This document shows, in pieces, positions 1 through 64,000 of a DNA stretch of 64,000 nt (position 1 is its first letter; every line of letters begins with the position of its first letter). Made by a program: the position numbers and the translations under genes. The stretch covers positions 62,001 to 126,000 of the forward strand of contig JAIORK010000026.1 in NCBI GenBank assembly GCA_021108215.1, given 5' to 3'. The notes beneath the pieces are model-generated. The model ran no database searches, was not told the origin of the DNA, and worked only from the letters and a program-made list of their open reading frames with translations. This DNA is from a bacterium. Lineage in GTDB: Bacteria > Oederibacteriota > JAAXVQ01 > JAUVAV01.

Positions 1-604
1 CCATATCAATATGAAACTGACATACCGAAGCTGTTGCACCTGTAACAAGTGCGTAATTGCATTTTGCAAACGCAACAACAGTAGCATCTTTTGTCAACGT
101 GATCTCTTGGCTCAATATTTGTTGGCTTCCAAATGTATTCCAGTTTTTTGACGGTATATCTGTCTCAATCCATTTATTCGTGACCGCATTATCTGCTATC
201 TTATCCGTTATAATTGCCCCATCAGCTACATTCATGGCATAAGCTGCGCTGTTGAGTTTATGCCGCGGGGCCATGAATTCATCTGTGCCAACTTGCATAT
301 CCAAATAATACGTGGTATTAAAATCAAGACTATCCAGTGTGTTGAGTCCTGACCCGAGTTCAATACTGAAGTATCCGTTTTTTGTTGGCACCTGATAGGA
401 ATCATTCCATACCCGATAAGTCCCTTCATCATCTGATGTCGGATGGGTCCATAATCGAAACGCCACGGAATAGGTTCCGTCAGCTAAAATATTGCCTGTG
501 CTATCCGTCAAACGTCCTTGATAATTAATGGTTTTCGGAATATCTGCCATAGCGGCAACTGCCAGACTGATTGCCAAAATTGATAACATTACTATTTTTT
601 TCAT
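1..604 (-). CDS. Secreted protein with N-terminal YQGxLTD domain (3' end outside window)
   Basis: Read by translating the complement: an ATG at 604 is preceded by an AGGAGGA ribosome site at 612-618, and the frame stays open to base 1 (201 codons visible), so the gene runs off the left edge. It begins with a signal peptide (MKKIVMLSILAISLAVAAMA), followed by a domain containing NYQGRLTD, an aromatic-rich beta-strand pattern and AAYAMN near residue 140. The same N-terminal layout (signal, YQGQLTD, GxFxIxLG, CGAYAM) occurs in 42004-43275, so the two are paralogous at least over about 130 residues. In the full-length paralog this domain precedes a repetitive beta-helix-like region. The function is unknown; a surface or secreted structural role is inferred. 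Downstream of it in transcription order nothing is visible. Confidence 0.8.
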   Translation of the reverse strand, partial: MKKIVMLSILAISLAVAAMADIPKTINYQGRLTDSTGNILADGTYSVAFRLWTHPTSDDEGTYRVWNDSYQVPTKNGYFSIELGSGLNTLDSLDFNTTYYLDMQVGTDEFMAPRHKLNSAAYAMNVADGAIITDKIADNAVTNKWIETDIPSKNWNTFGSQQILSQEITLTKDATVVAFAKCNYALVTGATASVCQFHIDM

Positions 605-641
605 TTGTTTTTCCTCCTGATTGTATTGAATGCAAGACCGG

Positions 642-662
642 CCTCACGCAAAGACGCAAAGG
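642..662. repeat. Left arm of inverted repeat flanking the GxxExxY gene
   Basis: CCTCA followed by two units of the 8-mer CGCAAAGN. The reverse complement of this sequence recurs at 1117-1145 with three units, so the two arms bracket the small gene at 670-1047. Confidence 0.75.
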
Positions 663-669
663 CGCTAAG

Positions 670-1047
670 TTAAAGTCCATTGACGACTCGATGCATTCCA
701 TCTTTTATTAAATGCTCTCCAAAATTGATTAATAACCCTAATTTCTTATGGCTCAATCTTAAATAGGTTAATAATTGCTTTTTATGAACCGGTGCAATTT
801 TTTCAATCGATTTCAACTCGATAATAACACAATCATTAACAACAATATCAGCACGAAATCCTTGCTCGAAAATATATTTCTTATATTTTACTGAAATGGG
901 TTGTTGAACGCTGACATTCAATCCTTCATTTTCCAGTTCCTTTGCCAAAATCACTTCATATACCGTTTCCAGTAAACCTGGTCCAATATCTTTATGTATT
1001 TGAAATGCTTTATGAATAATCATTTTTGCTAATCCATTTTCATCCAT
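670..1047 (-). CDS. GxxExxY family protein (PD-(D/E)XK nuclease-like)
   Basis: A 125-residue protein matching the GxxExxY family by its signature: GPGLLETVYE near residues 22-31, then EFGFRAD-like FEQGFRADIVV near residues 64-74 and a catalytic-looking IIELKS near residues 79-84. The ELK after an acidic residue is the PD-(D/E)XK arrangement known for this family (PDDEXK_3). The biological role of the family is not established. The gene is full length for the family and sits alone between two secreted-protein genes. It is bounded on each side by arms of an inverted repeat of CGCAAAGN units (642-662 and 1117-1145), so it may have moved as a unit. No partner gene is evident. Confidence 0.85.
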   Translation of the reverse strand: MDENGLAKMIIHKAFQIHKDIGPGLLETVYEVILAKELENEGLNVSVQQPISVKYKKYIFEQGFRADIVVNDCVIIELKSIEKIAPVHKKQLLTYLRLSHKKLGLLINFGEHLIKDGMHRVVNGL

Positions 1048-1074
1048 CTTTTTAGTTTTCCTTTATGTCATTGC

Positions 1075-1116
1075 CTGATGCTTTTAGCCTTTTAGCTTCT
1101 TAGCTTTTTAGCTTTT
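1075..1116. repeat. Short tandem TTAGC-type repeat
   Basis: Tandem variants of TTTTAGC/TTCTTAGC lie directly before the right inverted-repeat arm. Low-complexity spacer with no coding signal. Confidence 0.5.
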
Positions 1117-1145
1117 CCTTTGCGTCTTTGCGACTTTGCGTGAGG
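1117..1145. repeat. Right arm of inverted repeat flanking the GxxExxY gene
   Basis: Reverse complement of the left arm at 642-662, with one extra CGCAAAGT unit (three 8-mers instead of two). It ends 7 bases before the stop codon of the secreted-protein gene at 1153-1737. Confidence 0.75.
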
Positions 1146-1152
1146 ATAGTCA

Positions 1153-1737
1153 CTATTTGATCAGGGCAATTTTTTTCTTCACAATTGTTGTCCTATTACC
1201 ATTTTTAGCTTTTACCCGCATGATATACACACCATTGGCCAAATTCGACATATTCCATTGCCAATAATTTTTTCCAGCCGGTCTCATGTCCCAGCGTTTA
1301 GATATTACCAACTGATTACTAGTGGTATAAACCTTGATCTCAACATCAGCAGGTTCTGACAAATGAAAATAAATATGCCCAATATGGCCGCGGATAGGAT
1401 TGGGTGCTGCATAAACCCATTTTTTGGTTATCAATTCCCCGCCAAATTCCCTGATGGGGGTCATGGTGACCGTTACGGTAGGTGTCACTGTCGGGGTGGG
1501 CGGCGCGATAAAATAATCATTGAAAAACCCGGCTTGAGAAGACGTGGTGCCGCCCCAAATCTGGCCGACGATGGTCTCGCCGACAGATGATAAAACACTC
1601 CGGCTTGCTGTGGATTGGGTATTGCCGCCTGAATTGACAACTGAATCTTTTAAAATATAATTTGCTGATTGAGCGGCAAAAACAGTCATGGGATAAAAGA
1701 CGAGGACGGTTAAAATTATGCTAGTGATAATTTTCAT
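1153..1737 (-). CDS. Secreted protein with Pro/Thr linker and FlgD-like C-terminal sorting domain
   Basis: The start is taken at 1737 (MKIITSIILTVLVF...) because a GGAGAA ribosome site lies just upstream and a signal peptide ending in VFA follows directly. A longer frame to 1794 exists. The 194-residue product has a short N-terminal domain (NY...SVVNSGG...GETIVGQ), a linker of alternating Pro, Thr and Val near residues 79-93, and a C-terminal beta-sandwich beginning AAPNPIRG and containing VEIKVYTTSNQLV, NLANGVYIMRV and VKKKIALIK. This matches the FlgD-Ig/por-secretion-tail type of C-terminal domain. It has the same architecture as 41123-41986. A surface-anchored or secreted role is inferred; no enzymatic motif is present. 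Confidence 0.8.
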   Translation of the reverse strand: MKIITSIILTVLVFYPMTVFAAQSANYILKDSVVNSGGNTQSTASRSVLSSVGETIVGQIWGGTTSSQAGFFNDYFIAPPTPTVTPTVTVTMTPIREFGGELITKKWVYAAPNPIRGHIGHIYFHLSEPADVEIKVYTTSNQLVISKRWDMRPAGKNYWQWNMSNLANGVYIMRVKAKNGNRTTIVKKKIALIK

Positions 1738-1873
1738 TATTTCTCCAATTTTAGTTGCTTTTAAAATTTTCACTGAGTTTTTTATTGCCTGCAACTACAA
1801 GTAGTTTTCAAACTTTTTATCAAACGCTTCCTAATTTATATCTCCAGCGTTTTTTAATATTTATTTTTTTGGC

Positions 1874-1917
1874 GTCATTCCCGCACCGTGTCCGGCGTAT
1901 GCCGGATGCCGGGTGAC
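1874..1917. repeat. REP-like palindromic element
   Basis: Contains the perfect hairpin TCCGGC-GTAT-GCCGGA at 1891-1906 inside an imperfect outer pairing of GTCATTCCCG with CGGGTGAC. It lies in the 236-base space between 1794 and 2031. The GTCATTCCCG end resembles short palindromes common in many bacterial genomes. Confidence 0.5.
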
Positions 1918-2030
1918 TTTGTCGGGGATAAGATCATTCGGCTGCGATAGCGTCCCAAATATATGACATCCATCAAGTTGGGGGTATGACAACTTAAAAA
2001 ATACACTTTCCGCAACAGAAATTAGCTAAA

Positions 2031-2366
2031 TTACGGTTGGATAATTTTCTCAAATTCATTTAACAACAAAGGCAGTTCTTCTTTTACTACAGTCCAAACG
2101 ATCGTATAGTCAACACCAAAATATTCATGCATGAGCTTATTGCGCATACCAATCATACGTTTCCATGGGATTTCAGGATATTTCTGACGAATTTCTTCCG
2201 GGATTTTTCCTGCAGCTTCACCGATAACTTCCAGACTCCTTACAACAGCATTTATTGTTTTTTTGTCAGAAAGAAATAATTTAAATGAACTGTCCTGTGT
2301 AAACTCCTGGGTTTCCCGGATGGCATCCAAAATATCGCGCAAATAATCAGAATAATCACGCTTCAT
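2031..2366 (-). CDS. hepT: HepT-like HEPN toxin (DUF86)
   Basis: A 111-residue all-helical HEPN-domain protein of the DUF86/HepT family. The family's RX4HXY motif is present exactly: Arg75, His80 and Tyr82 in RNKLMHEY. In characterised HepT/MntA pairs the HEPN protein is an RNase toxin and MntA inactivates it by adding AMP to the tyrosine (established knowledge). Its start overlaps the stop of the upstream nucleotidyltransferase gene by 4 bases, the standard arrangement for this toxin-antitoxin type. Length is normal and all key residues are intact, so an active system is plausible. Confidence 0.9.
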   Translation of the reverse strand: MKRDYSDYLRDILDAIRETQEFTQDSSFKLFLSDKKTINAVVRSLEVIGEAAGKIPEEIRQKYPEIPWKRMIGMRNKLMHEYFGVDYTIVWTVVKEELPLLLNEFEKIIQP

Positions 2367-2656
2367 ATTGGATAAGCCTCTTGTAAAATATATTTCCCAA
2401 TAGCAGGTTTAAGCGCCGCTTTACTGACAAGATCCACTTTTTTATGCAAAAGATATTCCAATTCTTCCTCTAATTCCAAAAATTTAAAAAAACCAACAGG
2501 TTTTTGAAATTCAACCAGAACATCCAGATCACTTTCCGGCGTCTGTTCCCCACGAACATAGGATCCAAAAACACTCATGCTCTTGATCGCGTATTTTATT
2601 TTCAAAGCACTTTCGTATTTCCTTAATTCCGCGACAATTTCTTCTATAGACTGCAT
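2363..2656 (-). CDS. mntA: MntA-like minimal nucleotidyltransferase antitoxin
   Basis: A 97-residue minimal nucleotidyltransferase. The motif GSYVRGEQ...SDLDV at residues 31-46 supplies the Gly-Ser and the two metal-binding aspartates (Asp43, Asp45) of the GSX10DXD signature. It is the first gene of a two-gene unit with the HEPN toxin hepT, overlapping it by 4 bases. In studied homologues this protein neutralises HepT by AMPylation. No dedicated regulator is visible upstream; the next 120 bases are AT-rich. Confidence 0.9.
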   Translation of the reverse strand: MQSIEEIVAELRKYESALKIKYAIKSMSVFGSYVRGEQTPESDLDVLVEFQKPVGFFKFLELEEELEYLLHKKVDLVSKAALKPAIGKYILQEAYPI

Positions 2657-2779
2657 GTTGTGTCCCTTTCATACAACGATATTTTTATTTTACCGCAACA
2701 AAGTACAAAAACACAAGCAAATACAAAATATAGTCTCTCAATCGTTCATTTTAGTACAATAAAATAAAAACCAGTTAAT

Positions 2780-2986
2780 ATGCTTGGATTCCAAGAGGAT
2801 GCTTCCAGCAAATATCCGTCAAAAAAACACGAATTAAATGCGCTTAGGTCATTCCAGGAAGAATTTCCAAAAACAGAATCCATTTTAGTTTACCGGGGTA
2901 ACAAACGGTATCAAACCGAAGATGGTATCAAAATATTGCCTGCCAAAGTATTTTGCCAAATATTATATCAAAGAAAGGAAGACTAA
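2780..2986 (+). pseudogene. C-terminal remnant of a DUF4143-type AAA ATPase
   Basis: A 68-codon frame whose translation (HELNALRSFQEEFPKT..ILVYRGNKRY..DGIKILPAKVF) looks like the final part of the ATP-binding AAA/DUF4143 family, in which a FEVK/KxS core is followed by L-F---P and VYRG...LP. The ATPase and most of the DUF4143 domain are missing, and a stop codon lies 5 codons upstream of the ATG, so this is read as a decayed 3' fragment. The remaining bases of the 2657-3024 space contain nothing else that I can identify. Confidence 0.5.
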
Positions 2987-3024
2987 TTCTCGAAACAATT
3001 TTTCCTTTTCAGCGCAAAGCACTC

Positions 3025-4191
3025 TTAACACAAATTCTCATACACCGCATACTGTTTTTTCGCGATCGCATCCCAGGAATACTGTTTTTCGACTTTTTCC
3101 AAGCCATGCTTTCCAAATTGATCTCTTTTTTTCTGATCTCCTAGAAGCTCAAGGCAATAGTGCCCCAGTTTCTCTGGTGAGCGGTCTACCAAATAACCGT
3201 TCTGCTCATGGTCAATCACTTCGGTGATCGCAGGAATTCCTCCTCCGATCACGGGTTTTTGGAACAACCAGGCTTCGGCAAACACCCCGCCGAAGCTTTC
3301 CTGCTGAGAAGGCAAACAGAAGATGGTGCAATCGTCCAATGCCGATGCCTTTTCTTGTTCTGATACCCGATCCATTTCGATCACCCGGGAATCTTTGATT
3401 TTTGCAAAACGGTGTTTTGAATACCCGGTCCGCGGTCCAACAAATGCAAAACGCACATCCGGCTTCTGTTTCCACACGATTGGCATTGATTTCAATAGCT
3501 GATCAAATCCTTTATAGCGATATTTCTGCCCAAGAAATAATATCACCGGTCCGCCAGGACCAAAATAATCAGGCTGTAGTGCATGTTGAGATACCACCGG
3601 CGCATGCCCAATCACATGAATTCTCTCCCTGGCCACACCCAATGAAACCAGAGTCACTTTCTCAGCATGGGTTAAAGCCATCACTGCATCCGCTGCTTGG
3701 TATAGCCGGATGTAAGAACGATAGCGCCAACCCTTCCAACGCGGATGATGAAACGGCGTAAATACAAAGGGGATTTGGCGTTTTTTCGCAAACTTATATG
3801 CTGCCCATGCCAAAAATTCCCGCCCGATTCTTCCGGCATGCACAACATCAATTGCCCCTGCCATTTCGTCCATTCTTCCCAACATCACATCGGATATTTT
3901 GGAAACCGATGTCTCCATTGTCAGGTAATAACTCCGACTCCAAAATGCCAAATGCTTTTTTTGTTGGGGCGTTAAATTAAACCGGCGAATAGGTATCCCC
4001 TCATGCTGATAGTCTTTATCACCCGGAGCATTCAGGGTTACACCGCGCAGCCAATCGGTCCGATTTTCCGACCAATGACAAATCGCCTGGACTGAGTGTG
4101 CCTTTTTCATCTGCTTGGCAATCTCGAACAAATGGGTTTGCGCGCCACCGGTCGCGGGTGGCAACGCGGTCATGGCATAAAGAATATTCAC
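3025..4191 (-). CDS. Glycosyltransferase family 4 protein
   Basis: A 388-residue GT-B fold glycosyltransferase. The N-terminal half begins MNILYAMTALPPATGGAQTH, with the glycine-rich loop of GT4 enzymes. The C-terminal half has ILFLGQ near residue 217 and the donor-site EX7E motif, Glu298 to Glu306 in ESFGGVFAE, followed by KPVIGG. It should transfer a nucleotide-activated sugar with retention of configuration to a lipid-linked glycan at the inner face of the membrane; the sugar cannot be read from sequence. It is the last gene of the polysaccharide cluster and overlaps the preceding glycosyltransferase by 4 bases. Confidence 0.9.
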   Translation of the reverse strand: MNILYAMTALPPATGGAQTHLFEIAKQMKKAHSVQAICHWSENRTDWLRGVTLNAPGDKDYQHEGIPIRRFNLTPQQKKHLAFWSRSYYLTMETSVSKISDVMLGRMDEMAGAIDVVHAGRIGREFLAWAAYKFAKKRQIPFVFTPFHHPRWKGWRYRSYIRLYQAADAVMALTHAEKVTLVSLGVARERIHVIGHAPVVSQHALQPDYFGPGGPVILFLGQKYRYKGFDQLLKSMPIVWKQKPDVRFAFVGPRTGYSKHRFAKIKDSRVIEMDRVSEQEKASALDDCTIFCLPSQQESFGGVFAEAWLFQKPVIGGGIPAITEVIDHEQNGYLVDRSPEKLGHYCLELLGDQKKRDQFGKHGLEKVEKQYSWDAIAKKQYAVYENLC

Positions 4192-5357
4192 TGATGTGTC
4201 TCCATTATTTTTTCATAAAAACTTTCCAACCGACCACTCAATGTATCCCATGCCAATACTTTCTCTGCTATTTCCCTCGCCTCTTCGCCTGTCCGGCGAG
4301 CCAATGCGTCATTTTCAAGATAAATTGTCAAGGCTTCAGCAAATGCTTCCGGGGCATTACTGCAGGTTGTACCCACTTGATGATCTTTAAAAAACCATTT
4401 CATCTCGCCTACATTGGATGCAACCACCGGACGGGCTGCAGATAAATACTCCCCAATTTTATTGGGCCACCGGGCGGCATTGCCCACAGTGGCGCGAAGG
4501 GGTAAGGCAAAAACATCACAGCATCCCATCATCGTAGACAGGTCTTCATATTGAAATTTTCCTACAACCTTTATCCGGTCTTGCAATCCATATTTTTTTA
4601 GCAAACTATTTGCTTTGGCATTGTCCGGTCCAATAAGATAAAGCAAACAGCGGGAATCACGTAGCGCAAGCTTAATAAAAGCTTCGACCAAAATATCCAG
4701 GTCTTCCTGATTGGTCCCGACAAAGCCGACAACCTTTTTGCCGCGATCAATCCCCCATCGACTCCGGGATGCTGTTTTATCTTCAGAATGAATAACATCC
4801 ACCGGTGCCCCGCCCGGGAGATATAAGACATTGTCCGGATCTTTGGCCAATTGTTTTGACCGTTCTTCCAACAGATGAGATATGACAGTCACACCATGCA
4901 CCTGCGTCCGAAGTTTATCCTCCTGGCGCGCGATGAAAGCCTTGATACCGGGGACTTTCCCCCATTTCGGACCCAAACCCGCCTGGCTGTACCAATCACA
5001 CCAATCGGAGATTACAATCGGTTTACGCTGACGCAATCCCATCTGCATGGGAAATCGCACATTCGGATGAAATTCAAATCCGTGAATAACATCATAGCGG
5101 TTCAGGCGGATCAATTTTTTTCGTCCTGCAATATCCAATGGTCCGGTACCCTGACCGGGAAGATCATGCAAAAAATCCGGCCCCTCCCAGATGGTTACAC
5201 CGTCTTCCTCTGTAATGCGCGGGTGCCATTTAGACCGCGGCGAGACCGTTGCCAAGGTCACTTGATGTCCCAATTTGACAAGCCCCCGGGCCAAAAACCA
5301 GATCCGCCAATAGGTTCCATAATTCCGGTATTGATGCCCCAGCATGAGAATATTCAT
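4188..5357 (-). CDS. Glycosyltransferase family 4-like protein
   Basis: A 389-residue GT-B protein. Rossmann half 1 starts MNILMLGHQYRNYGTY..R with H at the acceptor site (VIHGFEFHP). Half 2 has VVGFVGTN near residue 209, LYLIGPD near 243 and PNKIGEYLSAARPVVAS near 320, where the Glu of GEYL corresponds to the nucleotide-sugar contact of the family. The classical EX7E is less clean than in its neighbours. It overlaps both flanking glycosyltransferase genes by 4 bases, so the three are translationally coupled. The linkage it makes is unknown. Confidence 0.87.
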   Translation of the reverse strand: MNILMLGHQYRNYGTYWRIWFLARGLVKLGHQVTLATVSPRSKWHPRITEEDGVTIWEGPDFLHDLPGQGTGPLDIAGRKKLIRLNRYDVIHGFEFHPNVRFPMQMGLRQRKPIVISDWCDWYSQAGLGPKWGKVPGIKAFIARQEDKLRTQVHGVTVISHLLEERSKQLAKDPDNVLYLPGGAPVDVIHSEDKTASRSRWGIDRGKKVVGFVGTNQEDLDILVEAFIKLALRDSRCLLYLIGPDNAKANSLLKKYGLQDRIKVVGKFQYEDLSTMMGCCDVFALPLRATVGNAARWPNKIGEYLSAARPVVASNVGEMKWFFKDHQVGTTCSNAPEAFAEALTIYLENDALARRTGEEAREIAEKVLAWDTLSGRLESFYEKIMETHQ

Positions 5358-6520
5358 GACTGCTGTTCTTGATGGATGGTTTGATAAACTTGGTAAATTT
5401 TTTCAGCAATTACCGAAGCGGAAAATCGCTTTTTGGCCGATACCTGCGCTGCTTTACCCATGGCAATGGTTTTTTCCTTATTTTGCTGGGTTTGCAGCAA
5501 AGCCGCATACAGTCCTGCTTCATCATCAACCTCAAGCAGATACCCTTCTTCATCCTGCCGGACCATGTGTTCCACACCGCCTGCCCGGGTGGCAATAATT
5601 GCCAGACCGGCAGCCATCGCTTCGGCAATCACCATGGGTGCTGTTTCCTGTTTTGAAGGCAATACCAAAATACCGGCTTTGACAATTTCCCGACGCACCT
5701 TCTCGGGCTGACACCAACCTAATAATTCAATACCATCCTTTCCGGAAAGCTGTTCCACAAACTGTTCTACTTCACGGCGGTATTCAGGATAATGCTCATC
5801 ATAAGGGCCAATGACTGTCAGTCGGATATTGGCGAACTTTTTTCTAGCGCGTAAAAATGCACGCATTAACATAAGTGGAGATTTACGGGGATCGAGTGTC
5901 CCAACAAAAACAAACCGCGTTATATCACGCGAAGACTGCATATTAAAAAAATCATCATGAATGGGGTTTTCTATCGGATGAATGATTGCCCGGGTCTCAT
6001 GCCGAATCAACCTTTCCACATAGGGATTGATGGAAATAATATGCTTCGCCTTCCGGATACAATACGCTTCAATATATTTCAAGAGCGTCCAGCGAGAAAA
6101 AAAAGAAGTACTTAACCACTGGGCTTCCATCCGCCGAATACCATGCAGGGTAAGCACTGCCGGCCAGGGACCCGACATGGCCGCATAACCGTATTCATCC
6201 GTCCCCTGCGCATGTACCAGGTCCGGTTGGATTTTTTTCAAAACCCGCATAATCCGCAATCGATCAAATTGAAATAGCGTGGCAGCGCGCAGTCGACTGG
6301 GTCGCTTAACAAAATGAAATGTCACCCCTTGATAAATAACGGTTTGATTTTCCTTCAATTCGGTCGTCTGCGAGACAACGTGCAATTCCAATCCTTTTTT
6401 TTGTCCCAAAACTTCACAGAGATTTTTTATCCATGTACTGGGATGCACAAAAGTTCCGCTCCGCTTCACAAGTGGTTCAATTTGTTGCGGAGAAAACTCC
6501 CCCAACATGGCAACTCGCAT
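5354..6520 (-). CDS. Glycosyltransferase family 4 protein
   Basis: The start is placed at 6520 (MRVAMLGEFSP) because it falls 1 base after the stop of the upstream gene and matches where GT-B proteins begin; a 9-codon extension would overlap that gene. The 388-residue product has an N-terminal Rossmann half (DLVHAQGTDEYG, VLTLHGIRR) and a C-terminal half with FVFVGTLDPRKSP near residue 203, LTVIGPYD near 234 and the EX7E motif Glu292-Glu300 in ETAPMVIAE followed by AGLAIIATRAGG. Retaining glycosyltransferase of the polysaccharide cluster; donor and acceptor are unknown. Confidence 0.9.
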   Translation of the reverse strand: MRVAMLGEFSPQQIEPLVKRSGTFVHPSTWIKNLCEVLGQKKGLELHVVSQTTELKENQTVIYQGVTFHFVKRPSRLRAATLFQFDRLRIMRVLKKIQPDLVHAQGTDEYGYAAMSGPWPAVLTLHGIRRMEAQWLSTSFFSRWTLLKYIEAYCIRKAKHIISINPYVERLIRHETRAIIHPIENPIHDDFFNMQSSRDITRFVFVGTLDPRKSPLMLMRAFLRARKKFANIRLTVIGPYDEHYPEYRREVEQFVEQLSGKDGIELLGWCQPEKVRREIVKAGILVLPSKQETAPMVIAEAMAAGLAIIATRAGGVEHMVRQDEEGYLLEVDDEAGLYAALLQTQQNKEKTIAMGKAAQVSAKKRFSASVIAEKIYQVYQTIHQEQQS

Positions 6521-6521
6521 C

Positions 6522-8876
6522 TTACACCCCGCTTTTCTTCGCTGCAAACCACAGTTGCAACTGATGCCGGTTTATATCATTTTTATCCAGCAGCACGGAT
6601 TGCATACACATAAGCTGCTCACCTATTACATTTATTTTTTTTGAAAAACCGGCTATTTTTTCCAGCATCATTTCCTTGGTCAAATCATTGATATCTATCA
6701 CCGCTTCTGCCTGGTCCATCATTTCCATAAAACCGCTGACCTTGCCTTTACCGTGTGTGTAATCCAGTGCAATCACCGGCACTCCCAAGGTTGCAGCAAA
6801 TACGACTGAATGAAACCGCATACCAATAAATAAATCCTGTGCCGCGATCTCTCCGGCAATCTCTGATGGAGCTCCCGTTCCAGTAACAATCCGGGTCTTA
6901 ACCTCGTCCGGCAAGGCTGCCTGTATTTGTTCCAGAATATCCCGGTCATCATCACCAACATAAAAAGTGTTCATCGGCACCAGGGTCACTTCCGCATGCT
7001 GCGTTTTCACAAGGTACTCAATAACTTCCGCATACACTTGCACCAACATCATTAATTTTTCCTTGAAAACTTCTTCCGAAAGTGTCGCAGCATAATTCCG
7101 GGGCCAAGCACGAATCGAAAATCCGATTTTTTTAATTTTTTCTGTTTTTCTCAAATGCCGTCCCGGATGACCAAGCAAATAAACCGTCGAAGGATCAATG
7201 CTAAGCTCAACCCCTTTTGCCGCCCCCATGGCTTGCAAACAATCCATCGACCGCTGATCCCGAACCGTGACAATATCGGCAAGTTGGACTATCAGCTTCA
7301 CCACGCGTTTGAGGCGTTTACTGTACAGAGGCCCGACACCAATACCATAAAGCATGGTGATTTTTCTCTGCAATCGGCCTTTAAGCACAAAGCGCAGCAC
7401 ATCAACCACATCACGTATTTCCATCAAGGGACCGCCACCCATAACAATCAAATCAGACTGATGTAACGCACGACTGCATGACGCTGTCCCGATCGAAACA
7501 ATTTTTATTTTTACATTCCCGATTTCCGAAACTGTTCGCCGAGTATAAAACGGATGGTACGATGCAATCGTCGTATCAACCTCACCAAAATCTTGCTGAA
7601 TATTTTGAAGTATTCCTGTAAGAATCGCCTTGTCTCCTGTCGTTTCCGTACCATACCATCCCATCACGAATAACTTTTTCAACAGTTTTTTGTTTCGTGG
7701 TTTTTTTTCCAACAACACCAAGCGCAGCAGCTCCGCGAAGAAAACCATCCCACGATCCAATAGCGGCAGCAAAATTATTTTCCGATATGTCGTCTTAAGC
7801 AACTGAAACAAAAGCCGGCGCGTGAATAAAGTCGTATAATCATGCGAACACGCGGCACATGCCGTCTTTTTAATACTGCCGCGATATTCCAAATTTGCAG
7901 ATTGAAAATACAGTTTTTTAGCTGAAATTTCCAGCGCATTTCCCAACGATTTACTCTTGACGGCGCAATAATAAATTTTGCCTTTGGCATCCAATGTCAC
8001 TCCGTCCCTTTCCCAAAGACAAGGCACGGTTCGCGGTTTGTTTTCAACCAGCATGTCCCGCAAGGATACATAGTACAGTTTTCTTTCCCAGTCCTGTTCA
8101 TAGGTCATCGCCAATTTTTCCAAAAACTGCGCCGCACAGTGACGCTGTGTCTCATTCAGTGTATATCCACCAGTACAATCGAAATTGTAAAGACGGTCAA
8201 CCCGTGTTGCCACTCTGAATTTTATATACAACCCCCGCGCTTTGGCAAAATTCCAGATCCGATTGAGCTCATCAACGTTTTGTCTCATAATCGTGCAACA
8301 CAAGGCCAATGAAATCGCCGGCATCTTCTGAAGTCGTTCGATCGTTTCCTGCATGCGCACAAATGCTTTGGGCACACCACGCACTTGGTCATGCACGTCT
8401 CCGATGCCGTCAATTGAAATCATCACGCTCAGCGTTTTTCTGTGCTGTTGACAGACCTGCGCCAATGCCTTGATACTGTTTTCAACTTTTTCCGGTTGCA
8501 AACCATTGCTAATAATACTCAAACCCTTTAATTTTGGCAGCTTACGGATCATGACCTGTCCCAACTGGGCCAGATCATTGCGCAATGTCGGCTCCCCCCC
8601 GCTCAAGCCAACAGAGCGGACTTTTTTAAATAAAGGATCGGAAAGAATTCCAGCTATGGCCTCGGTTGCCAAATCCGTTACATTTTCCTCTTTCCAAACG
8701 TTGCACATAACACAGCGCGAATTGCATCGGTCTGTGACCGGAAAGTTAATAACATTGGGATAAAGCGCACCAAATACTCTTTGAATGCGATAACGCGAAA
8801 TTTGACGCCCCCACTGGTAAAGGGCTTTCAAAGCATCACCTGTTTTAGATCCACGAAACAATCGTATAAAATTCAT
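6522..8876 (-). CDS. Radical SAM (SPASM-like) - polysaccharide pyruvyl transferase fusion
   Basis: The start is taken at 8876 (MNFIRLFRG) because its ATG overlaps the TGA of the preceding flippase gene; upstream in-frame codons lie inside that gene. The 784-residue product has two halves. Residues about 40-350 are a radical SAM enzyme: CX3CX2C at Cys51, Cys55, Cys58 (DRCNSRCVMC), GGEP near 93-96, and later cysteines (PCLW, YYCA, CAAC) like a SPASM/twitch auxiliary cluster. After a basic, hydrophobic joining segment (about 350-400), residues from about 403 match polysaccharide pyruvyl transferase (CsaB/WcaK type): GWYGTETTGDKAILTGI, VMGGGPL, YGIGVGP, GMRFHS and GVPVIALDY. Known pyruvyl transferases put ketal pyruvate on glycans. 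The radical SAM substrate is unknown, and the fusion is unusual to me. Confidence 0.85.
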   Translation of the reverse strand: MNFIRLFRGSKTGDALKALYQWGRQISRYRIQRVFGALYPNVINFPVTDRCNSRCVMCNVWKEENVTDLATEAIAGILSDPLFKKVRSVGLSGGEPTLRNDLAQLGQVMIRKLPKLKGLSIISNGLQPEKVENSIKALAQVCQQHRKTLSVMISIDGIGDVHDQVRGVPKAFVRMQETIERLQKMPAISLALCCTIMRQNVDELNRIWNFAKARGLYIKFRVATRVDRLYNFDCTGGYTLNETQRHCAAQFLEKLAMTYEQDWERKLYYVSLRDMLVENKPRTVPCLWERDGVTLDAKGKIYYCAVKSKSLGNALEISAKKLYFQSANLEYRGSIKKTACAACSHDYTTLFTRRLLFQLLKTTYRKIILLPLLDRGMVFFAELLRLVLLEKKPRNKKLLKKLFVMGWYGTETTGDKAILTGILQNIQQDFGEVDTTIASYHPFYTRRTVSEIGNVKIKIVSIGTASCSRALHQSDLIVMGGGPLMEIRDVVDVLRFVLKGRLQRKITMLYGIGVGPLYSKRLKRVVKLIVQLADIVTVRDQRSMDCLQAMGAAKGVELSIDPSTVYLLGHPGRHLRKTEKIKKIGFSIRAWPRNYAATLSEEVFKEKLMMLVQVYAEVIEYLVKTQHAEVTLVPMNTFYVGDDDRDILEQIQAALPDEVKTRIVTGTGAPSEIAGEIAAQDLFIGMRFHSVVFAATLGVPVIALDYTHGKGKVSGFMEMMDQAEAVIDINDLTKEMMLEKIAGFSKKINVIGEQLMCMQSVLLDKNDINRHQLQLWFAAKKSGV

Positions 8877-10315
8877 TGTACAATTTCCTTTTTGCTTATC
8901 AATGCTCTGACTTGCTGCCAATCCTCCCGGGAAAAGGCCTTCATCAAAACAATCAGCACTCCGTAAACTGCAACCCCAATCGCAATGACCAGCCACAATG
9001 ATATCATCGGGCGAAGCACATAGACAATCCCTCCCATGATTCCACTTGCCAGCATCACCTTCACAATCACTCCCCGGCTTTTACCTATCGGCCAAAGCGA
9101 CCGGGCAAAGACGATAAAACAAACAGTCAAGACAACAGCGCTCACCACACTGGCCCAGGCAGCCCCTTGAACACCGGCCATAGGAATCCACAGGCTGTTG
9201 AGCAGAACATTTAATCCGGCTGTGATGGCAACCACGATTAATCTTTTGGTCTGTCCGCCCGTTGCCGTCAATGCCATCCCTACAATAAAACCGATGAACC
9301 GAAAAGGAATCATCATGCTCAAAATCCGAAAGATATCTCCCGAATCAGCATATTTACTTCCATAGATTGCCACGATTAAGCCGTCGGCCAACAAAACCGC
9401 CCCAACTGATAAAGGCACCGATAGTATAATTATAAACCCAAGACTTTTTTCAAGCATACGATGTATTTCTGTTTTGGATTGTGCATAAATCCGGCTAATG
9501 GTCGGAAAAAGTGCACTGACAATCAAGAGCGGAAAGGCCTCAAGCAACTGATTGATTTTCATTGCTGATTGATACAATCCCACCGAGTGCTCGCCCCGCA
9601 TCACTGAAAGCATCAAAATATCCGTGTGAAAATAGATGATATCACTAATAAAATATAATCCAAATGGAATGGCCAGGATAAAAATCCTACGCATCTCACG
9701 CCACTTAATGGACACGAATTTGATCTCAATTTTACTAAATAAAATACTCGTGGCGATCGGCAGCGTTATCAATCCACCGAAAACATATCCGGATATTAAT
9801 CCCGCTGGTGAACGAACACCCATTAGCAACATAACCCCGATAATCAAAAAAACCAGGATCATATAGATCATCATAACATAAGACACATAGTTCATTTTTT
9901 CATGTCCGCCAAAAAACGCGGTCACAAATTCTACCAACAAACGCAAAACCGCCGCCGCACCACCAATATACAGCGCCAGGCGCACATGCCCGGGATAAAA
10001 TATGTGACTCATCCCGACCAATACGATCATCCCCACCGCTGAAATGATTAGTTTTAAAACCAATCCATGCACAAAAAGTGTCGAAACTTGTGATCGTTGC
10101 TTGGCAATCTCATGGGTGGTTAAAAAAGTCGTCCCAAAATCCGCGACCACCCGAAAAATACCACTAATCGTTATTGCCAAGGCATAGACGCCAAATGTCT
10201 CCACCGCCAGAACGCGGGCAATAACAATGGTCAGAAACATAAGTAAAAAACCGCGAATGCACCGATCCAATATTAAAAAGAGAGAATTTTTTGCAACCAA
10301 GGCAAGGCGACTCAC
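8873..10315 (-). CDS. wzx: Wzx-like polysaccharide flippase (MOP/oligosaccharide flippase family)
   Basis: A 480-residue integral membrane protein with about 12-14 predicted hydrophobic segments, opening with the family-typical pattern of an N-terminal helix, RVLAVETFGVYALAITISGIF and VADFGTT. It belongs to the MOP superfamily whose Wzx members flip undecaprenyl-linked oligosaccharide units across the inner membrane. The start is a GTG at 10315 overlapping the TGA of the Wzy-like gene. The next gene overlaps its stop by 4 bases. Its place between polymerase and glycosyltransferases is the usual Wzx/Wzy arrangement. Substrate specificity cannot be read. Confidence 0.88.
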   Translation of the reverse strand: MSRLALVAKNSLFLILDRCIRGFLLMFLTIVIARVLAVETFGVYALAITISGIFRVVADFGTTFLTTHEIAKQRSQVSTLFVHGLVLKLIISAVGMIVLVGMSHIFYPGHVRLALYIGGAAAVLRLLVEFVTAFFGGHEKMNYVSYVMMIYMILVFLIIGVMLLMGVRSPAGLISGYVFGGLITLPIATSILFSKIEIKFVSIKWREMRRIFILAIPFGLYFISDIIYFHTDILMLSVMRGEHSVGLYQSAMKINQLLEAFPLLIVSALFPTISRIYAQSKTEIHRMLEKSLGFIIILSVPLSVGAVLLADGLIVAIYGSKYADSGDIFRILSMMIPFRFIGFIVGMALTATGGQTKRLIVVAITAGLNVLLNSLWIPMAGVQGAAWASVVSAVVLTVCFIVFARSLWPIGKSRGVIVKVMLASGIMGGIVYVLRPMISLWLVIAIGVAVYGVLIVLMKAFSREDWQQVRALISKKEIVQ

Positions 10316-11664
10316 TTTCGAGAGCCTTGTAAAGAGTCGCTGTTTATTTTACGATGAACAATAATCATGGACGGTAGAATCCCAAAAAGGGTATAAAAAA
10401 GAAACGGCACACGTGTATTTGCCACCATATCCGTCCCCCATATGATAACCGCCAAAATACCAAAAATATTTGCCACCAAGCACTTCACAATTACTTTATC
10501 CTGAACTTCACGAATCATCCGGCTTCCATGATATCCATAAGTTATCAGCATGAACCAAAAAAGCAAAAATGCCGCCAATCCCAACAGCCCCATTTTAAGC
10601 CACAGATGTAAATAGGTATTATGAACAATATTAGGATTAATGCCCTGACCGCCAAAGCGACTGGTTTTAACCCGCCTAAACCCATGACCAAAACCACCGC
10701 CGAATAAAGGTTTTTCTTTGATAGCTAAAAAAGCATCATACATATCATACAGATGAAAATAATTAGTATCAGTACGGGTACTGACAAATGATGCCAGGCG
10801 CCCGCGAACACTTTCCGCCTTCTCACCTCCTAAACCGCTAAACACCCAAAAGAACATTCCTGCCAAAATTAAGAACATGGCAATAAAAAATTTTATTTTT
10901 TGTCTGAGTTGAAAAGTAAAAAAAACAAGGACCAGCGAAATGCCAAACTGTACCCATGCATTCCTGCGCAAAGAAAAAATCACACTAAACATCATCGGTA
11001 GACAGGCAATTAATTTTACCCAGGTCTGTAATAAAACCGGACGGCGGGAAAAAAATTCAGCAACAGCCAAAACACTTAAAACCGCAAACAACATGTTTTC
11101 CGCCGAATCCCAAAAAACCACTTGGGACTTCAACGTAGCATGTATCGGCCCTTTCCCCATCAAATACAGCAACACACCCTGGCAGGCTCGTAGAAAAGCT
11201 AAAATATAAATCCAATTAAGAAATCTCAGAATCCTTTTTCGTGTTGTCAAAATATTGGGAACCAATAAAATCATCAGCATGGCGAAAAAAAAAGACCGCC
11301 ACTCGCCATAGCCGAAAGCCGATTTGAGTGTCGCACCGCCCATATACCCGCGAAAAGCGGAAAACACAACTAAAACTAAAAACAGAATAATCCCGCCCGT
11401 AAACGGTGGTAAATAAAATTTCCCCTTCCCCAGAATTTTTTTATTGATCAGAGAAATACTAAAAAAACAGATAACGATCAGCTCGGTCAAATGCAGATTA
11501 AAAATATCCATGCGGTAGAGTGTCCAGGCCCCAGCCATATCCGGATGCCAACCTTCACGAAAAAAAACCAGGCTTGCGACTAAAACAATTAATCCCAAAT
11601 AGGGTTTGTACCAATAACTCAATACGGCAACACACAAAATGCCGAGAAATATAATATGTTCCAT
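10312..11664 (-). CDS. O-antigen polymerase/ligase-like membrane protein (Wzy/WaaL type)
   Basis: A 450-residue protein with about 11-12 hydrophobic segments and one long polar loop (about residues 290-350) containing RGRLASF, LFGGGFGHGF and NPNIVHNTYLHLWLKMG. Glycine-rich GxGFG and HNxYL in the large periplasmic loop are the hallmark of the Wzy_C/O-antigen ligase family. It should polymerise, or alternatively ligate, undecaprenyl-linked repeat units. Context with Wzx and Wzz favours polymerase. It starts 24 bases after the Wzz-like gene and overlaps wzx by 4 bases. Confidence 0.85.
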   Translation of the reverse strand: MEHIIFLGILCVAVLSYWYKPYLGLIVLVASLVFFREGWHPDMAGAWTLYRMDIFNLHLTELIVICFFSISLINKKILGKGKFYLPPFTGGIILFLVLVVFSAFRGYMGGATLKSAFGYGEWRSFFFAMLMILLVPNILTTRKRILRFLNWIYILAFLRACQGVLLYLMGKGPIHATLKSQVVFWDSAENMLFAVLSVLAVAEFFSRRPVLLQTWVKLIACLPMMFSVIFSLRRNAWVQFGISLVLVFFTFQLRQKIKFFIAMFLILAGMFFWVFSGLGGEKAESVRGRLASFVSTRTDTNYFHLYDMYDAFLAIKEKPLFGGGFGHGFRRVKTSRFGGQGINPNIVHNTYLHLWLKMGLLGLAAFLLFWFMLITYGYHGSRMIREVQDKVIVKCLVANIFGILAVIIWGTDMVANTRVPFLFYTLFGILPSMIIVHRKINSDSLQGSRK

Positions 11665-11688
11665 GGCCCTTATCCTTACCTATCCGAA

Positions 11689-12444
11689 CTACCGCCGATT
11701 TCTTAGGGTGGCTTCCTTATACAGAATCAAAAAAACCGATGCCCCCAGGCTAAGAGCCAAGCCAAGTGCGATCAGCGCAATCGACCAAACCGGATCATAT
11801 GCGGGTGTCCCATCAGCTTCAAGAAAGCTGGAAGGAAATACAATTTTCTCTTCATAAAGACTTTGAATTTCATTCAAATCAAGTTTTTGTATCCATAATT
11901 CATCACGTCGTTTTAAAAGAACGCTTTGCCCGTTGGCATCCAATGCCCAAAGCGCATCCTTATTTTTCCCCCGTTTTTCCAGAATAATAATCTCGTTTTC
12001 CATCTGTTCGATACGGTTATTTAATATCTCAATATCCTTTAAAAGCTTATTATTATATTTACTAAACTCATTTCCATGCTCTTTTAAAAGAAATACTTTA
12101 AACGTCTCTGCTTCTTGGGTTACATTTTTCTTATTGAATCCTTTAAATGTCGTCTTGATGACCGACGACGGCGAAAGCGAAACCACATGCCTAATCTTGT
12201 AAATAGAACTCAGGCGCTCTACCAATGACGAAGGATGCTCGATAAACTTAGGCAGCACCCCTTCGTTGGAGTAGCCGGCAATTTTCCCGACCCGAAAATA
12301 AGTATCCACTGTATATCGTTTAGGTCCCAAAATTACGCCCAGCGCGGTCAGCGACATAACGATTACAAAAATTTTAAAAATCGTTTTACGGTATTTCCAA
12401 AACACCTCAAGATAATCATTTAATTCCGCTTCATGTTCAATCAT
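11689..12444 (-). CDS. Wzz/chain-length determinant-like protein
   Basis: A 251-residue polysaccharide co-polymerase with the expected topology: a short cytoplasmic N-terminus (NDYLEVFWKYRKTI), a first membrane segment at about residues 23-40, a periplasmic domain with a coiled-coil stretch (about 130-165, LLKDIEILNNRIEQMENEI) and a second membrane segment at about 220-240 preceded by a Pro-containing segment. There is no C-terminal tyrosine kinase domain. It probably sets glycan chain length with the Wzy-like protein encoded next. A ribosome site AAAGGA lies upstream of the ATG. Confidence 0.85.
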   Translation of the reverse strand: MIEHEAELNDYLEVFWKYRKTIFKIFVIVMSLTALGVILGPKRYTVDTYFRVGKIAGYSNEGVLPKFIEHPSSLVERLSSIYKIRHVVSLSPSSVIKTTFKGFNKKNVTQEAETFKVFLLKEHGNEFSKYNNKLLKDIEILNNRIEQMENEIIILEKRGKNKDALWALDANGQSVLLKRRDELWIQKLDLNEIQSLYEEKIVFPSSFLEADGTPAYDPVWSIALIALGLALSLGASVFLILYKEATLRNRR

Positions 12445-12475
12445 ATTTTTCCAGGTATCCTTTCTAATAATTCAC

Positions 12476-13472
<997 letters not shown>

Positions 13473-13490
13473 AATAAATGGACCTGTTTT

Positions 13491-14435
13491 TCACTTTACC
13501 TGTCCGCGCCAATAATCCAATGTGTTTTCAAGGGTTTTTCGTAATTTCATTTTTGGTTTCCAGCCGGTCTCCCTGGCAACTTTCGCAATTGATCCAACTT
13601 TACGCTTTTTTTCATTGCGGATTTTGCTCTGCTGGACATTCACCTTAATCTTTAAAGACGAGAGCGCGATCAAGATCTCCAGCAACCGGCTCACGGTAAT
13701 GCCTTTTCCGCTTCCCAGATTGTAAACCTCGCCTGGCTTGCCTGATTCGAGCAACGACCAATAGCCGGCAACAATATCCCGCACATCCGAAAAATCCCGG
13801 ATAACCTCAGTATTCCCCACTTGCATACTTGCTTGCCGGCCCTTCTCAATCATGGCAATCTGGTAAGAAAAATCAGCTGCCACAAACCCCCTGGCTTGCC
13901 TGGGTCCGATATGATTGAATGGCCGGGTACGGATGACTTGAAGTCCATAATTTTTAAAATATGCCCGTCCCATCAGGTCCTGACAGACTTTGGAAACCGC
14001 ATAGGGTGTCTCAGGATTCAAGGGATGGGTTTCCCTGATGGTCATAACCGGAGGGTTAATACTGCCATATTCATCCGCACTGCCCACCACTAAAACCCGG
14101 GTGTGTTTATCCAACCGACGTGCGGCTTCAAGTACATGAAGATTGCCGAGCACATTCACCTGAAGGGTCTGATCCGGTGCCTGGCGCGAATGACTGGGAC
14201 TGCTCTGACCGGCCAAATGAAAAATCCAGCGCGGGCGCACTTTTGCCACCAGCCGCGCAACTGCCTTGGCATCCGTAATATCCGCGCGATGGACCTTGGC
14301 GGCTTTTGCAGCCTGCAGGTTATCCAATCCCGCCCCCGGCAGTGCCGTACCGTGGACCTCGGCTTTTTTAGCCAAGGCATATTCAGCCAAATGGCTGCCC
14401 ACAAATCCCTCCATGCCTGTGATCAATATTCTCAT
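13491..14435 (-). CDS. rmd: GDP-4-dehydro-6-deoxy-D-mannose reductase-like NAD-dependent epimerase
   Basis: The start is set at 14435 (MRILITGMEGFVGSH) where ATG overlaps the TGA of the upstream gene; the longer frame to 14510 would lie inside that gene. The 314-residue SDR has the nucleotide loop TGMEGFVGSHLAE, a catalytic Tyr145/Lys149 (TPYAVSK), SADEYG before it and RTRPFNHIGPRQ after it, the pattern seen in Rmd and related GDP-sugar reductases. With Gmd it would give GDP-D-rhamnose. A closely related epimerase activity cannot be excluded. Confidence 0.75.
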   Translation of the reverse strand: MRILITGMEGFVGSHLAEYALAKKAEVHGTALPGAGLDNLQAAKAAKVHRADITDAKAVARLVAKVRPRWIFHLAGQSSPSHSRQAPDQTLQVNVLGNLHVLEAARRLDKHTRVLVVGSADEYGSINPPVMTIRETHPLNPETPYAVSKVCQDLMGRAYFKNYGLQVIRTRPFNHIGPRQARGFVAADFSYQIAMIEKGRQASMQVGNTEVIRDFSDVRDIVAGYWSLLESGKPGEVYNLGSGKGITVSRLLEILIALSSLKIKVNVQQSKIRNEKKRKVGSIAKVARETGWKPKMKLRKTLENTLDYWRGQVK

Positions 14436-15460
14436 TGCATTCCTTCCCTTTGGGTTGATTCTCGGGAAACCTTCAACATGGAAACATTCATCTGTACGGC
14501 AAATATCCAACCGACAATAAACGTTAAAATATACTGTAACATATGAAACGTGAATCCCACGCCCAAAGCAACTTCTTTCTCCACACCAAAAGGCTTGAGT
14601 GCAAGAATCACCATAAATTCAAACACCCCCAACCCGCCGGGAGAAGAAGGTATCATGAGTCCAAAATTAAGAACCACAATTAAAAAAATCGCCGCCAGAA
14701 AAGAGAGATTCAGCCCCAAGGCCAGGAAACAAAAATAAACCACCGTAATCCAGGTCAGCCATATGATAAGTCCGAGCACTAAAACCCTCATCAATTGCGG
14801 GAAGCTATCCAGAAGTTTCAGTCCGCCTAAAAATTTCCCGAATTGCTTGTGGATCCAAACACCGACCCCGCCGGGCAGACGTTCCAGGGGTTTTTCAATC
14901 CACTCAATCAGATGCCCGCCGAAACGGTGATTCAAAACCAGAACCAAAGCAAAAACCAATCCAAAACCCGCCAAAATCAACCCGGATAATTTAAGCCAAC
15001 CTTCAAAGGGTATAAAAAACATCATAAGCACGAAATAAAATAATAGAGAAAAAAGGTCCACACCACGCTCAATCACAACCGTGGCCACAGATATCCCGGC
15101 CGGTAAATTTTCTTTCTTTCCCAACAGCCAGATACGGACTACCTCCCCGAGACGCAAGGGGAGAAGATTGTTGGCAAAATACCCTAAGGTCATAATGCGA
15201 AACAAGTTCCACATGTTGGTGGGATATTGATGGAGCAACTGGCGCCAAATTAAAACCCTCAAAAAATAAGTGACAAAAATCAGGATCCCGGCCAACGCCA
15301 CCCAGAATAAATTAATATTGACAAAAGTATTGAGCAGCTTCCCGAAATCAATATTATGCAATGCCAATCCCACAAACACGAGACTAATGACAATCCCAAT
15401 CGCAATCTTGAAATACTTTCCCAAAGAAGAACCTTGCTTACCTAATTTTTCTGAATTCAT
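14432..15460 (-). CDS. Lysylphosphatidylglycerol synthase TM-domain (UPF0104) membrane protein
   Basis: The ATG at 15460 is preferred (GGAG ribosome site 9 bases upstream); a TTG 8 codons earlier is possible. The 342-residue protein has about 7-8 hydrophobic segments and family motifs: LRVLIWRQLL, YFANNLLPLRLGEVVRIWLL, ISVATVVIERGVDL and IPSSPGGLGVFEF. This is the LPG_synthase_TM/AglD-like flippase-like family (PF03706), without the catalytic lysyl-transferase domain. In polysaccharide clusters such proteins are thought to take part in lipid or sugar-lipid flipping. It is coupled to the downstream reductase by an ATGA overlap. Copy 1 of the structured repeat lies directly upstream. Confidence 0.85.
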   Translation of the reverse strand: MNSEKLGKQGSSLGKYFKIAIGIVISLVFVGLALHNIDFGKLLNTFVNINLFWVALAGILIFVTYFLRVLIWRQLLHQYPTNMWNLFRIMTLGYFANNLLPLRLGEVVRIWLLGKKENLPAGISVATVVIERGVDLFSLLFYFVLMMFFIPFEGWLKLSGLILAGFGLVFALVLVLNHRFGGHLIEWIEKPLERLPGGVGVWIHKQFGKFLGGLKLLDSFPQLMRVLVLGLIIWLTWITVVYFCFLALGLNLSFLAAIFLIVVLNFGLMIPSSPGGLGVFEFMVILALKPFGVEKEVALGVGFTFHMLQYILTFIVGWIFAVQMNVSMLKVSRESTQREGMQ

Positions 15461-15501
15461 TTTATATCGCTCCAGTCCAAACAAATCACACGATTGCTAA
15501 A

Positions 15502-15638
15502 TCGTCCTAAGCACTTATTTTTTAATAAAAACCGGTACTGTCTCCACGCGTCCAAGCCCGCTTTGACGATACCCTTTCCTACTATCCTACCTTCACTGAT
15601 GGTGCGTTTTTTTATTTAAAAATAAGTGCTTAGGACGA
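15502..15638. repeat. Structured repeat, copy 1 (long inverted repeat with conserved 68-nt core)
   Basis: Arms CGTCCTAAGCACTTATTTTT and its reverse complement pair over about 29 bp with one mismatch, then enclose an apical domain. Conserved blocks (plus strand): GTACTGT 15535-15541, TTTGACGAT 15562-15570, ACTGATGG before TGCGTTTTTT 15603-15612. Spacing between the blocks is identical in copies 2 and 3, and no gaps are needed to align the core. It lies between the rfbD stop and the flippase-like gene. I recognise no known riboswitch or mobile element. It could be a cis-acting RNA or a cruciform recombination site. Confidence 0.8.
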
Positions 15639-15678
15639 CTCAATTCATTACTGTGTTTTTTTCTAAAAGCGTAAAATT

Positions 15679-16557
15679 TTATTCAAACATTTCCCTTCGT
15701 TGTGTGCATGCGTAAATCAGTGCCTGCCCCAAATTCCAGAGTGGATTTTCCCGAAGAACTTGCTGCGCCTTTTCCGTCTTGAGACCGCTATTAAGCGGCC
15801 TGGGAGCACGCTGTCCCAATTCCGAGGTAGCTACCATGCGCACACAATTAGGGTCCTGTCCCAGCCCCGAAACAATCTGCCTGGCCCAAGCTGCCTTGCT
15901 CACCCGGGACAGACCCGCCAAATGATAAATCCCTGTGCATTGACGCTCAATCAACTCTCCCAAAGCGGCGGCCAAATTCCCCGCCTCAATCGGATTGCCC
16001 AGCTGATCATCCGGCACTGTAATGGGTTCGCCTTTGTCCAACCGTTGGCTGATTTGCATAAAAAAATTCATAGAACCGGGTAAATAAGAAAAAATAAACA
16101 TAGGCCGGATAATCAAATGATTAGCAACCGTATTTCGCACAATCATCTCGCCTTGCAATTTTGTCTTACCATAGACCGAGAGCGGATAGGGTTTATCCTC
16201 CTCAGCGTATGGCCCCTCCACACCATCAAAAACATAATCCGTGGAAAAATAAGCCATGCCGGCATTCATTGCTTTGCAGACATTGGCCACGTTTTCCGTG
16301 CCCTTCACATTAATCCGCTCAGCTGCCTCAGGGAGTTCTTCACAGCGATCCACGTGAGTCATTGCTGCGGTCAAAATAACATAGTCCGGCCGGACCTCTT
16401 TTAAGTGCTGTTCAACTGCATTGAGATCACATATATCCACTTGCTGCAAACCATCCATGCCTTGCAAAGCCGTCCCAATAACCTCATGCCGCGCTGAAAG
16501 TTTGCGGAGTAAAAACGTTCCCACCTGACCCTCTGCACCCATAACAACAATTTTCAT
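15679..16557 (-). CDS. rfbD: dTDP-4-dehydrorhamnose reductase-like SDR (RfbD family)
   Basis: A 292-residue SDR of the RmlD/RfbD family: GAEGQVGTFLLRKL at residues 8-20, STDYVFDG at 105-112 (the family signature), catalytic Tyr129/Lys133 in YGKTK, and FPDDQLGNPI-like VPDDQLGNPIEAGNLA near 181-196. RmlD reduces dTDP-4-keto-rhamnose to dTDP-L-rhamnose. No epimerase gene (rfbC) is present in the window, so the exact substrate here is inferred from family only. It follows rfbF by 6 bases and is probably cotranscribed with it. Confidence 0.8.
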   Translation of the reverse strand: MKIVVMGAEGQVGTFLLRKLSARHEVIGTALQGMDGLQQVDICDLNAVEQHLKEVRPDYVILTAAMTHVDRCEELPEAAERINVKGTENVANVCKAMNAGMAYFSTDYVFDGVEGPYAEEDKPYPLSVYGKTKLQGEMIVRNTVANHLIIRPMFIFSYLPGSMNFFMQISQRLDKGEPITVPDDQLGNPIEAGNLAAALGELIERQCTGIYHLAGLSRVSKAAWARQIVSGLGQDPNCVRMVATSELGQRAPRPLNSGLKTEKAQQVLRENPLWNLGQALIYACTQRREMFE

Positions 16558-16563
16558 AAATAA

Positions 16564-17337
16564 TTAACCCTGCCAGGTTTTCCAGGGACTATTCCCTTTT
16601 TCCCACATTGTATTGAGCCGTTCAACATCTTTGAATGTATCCATGCATGCCCAAAATCCTTCATGCTGATAAACCGCCAACTGTTTTTCTTCAGCCAATT
16701 GGCGCAAAGGCGCTTCTTCCAGCACGGTATCATCCTCAAGATAATCAAAAATACGTTTATCAAAAACAAAGAATCCGCCATTGATCAGGCCTGCCAAAAA
16801 AGGTTTTTCCTTAAAAGAGCTCACCAATCCATCTTCAGACTCGAGTACGCCAAATGGCGAAGAGGGATGGACCCCGGTCAGCGTCGCAATTTTACCATGG
16901 TGTTTATGAAATGAGACCAAGGCACCAATATCCACATCCGAAACACCGTCACCATAGGTGACTAAAAATGTGTCCTCTTGAATATATTTTTCCATCCGCT
17001 TGATACGCCCTCCGGTCGGTATTTTCAGACCTGTATCAGCAAAGGTGACACGCCAGTCTTCGGGGGGATGATCAAAATGGATGATTTTTTCCTGCTTGGC
17101 CTTTAAATCCAGAGTGAAATCATTGCTCATCCAATCAAAATTCATAAAATACTCTTTGATCATGCTGCCCTTGTACCCCAATGCCAGTGCAAAATCAGTC
17201 ATGCCATAGCGGGCATAGTGCTTCATGATATGCCAAAGAATCGGCATACCGCCAATCTCGACCAGCGGTTTGGGCTTGTATTCCGTCTCCTCACGCAGCC
17301 GCGTACCGGTTCCACCGCATAAAATAATGGTTTTCAT
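16564..17337 (-). CDS. rfbF: Glucose-1-phosphate cytidylyltransferase
   Basis: The start is the ATG at 17337, preceded by a GGGGGG ribosome site; a TTG just upstream is less likely. The 257-residue nucleotidyltransferase has the CGGTGTRLREETEYKPKPLVEIGGMPILWHIM signature in two parts (CGGTGTRLREET, then KPKPLVEIGG) typical of RfbF, followed by LALGYKG, TGRIKRM-like TGGRIKRMEKYI and a late FWACMDTFKD. It makes CDP-glucose from CTP and glucose-1-phosphate. The usual partner rfbG (CDP-glucose 4,6-dehydratase) is not seen in the window. Confidence 0.88.
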   Translation of the reverse strand: MKTIILCGGTGTRLREETEYKPKPLVEIGGMPILWHIMKHYARYGMTDFALALGYKGSMIKEYFMNFDWMSNDFTLDLKAKQEKIIHFDHPPEDWRVTFADTGLKIPTGGRIKRMEKYIQEDTFLVTYGDGVSDVDIGALVSFHKHHGKIATLTGVHPSSPFGVLESEDGLVSSFKEKPFLAGLINGGFFVFDKRIFDYLEDDTVLEEAPLRQLAEEKQLAVYQHEGFWACMDTFKDVERLNTMWEKGNSPWKTWQG

Positions 17338-17525
17338 CAATCCCCCCCCTGTGCGGGTTATTTAATTTTCAATGGTAGTAGCAACAATCAACTATCCTCT
17401 GCCTATTTTTGCCTTTTATAAAAATAAAACCGTCCATCGGCCCGTTTTCTCAGCGATAGTGACCTCAAGCCCAAGGGCGAACACTAATTCTGTACCTATG
17501 AATAAATATAATATTTGGGGATTAA

Positions 17526-17876
17526 TTACAATCTAGCAATCAGCATAATGTAGTATCCGACAAACACTGTTAAAACTGAAATTATTGAATGAACTATATA
17601 CATCAAATATTCTGTCTTTAAATTTTTATAACTGATTTTTACAAATAAATATGCAATAAGCAACCGGGACATCACTGTAAGCAAAATAAACAGTAATGTC
17701 TTTGTTGGAATATAGAAGAAAAACAATCCAAGCGCACCTGTTAAAAAATGAAAATATTCCCAAACATTTGTGAATAATCGATTGCCAAAGTCAAATATTA
17801 ATGTCGCTCCCAAGGGAATTAGTACTGTAAGAAGTAAATGAATGACATTTATTTTAATTTTATTTTGATTATTCAT
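17526..17876 (-). CDS. Small four-helix membrane protein of unknown function
   Basis: The ATG at 17876 is preferred because an AGAGG ribosome site lies 9 bases upstream; an ATG 9 bases earlier touches that site directly. The 116-residue product has four hydrophobic segments (about residues 11-29, 42-57, 60-78 and 88-113) joined by short basic or polar loops. No family is recognised. It follows the large secreted protein gene by 28 bases, and both are AT-rich compared with the sugar genes, so the pair may be a later arrival. An accessory or immunity-like role is only a guess from its position. Confidence 0.6.
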   Translation of the reverse strand: MNNQNKIKINVIHLLLTVLIPLGATLIFDFGNRLFTNVWEYFHFLTGALGLFFFYIPTKTLLFILLTVMSRLLIAYLFVKISYKNLKTEYLMYIVHSIISVLTVFVGYYIMLIARL

Positions 17877-17904
17877 CAAATTCATCCTCTGCGCTTTCTT
17901 TTTA

Positions 17905-19596
17905 CTATTTCGCCCTCAACGGCAATAATAACCTATCTTTCATTGTAGATGGATCATCAGGGCTATTACCCCATAAGTAATATGGAACCAAATCCAAAAC
18001 AAGATGCCCAAACCAATTATCCTTGGGAGAACCAAAATTATATGTTCCCATATTAAGCGAATCTGCAACTAATTTACCATCTTTATACACACCTTCCATT
18101 TCTCCATCTAGAGAGCTATATTTTAAATTATTTGCATTACTTATTCCTTGAGTATGATATATTTTTAATTCTCCCGGAAATTCAATCCAGTCTTCCGGGA
18201 TGTCTCCTTCATATTCCGGAACATCATTATTTTCATTTCTATTATAATGCGCATTTCGCGCATCCTTCAAAATAATTTCGTCCATTATTGCAAGCACTAT
18301 TTCATTCACTGGTTCAGTAACTGTTTTTAAGTTTCTCGGATCAATGATTGTTTTTGCGATGCCTGTTAAAATATCTGTTGCAGAAATATCAATATTATAT
18401 TTTCCGAGTATTTCTTCTATGGTTTCGGCTAACGTTTTCTCGATATCATCAAAATCATCCTTCCCATCTTCTTCTGATTTCTTTGGTTTTTCTCGTTTTT
18501 TTTCTTTTTTAGCCGGGTAATCCATTTCCTCTGGTTTTGTTCTGGCTGGCTGGGCTTTTTTTCCTCTCGGCCTTGGCCATTTAGATTCAGCGCTAATCGC
18601 ACCGGTTCCTTTGTCCGCCCCCAGTCGCTTGAAGGGGCCACGCTCCATCATTTTGAAATAGGGTATTTTTTCTCTTACAGATATGGAGAGCTGCTTATTT
18701 TTATTAGTAAATATTCCAAATGCCGATAAGGTGTAAAAAAATTGTTCAAAATCAAGCACACTCTGCCTTGGATCATTTAAAGGCCCGGAGGAAAAATCAC
18801 CCCCGCCTTTACCACCATAAACAGGCCCCGCGATTCTTTCTTGATAGATATAATTTACTTTTCTATCAAAATCAAATATAAAGTTAATGACTACATCCGG
18901 CTTGATGCCGGCATTTGTTTGATCGTTTTGAAATAATTCTGACATCATTTGCATGGCGACCTCACGCGACCCCAACAACAAACAGGCATCATTCATGGTC
19001 GCTTTAAAGGGACATGCAATAATAACAGCGGGTAAATTTTTCAGAACCCCCATCCGCTTGGAAGCTTGGTTCACTCGCAGTGTCATGATTGCATCACCGC
19101 TCACAACACGTCTGTACTCCGGCGATTTACATTTTTTTAATTTATTTTTTGTATCTTCCTCCATGGATTTTATCTGATTTCCCATATTGGTACCCGCATA
19201 GATTTTCCTGGTAGCCGCTTCCAATTCCGACTGTGCTTTATCTATTTCTTTCTGATTAACTGTTTTTTTGTAGACCATATTTTTTAATTGAATATCATAC
19301 CCGATTTTTATATCCCTCTGCCTTGTATGCAACACACCATTCAAGTGACCTGATGTCATTTTCATGGATTTTACTATTTCATATTTTTCTTCCGGAACCG
19401 GATATTCCTTTTTTAACTTCATTATTTTCCCAAGGTGGCCCAGCTGGCTTCGCAGCATTTTTTTTAATGCTTCGTCCTGTTGTTGATCAGCCAAAACAAG
19501 CGAATTGAAAGACAAGATGGTAAGTAAAGTGATAATAAACGCAATTGGAATCATCCTCTTGTTTTCTTTTTTTCTTACCGGATTTGCATTAAGCAT
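17905..19596 (-). CDS. Large secreted protein of unknown function
   Basis: The ATG at 19596 has a GGAG ribosome site 9 bases upstream. The 563-residue product has a signal peptide ending LVLA near residue 36, then a helical charged region, a stretch with cysteines (KKCKSPEY, IACPFKA, DACLLLG), a strongly Lys/Glu/Pro-rich linker near residues 340-380, and a C-terminal part with MGTYNFGSPKDNWFGH and PYYLWGNSPDDP. I do not recognise a catalytic motif or family. The low-complexity linker before a compact C-terminal segment resembles modular secreted or effector proteins, but this is inference. It interrupts the nucleotide-sugar genes together with 17526-17876. Confidence 0.65.
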   Translation of the reverse strand: MLNANPVRKKENKRMIPIAFIITLLTILSFNSLVLADQQQDEALKKMLRSQLGHLGKIMKLKKEYPVPEEKYEIVKSMKMTSGHLNGVLHTRQRDIKIGYDIQLKNMVYKKTVNQKEIDKAQSELEAATRKIYAGTNMGNQIKSMEEDTKNKLKKCKSPEYRRVVSGDAIMTLRVNQASKRMGVLKNLPAVIIACPFKATMNDACLLLGSREVAMQMMSELFQNDQTNAGIKPDVVINFIFDFDRKVNYIYQERIAGPVYGGKGGGDFSSGPLNDPRQSVLDFEQFFYTLSAFGIFTNKNKQLSISVREKIPYFKMMERGPFKRLGADKGTGAISAESKWPRPRGKKAQPARTKPEEMDYPAKKEKKREKPKKSEEDGKDDFDDIEKTLAETIEEILGKYNIDISATDILTGIAKTIIDPRNLKTVTEPVNEIVLAIMDEIILKDARNAHYNRNENNDVPEYEGDIPEDWIEFPGELKIYHTQGISNANNLKYSSLDGEMEGVYKDGKLVADSLNMGTYNFGSPKDNWFGHLVLDLVPYYLWGNSPDDPSTMKDRLLLPLRAK

Positions 19597-19610
19597 TTAT
19601 TTCTTCTCCG

Positions 19611-19654
19611 TTTTTATTGTTCCTTGTCACAGCAGTCAAGATTAATCAAACATC
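19611..19654 (-). promoter_or_regulatory. Promoter-like upstream element, copy B
   Basis: About 80 percent identical to 20741-20783. On the minus strand it reads GATTAATC-TTGACT, a 17-base spacer, then TAAAAA, just before the ribosome site of the secreted protein gene starting at 19596. Shared ends are GATGTTTGATTAAT and AATAAAAA. Confidence 0.4.
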
Positions 19655-19678
19655 CTGTTCACGAGCCCTTCGGATTTC

Positions 19679-20783
<1,105 letters not shown>

Positions 20784-20808
20784 GTATTTGCTAATCGCCC
20801 TGTTATAA

Positions 20809-20953
20809 AGCCGGTCAGAATACTTGTTTTTTTAAAGAAAAACCGATACTGTCACCGCACAACCAAGTAAGCTTTGACGATCCGACCCACGAAGGCTATA
20901 CCTTTACTGATGATGCGTTTTTTTCTTTAAAAAAACAAGTGTTCTGACCGGTT
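20809..20953. repeat. Structured repeat, copy 2 (long inverted repeat with conserved 68-nt core)
   Basis: The arms start CCGGTCAGAA and pair over about 32 bp with a single G-T type wobble. The arm sequence is unlike that of copies 1 and 3, and the stem is 3 bp longer. Core blocks: ATACTGT 20846-20852, TTTGACGAT 20873-20881, ACTGATGA before TGCGTTTTTT 20914-20923. Distances between blocks equal those of the other copies. It lies between the rfbB stop and the gmd promoter-like element. Together with the rest of 20702-20984 it contains no gene. Confidence 0.8.
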
Positions 20954-20984
20954 ATATCACTGGATAAAAATAATTTCAAACCAA

Positions 20985-22004
20985 CTATTTTTTCGTACGC
21001 TGACGGCCCATATATTGTTTCTCATAGTATTTTAAATAATCTCCTGATTTCAGCGGTTCCCACCAGGTCTGATTTGTCAAATACCATTGCACGGTATGCG
21101 CCATGGCCTCACGAAACGACCACTGCGTATTCCAGCCCAAGGTACGGGTTTTTTTCATATTCAATGCATAGCGCCGGTCATGCCCCGGACGATCCGGAAC
21201 TTTTTTGATAAGGGCCTGGGGTTTGTTCAACAACTTTAAGATCAATCGGGTAATTTCCCGATTGGTACGCGTATTTCCCGCGCCGATATTATAAATTTCA
21301 CCTGGGTTGCCTTTTTCCAAAACATGATCCAAACCCAGACAATTGTCCTCCACATAAATCCAATCCCGCATATTCAGCCCGTCGCCGTAAAGCGGAAGCG
21401 GTTTGCCCTCAATCGCATTGGTGACAAAAAGCGGGATCAATTTCTCCGGATACTGCCGCGGACCAAAATTATTTGAGGAACGTGTAATGATTACCGGCAG
21501 ACCATAGGTATGCCGGTAGGCCAGCACCTGCAAATCCCCGCCTGCTTTGGATGCCGAATACGGACTGGATGGCTGCAATGGATCGCTCTCGCGAAACCCG
21601 CCCTTTTCGATTGAACCGTAAACCTCATCAGTCGAGATCTGTAAAAACCGCTTTACTTTGTATTTACGCACAGCTTCCAAAAGCGTTTGCGTACCCAAAA
21701 CATCGGTGCGCGCAAAATCTTCCGGCGAAAGAATGGACCGGTCCACATGGGTCTCGGCCGCAAAATTGACAATGCAATCAATCCGATGGGCCTTTACCAC
21801 CCGATCAACCAGCTTAGCATCGCAGATATCGCCTTTTACAAATTTAAAACGTGTATTTTTTTTCGCATCCTTCAGATTGGCGGGATTGCCGGCATAGGTC
21901 AACTTGTCAAGTACCACCACCCAATCCCGGGGATATTTTTTCAAACGGAGGTCGGTATAATGAGAACCAATAAATCCCGCACCCCCGGTCACCAATACGC
22001 GCAT
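20985..22004 (-). CDS. rfbB: dTDP-glucose 4,6-dehydratase
   Basis: A 339-residue SDR with TGGAGFIGSHYTDL at residues 6-19, KLTYAGNPANL near 34-44 (family signature), STDEVYG at 124-130 giving the Thr-Asp-Glu active-site triplet, and Tyr149/Lys153 in PYSASKAGGD. It removes water from dTDP-glucose to give dTDP-4-keto-6-deoxyglucose. It lies 8 bases after rfbA and is surely cotranscribed with it. Length is normal and all motifs are intact. Confidence 0.93.
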   Translation of the reverse strand: MRVLVTGGAGFIGSHYTDLRLKKYPRDWVVVLDKLTYAGNPANLKDAKKNTRFKFVKGDICDAKLVDRVVKAHRIDCIVNFAAETHVDRSILSPEDFARTDVLGTQTLLEAVRKYKVKRFLQISTDEVYGSIEKGGFRESDPLQPSSPYSASKAGGDLQVLAYRHTYGLPVIITRSSNNFGPRQYPEKLIPLFVTNAIEGKPLPLYGDGLNMRDWIYVEDNCLGLDHVLEKGNPGEIYNIGAGNTRTNREITRLILKLLNKPQALIKKVPDRPGHDRRYALNMKKTRTLGWNTQWSFREAMAHTVQWYLTNQTWWEPLKSGDYLKYYEKQYMGRQRTKK

Positions 22005-22012
22005 TGCCTGAC

Positions 22013-22753
22013 CTACCTTTTATTTTTTTTCTCGTTACGGGCCATCAGATTTGCTTCGAACCAGGAATCGATTGACTCCCCGGCATCCGCCCAATGCCCT
22101 TTGAGCACACCACAGGCCATCTGCTTGCGCCGGATATAGGCATTGTTCACGTCTGTAATCTCAAGCTCACCACGACCGGAAGGTTTAAGCGTCTTAATAA
22201 TTTTAAAAACACTTCTATCATAAAAATAAATTCCGATCACCGCATAGGGCGAGGGTGCCTTTTTAGGTTTTTCAATAATCTTCACAATCTTATCGCCTTT
22301 GAACTGCGGGACACCGTAGGCGGAAAGATTGTCCACTTCCTTAAGCAAAATCATACTGCCCCAAGCTTGCCGGGAATATTGCGTTACATAGGGCTTCAAT
22401 GATCCCGAAACCACATTGTCTCCCAAAAAAACCATGATGGGATGGCCCTCGGAAAATTCCTCTGCCATGCCCAATGCCTCGGCAATACCCCCTTCGCCTC
22501 TTTGATAGGTATACTGAAGCCTTTTCACACCGAAACGACGGCCGTCACCCAGCAAGCGAAGAAAATCACCGGCATTATTGCCGCCGGTAACCAGCATGAT
22601 CTCATCGATGCCCGCTTCGACCATTTTTTCGATGGGATGGAAAATCATTGGCCGGTCATAAACCGGCAAAAGATGCTTATTGGTAATATCTGTCAAAGGT
22701 TGAAGCCGCGTACCCAGTCCACCGGCCAAAATAACACCTTTTACTTTTTTCAC
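22013..22753 (-). CDS. rfbA: Glucose-1-phosphate thymidylyltransferase (short form)
   Basis: A 246-residue nucleotidyltransferase with LAGGLGTRLQPLTDITNKHL and PVYDRPMIFHPIE at residues 10-42, MLVTGG near 53-58, YTYQRGEGGIAEAL near 81-94 and VFLGDNVV near 108-115. This is the RmlA/RfbA signature set; the short length, lacking the C-terminal allosteric arm of RmlA, is typical of the archaeal/Gram-positive short form. It forms dTDP-glucose, used by RfbB encoded next. It follows ugd by 33 bases. Confidence 0.9.
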   Translation of the reverse strand: MKKVKGVILAGGLGTRLQPLTDITNKHLLPVYDRPMIFHPIEKMVEAGIDEIMLVTGGNNAGDFLRLLGDGRRFGVKRLQYTYQRGEGGIAEALGMAEEFSEGHPIMVFLGDNVVSGSLKPYVTQYSRQAWGSMILLKEVDNLSAYGVPQFKGDKIVKIIEKPKKAPSPYAVIGIYFYDRSVFKIIKTLKPSGRGELEITDVNNAYIRRKQMACGVLKGHWADAGESIDSWFEANLMARNEKKNKR

Positions 22754-22786
22754 AGCAGCTGCCCCCTTTTGCGGTCGGCAAAAAAA

Positions 22787-24076
22787 TTATTTTGTGCCTA
22801 CCCCGCGATAGGTAAATCCCATCTCCCGGACTTTTTCCGGATTGAAAATATTCCGCCCGTCAACGATCAACGGTGTCTTCATCAATGACTTCACGCGCTC
22901 CAAATCCATTTCCTTAAACTCATTCCACTCTGTAAACACGACAACGCAATGTGCCCCTTTTACCGCATCATAAGCACTCTCCGCCAGCTTGACCTCGGGG
23001 AGCAACTTCTTGGCAAGTGCCATCGCCGCCGGATCATAAGCACGAACGCGTGCTCCATTTTCCTGTAACAGTTGAATAACTTCCACGGCCACCGCCTCAC
23101 GCAGATCATCCGTATTGGGTTTGAAAGCCAGACCCAGTGCAGCAATCTGCTTTCCTTCCAGCGGCCCCAACACCTCTTTGATGCGGGTCAGCATTGATTT
23201 CTTCTGAAAGTCATTGGCCGTAATCACCGCATTGAGAATTTTGAAATCATACCCTTCTTTTTTTGCCTTCTCGATCAACGCCAGGACATCCTTCGGAAAA
23301 CAGGACCCGCCATAACCTGCACCTGCGTTAAGAAAGGGGTGCCCAATACGCGAATCCAGACCCATACCATGCGCCACCTTGGTGACATCCGCCCCGACCT
23401 TTTCACACAGATTGGCAATTTCATTGATAAACGTGATCTTGGTGGCTAAAAACGCATTGCTGGCATACTTGATCATCTCAGCAGAACGCAAATCCGTCAC
23501 CATAATATCGGCTTCCAATGGTTTGTAAAGCTCACTCACCCGTTCGGCTGCATCTAAATTATTCGTCCCGATCAAAACGCGGTCAGGATTCATAAAATCG
23601 TGGACCGCCGAACCCTCGCGCAAAAATTCCGGATTGGAAACCACATCGATCTGATGATCTGTACCACCATGCTCCTCAATGATACTGACAACCAGATCTC
23701 CCATCCCCACAGGTACCGTACTTTTATCCACTACAATTTTCCTGCCGTTGAGATGCTTACCAATACCCGTCGCCACCTGCTTGACATAGGTCAAATCCGC
23801 TTCCCCGGTCTCCATGGGAGGTGTCCCGACTGCAATAAAAATAAAGTCGGATTTTTCCACACCTTCTTTTAAGTCGGTGGTAAAATGTAGACGCTTTCCC
23901 AAATTATGATCCACCAATTCTTTTAACCCCGGTTCAAAAATAGGAATTTTTCCCTGCTTAAGATTTGCAATCTTCTTGGGGTCTATATCCACCCCGATTA
24001 CATCATTCCCCAGATCCGCAAAACAAGCACAGGACACAAGTCCTACATACCCGGTTCCAACTACACAAATTTTCAC
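22787..24076 (-). CDS. ugd: UDP-glucose 6-dehydrogenase
   Basis: A 429-residue UDP-glucose/GDP-mannose dehydrogenase family protein with the N-terminal GTGYVGLVSCACFA loop at residues 7-20, SNPEFLREGSA near 147-156 and the catalytic Cys259 in AGAGYGGSCFPKD. Together with GLAFKPNTDDLREA this is the UDP-glucose branch. It oxidises UDP-glucose to UDP-glucuronate with two NAD. The start is a GTG preceded by GGAGGTAGGG. It is first in the ugd-rfbA-rfbB unit, with a possible operator/promoter about 160 bases upstream (24236-24261). Confidence 0.93.
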   Translation of the reverse strand: MKICVVGTGYVGLVSCACFADLGNDVIGVDIDPKKIANLKQGKIPIFEPGLKELVDHNLGKRLHFTTDLKEGVEKSDFIFIAVGTPPMETGEADLTYVKQVATGIGKHLNGRKIVVDKSTVPVGMGDLVVSIIEEHGGTDHQIDVVSNPEFLREGSAVHDFMNPDRVLIGTNNLDAAERVSELYKPLEADIMVTDLRSAEMIKYASNAFLATKITFINEIANLCEKVGADVTKVAHGMGLDSRIGHPFLNAGAGYGGSCFPKDVLALIEKAKKEGYDFKILNAVITANDFQKKSMLTRIKEVLGPLEGKQIAALGLAFKPNTDDLREAVAVEVIQLLQENGARVRAYDPAAMALAKKLLPEVKLAESAYDAVKGAHCVVVFTEWNEFKEMDLERVKSLMKTPLIVDGRNIFNPEKVREMGFTYRGVGTK

Positions 24077-24235
24077 GACCCTACCTCCAAAACTTCCTTA
24101 AAATGAAGTAATTTAAGTCAAAACCAACTTCTACAGACCTAACGATGACCTGCCTTCGTAAATAAACGCATTTTTTCCAGTGATTTCTTACATACGAGAC
24201 CAAAAAATCATTTGCCTAATATCATTCTGGGGAAA

Positions 24236-24261
24236 ATATACTGTTTTTGAGCACAGTATAT
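24236..24261 (-). promoter_or_regulatory. Palindrome overlapping a possible ugd promoter
   Basis: Perfect 9-bp inverted repeat ATATACTGT / ACAGTATAT with an 8-base spacer. On the minus strand one arm contains TATACT, a fair -10, with TTGTAC 18 bases upstream. It could be an operator for a dimeric regulator. The rest of the 24077-24563 space holds copy 3 of the structured repeat and nothing else that I can see. Confidence 0.35.
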
Positions 24262-24309
24262 AATGTTTCCTCACTACTGTACAAGTTATACAACACCCTG
24301 TCTGCTATT

Positions 24310-24444
24310 CGTCCTAAGTGCTAGTTTCTAAAGGAAAATTGATACTGTACCCATACGCTAGAGCCGGATTTGACGATAAATTCCACTGATGCTCCACCAA
24401 AACTTGTGGTGCGTTTTTTCCTTTAAAAATCAGCACTTAGGACG
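24310..24444. repeat. Structured repeat, copy 3 (long inverted repeat with conserved 68-nt core)
   Basis: Arms CGTCCTAAGTGCT and reverse complement pair over about 29 bp with two mismatches and one wobble. Core blocks: ATACTGT 24342-24348, TTTGACGAT 24369-24377, ACTTGTGG before TGCGTTTTTT 24410-24419. Total length (135) and inter-block distances equal copy 1. An extra local hairpin CACCA...TGGTG appears within the core. It lies between the ugd upstream region and the LptD-like gene. Confidence 0.8.
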
Positions 24445-24563
24445 TTCCGGTTAGCTGCCGTATTTTTAAATTTGAACAAACATAATTTTTCCTTAAAAAG
24501 AAAACGAATTATAGCATTTCTCCAAATATCCAACAAGATCAAAGGCACGCTTTCACCTGGATT

Positions 24564-26801
24564 TTAGTTGCCAACAGCCAAACCATCAGCATTTCCCGTC
24601 CCGACCTTGAATTCGGGAAATGCTTTCAGATTCATGCCAAAACCCAATTCATAGGTTCCATCCTTATATATCTTAAAAGAACTCTGCATATCCCAGCAGT
24701 GCAGGTCCCGGGAGAGGCTCAGGGATAAATTGGTAAATTCATTTTGAACAACATCATATTGCAATCCACTACGCAGCGCCAAACCCAAACCGGGTTTATA
24801 CCCTGCACTCAAGGTTGTAAAAATTGAGTGCTCCTGAGTGGAAGAACCCAAGTAAGAGTATGAACCATTAACAGAGGCATCCCATTTTTTTCCGCTCATC
24901 CCGGTGGATATAAAACCGGATGTAATTCGCTCCTTGAGCCAGTCATGCTGCCCTTGCCAACTGAGATTCATCGTATTGAACAATGTGACCCGGCCGTTCA
25001 CGCTGATCGGATCAACCCGCTTTTTCCAGTCAATATACGTCTCATCCAATAAAAAACTGTACCCGGTAGATGCTTGCAAAGTAAAAAAACTGCCAACATA
25101 ATAATCCGTCGCCAAGCTGAGTTTGTGCCCGGTCACACCGGCATACTGGAGGTCAGATGCTTCCAACAAGGGAAATTTTCTGGAAAAAGAGTGAGTCAAC
25201 CGACTCTGCATAAGATACGTGGGATTGGAATACCGGTAGTTCACCCACTTGTTGATTAAGGAAACACTGGTTGTATAGGAAAAATCCAGCTGTGTCTGGT
25301 CTGTGCCTGCATCAATTATTTCGTCCGGATAAAAAGTTTCCTTGTATACACCTCTGATCGGAAAAGAGATTGAAGCGGAAAGACTGGGTTGGGTCGGCAC
25401 ACGCAGCGGAAAAGCATACGTCTCGGTAAACGCCGGCGTCACATTGAATCCATCCGAATACCGGTAACGCAAATCATAAAAATCATCCGACGTATCTGTA
25501 CTGTTTACGTCTTTCAGGGACTTGATTTTCTGAAACTCACGATTCAGACTCGAACTCATACTAAAATAAATCGGACTAATCACCTGTGCAATCTTGCGAG
25601 AGCTTAGTGAATAGGTGAGTACCGGCAGATCGCGGCTGCTGGTTAAATATTTATCCAAATCGTAGTCATACTCCTCGACATTACTAATCCCGGCACTAAA
25701 GTAAAACCGGTCCCCGCGATGCGAGTAGGACAGATACGATTTTTGCTGAAACGAATCAACCAGGTTGGTGGTGAACTGGCGGTTAAAGGTATGGTCGGTC
25801 ACATAATCAAAATTCATCTGAAGGCTGTCCCGTTTAGAAAATTCGTGCTGATTGGTTAGCGTGGCTGTCCAGCGCTCCATGCCTTCGTCCTGATCATTAA
25901 TATAAAGCATGGAAAAATCGCCCGTCCCTTTTCCCATCCATTCATACTGATGATGATTTTCCAGCCCCACGCCCACTCCCTTTTTCTCCATCAAATCCAA
26001 TAAAACAGCACCGTAATTTTCAGACATCAAAAAATAACTGAATTTTAATTTAACATAAAAACCCTCATAATTATTATATCCCACCCGGATGGAAAAAGGC
26101 GGCCGGCCATCTTCCAAAGACCGCCTAAACCAGGGCAAATAAAACAACGGTGTGGTACCGATGTACAAAACCGCATGATGGGCGGTTAAGGATTCACCCA
26201 GAATAATATCAATCCGCTCAGCAGTCAGGTGAAAATGAGGATAACGGGCATTGCAGGTGGTAAAACTTGCTTTGGAAATCACCACGCTTTTCTCACCATC
26301 TTTTTCAACCGATTCTCCCTGGTAATACCAAGGATGGGTGGCAAACAGAATTCCCTGTGCTTTGGCAGAGCGGGTTTCGAGATCGTAATCCAAACGTGCG
26401 CAGCGAATCTTCCTGTCCGCCTCAATCAGCACCACATTCCCCTGTGCATTGACCCAGCGGGTTTGTAAATCTGATTCCGCTTCCTCTGCCGTCAGGGTAA
26501 TGTTGCCGTACCAAACCCTGACATGGCCCCTGGCTTTCAGGCGCTCTTTATCATCATGGTAAATAAAACGATCCGCAAAAATAACAATCTTATCGCGCGG
26601 CTGCGCAGCATCAGCACCTGTTGTATTTCCTTCAGATTCAATCATTTGGGAGTCGGAATTGATTGCAAACGCCGCCGCAGTATTGCCGGAAACTGCGGCA
26701 GACGCAGGTCCGGTCCCGGCAGCCAGTAGAAAAGCAGCAGAAAGAATTAAAAAAAACGGCGTGCTGTTGAAGAACAACACGCCGAAAAAGTTTCGTTTCA
26801 T
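24564..26801 (-). CDS. lptD: LptD/OstA-like outer-membrane assembly protein
   Basis: The ATG at 26801 is chosen because it gives a good signal peptide (MKRNFFGVLFF...AGTGPASA) and begins 26 bases after the upstream stop; a longer frame would overlap that gene. The 745-residue product has an N-terminal OstA/LptA-like beta-jellyroll (ADRFIYHDDKERLKARGHVRVW, then LTAEEAESD and GNVVLIEADRKI), cysteine SFTTCNARYPHF near residue 165, and a long C-terminal beta-barrel with regular alternating strands (YNNYEGFYVKLKFSYF onward). LptD places lipopolysaccharide in the outer leaflet. The second conserved cysteine pair of E. coli LptD is not obvious. Its neighbours fit an outer-membrane glycolipid route. 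Confidence 0.85.
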   Translation of the reverse strand: MKRNFFGVLFFNSTPFFLILSAAFLLAAGTGPASAAVSGNTAAAFAINSDSQMIESEGNTTGADAAQPRDKIVIFADRFIYHDDKERLKARGHVRVWYGNITLTAEEAESDLQTRWVNAQGNVVLIEADRKIRCARLDYDLETRSAKAQGILFATHPWYYQGESVEKDGEKSVVISKASFTTCNARYPHFHLTAERIDIILGESLTAHHAVLYIGTTPLFYLPWFRRSLEDGRPPFSIRVGYNNYEGFYVKLKFSYFLMSENYGAVLLDLMEKKGVGVGLENHHQYEWMGKGTGDFSMLYINDQDEGMERWTATLTNQHEFSKRDSLQMNFDYVTDHTFNRQFTTNLVDSFQQKSYLSYSHRGDRFYFSAGISNVEEYDYDLDKYLTSSRDLPVLTYSLSSRKIAQVISPIYFSMSSSLNREFQKIKSLKDVNSTDTSDDFYDLRYRYSDGFNVTPAFTETYAFPLRVPTQPSLSASISFPIRGVYKETFYPDEIIDAGTDQTQLDFSYTTSVSLINKWVNYRYSNPTYLMQSRLTHSFSRKFPLLEASDLQYAGVTGHKLSLATDYYVGSFFTLQASTGYSFLLDETYIDWKKRVDPISVNGRVTLFNTMNLSWQGQHDWLKERITSGFISTGMSGKKWDASVNGSYSYLGSSTQEHSIFTTLSAGYKPGLGLALRSGLQYDVVQNEFTNLSLSLSRDLHCWDMQSSFKIYKDGTYELGFGMNLKAFPEFKVGTGNADGLAVGN

Positions 26802-26826
26802 TGTCAACTCTCTAAAACGCACTGCA

Positions 26827-27927
26827 TCAGATAATGGTTTGCTCGGTCGCTTTGTCAAAAAAATGAGCTTTGCTCATATCAAGCACCAAGTCAATGTCTT
26901 GGTTGACTTCCAGTTGCTCATAAGAATCCACCCGGGCGATAAAAGGACTTTTGCCGGTGGTCAAATAGAGATAAGCCTCCGCGCCCATGGGTTCAACCAC
27001 TTCAACCGTCGCGGTAATGGTATTGTCGGATGATGCGTTGGATGCATAGACTTTATCAAAAATATCCTCAGGCCGGATGCCGAACAGAACATCTTTGCCC
27101 ATATACTCCTCCAGTGCCGAGACATGCTCATCATGCACCTTGACGGTAAAATTTTCTTCCGTAAAATAAGCCGCATCTTTTTTCTTAATCAGAGAACCTT
27201 CCATAAAATTCATCGAAGGGGACCCCATAAAACCTGCCACAAATTTATTACTCGGCTGATCGTAGAGCGTGATTGGATCAGCAATTTGTTGAATATAACC
27301 GTCCTTCATCACCACAATGCGGTCACCCATGGTCATGGCTTCGACCTGGTCATGGGTCACATAGATCATGGTCGCCTGGAGTCGCGTGTGCAGCTTCCCG
27401 ATTTCGGCACGCATCTGCACACGTAATTTAGCATCCAAATTCGAAAGTGGTTCGTCAAATAAAAAGACCTTGGGTTTACGTACAATTGCACGACCCACCG
27501 CGACGCGCTGACGCTGACCGCCCGAGAGCTCTTTGGGACGGCGCTGGAGCAGTTCCTTGATATTAAGAATCTCGGCAGCTTCCATAACCCGTTGATCAAT
27601 CTCATCTTTGGGAAGTTTTTTTAATCTTAGACCAAATGCCATATTTTCATAAACTGTCATATGCGGATACAATGCATAATTTTGAAAAACCATGGCAATA
27701 TCGCGGTCCTTGGGCGGAACATCGTTTACCAATCTATCGCCAATATGAACCTCGCCCTCGGAAATATCTTCCAAACCGGCAATCAGGCGCAATGTTGTTG
27801 ATTTGCCGCACCCCGAAGGACCAACCAATACAATAAACTCTTTATCTTCACAACTCAAATTGACATTCTTTACAGCTTCCACACCGGAAAACCGTTTCCA
27901 GACATTTTTTAATACAACGCGTGCCAA
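26827..27927 (-). CDS. ugpC: ABC transporter ATP-binding protein (MalK/UgpC family)
   Basis: A 366-residue ATPase with Walker A GPSGCGKST at residues 36-44, Q-loop MVFQNYALYPHM, signature LSGGQRQRVAVGRA near 134-147, Walker B VFLFDEPLSNLD and H-loop YVTHDQVEAM, followed by a C-terminal TOBE-type regulatory domain (FGIRPEDI near 275, AYLYLTTG). This is the CUT1 sugar-import ATPase class (MalK, UgpC, MsmK), which often serves several transporters; no permease or binding-protein gene is next to it. It is transcribed from a good promoter at 28096-28125 and precedes lptD by 26 bases. Confidence 0.9.
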   Translation of the reverse strand: MARVVLKNVWKRFSGVEAVKNVNLSCEDKEFIVLVGPSGCGKSTTLRLIAGLEDISEGEVHIGDRLVNDVPPKDRDIAMVFQNYALYPHMTVYENMAFGLRLKKLPKDEIDQRVMEAAEILNIKELLQRRPKELSGGQRQRVAVGRAIVRKPKVFLFDEPLSNLDAKLRVQMRAEIGKLHTRLQATMIYVTHDQVEAMTMGDRIVVMKDGYIQQIADPITLYDQPSNKFVAGFMGSPSMNFMEGSLIKKKDAAYFTEENFTVKVHDEHVSALEEYMGKDVLFGIRPEDIFDKVYASNASSDNTITATVEVVEPMGAEAYLYLTTGKSPFIARVDSYEQLEVNQDIDLVLDMSKAHFFDKATEQTII

Positions 27928-28095
27928 TGGTAAACCTCCTCAAACTTCCAAGACAAAGTAGTATCCCTGTTTACAGGGCATTTCGCTTTGAAATAGATGA
28001 TTATTTATCTCCCCGCATTTCCATGCAGGGTCCGATCTGCAAAAACTACATTGCTAGACATGACCTAAAAAAAGGAAAAATACAAATTTTTTGTT

Positions 28096-28125
28096 ATTTT
28101 ACAGACTAAATAATGCGCATGTCAA
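28096..28125 (-). promoter_or_regulatory. Sigma70-type promoter for the ABC ATPase gene
   Basis: Minus-strand TTGACA (28120-28125), 18-base spacer, TAAAAT (28096-28101), immediately after the argH stop. The transcript would have a leader of about 160 bases. That leader contains two short hairpins, at 28011-28030 (CCCTGCAT...ATGCGGGG on the minus strand) and 27965-27978 (CCCTGTAAACAGGG). I see no known riboswitch in it. Confidence 0.65.
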
Positions 28126-29556
28126 TCATTTATTTCCTCTTTTCGTCCCAAAAAGCCGTTTCCGTGTCCGGGCCATGGCGCTGCGGACTGGTTCCTGGCC
28201 GGTGCCGCCGGCTGATTTCTTCCGAGCCACCGTATTTTCCAAGGTTACCTCGATAATTATTTCCTTTCCAAATTTAGGATGAAACTTTTGCCATAAGTCC
28301 AGAGGAAATTTATCAAGGGTAATCCCCCGCTCAGAGGCATACGTCACGATCCGGCCGACCGCCTCATGGGCTTCCCGGAAGGGCACACCTTTTTTAACCA
28401 AGTGATCAGCAGCCTCTGTTGCTGTAGGAAACCCCCGCTCACAAGCTGTCTCCAGGGCTTCACGGTTGAGGGTCATACTCTCCAACATGGGCGCAAGCAC
28501 AATAAATGTTTGGACCAAAACATCACAGGTATCAAAAACCGGTGTCTTGTCTTCCTGCAAATCGCGATTATAGGTCAAAGGCAGACCCTTAAGCACGGTA
28601 AGCAATGTCATCAAATCACCGATTACCCGGCTGCTGCGGCCGCGAATCAACTCAGCAATATCAGGATTGCGCTTCTGCGGCATAATCGAAGAGCCGGTGG
28701 AAAAACCCTGATGCATGGTCACAAAGCGGTATTCGCTGCCGGAAAACCAAATCAATTCTTCAGTCAGGCGTGAGAGATGAATGGCGCAAATGGCGGCTGT
28801 CGATAAAAACTCAAGACAGAAATCGCGATCTCCCACCGTATCCATAGAATTGACACTCACACGCGAAAAACCGAGCAACTCAGCTGCCAACTTCCGGTCA
28901 ATGGAGTGACTGGTCCCTGCCAGTGCGGCTGAACCCAAAGGCAATTCATCCAGACTTCCCTGGAGCACTTGAACAAAACGCATCTCATCACGGTGAAACG
29001 CTTCCAGATGCGCCATGAGCCAGTGCGAGACCAACACCGGTTGCGCCACCTGCATATGCGTATATCCAGGCATGATCCACCCGGTATGCTTTCGGGCCAG
29101 AGTAAAAAGCGCTTTTTGTACAGCGAGCAATCCACAAATAATTTCTTCACTCTCATCCTGAAGATACAGTTTGAGGTCAGTCAAAACTTGATCATTGCGG
29201 GACCGGGCGGTATGCATTTTGCCGGCAACATCGCCGATTTTTTCGTACAACCGCCGTTCCACCAGCATGTGAACATCTTCATCTTGAGGTTGGGTAGGCA
29301 CGACCCCTTTTTCCCAGTCTGCTAAAATCTTGTCCAATCCCTGCTGAATTTTTTTCGCCTCGCTCCGGGCAATTATTTTCTGTTTGCCCAGCATCTCAAC
29401 ATGTGCCTGGCTGGCCACAACATCATACGGCAGCAGTCGCACATCAATTTCCAATGACGAGGAATACGCCTCGGCGCGCGGGTCCGGTCCTTCGGTAAAC
29501 CGGCCGGACCAGGCTTTTTTAGCTTTGGCAGTCTTTTTTTTCGGTTTAGGGGTCAT
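28126..29556 (-). CDS. argH: Argininosuccinate lyase
   Basis: A 476-residue fumarase/aspartase superfamily enzyme. WSGRF near residue 16 opens the family domain; HTARSRNDQ near 115-123, GYTHMQVAQPV near 164 and the signature GSSIMPQKRNP at 288-298 supply the active site, including the catalytic serine of the GSS loop. It splits argininosuccinate into arginine and fumarate, the last step of arginine synthesis. It is the final gene of the argB-D-F-G-H run. A basic tail (ARTRKRLFGTKR) and a Lys-rich leader extend the usual length slightly. Confidence 0.95.
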   Translation of the reverse strand: MTPKPKKKTAKAKKAWSGRFTEGPDPRAEAYSSSLEIDVRLLPYDVVASQAHVEMLGKQKIIARSEAKKIQQGLDKILADWEKGVVPTQPQDEDVHMLVERRLYEKIGDVAGKMHTARSRNDQVLTDLKLYLQDESEEIICGLLAVQKALFTLARKHTGWIMPGYTHMQVAQPVLVSHWLMAHLEAFHRDEMRFVQVLQGSLDELPLGSAALAGTSHSIDRKLAAELLGFSRVSVNSMDTVGDRDFCLEFLSTAAICAIHLSRLTEELIWFSGSEYRFVTMHQGFSTGSSIMPQKRNPDIAELIRGRSSRVIGDLMTLLTVLKGLPLTYNRDLQEDKTPVFDTCDVLVQTFIVLAPMLESMTLNREALETACERGFPTATEAADHLVKKGVPFREAHEAVGRIVTYASERGITLDKFPLDLWQKFHPKFGKEIIIEVTLENTVARKKSAGGTGQEPVRSAMARTRKRLFGTKRGNK

Positions 29557-29578
29557 GGTGGTTCATCCTTTGCATGAC

Positions 29579-29599
29579 GGGCGACCATAAGGGTCGCCC
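29579..29599. repeat. GGGCGACC palindrome between argG and argH
   Basis: Perfect 8-bp hairpin GGGCGACC-ATAAG-GGTCGCCC, followed by CCTAC. It has the look of dispersed REP-type palindromes. There is no T-run, so it is not a standard terminator; it lies inside the arginine operon. Confidence 0.55.
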
Positions 29600-29607
29600 C
29601 TACACAT

Positions 29608-30816
29608 TTATTTTCTTTTTTTTAATCCCGCCCGTACTTTAAGCGGCAATCCGTACAACGAAATAAAACCAGTGGCGTCGGATTGCTTATACACATCATC
29701 CTCGCCAAAAGTGGCCAGTCGTTCAGAAAAAAGTGAGTACGGTGAACGGCGGCCTACTGCCGTCGCCTGACCTTTGTAAAGTTTCATGCGCACCTCACCG
29801 GTCGCAGTCTTCATGGTTTCATGCATAAAAGCATCCAATGATTCCCGGACTTGTGTAAACCACTGCCCGTTGTAAACCAGATCAGCATATTTCAATGCCA
29901 GCTGATTGCGCAAATACATCGTCTCACGGTCTAAAACCAAACTGGCAATTTCATGCATGGCCGCCACCAAAACCGTACCCGCCGGTGTTTCATAAGCGCC
30001 GCGCGACTTCATCCCTACCAAACGATTCTCCACCAAATCACTCCGCCCCACCCCATGACGGCCCGCCAATTTGTTCAGTTTTTGGATCAGCGCCACCAAC
30101 TCCATGGCACGACCATTGAGACTTACCGGTTTCCCGGCTTCAAACCCAAGGGTAACCACTTCTGACTTGTTGGGTGCTGTTTCCGGATCTGCGGTCAACA
30201 TCCAAACCTGATTTTTTGGTGCCTGCCAGGGATCTTCCAGCTCCCCCCCCTCATGGCTGATATGCCAAAGATTGCGGTCACGGGAATAGAGTTTTTTCAG
30301 TGTCTGTACAATCGGTATTTTTTTTGCCTTAGCATACGCCAGCGCATCTTCCCGGGATTTAATATCCCAGTGTGCTTCACGCCAAGGCGCAATAACTTTG
30401 ATCTCAGGTGCCAGTGCCTGATAGGTCAGCTCAAAACGCACTTGATCATTCCCCTTGCCTGTGCAACCGTGCGCCACGGCATCCGCACCTTCTTTTTTGG
30501 CAATGGCAATCTGGTGTTTGGCAATCAATGGCCGGGCAATTGAAGTTCCCAGCAGATACTTATTCTCATACACCGCACCGGATTTGAGCATGGGCAGAAT
30601 GTAATCATTGGCAAATTCTTTTTTCAGATCAAGCACATAGCACTTTGAAGCGCCGATTTTCTTTGCTTTGGCCTGCAATCCGCGCAATTCTTCCTCCTGC
30701 CCCACATCCGCTGCACAGGCAATAACTTCACACTGGTAGTTATCCTTAAGCCAGGGAATAATCACCGACGTGTCCAACCCGCCGGAATAGGCTAAAACAA
30801 CTTTTTTAATTTTCAT
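29608..30816 (-). CDS. argG: Argininosuccinate synthase
   Basis: A 402-residue N-type ATP pyrophosphatase. The P-loop [11 protein letters not shown] is at residues 9-19, [13 protein letters not shown] near 117-129 binds citrulline/aspartate in known structures, and [15 protein letters not shown] near 171-185 and ESLDAFM near 344 are typical. It joins citrulline and aspartate using ATP. It lies between argF and argH in the same direction; the gap of 106 bases to argF contains no clear signal. Confidence 0.95.
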
Positions 30817-30922
30817 AGACTTATCCTCTCAAATGTAACTATCGTACCAGCGCAAACACAATAAACCGCCCGGATTTCCCAATACTTTTTCCATGCTGAA
30901 TCCTTCAACCGGTATTCGCTGT

Positions 30923-31906
30923 TTACCGGTTCTGGAGCAATAGTTTCAAAATCGCTTTTTGCGCATGCAGCCGATTTTCCGCCTGATCAAAAACAATTGA
31001 CTGTTTGCCGTCAATCACCTCATCTGTCACTTCATGACCGCGATGGGCCGGCAGACAATGCATAAACACGGCACGCGGTGAAGCATGGGCCATGAGTTTT
31101 TCATTGACCTGATATTTTTTTAGCGCCTTGGCCCGCTGTGCCTGTTCCTTCTCTTGCCCCATGGAGACCCAGACATCCGTATAGACCACATCAGCATGCG
31201 ATACGGCCCTGACCGGGTCCATGGTCATATACACAGCACCCCCGCTTTTCCGCCGGTCACTCTCACTTAATTCAATGGTATGCTTGTCCATCTCAAACCC
31301 CAAAGGAGACGCAATGGCCAGTTCAATCCCGGTCTTGGCTGCACCAAAAATCAGCGACCGGGCCACATTGTTGCCGTCACCGACATAAGCGACACGCAAT
31401 CGTTTGAGTTTTCCGAAACGTTCCTTGATGGTCAAAAGATCTGCCAGTACTTGACAGGGATGCGCATAATCAGTCAATGCATTAATCACCGGAACTGAAG
31501 CATCGCGCGCCAATTCTACGGCCTTGCGATGTGCATCGGTCCTGATGATGATACCATCCACATAGCGCGAGAGCACCTGGGCTGTATCGGCAATCGTCTC
31601 TCCCCGGCCTACTTGCAAATCACGACCTGCCAGATAAAGCATAGTGCCGCCCAAGTGATACATTGCCGTCTCAAAAGAAACCCGGGTACGGGTTGAACTT
31701 TTCTCAAAAATCGCCGCCATCACCTTGCCTTTAAGCGGTTGATCATTTTTCTTCTTTTGATATGCAATCTTCAATTCCGTCGTCGTCTTTAAAATCAATT
31801 CAACATCTTGAACACTCAATTGTGCAATAGTCAAAAGATGGTCAACCGACAATCCTTTGCCGGTCTTTTTTTTTGCTGTTTTTTTCACTGCTTTTTTCGC
31901 TGTCAT
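30923..31906 (-). CDS. argF: Ornithine carbamoyltransferase
   Basis: A 327-residue transcarbamylase. The carbamoyl-phosphate motif SSTRTR is at about residues 70-75, HPCQVLADLLT near 150 and HCLPAHRG near 284 are the ornithine-type signatures. It forms citrulline from ornithine and carbamoyl phosphate. An unusual Lys/Ala-rich leader (TAKKAVKKTAKKKTGKG) precedes the normal start of the fold (LLTIAQLS); similar Lys-rich leaders occur on Gmd and ArgH here, so this seems a habit of the genome. Confidence 0.95.
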   Translation of the reverse strand: MTAKKAVKKTAKKKTGKGLSVDHLLTIAQLSVQDVELILKTTTELKIAYQKKKNDQPLKGKVMAAIFEKSSTRTRVSFETAMYHLGGTMLYLAGRDLQVGRGETIADTAQVLSRYVDGIIIRTDAHRKAVELARDASVPVINALTDYAHPCQVLADLLTIKERFGKLKRLRVAYVGDGNNVARSLIFGAAKTGIELAIASPLGFEMDKHTIELSESDRRKSGGAVYMTMDPVRAVSHADVVYTDVWVSMGQEKEQAQRAKALKKYQVNEKLMAHASPRAVFMHCLPAHRGHEVTDEVIDGKQSIVFDQAENRLHAQKAILKLLLQNR

Positions 31907-31998
31907 ATGATGCCCCCTTCAATGCAACACTCAAACTCGTTTAAATTTTCCCAGGCTGCGTTCGCAAACCAGTCCCGCGTTCCGCCGGGAACACGGAA

Positions 31999-33219
31999 TT
32001 ATACTCTAAATACTTTTTCCATCACCTTCTCCAAAATTTTTAAGGCCTCGTCAATCTCCTGCTTTGTGATAATCAAAGCCGGCAGAAACCGCAATACATT
32101 GCCGGCAGTACAATTCATCACCAAGCCGGCTGCCAGCGCTTGCCGTACAACCTCCGGCCCTTTTTCTTTGAGCTCCATTCCCCACATCAGGCCAATGCCC
32201 CGTACATCAACACAATTGGCTGCATAGGTTTTCGCCAAAATTGCCAGCTGTTCTCCCAGATAGGCACCCTTTTCCCGAACAGATTCCAAGAATCCCGGTT
32301 TGGCCAATTCTCCCAGCAAAACCACGCCCCCGACTGCCGCCACCGGATTGCCTCCGAATGTACTGCCATGTTCACCAAGCTCCAAGGCTGAGGCAATTGT
32401 TTCGGTCGTGATTAATGCGGAAAGCGGAAATCCGCCACCCAGGGGTTTTCCCAACAACAAAACATCCGGCTGTACGCCAAACGCTTCGTAAGCATTCATA
32501 TAGCCGCTCCGACCAAGGCCGCATTGAATCTCATCAAAAATCAGGAGCAGCCGGTTACGATCACAAAGCCCCCGTAAATCCCGAAGATACTTCTGCGTCC
32601 CCAAATGAATGCCGCCCTCGCCTTGAATGGGTTCCACCATAATTGCACAGGTCTTGTTGGTAATCGCCGACGCTGTGGTGGCAAAATTATTGATCGGCAC
32701 ATGCTTAAAACCAGGCAGCATGGGATCAATCCCCTTATGATACTTGTCCTGACCGGTGGCGGAAAGGGCGCCGAATGTCCGGCCGTGAAACGAATTCCGC
32801 AATGTAATAATTTCGTACTGCGCCTCTGGCGGTTGTTCCCGGCGCGCCCATTTCCGTGCCAGCTTAACGGCCAGTTCCACAATCTCTGCGCCGCTATTGG
32901 CAAAAAGCACCTTATCCCCAAATGTAACATCCACCAGCTTTTGGGCCAGCTGTACCTGAGGTGCAAGATAATAAAGATTGCCGGTATGCACCAGGCTCTT
33001 CAACTGGGCCTGCATCGCTGCCATCTGTGCGGGATGGTCATAACCCAGATTCATGACAGCGTGCCCGGAAAAAAAATCCAAACATTCCGTGCCCTCGCTG
33101 TCTGTCAGCCGACAGCCAAAACCTTTTTGCCACACAACGGGCTGACGGTTAAACGTCTTGGCAATCACCTGCGCCTCTTGTTTAAAAAGTGCTTCCTTAT
33201 TCACTTCATTGGTTTTCAA
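31999..33219 (-). CDS. argD: Acetylornithine aminotransferase
   Basis: A 406-residue class III PLP-dependent aminotransferase. NSGAEIVELAVKLARKW near residues 108-124, FHGRTFGALSATGQ near 144-157, LLIFDEIQCGLGRSG near 225-239 and the PLP lysine Lys258 in GKPLGGGFPL define ArgD and its relatives. It converts N-acetylglutamate semialdehyde to N-acetylornithine. The best start is a TTG at 33219, 4 bases after the argB stop with a GGGGGC ribosome site; no ATG fits the expected N-terminus. Confidence 0.93.
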   Translation of the reverse strand: MKTNEVNKEALFKQEAQVIAKTFNRQPVVWQKGFGCRLTDSEGTECLDFFSGHAVMNLGYDHPAQMAAMQAQLKSLVHTGNLYYLAPQVQLAQKLVDVTFGDKVLFANSGAEIVELAVKLARKWARREQPPEAQYEIITLRNSFHGRTFGALSATGQDKYHKGIDPMLPGFKHVPINNFATTASAITNKTCAIMVEPIQGEGGIHLGTQKYLRDLRGLCDRNRLLLIFDEIQCGLGRSGYMNAYEAFGVQPDVLLLGKPLGGGFPLSALITTETIASALELGEHGSTFGGNPVAAVGGVVLLGELAKPGFLESVREKGAYLGEQLAILAKTYAANCVDVRGIGLMWGMELKEKGPEVVRQALAAGLVMNCTAGNVLRFLPALIITKQEIDEALKILEKVMEKVFRV

Positions 33220-33223
33220 CGAC

Positions 33224-34090
33224 TTATGCCCCCTTCACCATCTGGGTCCCAATGCCCTTGTCGGTAAAAATTTCCAACAAAAGCGCATGTGAGACCTTGC
33301 CATTCACAATATGCGTTTTTTCCACGCCGGCGTTAAGCGCCTTTTCACAAGCCCTGACCTTGGGCAGCATACCGCCCTGGATCACACCCGCATCAATAAG
33401 CTTTTCGATCTCACTGACTTTCAACGTCGAAAGCAAAGATTTCGCATCATCCTTATCCCGCAAAATACCCGGAACGTCGGTAAGCAAAATCAGCTTGTCC
33501 GCATGCAATGCCACAGCAATCGCGGCAGCCACATCATCGGCATTGTTGTTGTACGTTTGACCTTTGACATCCACCGCCACCGGTGCAATCACCGGAATAA
33601 ATATTTCCCGATCCAGCGTGTTGATGACATCCGGAACCACTTTGATAATTTCACCCACAAAACCAAGGTCCACACCATCCTCAATCACTTTCCCGGCCGT
33701 AAGCAGCCCGCCGTCTTTACCGGAAAGCCCCACCGCCTTACCACCATGCCGGTTGATCGCGGCCACAATCTCCTGGTTCACTTTACCCACCAAAACCATC
33801 TCAGTGATCTCCATGGCATCGGCATCCGTAACCCGCCTGCCTTTCACAAAGGCCACCTGTTTACCCATCTTCTCCATGGTCTGAGTAATTGCCGGACCGC
33901 CGCCATGGACCACCACCGGGCGCATGCCCACATACTTCATGAGTACAATATCCTGCATGACCTCTTCTTTAAGCTTGGGATCAATCATGGCAGCCCCACC
34001 GTATTTAATAACAATCGTCTTGCCATAAAATTCTTTTATATACGGCAATGCCTCAATGAGCACTTTTGCTTTTGAAATTAATGCTTCCAT
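33224..34090 (-). CDS. argB: Acetylglutamate kinase
   Basis: A 288-residue amino acid kinase. [10 protein letters not shown] near residues 27-36, VVHGGGPAI near 60-68, VGLSGKDGG near 118-126 and [13 protein letters not shown] near 183-195 match ArgB. It phosphorylates N-acetylglutamate, the committed step in the acetylated ornithine route. It is first of five arg genes and follows a probable terminator (34106-34172), so it likely begins its own operon. The N-terminal helix of hexameric, arginine-sensitive forms may be present ([19 protein letters not shown]). No ARG box is visible upstream. Confidence 0.95.
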
Positions 34091-34105
34091 TGCTTACTCC
34101 TTTTC

Positions 34106-34172
34106 AAAAAAACCCCACCCAGCTCCTTATGCCTATCCATACAAATTGTTGGTCGCCTGCGCTGTGTGGGTT
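34106..34172 (-). terminator. Probable intrinsic terminator after hslU
   Basis: Minus strand AACCCACACAGC pairs with GCTGGGTGGGGTT (one bulge, one mismatch), with a 37-base loop and a run of T at 34106-34112. It separates the topA-hslU unit from argB. Confidence 0.5.
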
Positions 34173-34253
34173 TGGCAGTAGGCTTCATTCCTCAATCTTT
34201 CTCAAACCTGTAATAATCATCCCTACACTGCGGCACGGAGATTTCATCATCCA

Positions 34254-35648
34254 TCAAAGAATATACCGGTTTAAATCCTGATCTTTCAACAAATCACCAA
34301 TGCGCTGCCGAATATAATCCGGTGTAACCTCCACCGTATTACCGGGCATCTCGCTGGCATTAAAACTCACCTCTTCCAATACCCGTTCCATCACCGTATG
34401 CAGACGGCGGGCACCGATATCCTCTGCAAGCTTGTTGGCCTGATACGCCACATTGGCCAACTCATCAATTGCACCCTCTGTAAATTCCAGATTAACTCCC
34501 TCTGTCTCCATGAGAGCCTTGTACTGTTTGGTCAGCGCTTGCTTGGGCTCTATCAAAATACGTTTAAAATCTTCCGCCTTCAACGAGGTCAATTCCGCAC
34601 GCAAAGGAAACCGCCCCTGCAATTCCGGAATCAAATCCGAAGGCTTGGAAACATGAAACGCACCGGCAGCAATAAAAAGAATATGCTGTGTCTTGACCTC
34701 GCCGTGGCGTGTGTTTACCGTCGTCCCCTCCACAATCGGGAGCAAATCGCGTTGTACTCCCTCGCGCGACACATCCGGGCCGCGGCCCTGTTCGCTTTTC
34801 CCTGCCACCTTATCCAGCTCGTCAATAAAAACAATCCCCATTTCCTCAACACGCCTGACGGCCTCGGATTTCACCTCACTCATATCCACCATTTTGCTCA
34901 ATTCTTCCTGAACCATTTGGCGCCGCGCTTGTGCCACCTTAATTCTCCTGCTGCGCGGCTGTCCCGGCTGGCCACCCGGCATAAGATTTTGCATCATATC
35001 CTGTATATTCATCCCCAATTCATCCATATTGGCACCGGAAAAAATTTCCACCATGGGCATGGTGGGCTGTTCCTTGGTCTCAAACTCCACCATCTCATCT
35101 TCAAGCTCATTGGCTTTCAATTGCCGCTTAACTTTCTCGCGCGCTTCCGCATGTAAATGCTTGCGCGCAGCTTCACCTTCCGCATCCATTGGCTTGCGTT
35201 TCCCCGGTACCGGCACCAGCAAATTCACCAACCGTTCATTGACAATTTCCTCCGCCTTGGCTCGAACCTTGCTGAATTTTTCCTCACGCACTAAATTGAG
35301 TGCCTGGCTTACCAGATCGCGAATCATGGATTCCACATCCCGCCCCACATAACCGACCTCCGTGTACTTGGAGGCCTCAACTTTTACAAAAGGCGCTTTT
35401 ACCAAGGCTGCCAGACGACGTGCTATCTCGGTCTTGCCTACACCGGTGGGGCCGATCAGAATAATATTTTTCGGCGTCACTTCCTGGCGCATTGCCTCTG
35501 CCAAACGGCGGCGACGCATACGGTTACGCAGTGCAATTGCCACAATCCGTTTGGCCTGATCCTGGCCTACAATGTATTTATCCAACTCCGCAACAATTTG
35601 CAGCGGTGTCAAGTCAAATTGGGACATTTCGTTTTTTTTCTCTTTCAT
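34254..35648 (-). CDS. hslU: ATP-dependent protease ATPase subunit HslU
   Basis: A 464-residue AAA+ unfoldase. Walker [11 protein letters not shown] at residues 65-74, the [13 protein letters not shown] pore-loop region near 96-108, Walker [11 protein letters not shown], an I-domain with acidic and Met-rich segments (about 150-240), sensor region [11 protein letters not shown] and the C-terminal tail DLNRYIL, which inserts into HslV in the known complex. It unfolds substrates for the HslV peptidase. It overlaps hslV by 4 bases. Confidence 0.95.
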
Positions 35649-36184
35649 AATTCTTCCACCGTTACTTCATGATTGGTATAGATGCAGATATCCGCCGCAA
35701 TATGCAGCGCTTGTTCTGCAATCACTTGTGCAGTCAAGCTGCTATATTGCAATAGTGCGCGAGCCGCCGCCAAAGCATAAGGCCCGCCCGAACCGATGGC
35801 TGCCGCTTCTTCATCCGGTTCAATCACATCGCCTGAACCACTAATCATCAGGGTACGTTCCTTGTCCGCGATGAGCAGCAAGGCCTCAAGACGGCGAAGA
35901 TATTTATCCATGCGCCAATCCTTGGCCAATTCAACCGCAGCCCGGGTGAGACTCCCGCTGTATTGCTGTAATTTTTCCTCAAACCGCTCAAACAGCGTAA
36001 ACGCATCTGCCGCAGACCCGGCAAACCCGGCCAAAATTTTATCCTCACCCAAACGCCGAATCTTCTGCGCCTTGCGCTTCATTTTAATATTACCCAGGGT
36101 CACCTGACCATCGCCCGCCAACGCCACTTTACCATCCTTGCGCACTGCCACAATCGTTGTCGCATGAAATTGTTCAATCGTCAT
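35645..36184 (-). CDS. hslV: ATP-dependent protease peptidase subunit HslV
   Basis: The start at 36184 (MTIEQFHA) is chosen by comparison with HslV from Bacillus and Thermotoga, where a short propeptide ending FHA or FHG is removed to expose the catalytic threonine. Here that gives [24 protein letters not shown]. An AGGTGA ribosome site lies upstream, and a longer in-frame extension of 23 codons is not needed. The 179-residue proteasome-beta fold protein retains the N-terminal Thr, Asp and Lys of the active site (GDGQ, KIRR). It is the peptidase of the HslVU complex. Confidence 0.93.
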
Positions 36185-36260
36185 ACAATCGTCACCTACC
36201 TTTTTTCTTTCACAAACCATATTGCCCTCGCTTTTGGAACACCGCCGATTCACCTGCTTA

Positions 36261-37124
36261 TCAAGCCCGGGGATGTGCCTTGCGATAAACAGCTTTGAGT
36301 TTTTCCGCCGTCACATGAGTATAAATTTGGGTGGTTGTCAGGTTGGCGTGTCCCAACAACTCCTGGACTGAGCGTAAGTCTGCGCCATTATCCAATAAAT
36401 GAGTCGCAAACGAATGCCGCAGGCTGTGCGGCGAGAGCCCGTTTTGTTCACTAACTTGCCGGATATACTTACCGACAATCCGTTCAATACTGCGCGGCGT
36501 CAAAGCGCCTCCGCGCGCATTGCGAAAAATTTTATTGTCTCCGGCCGGTTTTTCAGCTTGCAGATAAACGCGCAGCGCCTTCATTGCCGGATTCCCCAAC
36601 GGAATAATTCTTTCTTTACGGCGCTTGCCAAGTACCCGGACCAGCCCGCCGGAAAAATCAATCGCACTTGCTGTCAACCCGGTCAATTCCGAAAGGCGCA
36701 TACCGGTCGAATAAAAGGTCTCCAAAATCGCGGCATCCCGTTTGCCCTGCAGTGTCGTTGCGTCCGGTGCATTTAAAAGTATGGTGACGGTCTCCTGATC
36801 TAAAAAACGCGGAAGCGCGTGGTCGCCTTTCGGCGTACTCACCCCTGCCACCGGATTATCCTTCACCACGCCTTCGCGCTTGAGATAACGGTAAAAAGAC
36901 CGCAAACTCGCAAGCCGCCGCATAATACTGGCACGGGCTTGATGGGTATCACGCAGTTTTGCCAAATAGGCGCGTATTGTCCTAAACGTCACATCCACCG
37001 GAAAAATCTTTCCTGCAAAACCGTGAAAATCTTCAAGATCCTGACGATAAGCCCGAAGTGTGTGCATAGAAACATTCCGTGCATGTTGCAGGTATGCGAG
37101 AAATTCCCCGACCGGGTCAGCCAC
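36261..37124 (-). CDS. xerC: Tyrosine recombinase XerC
   Basis: A 287-residue tyrosine recombinase with an N-terminal SAM-like core-binding domain (about 5-85) and a catalytic domain holding all six residues: Arg143 ([10 protein letters not shown]), Lys167, His233 and Arg236 (HSLRHSFA), His259 (LLGHANL) and nucleophile Tyr268 (QIYTHV). Length and gene context (topA, hslVU) fit XerC/CodV, which resolves chromosome dimers at dif, rather than an integrase. The start is a GTG at 37124 overlapping the upstream stop by one base. Confidence 0.92.
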
Positions 37125-38269
37125 TAGCTTTCCTCCGACTGAATTTTCTCCAATAGTCTTGAAAGCTCGTAAAGATACTTAATAATGGTGAAATTTCCCT
37201 GATAGTTCTTCTTGCTGGAAGAAATTTTATCCGCAAGGTCCGTCAAACCTTGCTTCAAAATTTTGGCAGGTAATTTCTTTTTCATGGCAACCAACCTAAA
37301 CCAGACCAACGCGTTCATTGCCTTTTGAAACTCCTCATCACGCCCGGAGGCCGGCAGACTGTTTTTCATCTTCAACAAAATCTCAAAATTAACCAACCCG
37401 CCCGACAGAAGCGAGCCGTCATCACGCCGGTCCACACCCTTAAAAATCGCCGTGTGCTTAAATCGGGTCTGCTCAAAACTCTCGGTAAACATAACATCAA
37501 TCTCGTCCTTGGCCAAATGTCTGGAACAGGTTTTCACCATAATCCGAAACAGTTCCTCATAAATCGCCACCAGACACAAATCTAAAATCTCAGTGGTAAA
37601 CTGGTCTTTTTCTTCTTCATCCTGAGCGACTGGTTCCGCCTGCTGTTGCTGCCGCGCCGTGCTGTCATCATGCAGATCTTCCTCGCCGACGGATTCATAC
37701 ACTGAAATTTCATCGCGTTCACTTGCAGTTTCCAGCATTTCAGAAATCAATTTCACTGGGAACTCAGACTGCTCGGGTGTGACCTCCCGCGAGAAGTAAC
37801 CTTCCCGCGACTGACCCATAAAAAACGTGAGGTAATGCAGGGCATTGTTAATTTTGAGTTCCAAATATCCGGTAAATTTTTTTCTCTCAAACAGGCTTAA
37901 CAACTGGTTAAAATTAATCAGCTTGGTTTTGAGTCCGCCATGAGTGGGTTCAAAAATAAACGTACCCATAATCACCACCATGAGCAACTTGGAAATTTCA
38001 CAAAAACTGATGGTTCCTTGCTTCTCTGTTCGCAGCTTTTTGAGCGCCTCGCTCACAGTCATAATCTCACGATGCCCGTCCGAAAACCGTCCGGCCTTGA
38101 CACCTCTGCCGCCCAACAGAAAGATAATGTCCTGCGAGTCCTCATAGCGCACATCCAGATAGCTCGCCACCCGGCTCTGACTTTCAGCGAGAATTTTATC
38201 CAGCTTGGCGGTGCTTAACGGGATGTTCTCCACCACAGTCCGCACAGAGGGCAATTTGACATGACTCAT
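37124..38269 (-). CDS. Conserved-looking cytoplasmic protein of unknown function
   Basis: A 381-residue protein that I cannot assign. There is no signal peptide or clear membrane segment. The first half has RVASYLDVRYEDSQDIIFLLGGRGVKAGRF near the N-terminus and FERKKFTGYLELKINNALHYLTFFMGQSREGYFSRE near residues 130-165; the pattern of FTGYLEL...L-FF-G resembles the beta-layout of DUF4388/PilZ-adjacent signalling domains, but this is only suggestive. A polar, Gln/Glu-rich linker near residues 205-225 separates an all-helical C-terminal half. It sits between topA and xerC with 4- and 1-base overlaps, where Bacillus has trmFO. Confidence 0.6.
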   Translation of the reverse strand: MSHVKLPSVRTVVENIPLSTAKLDKILAESQSRVASYLDVRYEDSQDIIFLLGGRGVKAGRFSDGHREIMTVSEALKKLRTEKQGTISFCEISKLLMVVIMGTFIFEPTHGGLKTKLINFNQLLSLFERKKFTGYLELKINNALHYLTFFMGQSREGYFSREVTPEQSEFPVKLISEMLETASERDEISVYESVGEEDLHDDSTARQQQQAEPVAQDEEEKDQFTTEILDLCLVAIYEELFRIMVKTCSRHLAKDEIDVMFTESFEQTRFKHTAIFKGVDRRDDGSLLSGGLVNFEILLKMKNSLPASGRDEEFQKAMNALVWFRLVAMKKKLPAKILKQGLTDLADKISSSKKNYQGNFTIIKYLYELSRLLEKIQSEES

Positions 38270-40575
38270 TTCGTTTCTTCCTCAGCGCTTTCGGGATTAA
38301 CCGAACGTTTATAGTCACAGCCTGCTTCCGGGCAGACAATCGTAGCCCCGGCTTTTTTGGAATATTTCTGTACCAAATAGTCCTTGCCGCACTGGGGACA
38401 TTTTTCCGCTACCGGCCGGTCCCAGGAAACAAAATTGCATTTAGGGTATTTACTGCATCCAAAAAACATGCGGCCGCGCTTGCTTCTACGTTCAATCACT
38501 TGACCGTCACACCCGTCCAAAGGACACCCCACACCGACCTCTTTATTGATGGACTTGGTGTACTTGCACTCCGGATACTTACTGCATGCCATAAACTTGC
38601 CAAAACGACTGTACTTTATTTGGAGTACGCTCCCACATTTTTCACATTTTTCCTCAATCGTCTCTTCCGCCTTCACTACAATCTTACCTTCGTCATCCGT
38701 ACCCATGGCCTTGGTATTATGGCAAGTCGGGTAATTGGAACAGGCAATAAATTTACCATGCTTACCCCATTTAACCGTAAGCTTGGCCCCGCACTTCTCA
38801 CAAATCTGTTCCAGCTCGACCTCAACCTCGGATTTAATATCATGCATATCCACTTGTGCCTTGTCCATCTCCTGCTTAAAAGACTTGTAAAACTTTTTCA
38901 ACACCTCCACCCAGGCAACCTTGCCGGACTCAATGTCATCCAGTCCGCTCTCCATCTGAGCGGTAAATTCTATGTCCATAATATCCGGAAAATTTTCAAC
39001 CAACAGGTCGTTGATGATAATCCCGATCTCTGCCGGCATAAACCGTCCGTTTAAACGTTCAATATAAGTCCTGGTCAAAATCGTACTAATGATCGGCGCA
39101 TACGTACTGGGGCGTCCAATATTATTTTCTTCCAGCGCCTTCACCAGGGTGGCGTCATTGTAACGCGGCGGCGGCTGGGTGAATTTTTGCTCCGGCCTGA
39201 CCTCCAACTTGTTGAGTGGATGCCCCTCTTCCAGCGGCGGCAGCAACCGATCACCTTCGGGTTCAACTTCTTTACCGTTCGTTTCCTCAGTCTCTGTATA
39301 GATCATCATAAAACCTTTAAACTTCATGATAGATCCGCCGGCCCGCAGGGTGTAACGATCCGCCTGAATATCCACCGACGTCGCGTCAAACCTGGCCGGG
39401 TTCATCTGCGAAGCCAAAAACCGCTGCCAGATCAAACGGTAGAGCTTGAACTGGTCCGGCGAAAGAAATTTCTTAAGCGCATCAGGCGACTTGTCCGCAA
39501 AAATATAAGTCGGCCGGATGGCTTCGTGAGCATCCTGTACCTGTCGCTTGGACTTATACTTGGGCGGCTTGGCAGGCACATATTCCCCGCCATACTCACT
39601 GGTGATCAACTCGCGCACCTGGGTCTGGGCTTCCCCGCTCACGCGCACCGAATCAGTACGCATATAGGTAATCAGACCCACCGGACCCTCGTCTCCAATC
39701 TCTAAACCTTCATAAAGCTGCTGCGCCACCATCATGGTCTTTTTTCCGGTAAAATGCAGCTTATTGGCAGCTTCCTGTTGGAGCTTGCTGGTGATAAACG
39801 GCGGTGCCGGATTGCGTTTCTGCTCTTTTTTCTCAATCTTAACGATTTTATAATCAGCCGTTTCCAGCACATCTACAACCGTCTTGCTCTCATCTTCAGT
39901 ATGAACTTCAAACTTCTTGCCATCTTTATGCAGCACCAGGGCGGTAAACTTCTTTTTTTCCTCGGTCTCGAGGTCCACCTCAATCTTCCAGTACTCTTTG
40001 GGATTAAACGCCTCAATCTCCCGTTCGCGATTCACCACCAGCCGAACTGCCACCGACTGTACCCGGCCGGCACTCAAACCCTTGCGCACTTTTTTCCAGA
40101 GCAGCGGTGAGAGCGAGTAACCCACGATCCGGTCCAGAATCCGGCGCGCCTGTTGGGCGTCGACCATATTCTGGTCAATCTCCATCGGATTTTCAATTGA
40201 CTGCACAACCGCATGCTTGGTGATCTCATTGAACGTGATGCGGTAAACTTTTTTATTTTTGTTGTTAAGCTCATGATGCAAATGCCAGGAAATCGCTTCG
40301 CCTTCACGATCCGGATCAGGCGCCAGGTAAATATTGTCCACACCACCGGCCAGACGTTTAAGCTCTTTCAAAATTTTGGAACGTGACCGGATGGTAATAT
40401 AGTGCGGCTCAAAATTATTCTCGATATCCACACCCAGCTTGCTCTTGGGCAAGTCCCGCACATGCCCCATTGAGGCCACCACTTTGAACTTTTTTCCCAA
40501 AAATTTGTTGATTGTCTTGGCTTTTGCCGGTGATTCAACAATAACGAGGTTTTTTTGTGTTTTTTTAGTAGCCAA
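38266..40575 (-). CDS. topA: DNA topoisomerase I
   Basis: A 769-residue type IA topoisomerase. The Toprim domain starts VIVESPAKAKTI at residue 11 and has DPDREGE at 87-93; the nucleophile is Tyr304 in LITYMRTDSVRVS; QARRILDRIVGY near 142 is also typical. The C-terminal end carries four cysteine zinc-ribbon repeats (CEKCGAK, CEKCGSV, CPLDGCDG, CPQCGKD). It relaxes negative supercoils. The start is a TTG at 40575 with an AAGGA ribosome site 8 bases away. It heads the topA-unknown-xerC-hslV-hslU run, in which every junction except xerC/hslV overlaps. Confidence 0.95.
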   Translation of the reverse strand: MATKKTQKNLVIVESPAKAKTINKFLGKKFKVVASMGHVRDLPKSKLGVDIENNFEPHYITIRSRSKILKELKRLAGGVDNIYLAPDPDREGEAISWHLHHELNNKNKKVYRITFNEITKHAVVQSIENPMEIDQNMVDAQQARRILDRIVGYSLSPLLWKKVRKGLSAGRVQSVAVRLVVNREREIEAFNPKEYWKIEVDLETEEKKKFTALVLHKDGKKFEVHTEDESKTVVDVLETADYKIVKIEKKEQKRNPAPPFITSKLQQEAANKLHFTGKKTMMVAQQLYEGLEIGDEGPVGLITYMRTDSVRVSGEAQTQVRELITSEYGGEYVPAKPPKYKSKRQVQDAHEAIRPTYIFADKSPDALKKFLSPDQFKLYRLIWQRFLASQMNPARFDATSVDIQADRYTLRAGGSIMKFKGFMMIYTETEETNGKEVEPEGDRLLPPLEEGHPLNKLEVRPEQKFTQPPPRYNDATLVKALEENNIGRPSTYAPIISTILTRTYIERLNGRFMPAEIGIIINDLLVENFPDIMDIEFTAQMESGLDDIESGKVAWVEVLKKFYKSFKQEMDKAQVDMHDIKSEVEVELEQICEKCGAKLTVKWGKHGKFIACSNYPTCHNTKAMGTDDEGKIVVKAEETIEEKCEKCGSVLQIKYSRFGKFMACSKYPECKYTKSINKEVGVGCPLDGCDGQVIERRSKRGRMFFGCSKYPKCNFVSWDRPVAEKCPQCGKDYLVQKYSKKAGATIVCPEAGCDYKRSVNPESAEEETK

Positions 40576-40899
40576 ATCCTTATTCCTTTTCCCAGCTTCA
40601 TACCAGCATCATGATAGGTATTAAGCGGATTAAAAATAGCGATTCTCAACATCCCGCCGTATCCAGCGGAGAAAATCCGTACAAACAGCCCCCTTTTACA
40701 TCCCAGGACCGTTCAAGGTACTGAATTACAATTTAAGCATAGGGATTAACCAAAGTCAATAAAAAGCAAAACACTGGAAATAACAGGGTTTTCAGATTTT
40801 GATACAAACTGCCTTCTATATTATATAAAAAAGAACACAGCATCCAGCCATGTCCTTTTGCCTTTACCCTACTAGCCACTGATAAAATCAAGAGATTTG

Positions 40900-40930
40900 T
40901 CCACAGATTACTCAGATGGACACAGATTTT
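40900..40930. repeat. CCACAGATT-type dispersed repeat
   Basis: TCCACAGATTACTCAGAT followed by GGACACAGATT: three imperfect tandem units of CACAGATTAC. The same motif appears at 51501-51520 and inverted at 51581-51590. Confidence 0.5.
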
Positions 40931-41066
40931 GAAAAGATGAAATCAAAAAACACTTCCTCAATGAACAAAAAAACGTTACCACAAAGGACATCCAAATTCC
41001 TTAAACGTCAAATTTTCCAACAACACCTCGCATTACTAAACCCGGCCCTTTTCATTCCGAACAAAC

Positions 41067-41102
41067 AATTGTAAGAGCGTATAACAATACGCCCTTACAA
41101 TT
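41067..41102 (-). terminator. Hairpin, possible terminator of the 41123-43275 unit
   Basis: Arms of 16 bases starting AATTGTAAG pair with one mismatch around a 4-base loop, followed on the minus strand by a weak GTTTGTT tract, 20 bases after the stop of the secreted protein. It may instead be a dispersed palindrome. Confidence 0.45.
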
Positions 41103-41122
41103 ACGCCATTTTGTCTTTGCTT

Positions 41123-41986
41123 TTATTTTATTAATACCAGTTTTTTGAATTCCGCCTCTTTATCTCCGATCTTAACTTTATAGAAGTAAATACCCGGCGA
41201 TAAATCGCCGGAATCAAAAGCCACTTGATTTATTCCACTGGAACAGGTTGCCTGTAACGCCACAACACGTTCACCGACTATATTGTAAACCTTTATCGTG
41301 ACCGCTTTTGCTTCATCACCATCAATCTTAATCTGGAACCAACAAGGTTGTCCAACCAGACCGGGATTAGGATAAAAAACAACATCATCCCCGGACCAAG
41401 GTTGTCTGGTTGCCGTAGCCGTCTGAGTTCTTGTTATTGTCCGTGTTGCTGAAATAGTTGCGGTTGGAGATGTGGTTGCGGTGGGTGTAATGGTCGCAGT
41501 CACTGTTGTTGTCGATGTCGGCGTAAACGTCCCGCTTATCGTTGGTGTTAATGTAACTGTTGCCGTAGGTGTTTCGGTTACAAATGGTGTTTCTGTCGCA
41601 GTATAATTCGGGGTTGCGGTTGATGTTTCCGTCACTGTCCATGTTGGCGTTTCAGTGACAAACGGTGTTACTGTCGACGAGGGGGTGGATGTCTGCGAAA
41701 AAACAGGAGTTGCTGTTGGTGTCACAGTCGGCGTTGGGCTGGGTGGAATCGGATGTAAAAACCCTGCATGCAAACTGTAATTACTTGATATTACCGTACC
41801 TTGCCCGCTCTGGCCAATGGCTGCTAATTCATCATAATTGGTCGAAGTTGTGAATCCACCGCCACTATCAATAACATCATCAATACCAGTATAATTGGTG
41901 GATGAAAAATTACTGTGACTGCTTGCTGTTAAGGGCGCCATCATACTAAGGAGCATGATGATGACCATCATCATAGGCTTATGCAT
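41123..41986 (-). CDS. Secreted protein with long Thr/Pro linker and FlgD-like C-terminal domain
   Basis: A 287-residue protein with a signal peptide (MMMVIIMLLSMMAPLTASS), a short domain (SSTNYTGIDDVIDSGGG...AAIGQSGQG...AGFLHP), a linker of about 115 residues made of Thr/Pro/Ser/Val/Ala repeats, and a C-terminal beta-domain beginning VVFYPNPGLVGQP and ending GIYFYKVKIGDKEAEFKKLVLIK. The C-terminal domain is of the FlgD-Ig/por-type sorting class. The layout equals that of 1153-1737, with a much longer linker. An AAGGAG ribosome site precedes the ATG. It lies 17 bases after 42004-43275 and is cotranscribed. Surface exposure is inferred. Confidence 0.8.
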   Translation of the reverse strand: MHKPMMMVIIMLLSMMAPLTASSHSNFSSTNYTGIDDVIDSGGGFTTSTNYDELAAIGQSGQGTVISSNYSLHAGFLHPIPPSPTPTVTPTATPVFSQTSTPSSTVTPFVTETPTWTVTETSTATPNYTATETPFVTETPTATVTLTPTISGTFTPTSTTTVTATITPTATTSPTATISATRTITRTQTATATRQPWSGDDVVFYPNPGLVGQPCWFQIKIDGDEAKAVTIKVYNIVGERVVALQATCSSGINQVAFDSGDLSPGIYFYKVKIGDKEAEFKKLVLIK

Positions 41987-42003
41987 AAGCTTTGCTCCTT
42001 TAT

Positions 42004-43275
42004 TTAGAATGACGTTACTCGTGTGCCGTCACTATGCTGATTATCAATACCATGTTCTCCAGTACCCGGTGCTGTCCAGAGTGGAGGATTGCCGCTATTA
42101 GCGTCAATAATATCTTTATTAATTGTACCATCCATAAAAACATTATAACTAACCTGAGCTATACCTGATCCTGACAAACCAATACCATACGAAGGTCCTG
42201 GTCCTGCCACACCGGTGGTAACATAACGAATGGTGTTTTCAAGAATAAAACAATTGAGCATTGCTGCTCCATTATCACTAATGCCATAGGAACCCATCGT
42301 GCCGGAGGAGCCCATCAATGCATGGTTTAAATTAATAACATTGTCTTCAATTCTGGATTCAGACATGCCGTCCGTCATTATCCCCTGAGCTGACATGGGA
42401 CCATGACCTATCATATGATTTTCCATAACTTCACAAAAAGATGCATTGCTCATATCAATTATCGGCACAGGACATGAAGCCACAACTTTAACTTCCCTGA
42501 CATAGCATTCCATAGCACTATTCATATTAATAACTGTGGAAGAATCAAAAGTACAATTTATAAATAATGCTTCCAAAGCCCTGCCAACTCCTGCCATACC
42601 AATACCACCGGTTCTTAATTCTGTTGCATCCCAGCCCTGACCGCGCAAAGTAACATAGTCAGGTATCACAATAGTACCACCGCCGCCGGTTGTACCTGGT
42701 TCTATAAAATCACCGGCTTTTACTTCTATTACCCATGGTGTATCAGCTGATGGCGTGGGTGACAAAGCACCCTGCGCTGTATAACCGCCCACACCAAGCA
42801 GCATATCAATGGCACGACTGGCAGTCGTGGTATCGCCGCCGTGATGCGCAACAGTCAACACCTGACGATGAACAACATTAAGCGTAGACATGGCATAAGC
42901 GCCGCATACCAGGCTATGACGAGGTGACATGGTCTCCCAGGCACCAGCACCGGTGTGATCCACCCGGATTTCCAGAAATAAATTTTTACGCATGGCAAGC
43001 TTAATTGGCATTGGCACTGTACCCTGACCTAATATAATATTAAAAATACCATTAATAACCGGAACACTATTATGCGTTTCCGACCACAAAATATTTCCGC
43101 CGGTTAAGGCGTCATATATCACAAATCTTAAATTTTTGGTTCCATTTAACGGACTACCTCCGCTATCTGTCAGCTGACCTTGATAACTCATGGTTTGGTT
43201 AATATCGGAAAAACCAGGTACAGATATCGCAACTGCCGCAAATAATAACAAACTGATTAAAACTAGTCGTTTCAT
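42004..43275 (-). CDS. Secreted YQGxLTD-domain protein with predicted beta-helix
   Basis: A 423-residue protein with a signal peptide ending FSD near residue 24, the N-terminal domain shared with the gene at 1-604 (MSYQGQLTD, GIFNIILGQG, HSLVCGAYAM), and from about residue 200 a series of short repeats (VIPDYVTLRGQGW, GRALEALFINCTF, NASFCEVMENHMI, ESRIEDNVINLNH, LNCFILENTIRY) of the right-handed parallel beta-helix kind. No C-terminal sorting domain is seen. A surface or extracellular role is inferred. It has a good ribosome site (AGGAGGGG) and a promoter at 43310-43338. Confidence 0.8.
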   Translation of the reverse strand: MKRLVLISLLLFAAVAISVPGFSDINQTMSYQGQLTDSGGSPLNGTKNLRFVIYDALTGGNILWSETHNSVPVINGIFNIILGQGTVPMPIKLAMRKNLFLEIRVDHTGAGAWETMSPRHSLVCGAYAMSTLNVVHRQVLTVAHHGGDTTTASRAIDMLLGVGGYTAQGALSPTPSADTPWVIEVKAGDFIEPGTTGGGGTIVIPDYVTLRGQGWDATELRTGGIGMAGVGRALEALFINCTFDSSTVINMNSAMECYVREVKVVASCPVPIIDMSNASFCEVMENHMIGHGPMSAQGIMTDGMSESRIEDNVINLNHALMGSSGTMGSYGISDNGAAMLNCFILENTIRYVTTGVAGPGPSYGIGLSGSGIAQVSYNVFMDGTINKDIIDANSGNPPLWTAPGTGEHGIDNQHSDGTRVTSF

Positions 43276-43309
43276 TTCCCCTCCTTTTATTTATCCAGCA
43301 TTATTTCAG

Positions 43310-43338
43310 AGTATGTTTAAGACGACTCCTTTTATCAA
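43310..43338 (-). promoter_or_regulatory. Promoter for the 43275-41123 secreted-protein unit
   Basis: Minus-strand TTGATA (43333-43338), 17-base spacer, CATACT (43310-43315), about 35 bases upstream of the ATG at 43275. Confidence 0.5.
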
Positions 43339-43400
43339 ACAGCTTGGTCATCAGAAATCAATCCCTTCACCAACACATCATCGTATTGCATTATCACATG

Positions 43401-43428
43401 GAGCCCCACGGGCAAGCCCGGGGGGCTC
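43401..43428. repeat. GC-rich hairpin
   Basis: GAGCCCC-A-CGGG-CAAG-CCCG-G-GGGGCTC forms an 11-bp stem with one internal mismatch. No T-run follows on either strand, so it may be a dispersed palindrome or a processing site rather than a terminator. Confidence 0.5.
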
Positions 43429-43487
43429 TGTGGAGCGGGATTAAAAACAACAACCAAACCATGATCCGACCTATGCTTTAAAAACAA

Positions 43488-44513
43488 TTATTCGATCTCA
43501 CCAATGGTTTTCCGGAATTTTGTCACTAATTTAACCGACGTTTCATCAATAAGCCCGCGCAATGCTTTATACGCGTAACCTTTGGAATCTTTCAAATCAA
43601 CTTCATTTGTCGTTTTCAGGTCTTTTAATTTTAAATTTCTCCGATTGGCTTTTTTAGGGTCCTTGGGGACCACCACCATAATCGGAATACTTCCTTTGGT
43701 GGGTGATAAATCATCAAATCCCGGCCAGCCTAAATCCGCCACAATTTCCCCGTTTTTATCAATTAGCATCAATGTTGGATTCAAGCGAATCGTACCATTG
43801 GTTCGTCGGGTTTTAATATTAACCACATTGACACCCTTCACATGTTTGAAAGCGGCAGCTTTATTCCAAACCACGAACATGCCGTCCAAACCGGTTTGTT
43901 GACAGGCATACGCAACGGAATCCAACATCACCTGCTTCATTTTATTTTTATTATTCTTTGCAGCATTTCCATAAGAGACTTTTTTGACTGTCACCCCTTC
44001 GGCATCATCTCTAAATAAATGGTACGTAACATTGGCACATCCTCGGGCAGCTAATTGATTCCCGGTTTTTTTAACATAATCATCCTTAAACGTATTAATC
44101 AATACTTCTTCGGTGCTCCCGCCTTTTTTACCCATCAAACGCAACATCATGGCAGATGCGGCTGCTTGACCGGCATTTTTCTCCAACATCTTCTTCATGA
44201 CCGGAGAATTTTTAAAATCAGTAATACTGCGTAAACTGGCATGGCTTTGATACTGCTGTCTGGGTATATATTGAAAACTGGTAATGCTACTTAAAGCTTG
44301 ATCATATTGCTTCAATGCGTAATCAGCAGCTTTTTGCGTAATTGCCTGATTATTGGCTGAGGGTTGTCCCATTTTATCCATGGTGACTGCACAAAGACCT
44401 ACTTTTTTCAAATTGGATAATGCAGCTTGATTGACTCGCGTAGTTGCACAACCTGATACGACCAACATGCTTACTGTAATTAAAACACCAATAATCCATT
44501 TTGCTTGTAACAT
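43488..44513 (-). CDS. Lipoprotein of unknown function
   Basis: The ATG at 44513 follows a GGGGGATGGGAA ribosome site and opens directly with a lipoprotein signal (MLQAKWIIGVLITVSML, lipobox VVSGC), so it is preferred over an earlier in-frame start. The 341-residue product begins its mature part ATTRVNQAALSNLKKVGLCAV and shares with 55513-56412 the pattern of a lipid anchor, NLKKVG/SIKKIG, a helical middle with SITSFQYIPRQQ/AISHWNILPIDQ, then ..LDGMFVVWN/LDAVIVLRT. They appear to be distant paralogues. A late segment MLIDKNGEIVADLGWPGF is beta-hairpin-like. Function is unknown; outer-membrane attachment is inferred. Confidence 0.75.
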   Translation of the reverse strand: MLQAKWIIGVLITVSMLVVSGCATTRVNQAALSNLKKVGLCAVTMDKMGQPSANNQAITQKAADYALKQYDQALSSITSFQYIPRQQYQSHASLRSITDFKNSPVMKKMLEKNAGQAAASAMMLRLMGKKGGSTEEVLINTFKDDYVKKTGNQLAARGCANVTYHLFRDDAEGVTVKKVSYGNAAKNNKNKMKQVMLDSVAYACQQTGLDGMFVVWNKAAAFKHVKGVNVVNIKTRRTNGTIRLNPTLMLIDKNGEIVADLGWPGFDDLSPTKGSIPIMVVVPKDPKKANRRNLKLKDLKTTNEVDLKDSKGYAYKALRGLIDETSVKLVTKFRKTIGEIE

Positions 44514-44610
44514 TTCCCATCCCCCTTTTAATTTGTCCAACCGCCATCTATTCGACAGATACAAAATTAAAATCTTTCACCAATTTTATCATACGCCATC
44601 CGACTCAGGG

Positions 44611-44650
44611 AAAAAAGCTGCACCGGATTTACAAGAGCCAGCTTTTTTTT
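44611..44650 (-). terminator. Intrinsic terminator after the patatin gene
   Basis: AAAAAAGCTG (44611-44620) pairs with CAGCTTTTTT (44639-44648) around an 18-base loop, giving a T-run on both strands. It lies about 55 bases downstream of the patatin gene stop. Confidence 0.6.
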
Positions 44651-44705
44651 GTAATCGTAAATGACGGGTTGGTTATTCACATCACCTTGACTTTAATAAA
44701 GCGCT

Positions 44706-46889
44706 CTAAAAACGATAACCGAATTGTATTTCACTAATATAGTCTTCCCGATAAAAAGTTTTTAAAAAATTCAATTCCAATGGTCCAATGGGTGTCATCC
44801 ATCCAAAACTCAAACCATAGCCACCGGCAAGTTTTTCTAAATTACTTATTTTTTCCAGCCTATTGCTTGCAACAGCATCATAAACAGATAATCGAAAGTA
44901 AAGGGTTTCCCATACTTTAAATTGAACTGAGGATTCAAAAAAAGCGTGATTTTTAATGGCCTCTTCTGTTGCATAAAATTTAAGTGCCGGTATTTGACGC
45001 TGCCTGGAAAAAAAAGAAACTGCTAAATAATATAAATCACCTTCAGTGACAGGGCTATTTCCTATGGCTGAGAAGTAAAACAGGTTCTTCCAGGAAAATC
45101 CGGCAGGTAAAGGAATAATGAATTGCCCTTTAGCATCGAGTTGTCCAAATACTCTATTAGAATTTTCAAAATCATTAAATAGTTTTAAATAGCCATCCAA
45201 CTGAAAACCCCGCGAAGGAAAAAAAGAGCGATTTAGAGTATTCACATTAATATAAGCAAAAACATCACTATAATTCACGAAATGGGTGCTGAAATTACTG
45301 CCAACCAAAGGTTCAATGAGTGCTTTTTCTCTGGCAATACCAAGCCCCAAAGCAATTGAATTCCATAAATACATCTCCGTATAAATTTCACCTACGAAAT
45401 CCGAAAAAACGAAGAGACCGTTAATTTTACCGTCCAAGGCATAAACAGACGTTTTTTCTTGATCGTACCTTAAATTAAGCCCAAAACCAAAACCGGGATT
45501 CCAGCCCAATTTATATAAATAACCCAATTCAATCGCCGGATTTTCACTTAACCGGCCGTCAAGCTTTGTAATTGATCCACTGCCCAATCGATTTAAAAAA
45601 GTCAGATTTAATAAGAGTGATGACTTAAATTCTGAATTATAGCTAAATCCAAATTGAAAAACATCCTGGTCTAATTCATTTAAAAAAAGCTGCAATATTT
45701 CTTCTTTATCTTCCGTGGGTGTTAAAACATAATGAACGCTTTTGAAATAGCCCGTACCGAAAATATTTTGAATATTTTTATCCAATTGCTCAGCTGTTAT
45801 TTCTTGACCGGGTTTAATCCCCAGCGGACCGCGGACCATGGCATGGGATGAGCGCCCCAAACCAATCAATTCCACTTTTTTTATAACCGCCGCATCATCC
45901 GGGCGGGATATTTTTTGTGGCCGAAATTGCGTTTGCAAAGCGAGGGATTTTTTTATGGCGCGCAGCTGGATGATCGCTCTCCGGGCAGCTTCTTCGCCGC
46001 GCATAATCAGTTCTGAAGCAGCCGCAAAACTGCTCGAACGGTAACCCTTCATATCCGGTTGGATCAAAACACGGCACTGTTCCCGCTCTGCTGTGGATTT
46101 GGACTGCTCAAGTATGGACATGGATTGTTCAAGAATTTTACCCAAATCATCCAGTTCATCTTTTTGATAAGTGAAACTCCCTACATCAACACCGATGACA
46201 ATATCCGCACCCATGGCCAAAACATCGGTCACCGGTAAATTCCTGGCCACACCGCCATCAGTTAATAATTGCCCGTCCCGTTCTATAGGTGTAAAAGCCG
46301 CCGGGATGGACATACTGGCACGCAGTGCTGTTACCAAATCTCCTTTGCTCATCACATGGGCTTCTCCGGTGACCAGGTTCGTTGCAATGCATCGAAAAGG
46401 AATGGGGAAATCATCAAAATCCCTGATATGGCGACTATGCCAGGTAAGTCTTGCGAGTAAGGATTGAATATTATGTCCAGTTACAACACCTACCGGTAAA
46501 CCAATCCGCCAATTTTTAATCGGCAGGGTAACGAAATATTTTGTATCCTGATATTTGTCAGTAAGTAATAAATTACGGAAGGGTCGCTGATCATTTAATA
46601 AATGATCCCAATTCTGAGAGATGACGATGGTTTCGATTTCTTGGGCAGTATATCCAATTGCATACAAGGCGCCAATAAGACTACCCATGCTGGTCCCTGT
46701 AATATAATGGACGGGAATCTGTTCTTCTTCCAACACTTTTAAAACACCGATATGCGCCAAACCCTTGGCACCGCCGCCGCTTAAAACCAAGCCGATTTTC
46801 GGATCATCTGTTGAAAAAACCGGTTGCGCACTTACCAATAGAGCGCCAAAAAAGAAAAAGATCAAAGACAGACCTAATCGATTCGTCAT
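44706..46889 (-). CDS. Patatin-like phospholipase with POTRA and BamA-type barrel
   Basis: A 727-residue protein. After a signal peptide (FFFFGALLVSAQPVFS), the patatin domain carries the oxyanion loop GGGAKG near residue 38, nucleophile Ser67 in GTSMG and Asp211 in TDGG, so the Ser-Asp dyad is intact. A single POTRA-like segment (VIKKVELIGLGRS..., PGQEITAEQLDKNIQNIFGTGYFKSV) at about residues 338-400 leads into a C-terminal 16-strand-type barrel ending ISEIQFGYRF, with the terminal Phe used by the BAM machinery. This equals the PlpD/type Vd arrangement. It should be an outer-membrane phospholipase with the lipase exposed or released. It has its own terminator. Confidence 0.88.
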   Translation of the reverse strand: MTNRLGLSLIFFFFGALLVSAQPVFSTDDPKIGLVLSGGGAKGLAHIGVLKVLEEEQIPVHYITGTSMGSLIGALYAIGYTAQEIETIVISQNWDHLLNDQRPFRNLLLTDKYQDTKYFVTLPIKNWRIGLPVGVVTGHNIQSLLARLTWHSRHIRDFDDFPIPFRCIATNLVTGEAHVMSKGDLVTALRASMSIPAAFTPIERDGQLLTDGGVARNLPVTDVLAMGADIVIGVDVGSFTYQKDELDDLGKILEQSMSILEQSKSTAEREQCRVLIQPDMKGYRSSSFAAASELIMRGEEAARRAIIQLRAIKKSLALQTQFRPQKISRPDDAAVIKKVELIGLGRSSHAMVRGPLGIKPGQEITAEQLDKNIQNIFGTGYFKSVHYVLTPTEDKEEILQLFLNELDQDVFQFGFSYNSEFKSSLLLNLTFLNRLGSGSITKLDGRLSENPAIELGYLYKLGWNPGFGFGLNLRYDQEKTSVYALDGKINGLFVFSDFVGEIYTEMYLWNSIALGLGIAREKALIEPLVGSNFSTHFVNYSDVFAYINVNTLNRSFFPSRGFQLDGYLKLFNDFENSNRVFGQLDAKGQFIIPLPAGFSWKNLFYFSAIGNSPVTEGDLYYLAVSFFSRQRQIPALKFYATEEAIKNHAFFESSVQFKVWETLYFRLSVYDAVASNRLEKISNLEKLAGGYGLSFGWMTPIGPLELNFLKTFYREDYISEIQFGYRF

Positions 46890-46963
46890 GAGAAGTCTTT
46901 CGTTCCTTTCCGGCGCCTGATGATTGTTTTCCTTGCTAGTGATTCTGCTGCCCCCCTAAAAAA

Positions 46964-47051
46964 TCATTGCGAGCGAGCGGAGGGCGCGTGGCAATCTCAT
47001 TTCATCCTTATAAAATCAAGATTACTTCGTCGCTATCGCTCCTCGCAATGA
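46964..47051. repeat. CATTGCGAG palindromic element
   Basis: TCATTGCGAG at one end and CTCGCAATGA at the other enclose GTGGCAATCTC and TCGTCGCTATCGCTC. This design of inverted CATTGCGAG ends occurs as a dispersed repeat in many unrelated genomes (general knowledge). It fills most of the 216 bases between the patatin and DUF1302-like genes. Confidence 0.65.
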
Positions 47052-47105
47052 CAGCAAAAGGAGATTTTGCAGCAAAAACACTAGTTACTATCCCCGGAAT
47101 CACTT

Positions 47106-48350
47106 CTAAAAACTGTACTTTATTTTAGCATAAACCATATCATTGTCATCATATTGCCCGAAATTGCCTTCACTCCCAATAAAAATATTGGCACCCAGCA
47201 GCAATTCAAATCCATCGACCAAAGCATAAGTGATTTTGGGACGAATCAGGGCATCGGAATTATTCAGTCCAATGTATGAAAACAATTCCAATCGCAGCGT
47301 TTCCCGCAGAAAATCTTTGCTCGCCAGAAAAGTCATCGTATTCTCAAATTCATCATTCGCTATGGCTTCATCATACTGCAAAATTGCCTGCTGAACAAAT
47401 TGGGCGCTAAACCGCACGTCCCACATTACAAAATCCAATCCTACCAAATAATGAATATAGTCTTTCCGTACCGTGCCATCAATAAGTGTCATATCTTCTG
47501 AATTGAAATATTTATCGTGATAATAGGCTCCTTCTCCGCGCACTATAAAGCCACCCAGCGCGGTGCTGAAACTACCGCCCCCCAATCCCAGACGATGATG
47601 CCTCGGTGTGACGGTTATCCCTGCCAGTTGAAATGTCACAGGATCAATGGTTTTTGTAATGTGCATCGTCGGATCATCGTCCCACATGTATCCACCCATA
47701 ATTTCAAAATCAATCGCAGATGTGATAATTGAATATTTTGCAAACACCTCACTATTTTCCAATGCCGCGCCAACTTCTTTTTGACTATAATCAAAGGATG
47801 GTGACACGGGAAAATCCAATCCCGGGAACCAGATGGAACCTTCCCCAGGCATTTGAGTCGAAGTAAACATCGGGTTCCATACAAATTCAATGGTATTGTC
47901 ACCTAAATAATAATCGGCCTTTAGGGCTGTAATACCCATACGAATTTCGTCAAAATCACGCAACAAAAATTCACTTAAATCTTTGGGAGAAACAATATCG
48001 GTGATAAACACACCATCAGCCTTTCCCCAAATAATTTGCTGCTTTCCCAGGCGTAAATCTATTGAGTCAAAAAAGATATCCACATATGCTTCACGTAACC
48101 CGATTTCCATTTCCTGATTGGGATACTGATAAATATAAGGATTTGCTTTGAAAGCCACCTTTTCTTTACTCTGTTCAATGTTCAAATTAAATGTGTTTTG
48201 AACAATGGGATACTCATTGTCGCCGGTTAACAGCATTCCGGTATAATTGCGCACATAACCCGACCAATTCAGCGATTGCGCCGCTGCCCCGCTTATGAAA
48301 ACTAACAGCGCAAGAACACCCCCGAATAGTCCGAAATACAACGTTCTCAT
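47106..48350 (-). CDS. DUF1302-like outer-membrane protein of an RND module
   Basis: A 414-residue protein with a signal peptide (LFGGVLALLVFISGAAAQ), regular amphipathic strands throughout and a C-terminal YAKIKYSF, typical of a beta-barrel. LRLGKQQIIWGKADGVFITDIVSPKDLSEFLL near residues 100-130 matches the LGRQ-WG...D--NP-DL pattern of DUF1302 proteins. Such barrels are often encoded with an RND/MMPL transporter and a LolA-like outer-membrane lipoprotein-sorting protein, which is exactly the context here (48347-51432, with 4-base overlaps). The cargo is unknown; lipid or hydrophobic compound traffic is inferred. Confidence 0.78.
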   Translation of the reverse strand: MRTLYFGLFGGVLALLVFISGAAAQSLNWSGYVRNYTGMLLTGDNEYPIVQNTFNLNIEQSKEKVAFKANPYIYQYPNQEMEIGLREAYVDIFFDSIDLRLGKQQIIWGKADGVFITDIVSPKDLSEFLLRDFDEIRMGITALKADYYLGDNTIEFVWNPMFTSTQMPGEGSIWFPGLDFPVSPSFDYSQKEVGAALENSEVFAKYSIITSAIDFEIMGGYMWDDDPTMHITKTIDPVTFQLAGITVTPRHHRLGLGGGSFSTALGGFIVRGEGAYYHDKYFNSEDMTLIDGTVRKDYIHYLVGLDFVMWDVRFSAQFVQQAILQYDEAIANDEFENTMTFLASKDFLRETLRLELFSYIGLNNSDALIRPKITYALVDGFELLLGANIFIGSEGNFGQYDDNDMVYAKIKYSF

Positions 48351-49135
48351 TTCAAACCTCTTTTCATCATTCGTTCCGTAAACTTGTTCGCCGAAAGTCC
48401 TGTGTCCAGTTTAACATTATCCAGTTCCATTTTTGTCGTATGGTCTTTCTGAACATTACGCATTTCACTTGCCAGTATTGTCCAATAGCTCCCGATTTTA
48501 TCATATTTTTTTACGGTCAGTGTTTTCAGCAATTCACCGTCTTCATCATAAAAATCTTTTTTAAGACTGATCCATTTGTCTTTAATGATCCAGGAAACAG
48601 TCCGCGAGTACATATACTCTTCATTTTTGGAAATACTTTCCACAACATAGCAATCTTCATCCCCCGTTTTTTCCTCACGCACCAGTTTATGGGTATCATC
48701 GGTCGGATAGCGATCACCCAAATCATCATACGTGAAATCAGATCCCATAAAATAATCACTGGTACTGTCACTGGAAATGCGTTTTACTTTTTTCAAAGCC
48801 GGCAGATAAATCCACTGATCATCATTTTTGCCGGCCTCGTCGTAGCCCCAATTCATGAAAGAAGTGTTGCGCACATCCGCCGGCGAAACAAAAAACATGA
48901 TTTTCTTTTCCATTTTTCCAAAATCCTTAATAAACTGTTTAATTTTTCTCACGCGTTGATCACCACGGGAATTAATAAGCGACATGGTCAGATCACCTTG
49001 CATGTCATTACCGGTTTCGCGATTGTAAACATTTTCAATAATCTTCAAGCCGCTTATTTTTTCTTGCGAAAGCCCCAGCGTCGGCACAATGATTAACAGT
49101 GCCATTACCATGAGTAGTGTTCTTTTAATAATCAT
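48347..49135 (-). CDS. Outer membrane lipoprotein-sorting protein (LolA-like, PF17131 type)
   Basis: A 262-residue secreted protein with a signal peptide (MALLIIVPTLGLSQ) and a LolA-like half-barrel: GDLTMSLINSRGDQRVRKIKQFIKDF, KIMFFVSPADVRNTSFMNW, DQWIYLPALKKVKRIS and FMGSDFTYDDLGDR are the conserved runs of this family. It is a periplasmic carrier-like fold thought to shuttle lipids or hydrophobic molecules. It lies between the RND pump and the DUF1302-like barrel with ATGA overlaps on both sides, so the three parts could form an inner-to-outer membrane route. Confidence 0.87.
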   Translation of the reverse strand: MIIKRTLLMVMALLIIVPTLGLSQEKISGLKIIENVYNRETGNDMQGDLTMSLINSRGDQRVRKIKQFIKDFGKMEKKIMFFVSPADVRNTSFMNWGYDEAGKNDDQWIYLPALKKVKRISSDSTSDYFMGSDFTYDDLGDRYPTDDTHKLVREEKTGDEDCYVVESISKNEEYMYSRTVSWIIKDKWISLKKDFYDEDGELLKTLTVKKYDKIGSYWTILASEMRNVQKDHTTKMELDNVKLDTGLSANKFTERMMKRGLK

Positions 49136-51432
49136 TTTAAGCCTCCATTTTTTTTGAAATAAATATTCGAGCCAAATAGCACCAGATACATAATCGTCAC
49201 TGTCCCCAGGAAACTTGTAAACATATTCAAGGAAACCAATGCACCCAATGCACGATTTGACGGAAATCCGGAAAACAGCAGCACTAAAAATCCCGCAATC
49301 ACCACAATCGCATTAAACACAATTGCCCTGCCGGTATGCTGCATCGTATACTGACCGGCCAATACCTTGTCGCCTGTTTCGGCCGCGGAAATCTTGTAGC
49401 GATCTATAAAATGAACCGCGTAATCAATACCAATACCGATGGCGATGCTGGAAACCAAGGCCGTGGTTGTGGACAAGGGAATATTCAGCAATCCCATCAC
49501 CCCAAAGCTAATGACGGCTGTAATCACAACCGGCACTGCACCAATTAAGCCTGCCATAATATTTTTAAACATTAAGGAAAGCAAAATAATAATAATCACC
49601 AGAGACATTAACAGACTGGTAACTTGCCCCTTTAAAATCAAGTCGGTAAATACCAGGCTTTTATAACCGGATCCGGCATATTTAAGCTCAACATTTTTCG
49701 CGTTAAATGCCGGCATATGTTTTTCAATGATCGCGATAGCACTATTAATCGCCTTGGAGTTATCGCTTTTCAATTGAAATGTCAAATTAGCTTTTTGGTA
49801 ATCATAATTCACAACCTTCCACAAGTTTTCCGGGTCCCCTGACATTTCATAAAGCAGTAAATACTGGGCAATCAGCTCTTGCGATTCAGGGATAACATTG
49901 TACTTTTCTTTGTCAGCATGCATGACTTTATTCATCCGCTTTAAATAATCAGTCAAAGCGAATGAATTACCCACAACATCCAATGTTCCGACAACATCGT
50001 CCTGCAATTTATCAATAGCCTTAAGAATGTCCGGATTTTTAAAGGCATCCTTATCTTTGGAATCAAAAATAACGTTCAGCGTAGATGTGCCGCCAAAATT
50101 TTCATTAATAAACTTATCCGTTATCACAATTTCACTGTCTTTTTCAAATTTTTCCAAAAAACTGGAATTGATCCATATTTTTCCAATGCCAATGACCGAA
50201 AAAACAATAATAACCGCTGTTAAAACAATGGTTATATATTTGTATTTAATAATCCTCTCTGAAAATGTCAAATTGTCGTTATGTTTGTTTTCGTTACTTT
50301 TTTCCTGCTTTTTCTTCCATTGGGGTAAACCAAAAACCATCACTGATGCGGGAATCAATACCAACGAAAACACCATTGCCATCATCACACCAAAAGCTGT
50401 GAACATCCCAAAATATTTAATTGGATAAATTTGCGAAGTCAGCAATGAAATAAAACCCACCGCCGTGGTCACCGACGTCATGAGTACCGGTTTCCACATC
50501 CCCTGAATCATATCCAACACCGCTTCTTTTCTGGAAGCAATCGGATTTTTAATCATAAAAAGGTGGAGATGATTATACAAATGGATTCCATAGGCCACGC
50601 CAATGGCGATGAGCATGACCGGGAGCATGGTTGAAACCGCATAGATCGGAATACCCACTGCCGCCATGAGCCCAAACGACCAAACCACACTGAACAAAAC
50701 CACCAACAATGTGAAAAAGGTACTCTTGAAGCTTCGCAAAACAATCAGAAGAACCACGACAATAACCAAAATAACAATCGGGACCATGCGTTTCATATCA
50801 GCCGGACCCAGCATCGCCAGGTTGCCTTCCACAATTGGACGGCCGGCCACATATACTTTTTCAGGTCCTTCAAAAGATTTGCTTACTTCCAAAATCTGGT
50901 GATAAAATTCCTGAGAAAAAACATCATCTTCAATTTCAGCAACAATGATGGTCACTGTTTCATCGATTGATACCAATCGCCCGAAAATCATCTCATTATT
51001 GCGGACATTGGAACGAAGTTGCTCCAATGCTTCCTCTGTTTTCGGTGTACGCTTAAAAAATGCTTTTACGTCCATACCCTCTTGGGTACCAATAATATTA
51101 TCCGCTGTGTACAGCGACGTAACATCGTTCTTATTGATCTCTTTCATCTTTTGTAATGTTTTGGTCAATTGCTTTATTTTCTGAATAGTTCCGGTGTTGT
51201 AAATTCCATCCGGATTTTCAACAGCAATAATGATGCCGTCTTTAATATCAAACCATTCTTCAGCCTGGTTGCTGTACACAAATGCCGGATGGCTCTGAGG
51301 CATATATTTATCCAGATCGGTCTCCATGCGTGTATTTGATTTCATGACTGCAAAAAAGGCGATCGAAGTAATTAGAATTAAAACCAAAACCGTCTTGGGC
51401 CTCTCCAGCAGTTTATTGAATATTTTTTCCAT
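49132..51432 (-). CDS. RND superfamily transporter (MMPL/HpnN-like)
   Basis: A 766-residue protein with two repeats, each a membrane helix, a periplasmic loop and a five-helix bundle; hydrophobic segments lie near residues 15-30, 215-365, 400-420 and 605-760. DLDKYMPQSHPAFVYSNQAEEWF near the start, AIGVAYGIHLYNH and AIGIGIDYAVHFIDRY are the family's SSD/MMPL-type motifs; the latter two are the paired functional helix-4/10 positions. It likely exports lipids or hydrophobic compounds using proton flow. It has a plausible promoter (TATAAA at 51457-51462) and is first in the three-gene unit. Confidence 0.88.
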   Translation of the reverse strand: MEKIFNKLLERPKTVLVLILITSIAFFAVMKSNTRMETDLDKYMPQSHPAFVYSNQAEEWFDIKDGIIIAVENPDGIYNTGTIQKIKQLTKTLQKMKEINKNDVTSLYTADNIIGTQEGMDVKAFFKRTPKTEEALEQLRSNVRNNEMIFGRLVSIDETVTIIVAEIEDDVFSQEFYHQILEVSKSFEGPEKVYVAGRPIVEGNLAMLGPADMKRMVPIVILVIVVVLLIVLRSFKSTFFTLLVVLFSVVWSFGLMAAVGIPIYAVSTMLPVMLIAIGVAYGIHLYNHLHLFMIKNPIASRKEAVLDMIQGMWKPVLMTSVTTAVGFISLLTSQIYPIKYFGMFTAFGVMMAMVFSLVLIPASVMVFGLPQWKKKQEKSNENKHNDNLTFSERIIKYKYITIVLTAVIIVFSVIGIGKIWINSSFLEKFEKDSEIVITDKFINENFGGTSTLNVIFDSKDKDAFKNPDILKAIDKLQDDVVGTLDVVGNSFALTDYLKRMNKVMHADKEKYNVIPESQELIAQYLLLYEMSGDPENLWKVVNYDYQKANLTFQLKSDNSKAINSAIAIIEKHMPAFNAKNVELKYAGSGYKSLVFTDLILKGQVTSLLMSLVIIIILLSLMFKNIMAGLIGAVPVVITAVISFGVMGLLNIPLSTTTALVSSIAIGIGIDYAVHFIDRYKISAAETGDKVLAGQYTMQHTGRAIVFNAIVVIAGFLVLLFSGFPSNRALGALVSLNMFTSFLGTVTIMYLVLFGSNIYFKKNGGLK

Positions 51433-51456
51433 AGTCTAAGTCCTTTCAAGGATAAT

Positions 51457-51480
51457 TTTATACTTACTATCATTCTTGTC
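51457..51480 (-). promoter_or_regulatory. Possible promoter for the RND unit
   Basis: Minus-strand TATAAA at 51457-51462, with TTTGGA/TTGGAC 15-16 bases upstream. The -35 is imperfect. Confidence 0.4.
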
Positions 51481-51500
51481 CAAACAAAATCAAAATCCTA

Positions 51501-51590
51501 TCCACAGATTACACAGATTACTCCGATTTCAAGACACTTCAAAACATTTGTTTTTATGACCTAATCCAAAAAACCTGCGAAATCTGTGGA
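51501..51590. repeat. CCACAGATT inverted repeat in the 51433-51667 space
   Basis: TCCACAGATTACACAGATTA at 51501 and its inverse AATCTGTGGA at 51581-51590, 70 bases apart. Same unit as at 40900-40930. No other feature is seen in this space apart from the promoter noted. Confidence 0.5.
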
Positions 51591-51667
51591 TCATCTCTTT
51601 GTTTTAAAGCTTTTATAAAATCTGTTTTATTAATTAACCTCTATCTCTACTAAAATAGGCGCGCCCA

Positions 51668-52969
51668 TCAAAAAGCCACTTTCAGCTCTAATCGCACCAT
51701 ATGGATCACCTCCTCCAACCCCAGCGCCTCTATTCGGCTAAGTATCACCGCCGGTTCAACATGACCAAATAAACTTACGCCGGCTTCAAAATTCATTTCC
51801 ATAGTCTGCTGATCTTCCAGTTGTTTTACACCTTTTAGCTGTACATAAGGTTTGAGTTTTCCGGGGAATCGATGTCTGACTTCAGCAAATGCCAGAGGTA
51901 AATTAACGGCATCTAAACGCATGACTTCTCCAAAAAACAGATTACTAAAAGTTGGTTGGAATTTTGCATCTCCATTCCATTCAGATTGTCCCAGATAGCC
52001 AACACTGATGCTGGTTAAAGCTCCTGAGTCGTAAATAAAGTCCTTGCCTAATTCTATGGTATAAGCCAATGTGCTTTCACTGTCAATAGTTTGATTGATA
52101 CCACTAATGGCCCAATCCAGAGCATTGTGTAATTTACCGTTCATCAGCAACCCAACATAAACCCGGTTATCCTCAATAATGGTTCCAAACTCCTCATAAA
52201 AAAGTACGCTCAGATTACTGACACTAATGTGGCTTACTGGTCCACTACTATCACTGTCCGAAAACTCACTGAACTCATTGCCCGCGTCATCACCCGGCAC
52301 ATAACCCGGGTTCCAACTAATCGTTAGCCCTAACAAATTGGTCTCACCCATGACTTCCCCCACACCCCCGGTATAATCCAATGCCAGAAGATTATAAAGA
52401 TGGCGATTGGCACAAAACTTTCCCATGCGGGCAAAATGGTCCGTCACCGTACCGGCCTGTGCCTGCACTGAGAAAGCTTGCCAGCTCTGATTATAGCTCA
52501 ACCCCAAAACCCGTTCATCCAACAGAATGGAGTTACCCATCTTCATCTCCTGCAACCCGAGACGGGCGATGATATCCTTTTCCTGATAATGATAAAAAAC
52601 CTGCCGCAACCCTACATGCCGGCTGTCTTCATATTCCAAAACCGCTGGTTGGTTACTGTCGTCCGATCCACTGATATCAGTGACACTCCAATGTTTATAC
52701 CCGCCTTCTAAATAGAGTTGGTGTGATGAAAAAAAAGTGTAGTTAAGCGCACCCAAAAGCATCCCGCCGGTTATCATTTTATCGCCGATTCTCCCCGGTC
52801 CCATCGTCCCTTCGATCGCCCACAACAAAGAAGATTTTTCCATCACCGGAGTTAAATGAGCGCCTAAAATACTCCGGCACTCCCGCTTGGCATTGGCATT
52901 CACCGCCAAACCAAGCACCAGGCCCAGCAGTATTAGCCTACTTAGATTTTTGCATTTTAATTTTAACAT
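51668..52969 (-). CDS. Predicted outer-membrane beta-barrel protein
   Basis: The ATG at 52969 (MLKLKCKNLSRLILLG) is preferred because an AGGA ribosome site lies 10 bases upstream; an ATG three codons earlier is an alternative, and a longer frame lies inside the preceding gene. The 433-residue product has a signal peptide ending NANA, then repeated amphipathic strands (QLYLEGGYKHWSV, DIIARLGLQEMKMG, ALTSISVGYLGQSEW) and a C-terminal VRLELKVAF with final Phe. It has porin-like design but no family that I can name. It is the last gene of the TetR-led unit, overlapping the ferredoxin gene by about 30 bases. Confidence 0.75.
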   Translation of the reverse strand: MLKLKCKNLSRLILLGLVLGLAVNANAKRECRSILGAHLTPVMEKSSLLWAIEGTMGPGRIGDKMITGGMLLGALNYTFFSSHQLYLEGGYKHWSVTDISGSDDSNQPAVLEYEDSRHVGLRQVFYHYQEKDIIARLGLQEMKMGNSILLDERVLGLSYNQSWQAFSVQAQAGTVTDHFARMGKFCANRHLYNLLALDYTGGVGEVMGETNLLGLTISWNPGYVPGDDAGNEFSEFSDSDSSGPVSHISVSNLSVLFYEEFGTIIEDNRVYVGLLMNGKLHNALDWAISGINQTIDSESTLAYTIELGKDFIYDSGALTSISVGYLGQSEWNGDAKFQPTFSNLFFGEVMRLDAVNLPLAFAEVRHRFPGKLKPYVQLKGVKQLEDQQTMEMNFEAGVSLFGHVEPAVILSRIEALGLEEVIHMVRLELKVAF

Positions 52970-54011
52970 GATGTTCATTTCCTTTTCGATAAAATGAAAT
53001 ACTCGATTTTGGACAAGCATCGAGGCAATCTCCACAGACAATACAATCCTGATTATCCAAATGACTGATTTTTTCCGGACTGCGGGTAATCGCATTGACT
53101 TGGCAGCTGGTGTTGCAGCTGGTACAACTTATGCAGGTCTGATTAATCCCCAAAATACTGGCCCCGGGAATTTTTGCAATCCAACCCAAAATCAAGCCGA
53201 TCGGACAAATACTCCGACAAAATGGGCGGTAAATGAACAAAGAACTAAGCAACAGTACGCCTAATAAAATGTAACCGATCAGATTAGGAGAAAACAAATT
53301 AAAAGCCACCTTAAACGGCCCATAATGTTTATAAATATTTGTATGGGTTATAAACAACTGTGTCAGTAAAACAACCAGCACAACTGTCCGAATGATTCCC
53401 ATAATTTTTTGCGCCCGAGCACTTTGAAATAATCTTAATTTACCCGGCAGCATAAGAAATTCCTGGAAAGCGCCCAAATGACAGGCCCAACCGCACCACA
53501 CCTGTCCAAAAATATAGGTCAGCGGAATCAGCACCAGAAACCACAAAAGACTTTGCCATTCTATTTTTACGCCAATCAACATCAGCCAGGTATTTTGGAA
53601 ACTGGAGATCATGCAAGCACCGCCACCGTGATAAAACCCCAACACTACCAGGGAAAACAGCAGCATGACCCCTTTGAAACGGCGGGTGAATTTGAACCGC
53701 ACCATAATCCCTGACAAAATTGTCATCACCACAACCAGTAATGCCCAATACATTTTGGAGTAGCTCACCGATTCAGCAGGCGCTGATTCTGCACCGCTAT
53801 CGTTGAATTCCTCATCAAATTCCATTGAGCTGAATTCATCATCGCCGCCCGAATTGACAAATTCATCCCCCGTATTATTGCTGTCAACCATCACGGTTCC
53901 TGATAGACCGGCGTCAGCAGCAGCGATCAGCACATTGCCCACAAGAAAGGGAAGAACCATAACAAATAAGAAGCCAAGTGACTTAAGAAATTTTAAGGGT
54001 ACACCCAACAT
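52938..54011 (-). CDS. NapH-like membrane ferredoxin
   Basis: A 357-residue protein with a signal-like first helix, an acidic low-complexity segment (residues 48-80), several membrane helices (about 88-105, 115-128, 155-172, 207-222, 245-260), the Cys motifs WCGWACHLG (173/177) and CRSICPIG (265/269) placed at membrane edges as in NapH/NosR/CcoG proteins, and two 4Fe-4S ferredoxin motifs at Cys293-296-299-303 and Cys323-326-329-333. All eight cluster cysteines are present. It would move electrons across or along the inner membrane; the donor and acceptor are unknown. It sits between a small secreted protein and a barrel gene. Confidence 0.85.
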   Translation of the reverse strand: MLGVPLKFLKSLGFLFVMVLPFLVGNVLIAAADAGLSGTVMVDSNNTGDEFVNSGGDDEFSSMEFDEEFNDSGAESAPAESVSYSKMYWALLVVVMTILSGIMVRFKFTRRFKGVMLLFSLVVLGFYHGGGACMISSFQNTWLMLIGVKIEWQSLLWFLVLIPLTYIFGQVWCGWACHLGAFQEFLMLPGKLRLFQSARAQKIMGIIRTVVLVVLLTQLFITHTNIYKHYGPFKVAFNLFSPNLIGYILLGVLLLSSLFIYRPFCRSICPIGLILGWIAKIPGASILGINQTCISCTSCNTSCQVNAITRSPEKISHLDNQDCIVCGDCLDACPKSSISFYRKGNEHHVKIKMQKSK

Positions 54012-54028
54012 AGCCTTGCTCCTTTTTA

Positions 54029-54559
54029 TTATTTGTTCGCGGTGCTCAACGGCTCGGATTTGAGCGTCATACTGCCGTAACCACCTTCTTTATCACAAGT
54101 CCGAACAGCATTCACCAGAAGTTTTCCACTCTTTGTACCAATTACCTCAATCTTTAATTTCCGTGTATAAACCATGGTTGATAATTGCTGCCACTTGGTG
54201 GCCCCGATAACTTTTAGCCCTTTAAATTTAAATTTGGTTTTATTAATCGCCGTCGGACAGACACGATGAGTCAGCGTCACGGTCACCCGGGAGGTAAAAA
54301 CATCCCCCGCGTGGTAGATAATCTTTTTCGATTTTTTATCCGTCTTGGCTGGCTCTTTTTCAGTTTTCTGGTCAATTTTGCCTACAATTACTTCCTGGTC
54401 CGCTGCAACTGCCTGCTTATTTTTATCCGCCTGATTTGACTGCGGCTGCTCTATAATCTCAAAATTAATCTCACAGGCCGTCGCCACGCCCTGAAAAAAA
54501 AGTACTACGCCTGCACTCATGATGAGTGTTCTTCGTATCTTCCATGAATTATCATTCAT
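54029..54559 (-). CDS. Small secreted protein of a NapH-like operon
   Basis: A 176-residue protein with an N-terminal signal region (IMSAGVVLFFQGVATACEINFEI), a Lys/Gln/Glu-rich insert of about 40 residues, and a beta-rich C-terminal domain: VFTSRVTVTLTHRVCPTAINKTKFKFKGLKVIG, then KLKIEVIGTKSGKLLVNAVRTCDKEGG. Three cysteines (CEI, VCP, TCD) could bind metal or form disulfides. I do not recall an assigned function; similar proteins beside ferredoxin genes exist. It lies 17 bases before the NapH-like gene and 11 after tetR, so it belongs to the same unit. Confidence 0.7.
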   Translation of the reverse strand: MNDNSWKIRRTLIMSAGVVLFFQGVATACEINFEIIEQPQSNQADKNKQAVAADQEVIVGKIDQKTEKEPAKTDKKSKKIIYHAGDVFTSRVTVTLTHRVCPTAINKTKFKFKGLKVIGATKWQQLSTMVYTRKLKIEVIGTKSGKLLVNAVRTCDKEGGYGSMTLKSEPLSTANK

Positions 54560-54570
54560 TTCTCCGCCTC

Positions 54571-55170
54571 CTAAATTGCGTCTTCCTTATTTTTTAGTAC
54601 CACTGCCAAACTTTGCCACAGTGCCTGTGCGGATTTTTTAATATCAAAACCGCATTTTGCCAGCCGCCATTTTCTGACCAGTAACCGCATTGGTCCCATA
54701 ATGAGGATCATCAAATGTTCTGCCGGCAAGTCAGCCCGGACAGTTCCTTGATCTTGTCCCTGCCGGATAATTTTCAATATCTTTTTTTCATTCGCCTGTT
54801 TCATCGCCAACACCTGCGCAGTTACTTTTTTTTCATTCTGAAAAATTTCTTCCGAAAATGTCACTGCCGCCAGCGCCGGGTGCCGGTCAAACATTTCTGC
54901 ATGACCACAAAATATGTTTTTCAACATGGCCGGAATATCTCCAGATTTGGTTGCGAGCTGTTCAAATATCTCCTGGTTATACTGACCAAACTGTTTCACT
55001 GTTGCCATCAGCATCCCGGTTTTATTCGTAAAATGCCGGTATATCGCCGGTTCGGATATTTCCAGGCATTGCGCAATATTTTTCATCGTAAGATGCTGAA
55101 TGCCCTGTTCCGCAATCAATTCAATCGCCGTTGTCATGATTTGTTGTTGCCGCAGAGTATAAATTAACAA
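54571..55170 (-). CDS. TetR/AcrR family transcriptional regulator
   Basis: A 199-residue regulator with an N-terminal helix-turn-helix: ELIAEQGIQHLTMKNIAQCLEISEPAIYRHFTNKTGML at about residues 17-54, followed by a helical ligand-binding half. The start is a TTG at 55170 with AGGTGG 5 bases upstream, giving the usual short N-terminal arm. A 24-bp perfect palindrome directly upstream (55184-55207) overlaps the expected transcription start, so it likely represses itself and the genes behind it (secreted protein, NapH-like ferredoxin, barrel). The ligand is unknown. Confidence 0.9.
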   Translation of the reverse strand: MLIYTLRQQQIMTTAIELIAEQGIQHLTMKNIAQCLEISEPAIYRHFTNKTGMLMATVKQFGQYNQEIFEQLATKSGDIPAMLKNIFCGHAEMFDRHPALAAVTFSEEIFQNEKKVTAQVLAMKQANEKKILKIIRQGQDQGTVRADLPAEHLMILIMGPMRLLVRKWRLAKCGFDIKKSAQALWQSLAVVLKNKEDAI

Positions 55171-55183
55171 ATGACCACCTCAC

Positions 55184-55207
55184 AAGTTAGTTATTATTAA
55201 CTAACTT
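55184..55207. promoter_or_regulatory. TetR operator palindrome
   Basis: Perfect inverted repeat AAGTTAGTTA - 4 bases - TAACTAACTT. It begins 3 bases after the -10 of the tetR promoter and ends 14 bases before the TTG start. Size and symmetry suit a TetR dimer. Confidence 0.75.
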
Positions 55208-55209
55208 TA

Positions 55210-55238
55210 AAGATACGCCTATCACCTCACGGTGTCAA
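55210..55238 (-). promoter_or_regulatory. Sigma70-type promoter of the tetR operon
   Basis: Minus-strand TTGACA (55233-55238), 17-base spacer, TATCTT (55210-55215). The operator lies at the start point. The rest of the space up to 55512 contains no clear gene; a weak plus-strand -10 (TATATG near 55390) may serve the next gene. Confidence 0.65.
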
Positions 55239-55512
55239 CACTATTTTTTTAATACCCTTAAAAAAAACGGCACACAGACATTTGAGGTGTCAAACCACAC
55301 AAGTATTAAAGCAAAAATAATTGACGATATTAACCCGCAAACACACTCAGCTGACGCCCATTGTGTTTGCGCTGGCACGACAACACATTATATGCTTAAA
55401 TACTTATTCACCAAAAATAACTTCCGGGGGAGGTGTTTGGTTGTAGGCGGGTTTGATTTCAGCTGTGTTTTTAAGTGGCTATAAAAGTATATAAAAAAAG
55501 GAGTCAACAAAA

Positions 55513-56412
55513 GTGAAAAACACTATTTCCAATCCAAACGATTACCTGAATTTTAAAAAAACTTTTTCAACTGCCGGAAAATATTTTATAGCACTCTCTT
55601 TGGTCGTCACACTCGCAAGCTGCTCTGCCGTCCCCATTTCACGCAAGGCCGAAGTCCAGTCAATCAAAAAAATCGGCATTGTGAGTCTTAGCGCCAACAC
55701 TTATATTTACAACTACAAAGCCGGACCAGCTTCAGACAAAAACCTTCATGAACTCCGGAAAAAAGCGCAAGAAATGAAAGAATATACTGGAAAAACAACT
55801 GATACAACCCAGGCCTCGATTGAACAAATTCTGATTAATTCCGACACAATCTATACCAACGCTTTAAAAGCCATCTCGCACTGGAATATCCTCCCCATTG
55901 ACCAAGTCAAAAAAATGCCTGCCTATCAGGCATCGTCAGGTGAAGCAACCGATGCGAAAGGTTTTGTCCCGGTCACCATATTGCCGGAGACCAAATATTT
56001 TGATTCATTCAGAAATTCACTTTATAAAGAAAAAAATCAAAAAACCTTCCAGGATCTGACCGAGCTTTGTAAGCAGCTGGATCTCGATGCTGTGATCGTC
56101 CTGCGAACGGTACTTGCCTATGAACCAAAGGGCCTGCAGCTCCTAGGCGGATTGGGGAACTTGCTTGCATCGAAAAAAACCAAAGCCGTCCCGGTTGCGG
56201 GCACTGCAATCTCGGTTGTCACCAAAGCGGGTACAAGTGCTGTTTATCGAGGCGTTCTTTTGGAATACAAGGGCACTGCGGTGCCTATGCTGCAGGGTGG
56301 TTTGGTAAACTTTACCGGCGATGATGCTGCGGCCATCAAATCTTATAATGAGGCCATACAGGCGAGTGCAACCGCACTCGCAGAGACCCTCAACAAAGAA
56401 TTAAGCGAGTAG
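55513..56412 (+). CDS. Lipoprotein of unknown function
   Basis: A 299-residue protein and the only clear plus-strand gene. It starts with GTG at 55513 behind an AAAGGAG ribosome site. A lipoprotein signal with lipobox LASC lies near residue 37 (YFIALSLVVTLASCSA), preceded by an unusually long N-terminal region. The mature part has SIKKIGIVSLSAN, a helical middle, LCKQLDLDAVIVLRT near residue 190 and a glycine-rich segment (LLGGLGNLLASKK). It has distant similarity in layout to 43488-44513. It is divergent from tetR, with an inverted-repeat terminator behind it. No function is assigned. Confidence 0.75.
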   Translation: MKNTISNPNDYLNFKKTFSTAGKYFIALSLVVTLASCSAVPISRKAEVQSIKKIGIVSLSANTYIYNYKAGPASDKNLHELRKKAQEMKEYTGKTTDTTQASIEQILINSDTIYTNALKAISHWNILPIDQVKKMPAYQASSGEATDAKGFVPVTILPETKYFDSFRNSLYKEKNQKTFQDLTELCKQLDLDAVIVLRTVLAYEPKGLQLLGGLGNLLASKKTKAVPVAGTAISVVTKAGTSAVYRGVLLEYKGTAVPMLQGGLVNFTGDDAAAIKSYNEAIQASATALAETLNKELSE

Positions 56413-56421
56413 AAATCCCAA

Positions 56422-56490
56422 AAACGGTGTTAGGGAATTTACCTTTTATCAGGAATCCCAAATTACCTAACACCGTTTCTTATTTTTTTT
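56422..56490. terminator. Bidirectional terminator between convergent genes
   Basis: AAACGGTGTTAGG (56422-56434) pairs perfectly with CCTAACACCGTTT (56466-56478), with a further inner GGGA/TCCC pairing, and has T-rich tails on both strands. It lies between the plus-strand lipoprotein gene and the minus-strand methyltransferase gene. Confidence 0.8.
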
Positions 56491-56560
56491 AGTGCACTCT
56501 ATTTCCCAGTCGCTGTCGGCCAAGTCATTCACCCAGAGTTACTAGGAGCACAATTTTCAA

Positions 56561-57385
56561 TCAATTTTGAGTGGTTTTGTTTTTTTCCAAAACAGCATAG
56601 AGTCCGTGGCAGGTCAAACGATTTAACACTGGTACGTTAGCCACCAAGCGCTCCAGACCCAACAACCAACTTTTGGGTAATACTCGCAAAAAAAATGTTG
56701 TCCTACGGTTGATGAGTACTGTGCCGCCTAGATAGCCTGCCTTTTTTAACACGACCCCCTTGGGTAAGATCAATTTTAAATCAGACAACGTGAACAGGAA
56801 TAAGTGATCCTCACCATCCGGGCCGAATTGTTTTTCTTCCAGAAATTTCCTGTCTTCACGGCGTTGCAATTGTCCAAAAGTCGGTAGGTGATTGCGAAAC
56901 ATCAAGGCATTGGGTGTGGTCACCCATAAGATACCGCCGGGTTTTAAAAACGCCAGCGCTTTTTCAATAAAATCCTCAGGATAGGCGCAATGCTCAATGA
57001 TCTCACCTAATACCACCACATCATAAAACCCCGGCAGGTCCTGCTTGTCAAAGCTGCCCTGCACCCATTGGATGTTTCCTTTTTCATACTTTTTCTCGGC
57101 ATAGGCCAGATAATCCGGATCAATATCCAGTGCGGTAACCCGAAAACCCGCTTCCGCCAGCAACAAACTCAAATTCCCCTGGGCGCAGCCAATATCCGCC
57201 ACCAAAATTTCTTCCGGTTTGGAAAAACGCGCGCGAAAAACCGCCAGTGTTTTATACAAACGATCCAAATAATTTAACCGGGCATGATGATAGACATCCG
57301 GGTTATCAATCTCACGTTTATCAAACTTTATCATCCGGTCAAATTGTTCAGGCAGTGCCTGTTTCAGTTGCTGTACTGTTTTCAA
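56561..57385 (-). CDS. Class I SAM-dependent methyltransferase
   Basis: A 274-residue protein. The Rossmann-type core has motif I VADIGCAQGNLSLLLAEAG at about residues 62-80, VTALDIDPDYLAYAEKK near 83-99, motif with VVVLGEIIEH near 124-133 and LKPGGILWVTTPN near 147-159. This is a UbiE/COQ5-like small-molecule methyltransferase fold with an N-terminal helical cap and a long, variable C-terminal part. The substrate cannot be read. It is convergent with the lipoprotein gene and 56 bases after the small barrel gene. Confidence 0.85.
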   Translation of the reverse strand: MKTVQQLKQALPEQFDRMIKFDKREIDNPDVYHHARLNYLDRLYKTLAVFRARFSKPEEILVADIGCAQGNLSLLLAEAGFRVTALDIDPDYLAYAEKKYEKGNIQWVQGSFDKQDLPGFYDVVVLGEIIEHCAYPEDFIEKALAFLKPGGILWVTTPNALMFRNHLPTFGQLQRREDRKFLEEKQFGPDGEDHLFLFTLSDLKLILPKGVVLKKAGYLGGTVLINRRTTFFLRVLPKSWLLGLERLVANVPVLNRLTCHGLYAVLEKNKTTQN

Positions 57386-57441
57386 AATACCTCCATAATT
57401 ATTTAGCTTCTCTTATGCGGATCACATAGCAAGGACGCTCT

Positions 57442-58206
57442 TTAGAACCTCAGGACAAAATACCCGGTCAGGCTTCCGGTTTTAATCGTCACATGCTCAA
57501 CATTTTCCGGATTGGAAAAATCCGACCAGCCGAATTGATAAATCAAATCCAATCCCCAACCGGCACTATCGCGATATTCAAGTTTTATTTTTCCCAACCA
57601 GGTTGGACCGGTTCCGGCGGTTTCATAATAAAAAAAATAGTCAAATTCTCCTTTGGGGACAACATGAGAAAGTTCCAGACGATCATTGGGCGCATAGACC
57701 AGATCAAGTTGAATCAACATATCCTTAGCGCGTAGTGCCTGCCAGTTGAACATTACTGAATAGCCTTGTTTCCGATACCGGGTAAACCGATAATTGGTCA
57801 ATCCATCATAGTGCTCCAGAGCATGATCGGAAAAACGCAAACCCACTCCCAACGATTTCCAAAACTGATACGATAGGATTGCTTCCGTTTTTTGCTGCCA
57901 TGCCCATCCGATCACATCCATCTGAATGGGATCAATCCCGGAGCCGTCCCAATCGCCACTCACATTCCAATCCGAGATCCCGCCATTGACCTCAACATAC
58001 CACGGACCTTCCAACCAATTAATTTTGGCTACTATCAAAGTACTTTGAATCATGGTATGACAAAAACCGTTTGCACCATCATCAATCATAGCCTTGGTAG
58101 TAAAATACTCCATACCGCCGCCAAAGTTGATTTCAGCGTGTGCAGCAACCGGGTGCGCAAACAAAAATCCAACACTACAAAATACGATCCAATACCATTT
58201 TTTCAA
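57442..58206 (-). CDS. Small predicted outer-membrane barrel protein
   Basis: The start is taken as TTG at 58206, whose TTGA overlaps the dprA stop and which has GGAG 9 bases upstream; it leads directly into a signal peptide (KKWYWIVFCSVGFLFAHPVAAHA). A longer frame to 58317 reads inside dprA and lacks a signal at its start. The 254-residue product has alternating amphipathic strands (WYVEVNGGISDWNV, GVGLRFSDHALEH, MLIQLDLVYAPN, GWGLDLIYQFGW) and ends TGYFVLRF, with terminal Phe for barrel insertion. No family is assigned. Confidence 0.7.
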   Translation of the reverse strand: MKKWYWIVFCSVGFLFAHPVAAHAEINFGGGMEYFTTKAMIDDGANGFCHTMIQSTLIVAKINWLEGPWYVEVNGGISDWNVSGDWDGSGIDPIQMDVIGWAWQQKTEAILSYQFWKSLGVGLRFSDHALEHYDGLTNYRFTRYRKQGYSVMFNWQALRAKDMLIQLDLVYAPNDRLELSHVVPKGEFDYFFYYETAGTGPTWLGKIKLEYRDSAGWGLDLIYQFGWSDFSNPENVEHVTIKTGSLTGYFVLRF

Positions 58207-59318
58207 TTTGCGTTTTCTCCAATCCAGTGGTAAATCTGTCCAGCCTCGCTCCGGATCCGGCCCTGTATTTCCAGGGTCAAAAGATCCAGCATAACCCGCT
58301 GGACCGGTTTTCGGCATGCCAATGCAATCTGGTCAACATGCATGCCGCCCTGACGCAAGCTGCCATAAATATCAGCCTGAAGGCCCTGCAATTTCAAATG
58401 AGAATGTGTGATTTTTGTGGTACGGATTGATGGGTCTGGTTTCCAATCCGGCAGCTCGGACAAAATATCTTCTACGGTTGTCACCAACTTAGCACCATCA
58501 CGTATCAAGGCATGGGTTCCCTTGGAAAGTGCAGAATGATACATACCTGGCACAGCAAAAACGTCGCGATTCTGTTCACCGGCCCAACGGGCTGTAATCA
58601 GTGACCCAGACGTCTCTCCCGCCTCCACCACCAGCACACCCCGTGCCAAACCGCTGATAAGACGGTTCCGTTGCGGGAAATGCGCCGGTAACGGCTGTAC
58701 GCCCAACCGAAATTCAGAAATGACTGCTCCATGTTCTGTGATTTGCTCGAAAAGTTTTTTATTAATCCGGGGATAAACCCGATCCAAACCATGCGCCACA
58801 ACTGCCAGCGTGCGGGCACCCTGCTTTAAAGCACTCTGATGCGCCACCGTATCAATCCCCATGGCCAGACCCGACACAATAGTCAGCCCTGCCCCGGCCA
58901 AGTTGCTGACAAGCTCCCGGGTTGAGACAATACCGTATCCTGTGGGTCTGCGGCTGCCTACCACAGCCAGCGCCTGTTTGTCCTCGGGCAGCAACGATCC
59001 GCGATAATAAAAAAATACGGGTGCGAAAGGGACCGCTTTTAAGAGACCGGGATAGTCCGCGTCCGCCAGAGTACAAATTTTGATACTCTGCCTTGTGCAG
59101 CGATGCTCTTCCTCTTTTGCCAGACCCTGCCAATCGGCCTTGGCAATGGAGGCTGCCAACCGGTTCCCGATTTTTTTCTGATCGGATAAAACCGAGCGGG
59201 CCTGTTCAAAAACCGCCTGCGGCGATCCGAAAGCCTCTGAGAGTTTATGGGACAGCACACTGCCAATTCCGGATATCAGGCTGAGTGCAATCCAAGCTGA
59301 GCGATCATTTTTTGACAT
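58203..59318 (-). CDS. dprA: DNA processing protein DprA
   Basis: A 371-residue protein with an N-terminal helix-hairpin-like domain (about 1-60, ISGIGSVLSHKL), the Rossmann-type DprA domain with VVGSRRPTGYG near 115-125, TIVSGLAMGIDTVAHQSALKQG near 147-168, FPQRNRLISGLARGVLVVEAGETSGSLITARWAGEQNRDVFAVPG near 214-258 in several parts, and a C-terminal winged helix (about 305-370, DQIALACRKPVQRV). DprA loads RecA on incoming single-stranded DNA in natural transformation. All family motifs are intact. It follows the FtsA-like gene by 2 bases. Confidence 0.95.
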   Translation of the reverse strand: MSKNDRSAWIALSLISGIGSVLSHKLSEAFGSPQAVFEQARSVLSDQKKIGNRLAASIAKADWQGLAKEEEHRCTRQSIKICTLADADYPGLLKAVPFAPVFFYYRGSLLPEDKQALAVVGSRRPTGYGIVSTRELVSNLAGAGLTIVSGLAMGIDTVAHQSALKQGARTLAVVAHGLDRVYPRINKKLFEQITEHGAVISEFRLGVQPLPAHFPQRNRLISGLARGVLVVEAGETSGSLITARWAGEQNRDVFAVPGMYHSALSKGTHALIRDGAKLVTTVEDILSELPDWKPDPSIRTTKITHSHLKLQGLQADIYGSLRQGGMHVDQIALACRKPVQRVMLDLLTLEIQGRIRSEAGQIYHWIGENAN

Positions 59319-59320
59319 TT

Positions 59321-61471
59321 TTATTTTCCAAAGGAAATTTCAACACGCGCACCGTCACGCAAAGGTGTGGTAAATGCAGCTTTTTGGCCATCCACCAAAA
59401 GTTGGATCGGCCCGGCATTTTTCGGCGGAACAATATCCACTCCATCCAATGCCTGCGAAAGAATAGGCGGCTCCGTATCGGTTTTTTCAATCACAATCTC
59501 CGCGAGGTCAGGCACTTGATCTTCATAACGCGCCGGTTGACCATTGAGATAAATCCGTCCCCCGCCTGTATCCAAAATGCGCGGCTTGCCATTCACCCTA
59601 ACGGTGATCTGACTGGGCTGGGGCAGCAATTCTCCCAAGTCACAAAGCCGAAAAACCGGCTGGTTCTTTTGCTCCCATTCAATCCGGTCATTGGGCCGGG
59701 GATAATAATCAGCTTGCACGTCATTACCATTGACCTTGATGACAATGGAATTGTTTTTTTGCATACTGTGCAATTCACCATTGAGTTTAAAACGAGTTTT
59801 TTCTTGCTTCGCCTTTTTTGTGTCCAACTCCGGCACTAGCTCAATAAGCGGCTTATGCGACTGCCAATCGAGTTCTGCTCTGTCACGAATGCGCGTATTG
59901 GCTGCCACGAGGTTTCCCTGGTCCGCGAGCTGGAGTTCAAGCTCCAGTGTGCCGCCATTCACTGTACACCAAAAAGGTCCTGAGGGGCGGGGTATCATCT
60001 CAGAATTTAAAATCACGTCCTCACCGTCAATTGCCTCGGCCATTTTGATGATCGTCCCCTCCTGTATCCCGGTATCCAAACCGACCGGTTCGTCCTGAAT
60101 AAATAATTTGGCCGGTTGACCCAAGCTGCCGGGCGCGGACATGAACTGCCCTGCCAGAGTGTAGGTAATCGCCGCTCCCGGACGGGCATGCAAACTCTTC
60201 ATTTCCCGGCCGGATGAGAGCAGGGCATCAAATACTGTTGGCTGGGATGTCAACGCCAGCAGCTGGACAGGTTGATCATTGACCTGAGCCGTCATAAAAC
60301 GCAGACCTTTGTCCTGAACAGCCAGCAATCCAATGCCCAACGGTGTGATGGCCTCAATACCGTGTAATGCCGTGGTTGGATTCTCCAGCCCTATGATGGT
60401 TTCCGGTCCACGGCTGCCTACTCGGTTTTCCTCAATCTCCAGGGTCTGTGCCACTTGCTCACCCAGCTGCGGGGTGGCGCTGCCGCCACCCACCATAATC
60501 ACAGCACGCGGTGCAGTACCATTGAGTTTAATAATTATCGAGGCAATGGATTCCGCCAGGCGCTTAATCGCCGGCAGCAAGGTTTCAATTATTTCTTCCG
60601 CACTGAATTGCAAGTCCTGATTCAAAATATTTTTAAAACAAATCGGCTTACCGTCTGCGGCCTGCAAACAACGTTTAACCTGTTCCGCCTCCTGAAACTC
60701 AAGTAGATAACGCTCGCAAAGTTTTTCTGTAATCTCATCCCCCGCTTGCGTGACCATGGCATAGGCAAAAACCGAGCCGTCGCGTGTAATCGCAATATCC
60801 GAGGTACCGGCACCCACATCCACCAGCGCTAAATTCATCCGTCTTAAATCCGGTGGAATGGTGGCCTCAATCGCAGCAATCGGCTCCAAGGTCAAACTTC
60901 GGGCACTTAAACCGGCTCGACGCAGTACCGCCATCAAGGCGTCCACCACCTGGCGGGGCAAAAAAGTCGCCAGCACTTCTACGGAAATTTCCCGTCCCTG
61001 ATGACCCACCAGGTCATCGAGAACCTCGCCATCCAAAGAAAATTTAACCACAGAAAAACCTACACAATGCAAATTATTCTTCGTACCGTGGACCTGTAAA
61101 GAGGTTTGTGCCGTGCGCGCGGCAGCCAACTCCAGTGCCAGTACATCAGCGCGTGTAATTTCTGTTGTGTGGGGTAATTTCCTTTTTTGTTCAGCTGATT
61201 CCGTCAGGAGGGCACGCCCGGCTGCCGCCACGGACGCTTCATGCAATGTAATCCCCAGCTCTGCTTCCAGCTCTGCTTTAACCCGGGCAACGACCTTGGC
61301 GACGGCTTCGACCTTGTGTACCTGGCCATCAAGCATGGCACGATCCGGATGCTCGAACACCCGAGCCGCTAAAACCTTAAGCCCCTTGTCTTTGGGTTTG
61401 ACCACCACACCGGCAACCTTGCGCGTTCCAATATCCAACACAAGAATGGGCTGGTGTTTTCCCAGGGTCAC
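59321..61471 (-). CDS. Large FtsA/PilM-like actin-fold ATPase
   Basis: A 716-residue protein; FtsA is usually about 400-440. Residues about 1-400 have the actin-like fold: ILVLDIGTRKVAGVV near 9-23 (phosphate 1), SVAAAGRALLT, TLEPIAAIEATI, LALVDVGAGTSDIAITRDG near 217-235 (phosphate 2), and AVIMVGGGSATPQLGEQVA near 325-343 (adenosine site). The C-terminal 300 residues have beta-rich parts with no family that I can name (ISYxL-like TYTLAGQF, VKVNGNDVQ, ITVRVNGKPRILDTGGGRIYLNG). It starts with GTG overlapping cheC by 4 bases. It could be a divergent cell-division or type IV pilus assembly ATPase; context with dprA, cheC and cheA does not decide. Confidence 0.78.
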   Translation of the reverse strand: MTLGKHQPILVLDIGTRKVAGVVVKPKDKGLKVLAARVFEHPDRAMLDGQVHKVEAVAKVVARVKAELEAELGITLHEASVAAAGRALLTESAEQKRKLPHTTEITRADVLALELAAARTAQTSLQVHGTKNNLHCVGFSVVKFSLDGEVLDDLVGHQGREISVEVLATFLPRQVVDALMAVLRRAGLSARSLTLEPIAAIEATIPPDLRRMNLALVDVGAGTSDIAITRDGSVFAYAMVTQAGDEITEKLCERYLLEFQEAEQVKRCLQAADGKPICFKNILNQDLQFSAEEIIETLLPAIKRLAESIASIIIKLNGTAPRAVIMVGGGSATPQLGEQVAQTLEIEENRVGSRGPETIIGLENPTTALHGIEAITPLGIGLLAVQDKGLRFMTAQVNDQPVQLLALTSQPTVFDALLSSGREMKSLHARPGAAITYTLAGQFMSAPGSLGQPAKLFIQDEPVGLDTGIQEGTIIKMAEAIDGEDVILNSEMIPRPSGPFWCTVNGGTLELELQLADQGNLVAANTRIRDRAELDWQSHKPLIELVPELDTKKAKQEKTRFKLNGELHSMQKNNSIVIKVNGNDVQADYYPRPNDRIEWEQKNQPVFRLCDLGELLPQPSQITVRVNGKPRILDTGGGRIYLNGQPARYEDQVPDLAEIVIEKTDTEPPILSQALDGVDIVPPKNAGPIQLLVDGQKAAFTTPLRDGARVEISFGK

Positions 61472-62082
61472 TGCGGCACCTGCGTCGCCCGCAGGATAAC
61501 ATCGAGAGAAACTTTGTCGGGCATTAAAAAGAAATAACCGTTAATGACACGGTTCGATTCCATAAACTCCGTTTCAATACAAATAACCTCAGTGTTGCTG
61601 GGAAACCCTTTGGAAAGTTCCGTAACCACCGCCTCGGCCATATCAAAAATGAGCTGGGGAACGGACTGTAACAGCAAAAGCCCTAAAAATTCCGTCAGTG
61701 CATTGAGGTAAGCGCCGGCCAGAATATTCCCAGCTTCTTTAATCGCCGAGTGCTCCAGCATGGTGAGAATCTGACGTTCCTCGGTATCTTGCTTGGTCAA
61801 AAGCCCGGCCATCTGCAACGCGCTTTTCCGCGGCAAAATCAACACAATCTTGGCTGAGACATCGCCCAACACATGCATGGTCACACCGGCAATGAGCGAT
61901 TGTGGGCCGCCTACCAAATCAACCACTTTGTTCAACGGCAAACAAAGAACTTTGGGAACCGTAATCATAATTTTTTTTTCAATCAGTTGGGACAATGCAG
62001 TTGCTGCATGACCCGCACCAATATTGCCAACCTCACGTACAGCATCCAACTGTATATCGGATAATGCGCGAATGTCAGGCAT
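61468..62082 (-). CDS. cheC: CheC family CheY-P phosphatase
   Basis: A 204-residue protein with both CheC active-site motifs exactly as in the family: Asp13-x3-Glu17-x2-Asn20-x22-Pro43 and Ser112-x3-Glu116-x2-Asn119-x22-Pro142, in REVGNIGAGHAATALS and KEAGNILAGAYLNAL. Both glutamate/asparagine pairs are therefore present, predicting an active CheY-phosphate phosphatase. It lies 13 bases after cheA and overlaps the FtsA-like gene, so it is part of a chemotaxis or motility unit. Confidence 0.95.
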   Translation of the reverse strand: MPDIRALSDIQLDAVREVGNIGAGHAATALSQLIEKKIMITVPKVLCLPLNKVVDLVGGPQSLIAGVTMHVLGDVSAKIVLILPRKSALQMAGLLTKQDTEERQILTMLEHSAIKEAGNILAGAYLNALTEFLGLLLLQSVPQLIFDMAEAVVTELSKGFPSNTEVICIETEFMESNRVINGYFFLMPDKVSLDVILRATQVPQ

Positions 62083-62095
62083 ACTCCCCCCCTAC

Positions 62096-64000
62096 CTACA
62101 CCAAACTCGGAACATCTAAAACAAGTGAAATACGGCCGTCACCTAAAATGGTGACGCCGGAAAACCCTTTGATGCTTTTCAGCATAGGACTTAAAGACTT
62201 AATTGCGATCTCCTGCTGCCCCAAAACCTGGTCCACCAGCAATCCCACACGCATCTCGCCCACCTCGGTAACCAAAATAGCGCGGTCATTGCTTTGAGAT
62301 TCCTCTCCCGGCACTTCTAAAATACGGTGCAATCGCAAAAGCGGCAGCACACTGTCACGGTACATGACCACTTCCCCTTGTTGAACATGCTTGATATCCT
62401 CTTCTACAAATTCAATTGTTTCAACCGTATTAATCACCGGCAATGCATACACTTCTTTGCCAACTGAAAAAAGCAGTGCCTGAATAATTGCCAACGTCAT
62501 GGGCATGCGTAATATAAAAATGCTGCCTTGGCCCGGTTCACTTTCAATCTTCAGACTGCCGCCAAAAGATTCAATCTTGGTACGCACCGCATCCACACCA
62601 ACACCGCGTCCGCTGACCTCTGTCACCTTCTCGGCTGTGGTAAATCCGGGCAAACTTACCAGATTCATCACTTCATGGCTGGAGAGCCGTTCACTTTCTT
62701 CAACGCTCATCATACCACGTTTCACCGCAACTGCGCGAATATGGGCCGGATCAATGCCCCGCCCGTCATCCGAAACTTTAATGATAACATGATTTTTCTC
62801 GCGCATTGCGGTTAAGCTGATCAGTCCGTGGCGCGATTTGTTTTGCTGTGTACGCACCTCAGAAGTCTCTATCCCATGATCCACCGCATTGCGTAAAAGG
62901 TGCACCAGGGGATCATTGATCTCATCAAGCACCGTACGATCGAGCTCAATTTCCTTACCCTCCATCACCAGCTCAATCTCCTTGCCGCCTTCCTTGGCCA
63001 GATCACGCACCATCCGCGGAAAACGGTTGAAAATGTGCTCCATCGGCACCATACGGACTTCTGTGACTTCATCCTGGAGATCATTAGTGATGCGGTCAAA
63101 CTGGATCAGTGCCTCTTTGAGTTCCTTCAAGGCATACTGTTTGGAAATCTGGGTCAATCGAATTTTATTAATGACCAGTTCACCGACCAAATTTTGAAGA
63201 TTGTCAAGCCGCTCAATACTGACCCGGATGCTCTGAATAGTTCTACCGGACGCAGTCTTGGTCTTGCTTGCCTGCTCGGGCTGTGTCGTCTTAACCAGAA
63301 TTCGTGCCTTGACCTTGCTCTCACCAAAAAAATCTTCAACTTTGTCTGCGGTCAACTGCACCAGCTCAAAAACGTCAATCTCCGAAATATTTTTCAGACT
63401 TTTTTCCAGCAACGCCTGCTTACGCTGTGAAAGCACCAACAGTAAAAACTCAAGATCAAATTCCCCTTCTTGTAATGCTTGGGGATCCGGGAAACTGGCA
63501 ATAATCTCACCATGTTCAGACAGTGCCTTGTATACCATGAAAGCGCGCACACCTTTAAAGGAACATGCCGTATCAACCTTGACCCGCACCCCATAGGTCA
63601 GGTACCCCTCGGCCTCGGCCTTGACTATCAACTCTTCGAGATGTTCGCTGCTTAATTCCTGCTCGGTATCAGGCGTGTCCGCCATTTTCATTGGATCACT
63701 TTTCGGCTGCGCCACTGCCGGTGCAGCTGTCCGGGGTTGTGACACTGCAACCGCCGGCAATGTTTCTCCGCTGGCCAAGATCTTGAGTTTCTCCAAGAGC
63801 CCTGAAATATCCACATTTTTTGATTCTGCCGAAGAAATTTCTTCTATTAAAATACCCAGGGTATCTAAACATTCAAACAGAACATCCACCACAGAAGGAG
63901 TTATTTTTTCATGATTAACGCGAAGCTTTTCCAAAACATTTTCCATCTGATGGGTCAATTCCGTGATCTGATCGAATCCCATGGTGGCAGCCATACCCTT
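62096..64000 (-). CDS. cheA: Chemotaxis histidine kinase CheA (5' end outside window)
   Basis: The frame runs on past base 64000 (codons for KG just before MAATMGF), so the phosphorylated histidine of the Hpt domain is outside the window. Visible parts in order: end of Hpt (MAATMGFDQITELTHQMENVL), a linker with a P2-like insert (about residues 130-250), dimerisation segment (SIRVSIERLDNLQNLVGELVINKIRL), ATPase domain with HLLRNAVDHGIE and KVSDDGRGIDP, GVGVDAVRTKIESFGG and a C-terminal CheW-like regulatory domain (LPVINTVETIEF...). It is the sensor kinase of chemotaxis signalling and is followed by cheC. Confidence 0.95.
   Translation of the reverse strand, partial: KGMAATMGFDQITELTHQMENVLEKLRVNHEKITPSVVDVLFECLDTLGILIEEISSAESKNVDISGLLEKLKILASGETLPAVAVSQPRTAAPAVAQPKSDPMKMADTPDTEQELSSEHLEELIVKAEAEGYLTYGVRVKVDTACSFKGVRAFMVYKALSEHGEIIASFPDPQALQEGEFDLEFLLLVLSQRKQALLEKSLKNISEIDVFELVQLTADKVEDFFGESKVKARILVKTTQPEQASKTKTASGRTIQSIRVSIERLDNLQNLVGELVINKIRLTQISKQYALKELKEALIQFDRITNDLQDEVTEVRMVPMEHIFNRFPRMVRDLAKEGGKEIELVMEGKEIELDRTVLDEINDPLVHLLRNAVDHGIETSEVRTQQNKSRHGLISLTAMREKNHVIIKVSDDGRGIDPAHIRAVAVKRGMMSVEESERLSSHEVMNLVSLPGFTTAEKVTEVSGRGVGVDAVRTKIESFGGSLKIESEPGQGSIFILRMPMTLAIIQALLFSVGKEVYALPVINTVETIEFVEEDIKHVQQGEVVMYRDSVLPLLRLHRILEVPGEESQSNDRAILVTEVGEMRVGLLVDQVLGQQEIAIKSLSPMLKSIKGFSGVTILGDGRISLVLDVPSLV

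Follow-up and report, generated by a model that had tools for sequence, protein, structure and literature searches.

A secreted three-cysteine protein and a NapH-like membrane ferredoxin form a conserved gene pair in distantly related bacteria, a candidate transmembrane reductase

Introduction

Membrane ferredoxins of the NapH, NosR and CcoG types serve to carry electrons through the membrane or to provide metal in reduced form, and for many of them we know of no established periplasmic partner. The membrane segments of NapH have been proposed to oxidize quinol and to pass the electrons to NapG, a process for which the CX3CP motifs are needed, and the passages of the PceC paper that deal with these motifs judge disulfides likelier than a 2Fe-2S center (PMC5928378). 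The related membrane ferredoxin CcoG is described as reducing Cu(II) and as having, on the periplasmic side, an Ig-like domain without an assigned function (PMC7558416). Among soluble copper proteins, passages on YcnI describe Cu(II) bound by the N-terminal histidine and a cushioning tryptophan (PMC8424229), and the idea of such an N-terminal chelate is stated to extend to cysteine, with no cysteine example in the passages concerned (PMC12537917).

Here, we analyze a locus from a member of the Oederibacteriota (contig JAIORK010000026.1), where the window, i.e., the whole stretch of 64,000 nucleotides, contains an operon of four genes on the minus strand encoding, in this order, a TetR-type repressor, a secreted protein with three conserved cysteines, a NapH-like membrane ferredoxin, and a putative β-barrel.

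Results

The ferredoxin gene (52938..54011, minus strand) encodes 357 amino acids arranged as an N-terminal signal or anchor segment, an acidic Phe-rich stretch, a Fer4_5 membrane part (PF12801, 48 bits, two matched stretches), and two 4Fe-4S motifs (C293/296/299/303 and C323/326/329/333). The membrane part contains C133, C173xxxC177, and C265xxxC269, and C133 lies near the outer end of a helix, as we read it. Pfam scans detected Fer4_5 and Fer4 in 11/11 homologs scanned, and the 4Fe-4S cysteines and the five cysteines of the membrane part are all invariant in 11 homologs. The eight ferredoxin cysteines of a preliminary description are present, and the five further invariant ones make the total larger. 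C133 was rejected as a mark of the gene pair discussed below, as sister proteins (L003-L012) possess it and no secreted gene occurs in their short loci. The best-matched stretches of PDB sequences fall within the 4Fe-4S part, and the AlphaFold model is unusable (pLDDT 42). A scan of viral contigs with the ferredoxin gave no relative, and a plasmid search gave one partial match.

With NapH/MauN (TIGR02163), this ferredoxin shares the Fer4_5 part with two CX3C motifs and the two C-terminal 4Fe-4S motifs, the match extending over 149-340, although scores remain well below the cut-offs (70.4 bits vs. 213.05 for TIGR02163; 59.5 vs. 234 for NF007013). In contrast to NapH, the operon is devoid of napG, napF, and napA, and the partner is the secreted three-cysteine protein. 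NosR/RdhC proteins, as described for PceC, also employ this membrane module, including its two CX3CP motifs, whereas neither the ferredoxin nor the secreted protein shows a periplasmic FMN-binding domain in a Pfam scan, and the NosR model reaches 52 bits with the window ferredoxin vs. a cut-off of 1000. Two NapG/NapH-like clusters from the phylum of the window itself (L091 and L092) contain close ferredoxins with the same extra cysteine (C133); however, the neighbors of these are a 4Fe-4S protein of periplasmic type and further genes instead of the secreted protein.

Profile searches identified the secreted family in 27 genomes belonging to six phylum-level groups. A NapH-like gene is encoded on the same strand beside the secreted gene in 26/29 loci; in the remaining three, the contig ends within the secreted gene. 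In 25 loci the two genes are within 542 bp of each other, often overlapping, while in L033 the distance is 2.05 kb. By coordinates, the ferredoxin gene comes first in L031, L044, L045, L046, and L047, and the secreted gene does so in the other 21. Protein identities of the pair correlate across loci (r = 0.86, 21 pairs), a value reached in 0/2000 permutations. The 25 linked ferredoxins do not form one clade in the tree (3 changes); a single clade is not rejected (AU p 0.11). No description of this pairing appeared in literature listings of open-licence PMC papers, and plasmids searched with the secreted protein of Kapaibacterium yielded no match. As the first profile of the secreted family missed G646, which was matched by a later profile, absences based on the first profile are not firm. 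The sole other hit, a weak one, among 45 genomes of the window's own phylum (G011, E 6.8e-4) was dropped as a chance match, its locus having no such gene.

The conserved core consists of the secreted protein and the ferredoxin and is smaller than the four-gene unit proposed in the preliminary description: searches of stretches of 4 to 18 kb at the 28 other loci showed a barrel homolog at one (L022, from a Kapaibacterium MAG) and a tetR homolog at none, and both genes were rejected as core parts. The description had named, as the outcome that would speak against it, that tetR and the secreted gene alone stay together elsewhere; the opposite was found, tetR being the part that is lost. Its idea of an electron-transfer system not described before gains support, for a unit that faces the periplasm, from the pairing in 26 loci, the other three being cut. 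Metal/redox sensing, which the description also put forward, is a hypothetical function of the operon.

The secreted protein (54029..54559, minus strand, 176 amino acids) was found where the preliminary description had placed a cysteine-containing secreted protein. Its predicted signal peptide ends in VATA^C29, so that the first cysteine is located at the predicted signal-peptidase cut, and a Lys/Glu/Gln-rich insert after the first strand is specific for the window. C29, H98, C101, W123, and C155 correspond to positions that are invariant wherever covered in 30 aligned rows (C1 25/25, H 26/26, C2 26/26, W 28/28, C3 28/28), despite pairwise identities down to 19%. The residue at −1 to the first cysteine is A, G, or S in 25/25 cases, and that at −3 is A, S, or G in 24/25 and Leu in 0/25. 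A loose lipobox is another way to read the signal sequence, and the first cysteine may thus be lipidated instead of serving as a ligand. The secreted genes of L083 and L084 have a 5′ part that lies out of frame, which may point to decay or faulty assembly of some copies.

The cysteines of both proteins might suggest a thiol relay, in which the membrane protein would act like DsbD or ScsB without a thioredoxin-like part and its own membrane cysteines would reduce a disulfide formed by two of the three cysteines of the secreted protein, which in turn would reduce other periplasmic thiols. Three invariant cysteines in the secreted protein, five invariant non-ferredoxin cysteines in the membrane part with C133 apparently near the outer end of a helix, and the preference of the PceC paper for disulfides in CX3CP (PMC5928378) are in line with such a relay. 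However, the invariant histidine and tryptophan and the odd number of cysteines fit a metal site better, a CXXC motif is absent, and Pfam scans of the window protein and 11 ferredoxin homologs detect no DsbD/CcdA membrane domain. We consider the relay unlikely.

No Pfam or NCBIfam model matches the secreted family, and a PDB sequence search gave chance rows only; it is an undescribed, unclassified family as judged from sequence. DUF1775, the YcnI family, has no match in 11 secreted members at E ≤ 1. The AlphaFold model, built from two sequences, is of low confidence (pLDDT 65), and with this weak model generic β-sandwiches are the best structural matches (Foldseek best E 0.27; VIA best Z 5.3). 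The modeled β-sandwich, which would start with a chelating residue bared by signal-peptide cleavage, in this respect resembles histidine-brace or N-terminal-chelate copper proteins (CopC, YcnI, signal-strapped proteins). In those proteins, however, the residue is His, whereas it is Cys in the present family, for which metal binding is putative.

A metallochaperone or assembly function would make the secreted protein a carrier of copper or another metal and the ferredoxin the reductant for metal loading or export, so that two genes would do what CcoG and its Ig-like domain do in one protein. The domain logic is that of the CcoG/FixG/RdxA cupric reductases, which combine a membrane ferredoxin with a periplasmic Ig-like part, and an N-terminal chelating residue plus Trp on a β-sandwich recalls what is described for YcnI (PMC8424229). 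Yet YcnI ranks 15 among generic β-sandwiches (Z 4.4, rmsd 4.0, 82 aligned residues), a weak comparison with a value not above those of unrelated rows. Compared with CcoG, the two parts are encoded by separate genes and the invariant feature is the Cys/His set. For the window ferredoxin, 19 models are listed at E ≤ 1e-5, and the CcoG model TIGR02745 is missing from them; 4/11 ferredoxins match it at this threshold, the one score shown being 23 bits vs. a cut-off of 317 (L044). Visual inspection of the loci read revealed no copper genes next to the pair. Such a function seems doubtful to us.

The fourth gene of the operon (51668..52978, minus strand, ATG at 52978) encodes a 436-residue protein that is a putative outer-membrane β-barrel, judging from its signal sequence, β-type sequence, and C-terminal Phe; it has no Pfam family match. 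C34 and C189, counted from ATG 52978, are common to the Kapaibacterium homolog. The preliminary description envisaged that ferredoxin, secreted carrier, and barrel jointly pass electrons to the outside of the cell. In the window as in Kapaibacterium L022 the three genes occur in the same order, and ferredoxin and barrel genes overlap in both, by 41 bp in the window. However, the other 27 loci have no barrel homolog and no cytochrome gene was recognized by eye among the neighbors, and we regard such a conduit as very improbable. Downstream of the barrel gene, MMPL, LolA_like, and DUF1302 genes follow. They were rejected as part of the system, as the trio occurs alone on a Prevotella plasmid and none of its members recurs beside the pair; the sole MMPL match near a pair (L044) is to an RND-type frame of 975 aa, at 26%.

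Upstream in the operon, tetR (54571..55170, minus strand, TTG start) encodes a TetR/AcrR-type repressor of 199 amino acids with matches to PF00440 (46.3 bits, cut-off 24) and TetR_C_4 (35.5 bits). The operon genes and the TetR-type promoter/operator arrangement of the preliminary description are real, with some adjustment of detail. The promoter, TTGACA-17-TATCTT (55210..55238, minus strand), called near-ideal, is sigma-70-like by consensus match alone (10/12 bases) and is one of four top-scoring sites in a promoter scan whose 24 promoter-like sites vs. 21.4 expected are not above chance. The probable TetR operator, AAGTTAGTTA-TTAT-TAACTAACTT (55184..55207, no strand), spans the 24 bp described and has perfect 10-bp arms, but its 4-nt center is not perfectly palindromic; of 500 shuffles that preserved the dinucleotides of the intergenic stretch (342 bp), 2 gave arms of at least 10 bp. 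Gaps of 11 bp (tetR/secreted gene) and 17 bp (secreted/ferredoxin gene) separate the first three genes, and Shine-Dalgarno-like purine-rich stretches precede gene starts in the operon. TetR is a local regulator outside the conserved core.

Discussion

Our preferred interpretation, to which we assign a probability of roughly 0.55, is that the two core proteins act together as a transmembrane reductase, the membrane ferredoxin supplying electrons to a site of Cys and His residues, metal or thiol in nature, on a secreted β-sandwich partner. A cytoplasmic donor, ferredoxin or, where the host has any, quinol, would deliver electrons to the two C-terminal 4Fe-4S clusters of the NapH-like protein, from which they would cross its CX3C-containing membrane part and, at the outer face, be transferred to the dedicated secreted protein. 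The accepting site would be the invariant set Cys(mature N-terminus)...HxxC...W...C, for which a mononuclear metal site or another redox site of the Cys/His kind is the likeliest form and a simple thiol/disulfide pair a less likely one. Once reduced, the partner would provide electrons or reduced metal in the periplasm, possibly against oxidants. The gene pairing, the parallel divergence of both proteins, the invariant residues, and the arrangement of the operon are observed, and from these the electron flow, the location, the type of site, and the substrate are inferred. Neighbors include peroxiredoxin and rubrerythrin genes in L032, two rubrerythrin-family genes and an ECF sigma factor gene in L048 and, by sequence, likewise in L049, and the gene of a flavodiiron protein in L046. 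Such oxidant-defense neighbors occur in only two of the six groups, possibly by chance, and the tie to oxidants is only suggestive. The regulators of the pair seem to vary from lineage to lineage; in the window, the TetR repressor probably takes this role through autoregulation, and the barrel gene would have been added.

A bolder and rather improbable version of this transmembrane reductase takes the secreted family for natural N-terminal-Cys metalloproteins: signal-peptide cleavage would bare Cys1, whose amine and thiolate, together with HxxC, the third cysteine, and the tryptophan, would bind a redox metal on a domain of the Ig-like type, with the dedicated ferredoxin reducing this site from the cytoplasm.

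The pairing across distantly related bacteria suggests an unrecognized route for electrons out of the cytoplasm. A periplasmic partner of a membrane ferredoxin is named here through a gene pairing kept across six phylum-level groups. Because the pairing is broad and the secreted partner is unclassified, has a tight invariant Cys/His/Trp set, and is small enough for expression, the partner question becomes directly testable. The secreted family is also a possible case of a metal bound via an N-terminal cysteine; if it does consist of N-terminal-Cys metalloproteins, a periplasmic reductase would exist even in quinone-free anaerobes.

Operon Layout and Flanking Genes

On the - strand of the window, four genes form a tight array in the order tetR (54571-55170), a gene for a secreted protein of 176 aa (54029-54559), a gene for a NapH-like membrane ferredoxin of 357 aa (52938-54011), and a gene for a putative barrel (51668-52978), with intergenic gaps of 11 and 17 bp followed by a 41-bp overlap. 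As the preliminary description had stated, a promoter and an operator-like repeat are present ahead of this operon, i.e., a sigma-70-like consensus match TTGACA-17-TATCTT at 55238-55210 on the - strand and, preceding tetR, two perfect 10-bp arms in inverted orientation around a 4-nt spacer at 55184-55207, a putative operator that is rarely matched by chance (2 of 500 shuffles). Promoter-like sites across the region occur at chance level (24 versus 21.4), so that the promoter call rests on its quality and place.

Genes for an MMPL transporter, a LolA_like protein (PF17131), and a DUF1302 protein (47106-51432) lie 235 bp downstream of the operon. This trio is treated as a separate unit because it stands alone, in identical order, on a Prevotella nigrescens plasmid. 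It probably serves ordinary export of lipids or lipoproteins, apart from the redox pair. Two putative lipoproteins (43488-44564 and 55513-56412), for which Pfam gave no family above its cut-off, flank the operon region on either side and are possibly related, with similar short stretches after the lipobox.

Conservation of the Secreted Protein-Ferredoxin Pair

When genome contigs were searched with the ferredoxin, one close relative (53% identical) came up on L022, a contig of a Candidatus Kapaibacterium MAG, where secreted gene, ferredoxin, and barrel follow the order of the window, with a RelA/SpoT-type gene rather than tetR upstream. Two Cys are common to the putative barrels of the window (51668-52978) and L022 (3616-4314); Cys is unusual in outer-membrane barrels.

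Further spread was assessed with profiles of the secreted protein in overlapping genome sets. Among 45 genomes of its own phylum, the family occurs only in the window genome, apart from one chance match, and in the phylum (1 of 395) and class (1 of 197) of L022 only in L022's own genome. A domain-wide draw gave 4 of 384 genomes, the window's included, and the three phyla of the newly matched genomes 5 of 103, 4 of 17, and 1 of 3, respectively. A second draw gave 7 of 381, one of them new (G646), in whose phylum 15 of 100 genomes carry the family, which in total is present in 27 genomes from six phylum-level groups.

Twenty-nine loci were read, the window included. A NapH-like gene is encoded on the strand of the secreted gene in 26 of them, and in 25 of these 26 at most 542 bp separate the matched stretches, which often overlap; at L033 they lie 2049 bp apart, separated by a two-component system encoded on the opposite strand. 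L050, L079, and L085, where the secreted gene is situated at a contig end, hence fall outside this judgement. Judged by their coordinates, 21 loci have the secreted gene in first place and 5 the ferredoxin, so the order changed while the pairing was kept. Outside the window, in the roughly 4 to 18 kb retrieved per locus, a barrel homolog occurs only at L022 (1 of 28 loci) and a tetR homolog at none. Regulators or possible regulators vary between loci: TetR in the window, an ECF sigma factor at L048 (and, by sequence, L049), and two-component systems near L080 and L033.

Pairwise identities of secreted protein and ferredoxin correlate (r = 0.86, 21 loci; none of 2000 permutations reached this value), a correlation that shared ancestry alone can also produce. 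In a ferredoxin tree (n = 42), 20 of 25 linked ferredoxins group together (93/92) and the window and L022 proteins pair with full support; a common origin for all 25 is not recovered, nor is it rejected (AU p 0.11).

Peroxiredoxin and rubrerythrin genes are located near the pair at L032, rubrerythrin-family genes at L048 and L049 (the latter by eye), and a flavodiiron protein gene at L046. Since L032, L048, and L049 belong to a single phylum-level group, these count as two independent cases, and the association with oxidant-defence genes is no more than suggestive. Beside the pair of L044, positions 8744-12210 hold many short regularly spaced repeats, with periodic peptides in both strands, resembling a CRISPR array.

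Features of the Secreted Three-Cys Family

Eleven members gave no Pfam or NCBIfam match up to E 1, save scattered chance rows, and a PDB sequence search found no relative of the family. In an alignment of 30 rows representing 29 loci, one of them split in two frames, five residues are invariant where covered: the first Cys (25/25), His (26/26), the second Cys (26/26), Trp (28/28), and the third Cys (28/28), corresponding to C29, H98, C101, W123, and C155 in the window. The first Cys is missing from L086 and L090, which are truncated at contig ends, from one of the two parts of the split copy L087, and from L083 and L084, where the 5' part of the gene is out of frame. The domain core contains exactly three Cys in all spanning rows except L031, with a fourth.

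Ahead of the first Cys, 24 of 25 rows have A, S, or G at position -3 and all 25 have A, G, or S at -1. Because this pattern fits signal peptidase I, Cys is probably the first residue of the mature protein. The same region could conceivably be a loose lipobox; Leu at -3 is typical of lipoboxes and appears in 0 of the 25 rows covering the first Cys. Longer secreted proteins (L031, L044, L045, L046, L049, and L057) have a second conserved region in the C-terminal half, ending in YRFD or similar, which is missing from the window protein.

Features of the Membrane Ferredoxin

Fer4_5 and Fer4 were matched in all 11 members scanned. The window ferredoxin scores 70 bits against the NapH/MauN model (cut-off 213) and 52 bits against the NosR model (cut-off 1000), and a Pfam scan detected no FMN domain in it. 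In addition to the eight ferredoxin Cys, five more (C133, C173, C177, C265, and C269) are invariant in 11 homologs; C133, which our reading of the hydrophobic segments places close to the outward end of a helix, also occurs in the sister proteins L003-L012. In most members the N-terminal hydrophobic segment is followed by a stretch that contains Phe and in several of them is acidic; it may be a docking peptide. In the window protein this stretch, at about residues 40-75 and ahead of the membrane part, is acidic with repeated Asp/Glu-Phe motifs, and a short form (SFPSDLEF-like) recurs in other phyla.

Close ferredoxins from two genomes of the window's phylum (L091, 3105-10874; L092, 2329-10037) reside in a different cluster comprising, by eye, a periplasmic-type 4Fe-4S protein, apparent PQQ-type repeat proteins, and NuoE/NuoF-like genes, a distinct and possibly undescribed electron route.

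A Possible Redox Function

NapH is described as handing electrons to periplasmic NapG, with its CX3CP motifs required, and NosR and RdhC as carrying a periplasmic FMN domain (PMC5928378); CcoG reduces Cu(II) and bears an Ig-like domain in the periplasm whose role is unknown (PMC7558416). Here a separate secreted protein would supply the periplasmic part. In the simplest account, the ferredoxin would reduce a Cys/His site of its secreted partner. Thermotogota are not known to possess quinones; if Kosmotoga is among the hosts, the electron donor in it would be a cytosolic ferredoxin.

When removal of a signal peptide exposes an N-terminal His, that residue is known to chelate metal, an idea said to extend to Cys (PMC12537917); in YcnI such a site is formed by the N-terminal His, next to a Trp (PMC8424229). 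In a structure comparison with a pLDDT 65 model of the secreted protein as query, YcnI ranks 15 (Z 4.4) amid unrelated beta-sandwiches. Both parallels are leads, not tests.

The preliminary description envisaged an undescribed electron-transfer or metal/redox-sensing system built from all four genes. The wider unit with barrel and tetR is not widely shared, and the proposal stands in a narrower form: the data support secreted gene and ferredoxin as a conserved two-gene module of the membrane-ferredoxin kind, probably an undescribed redox system.
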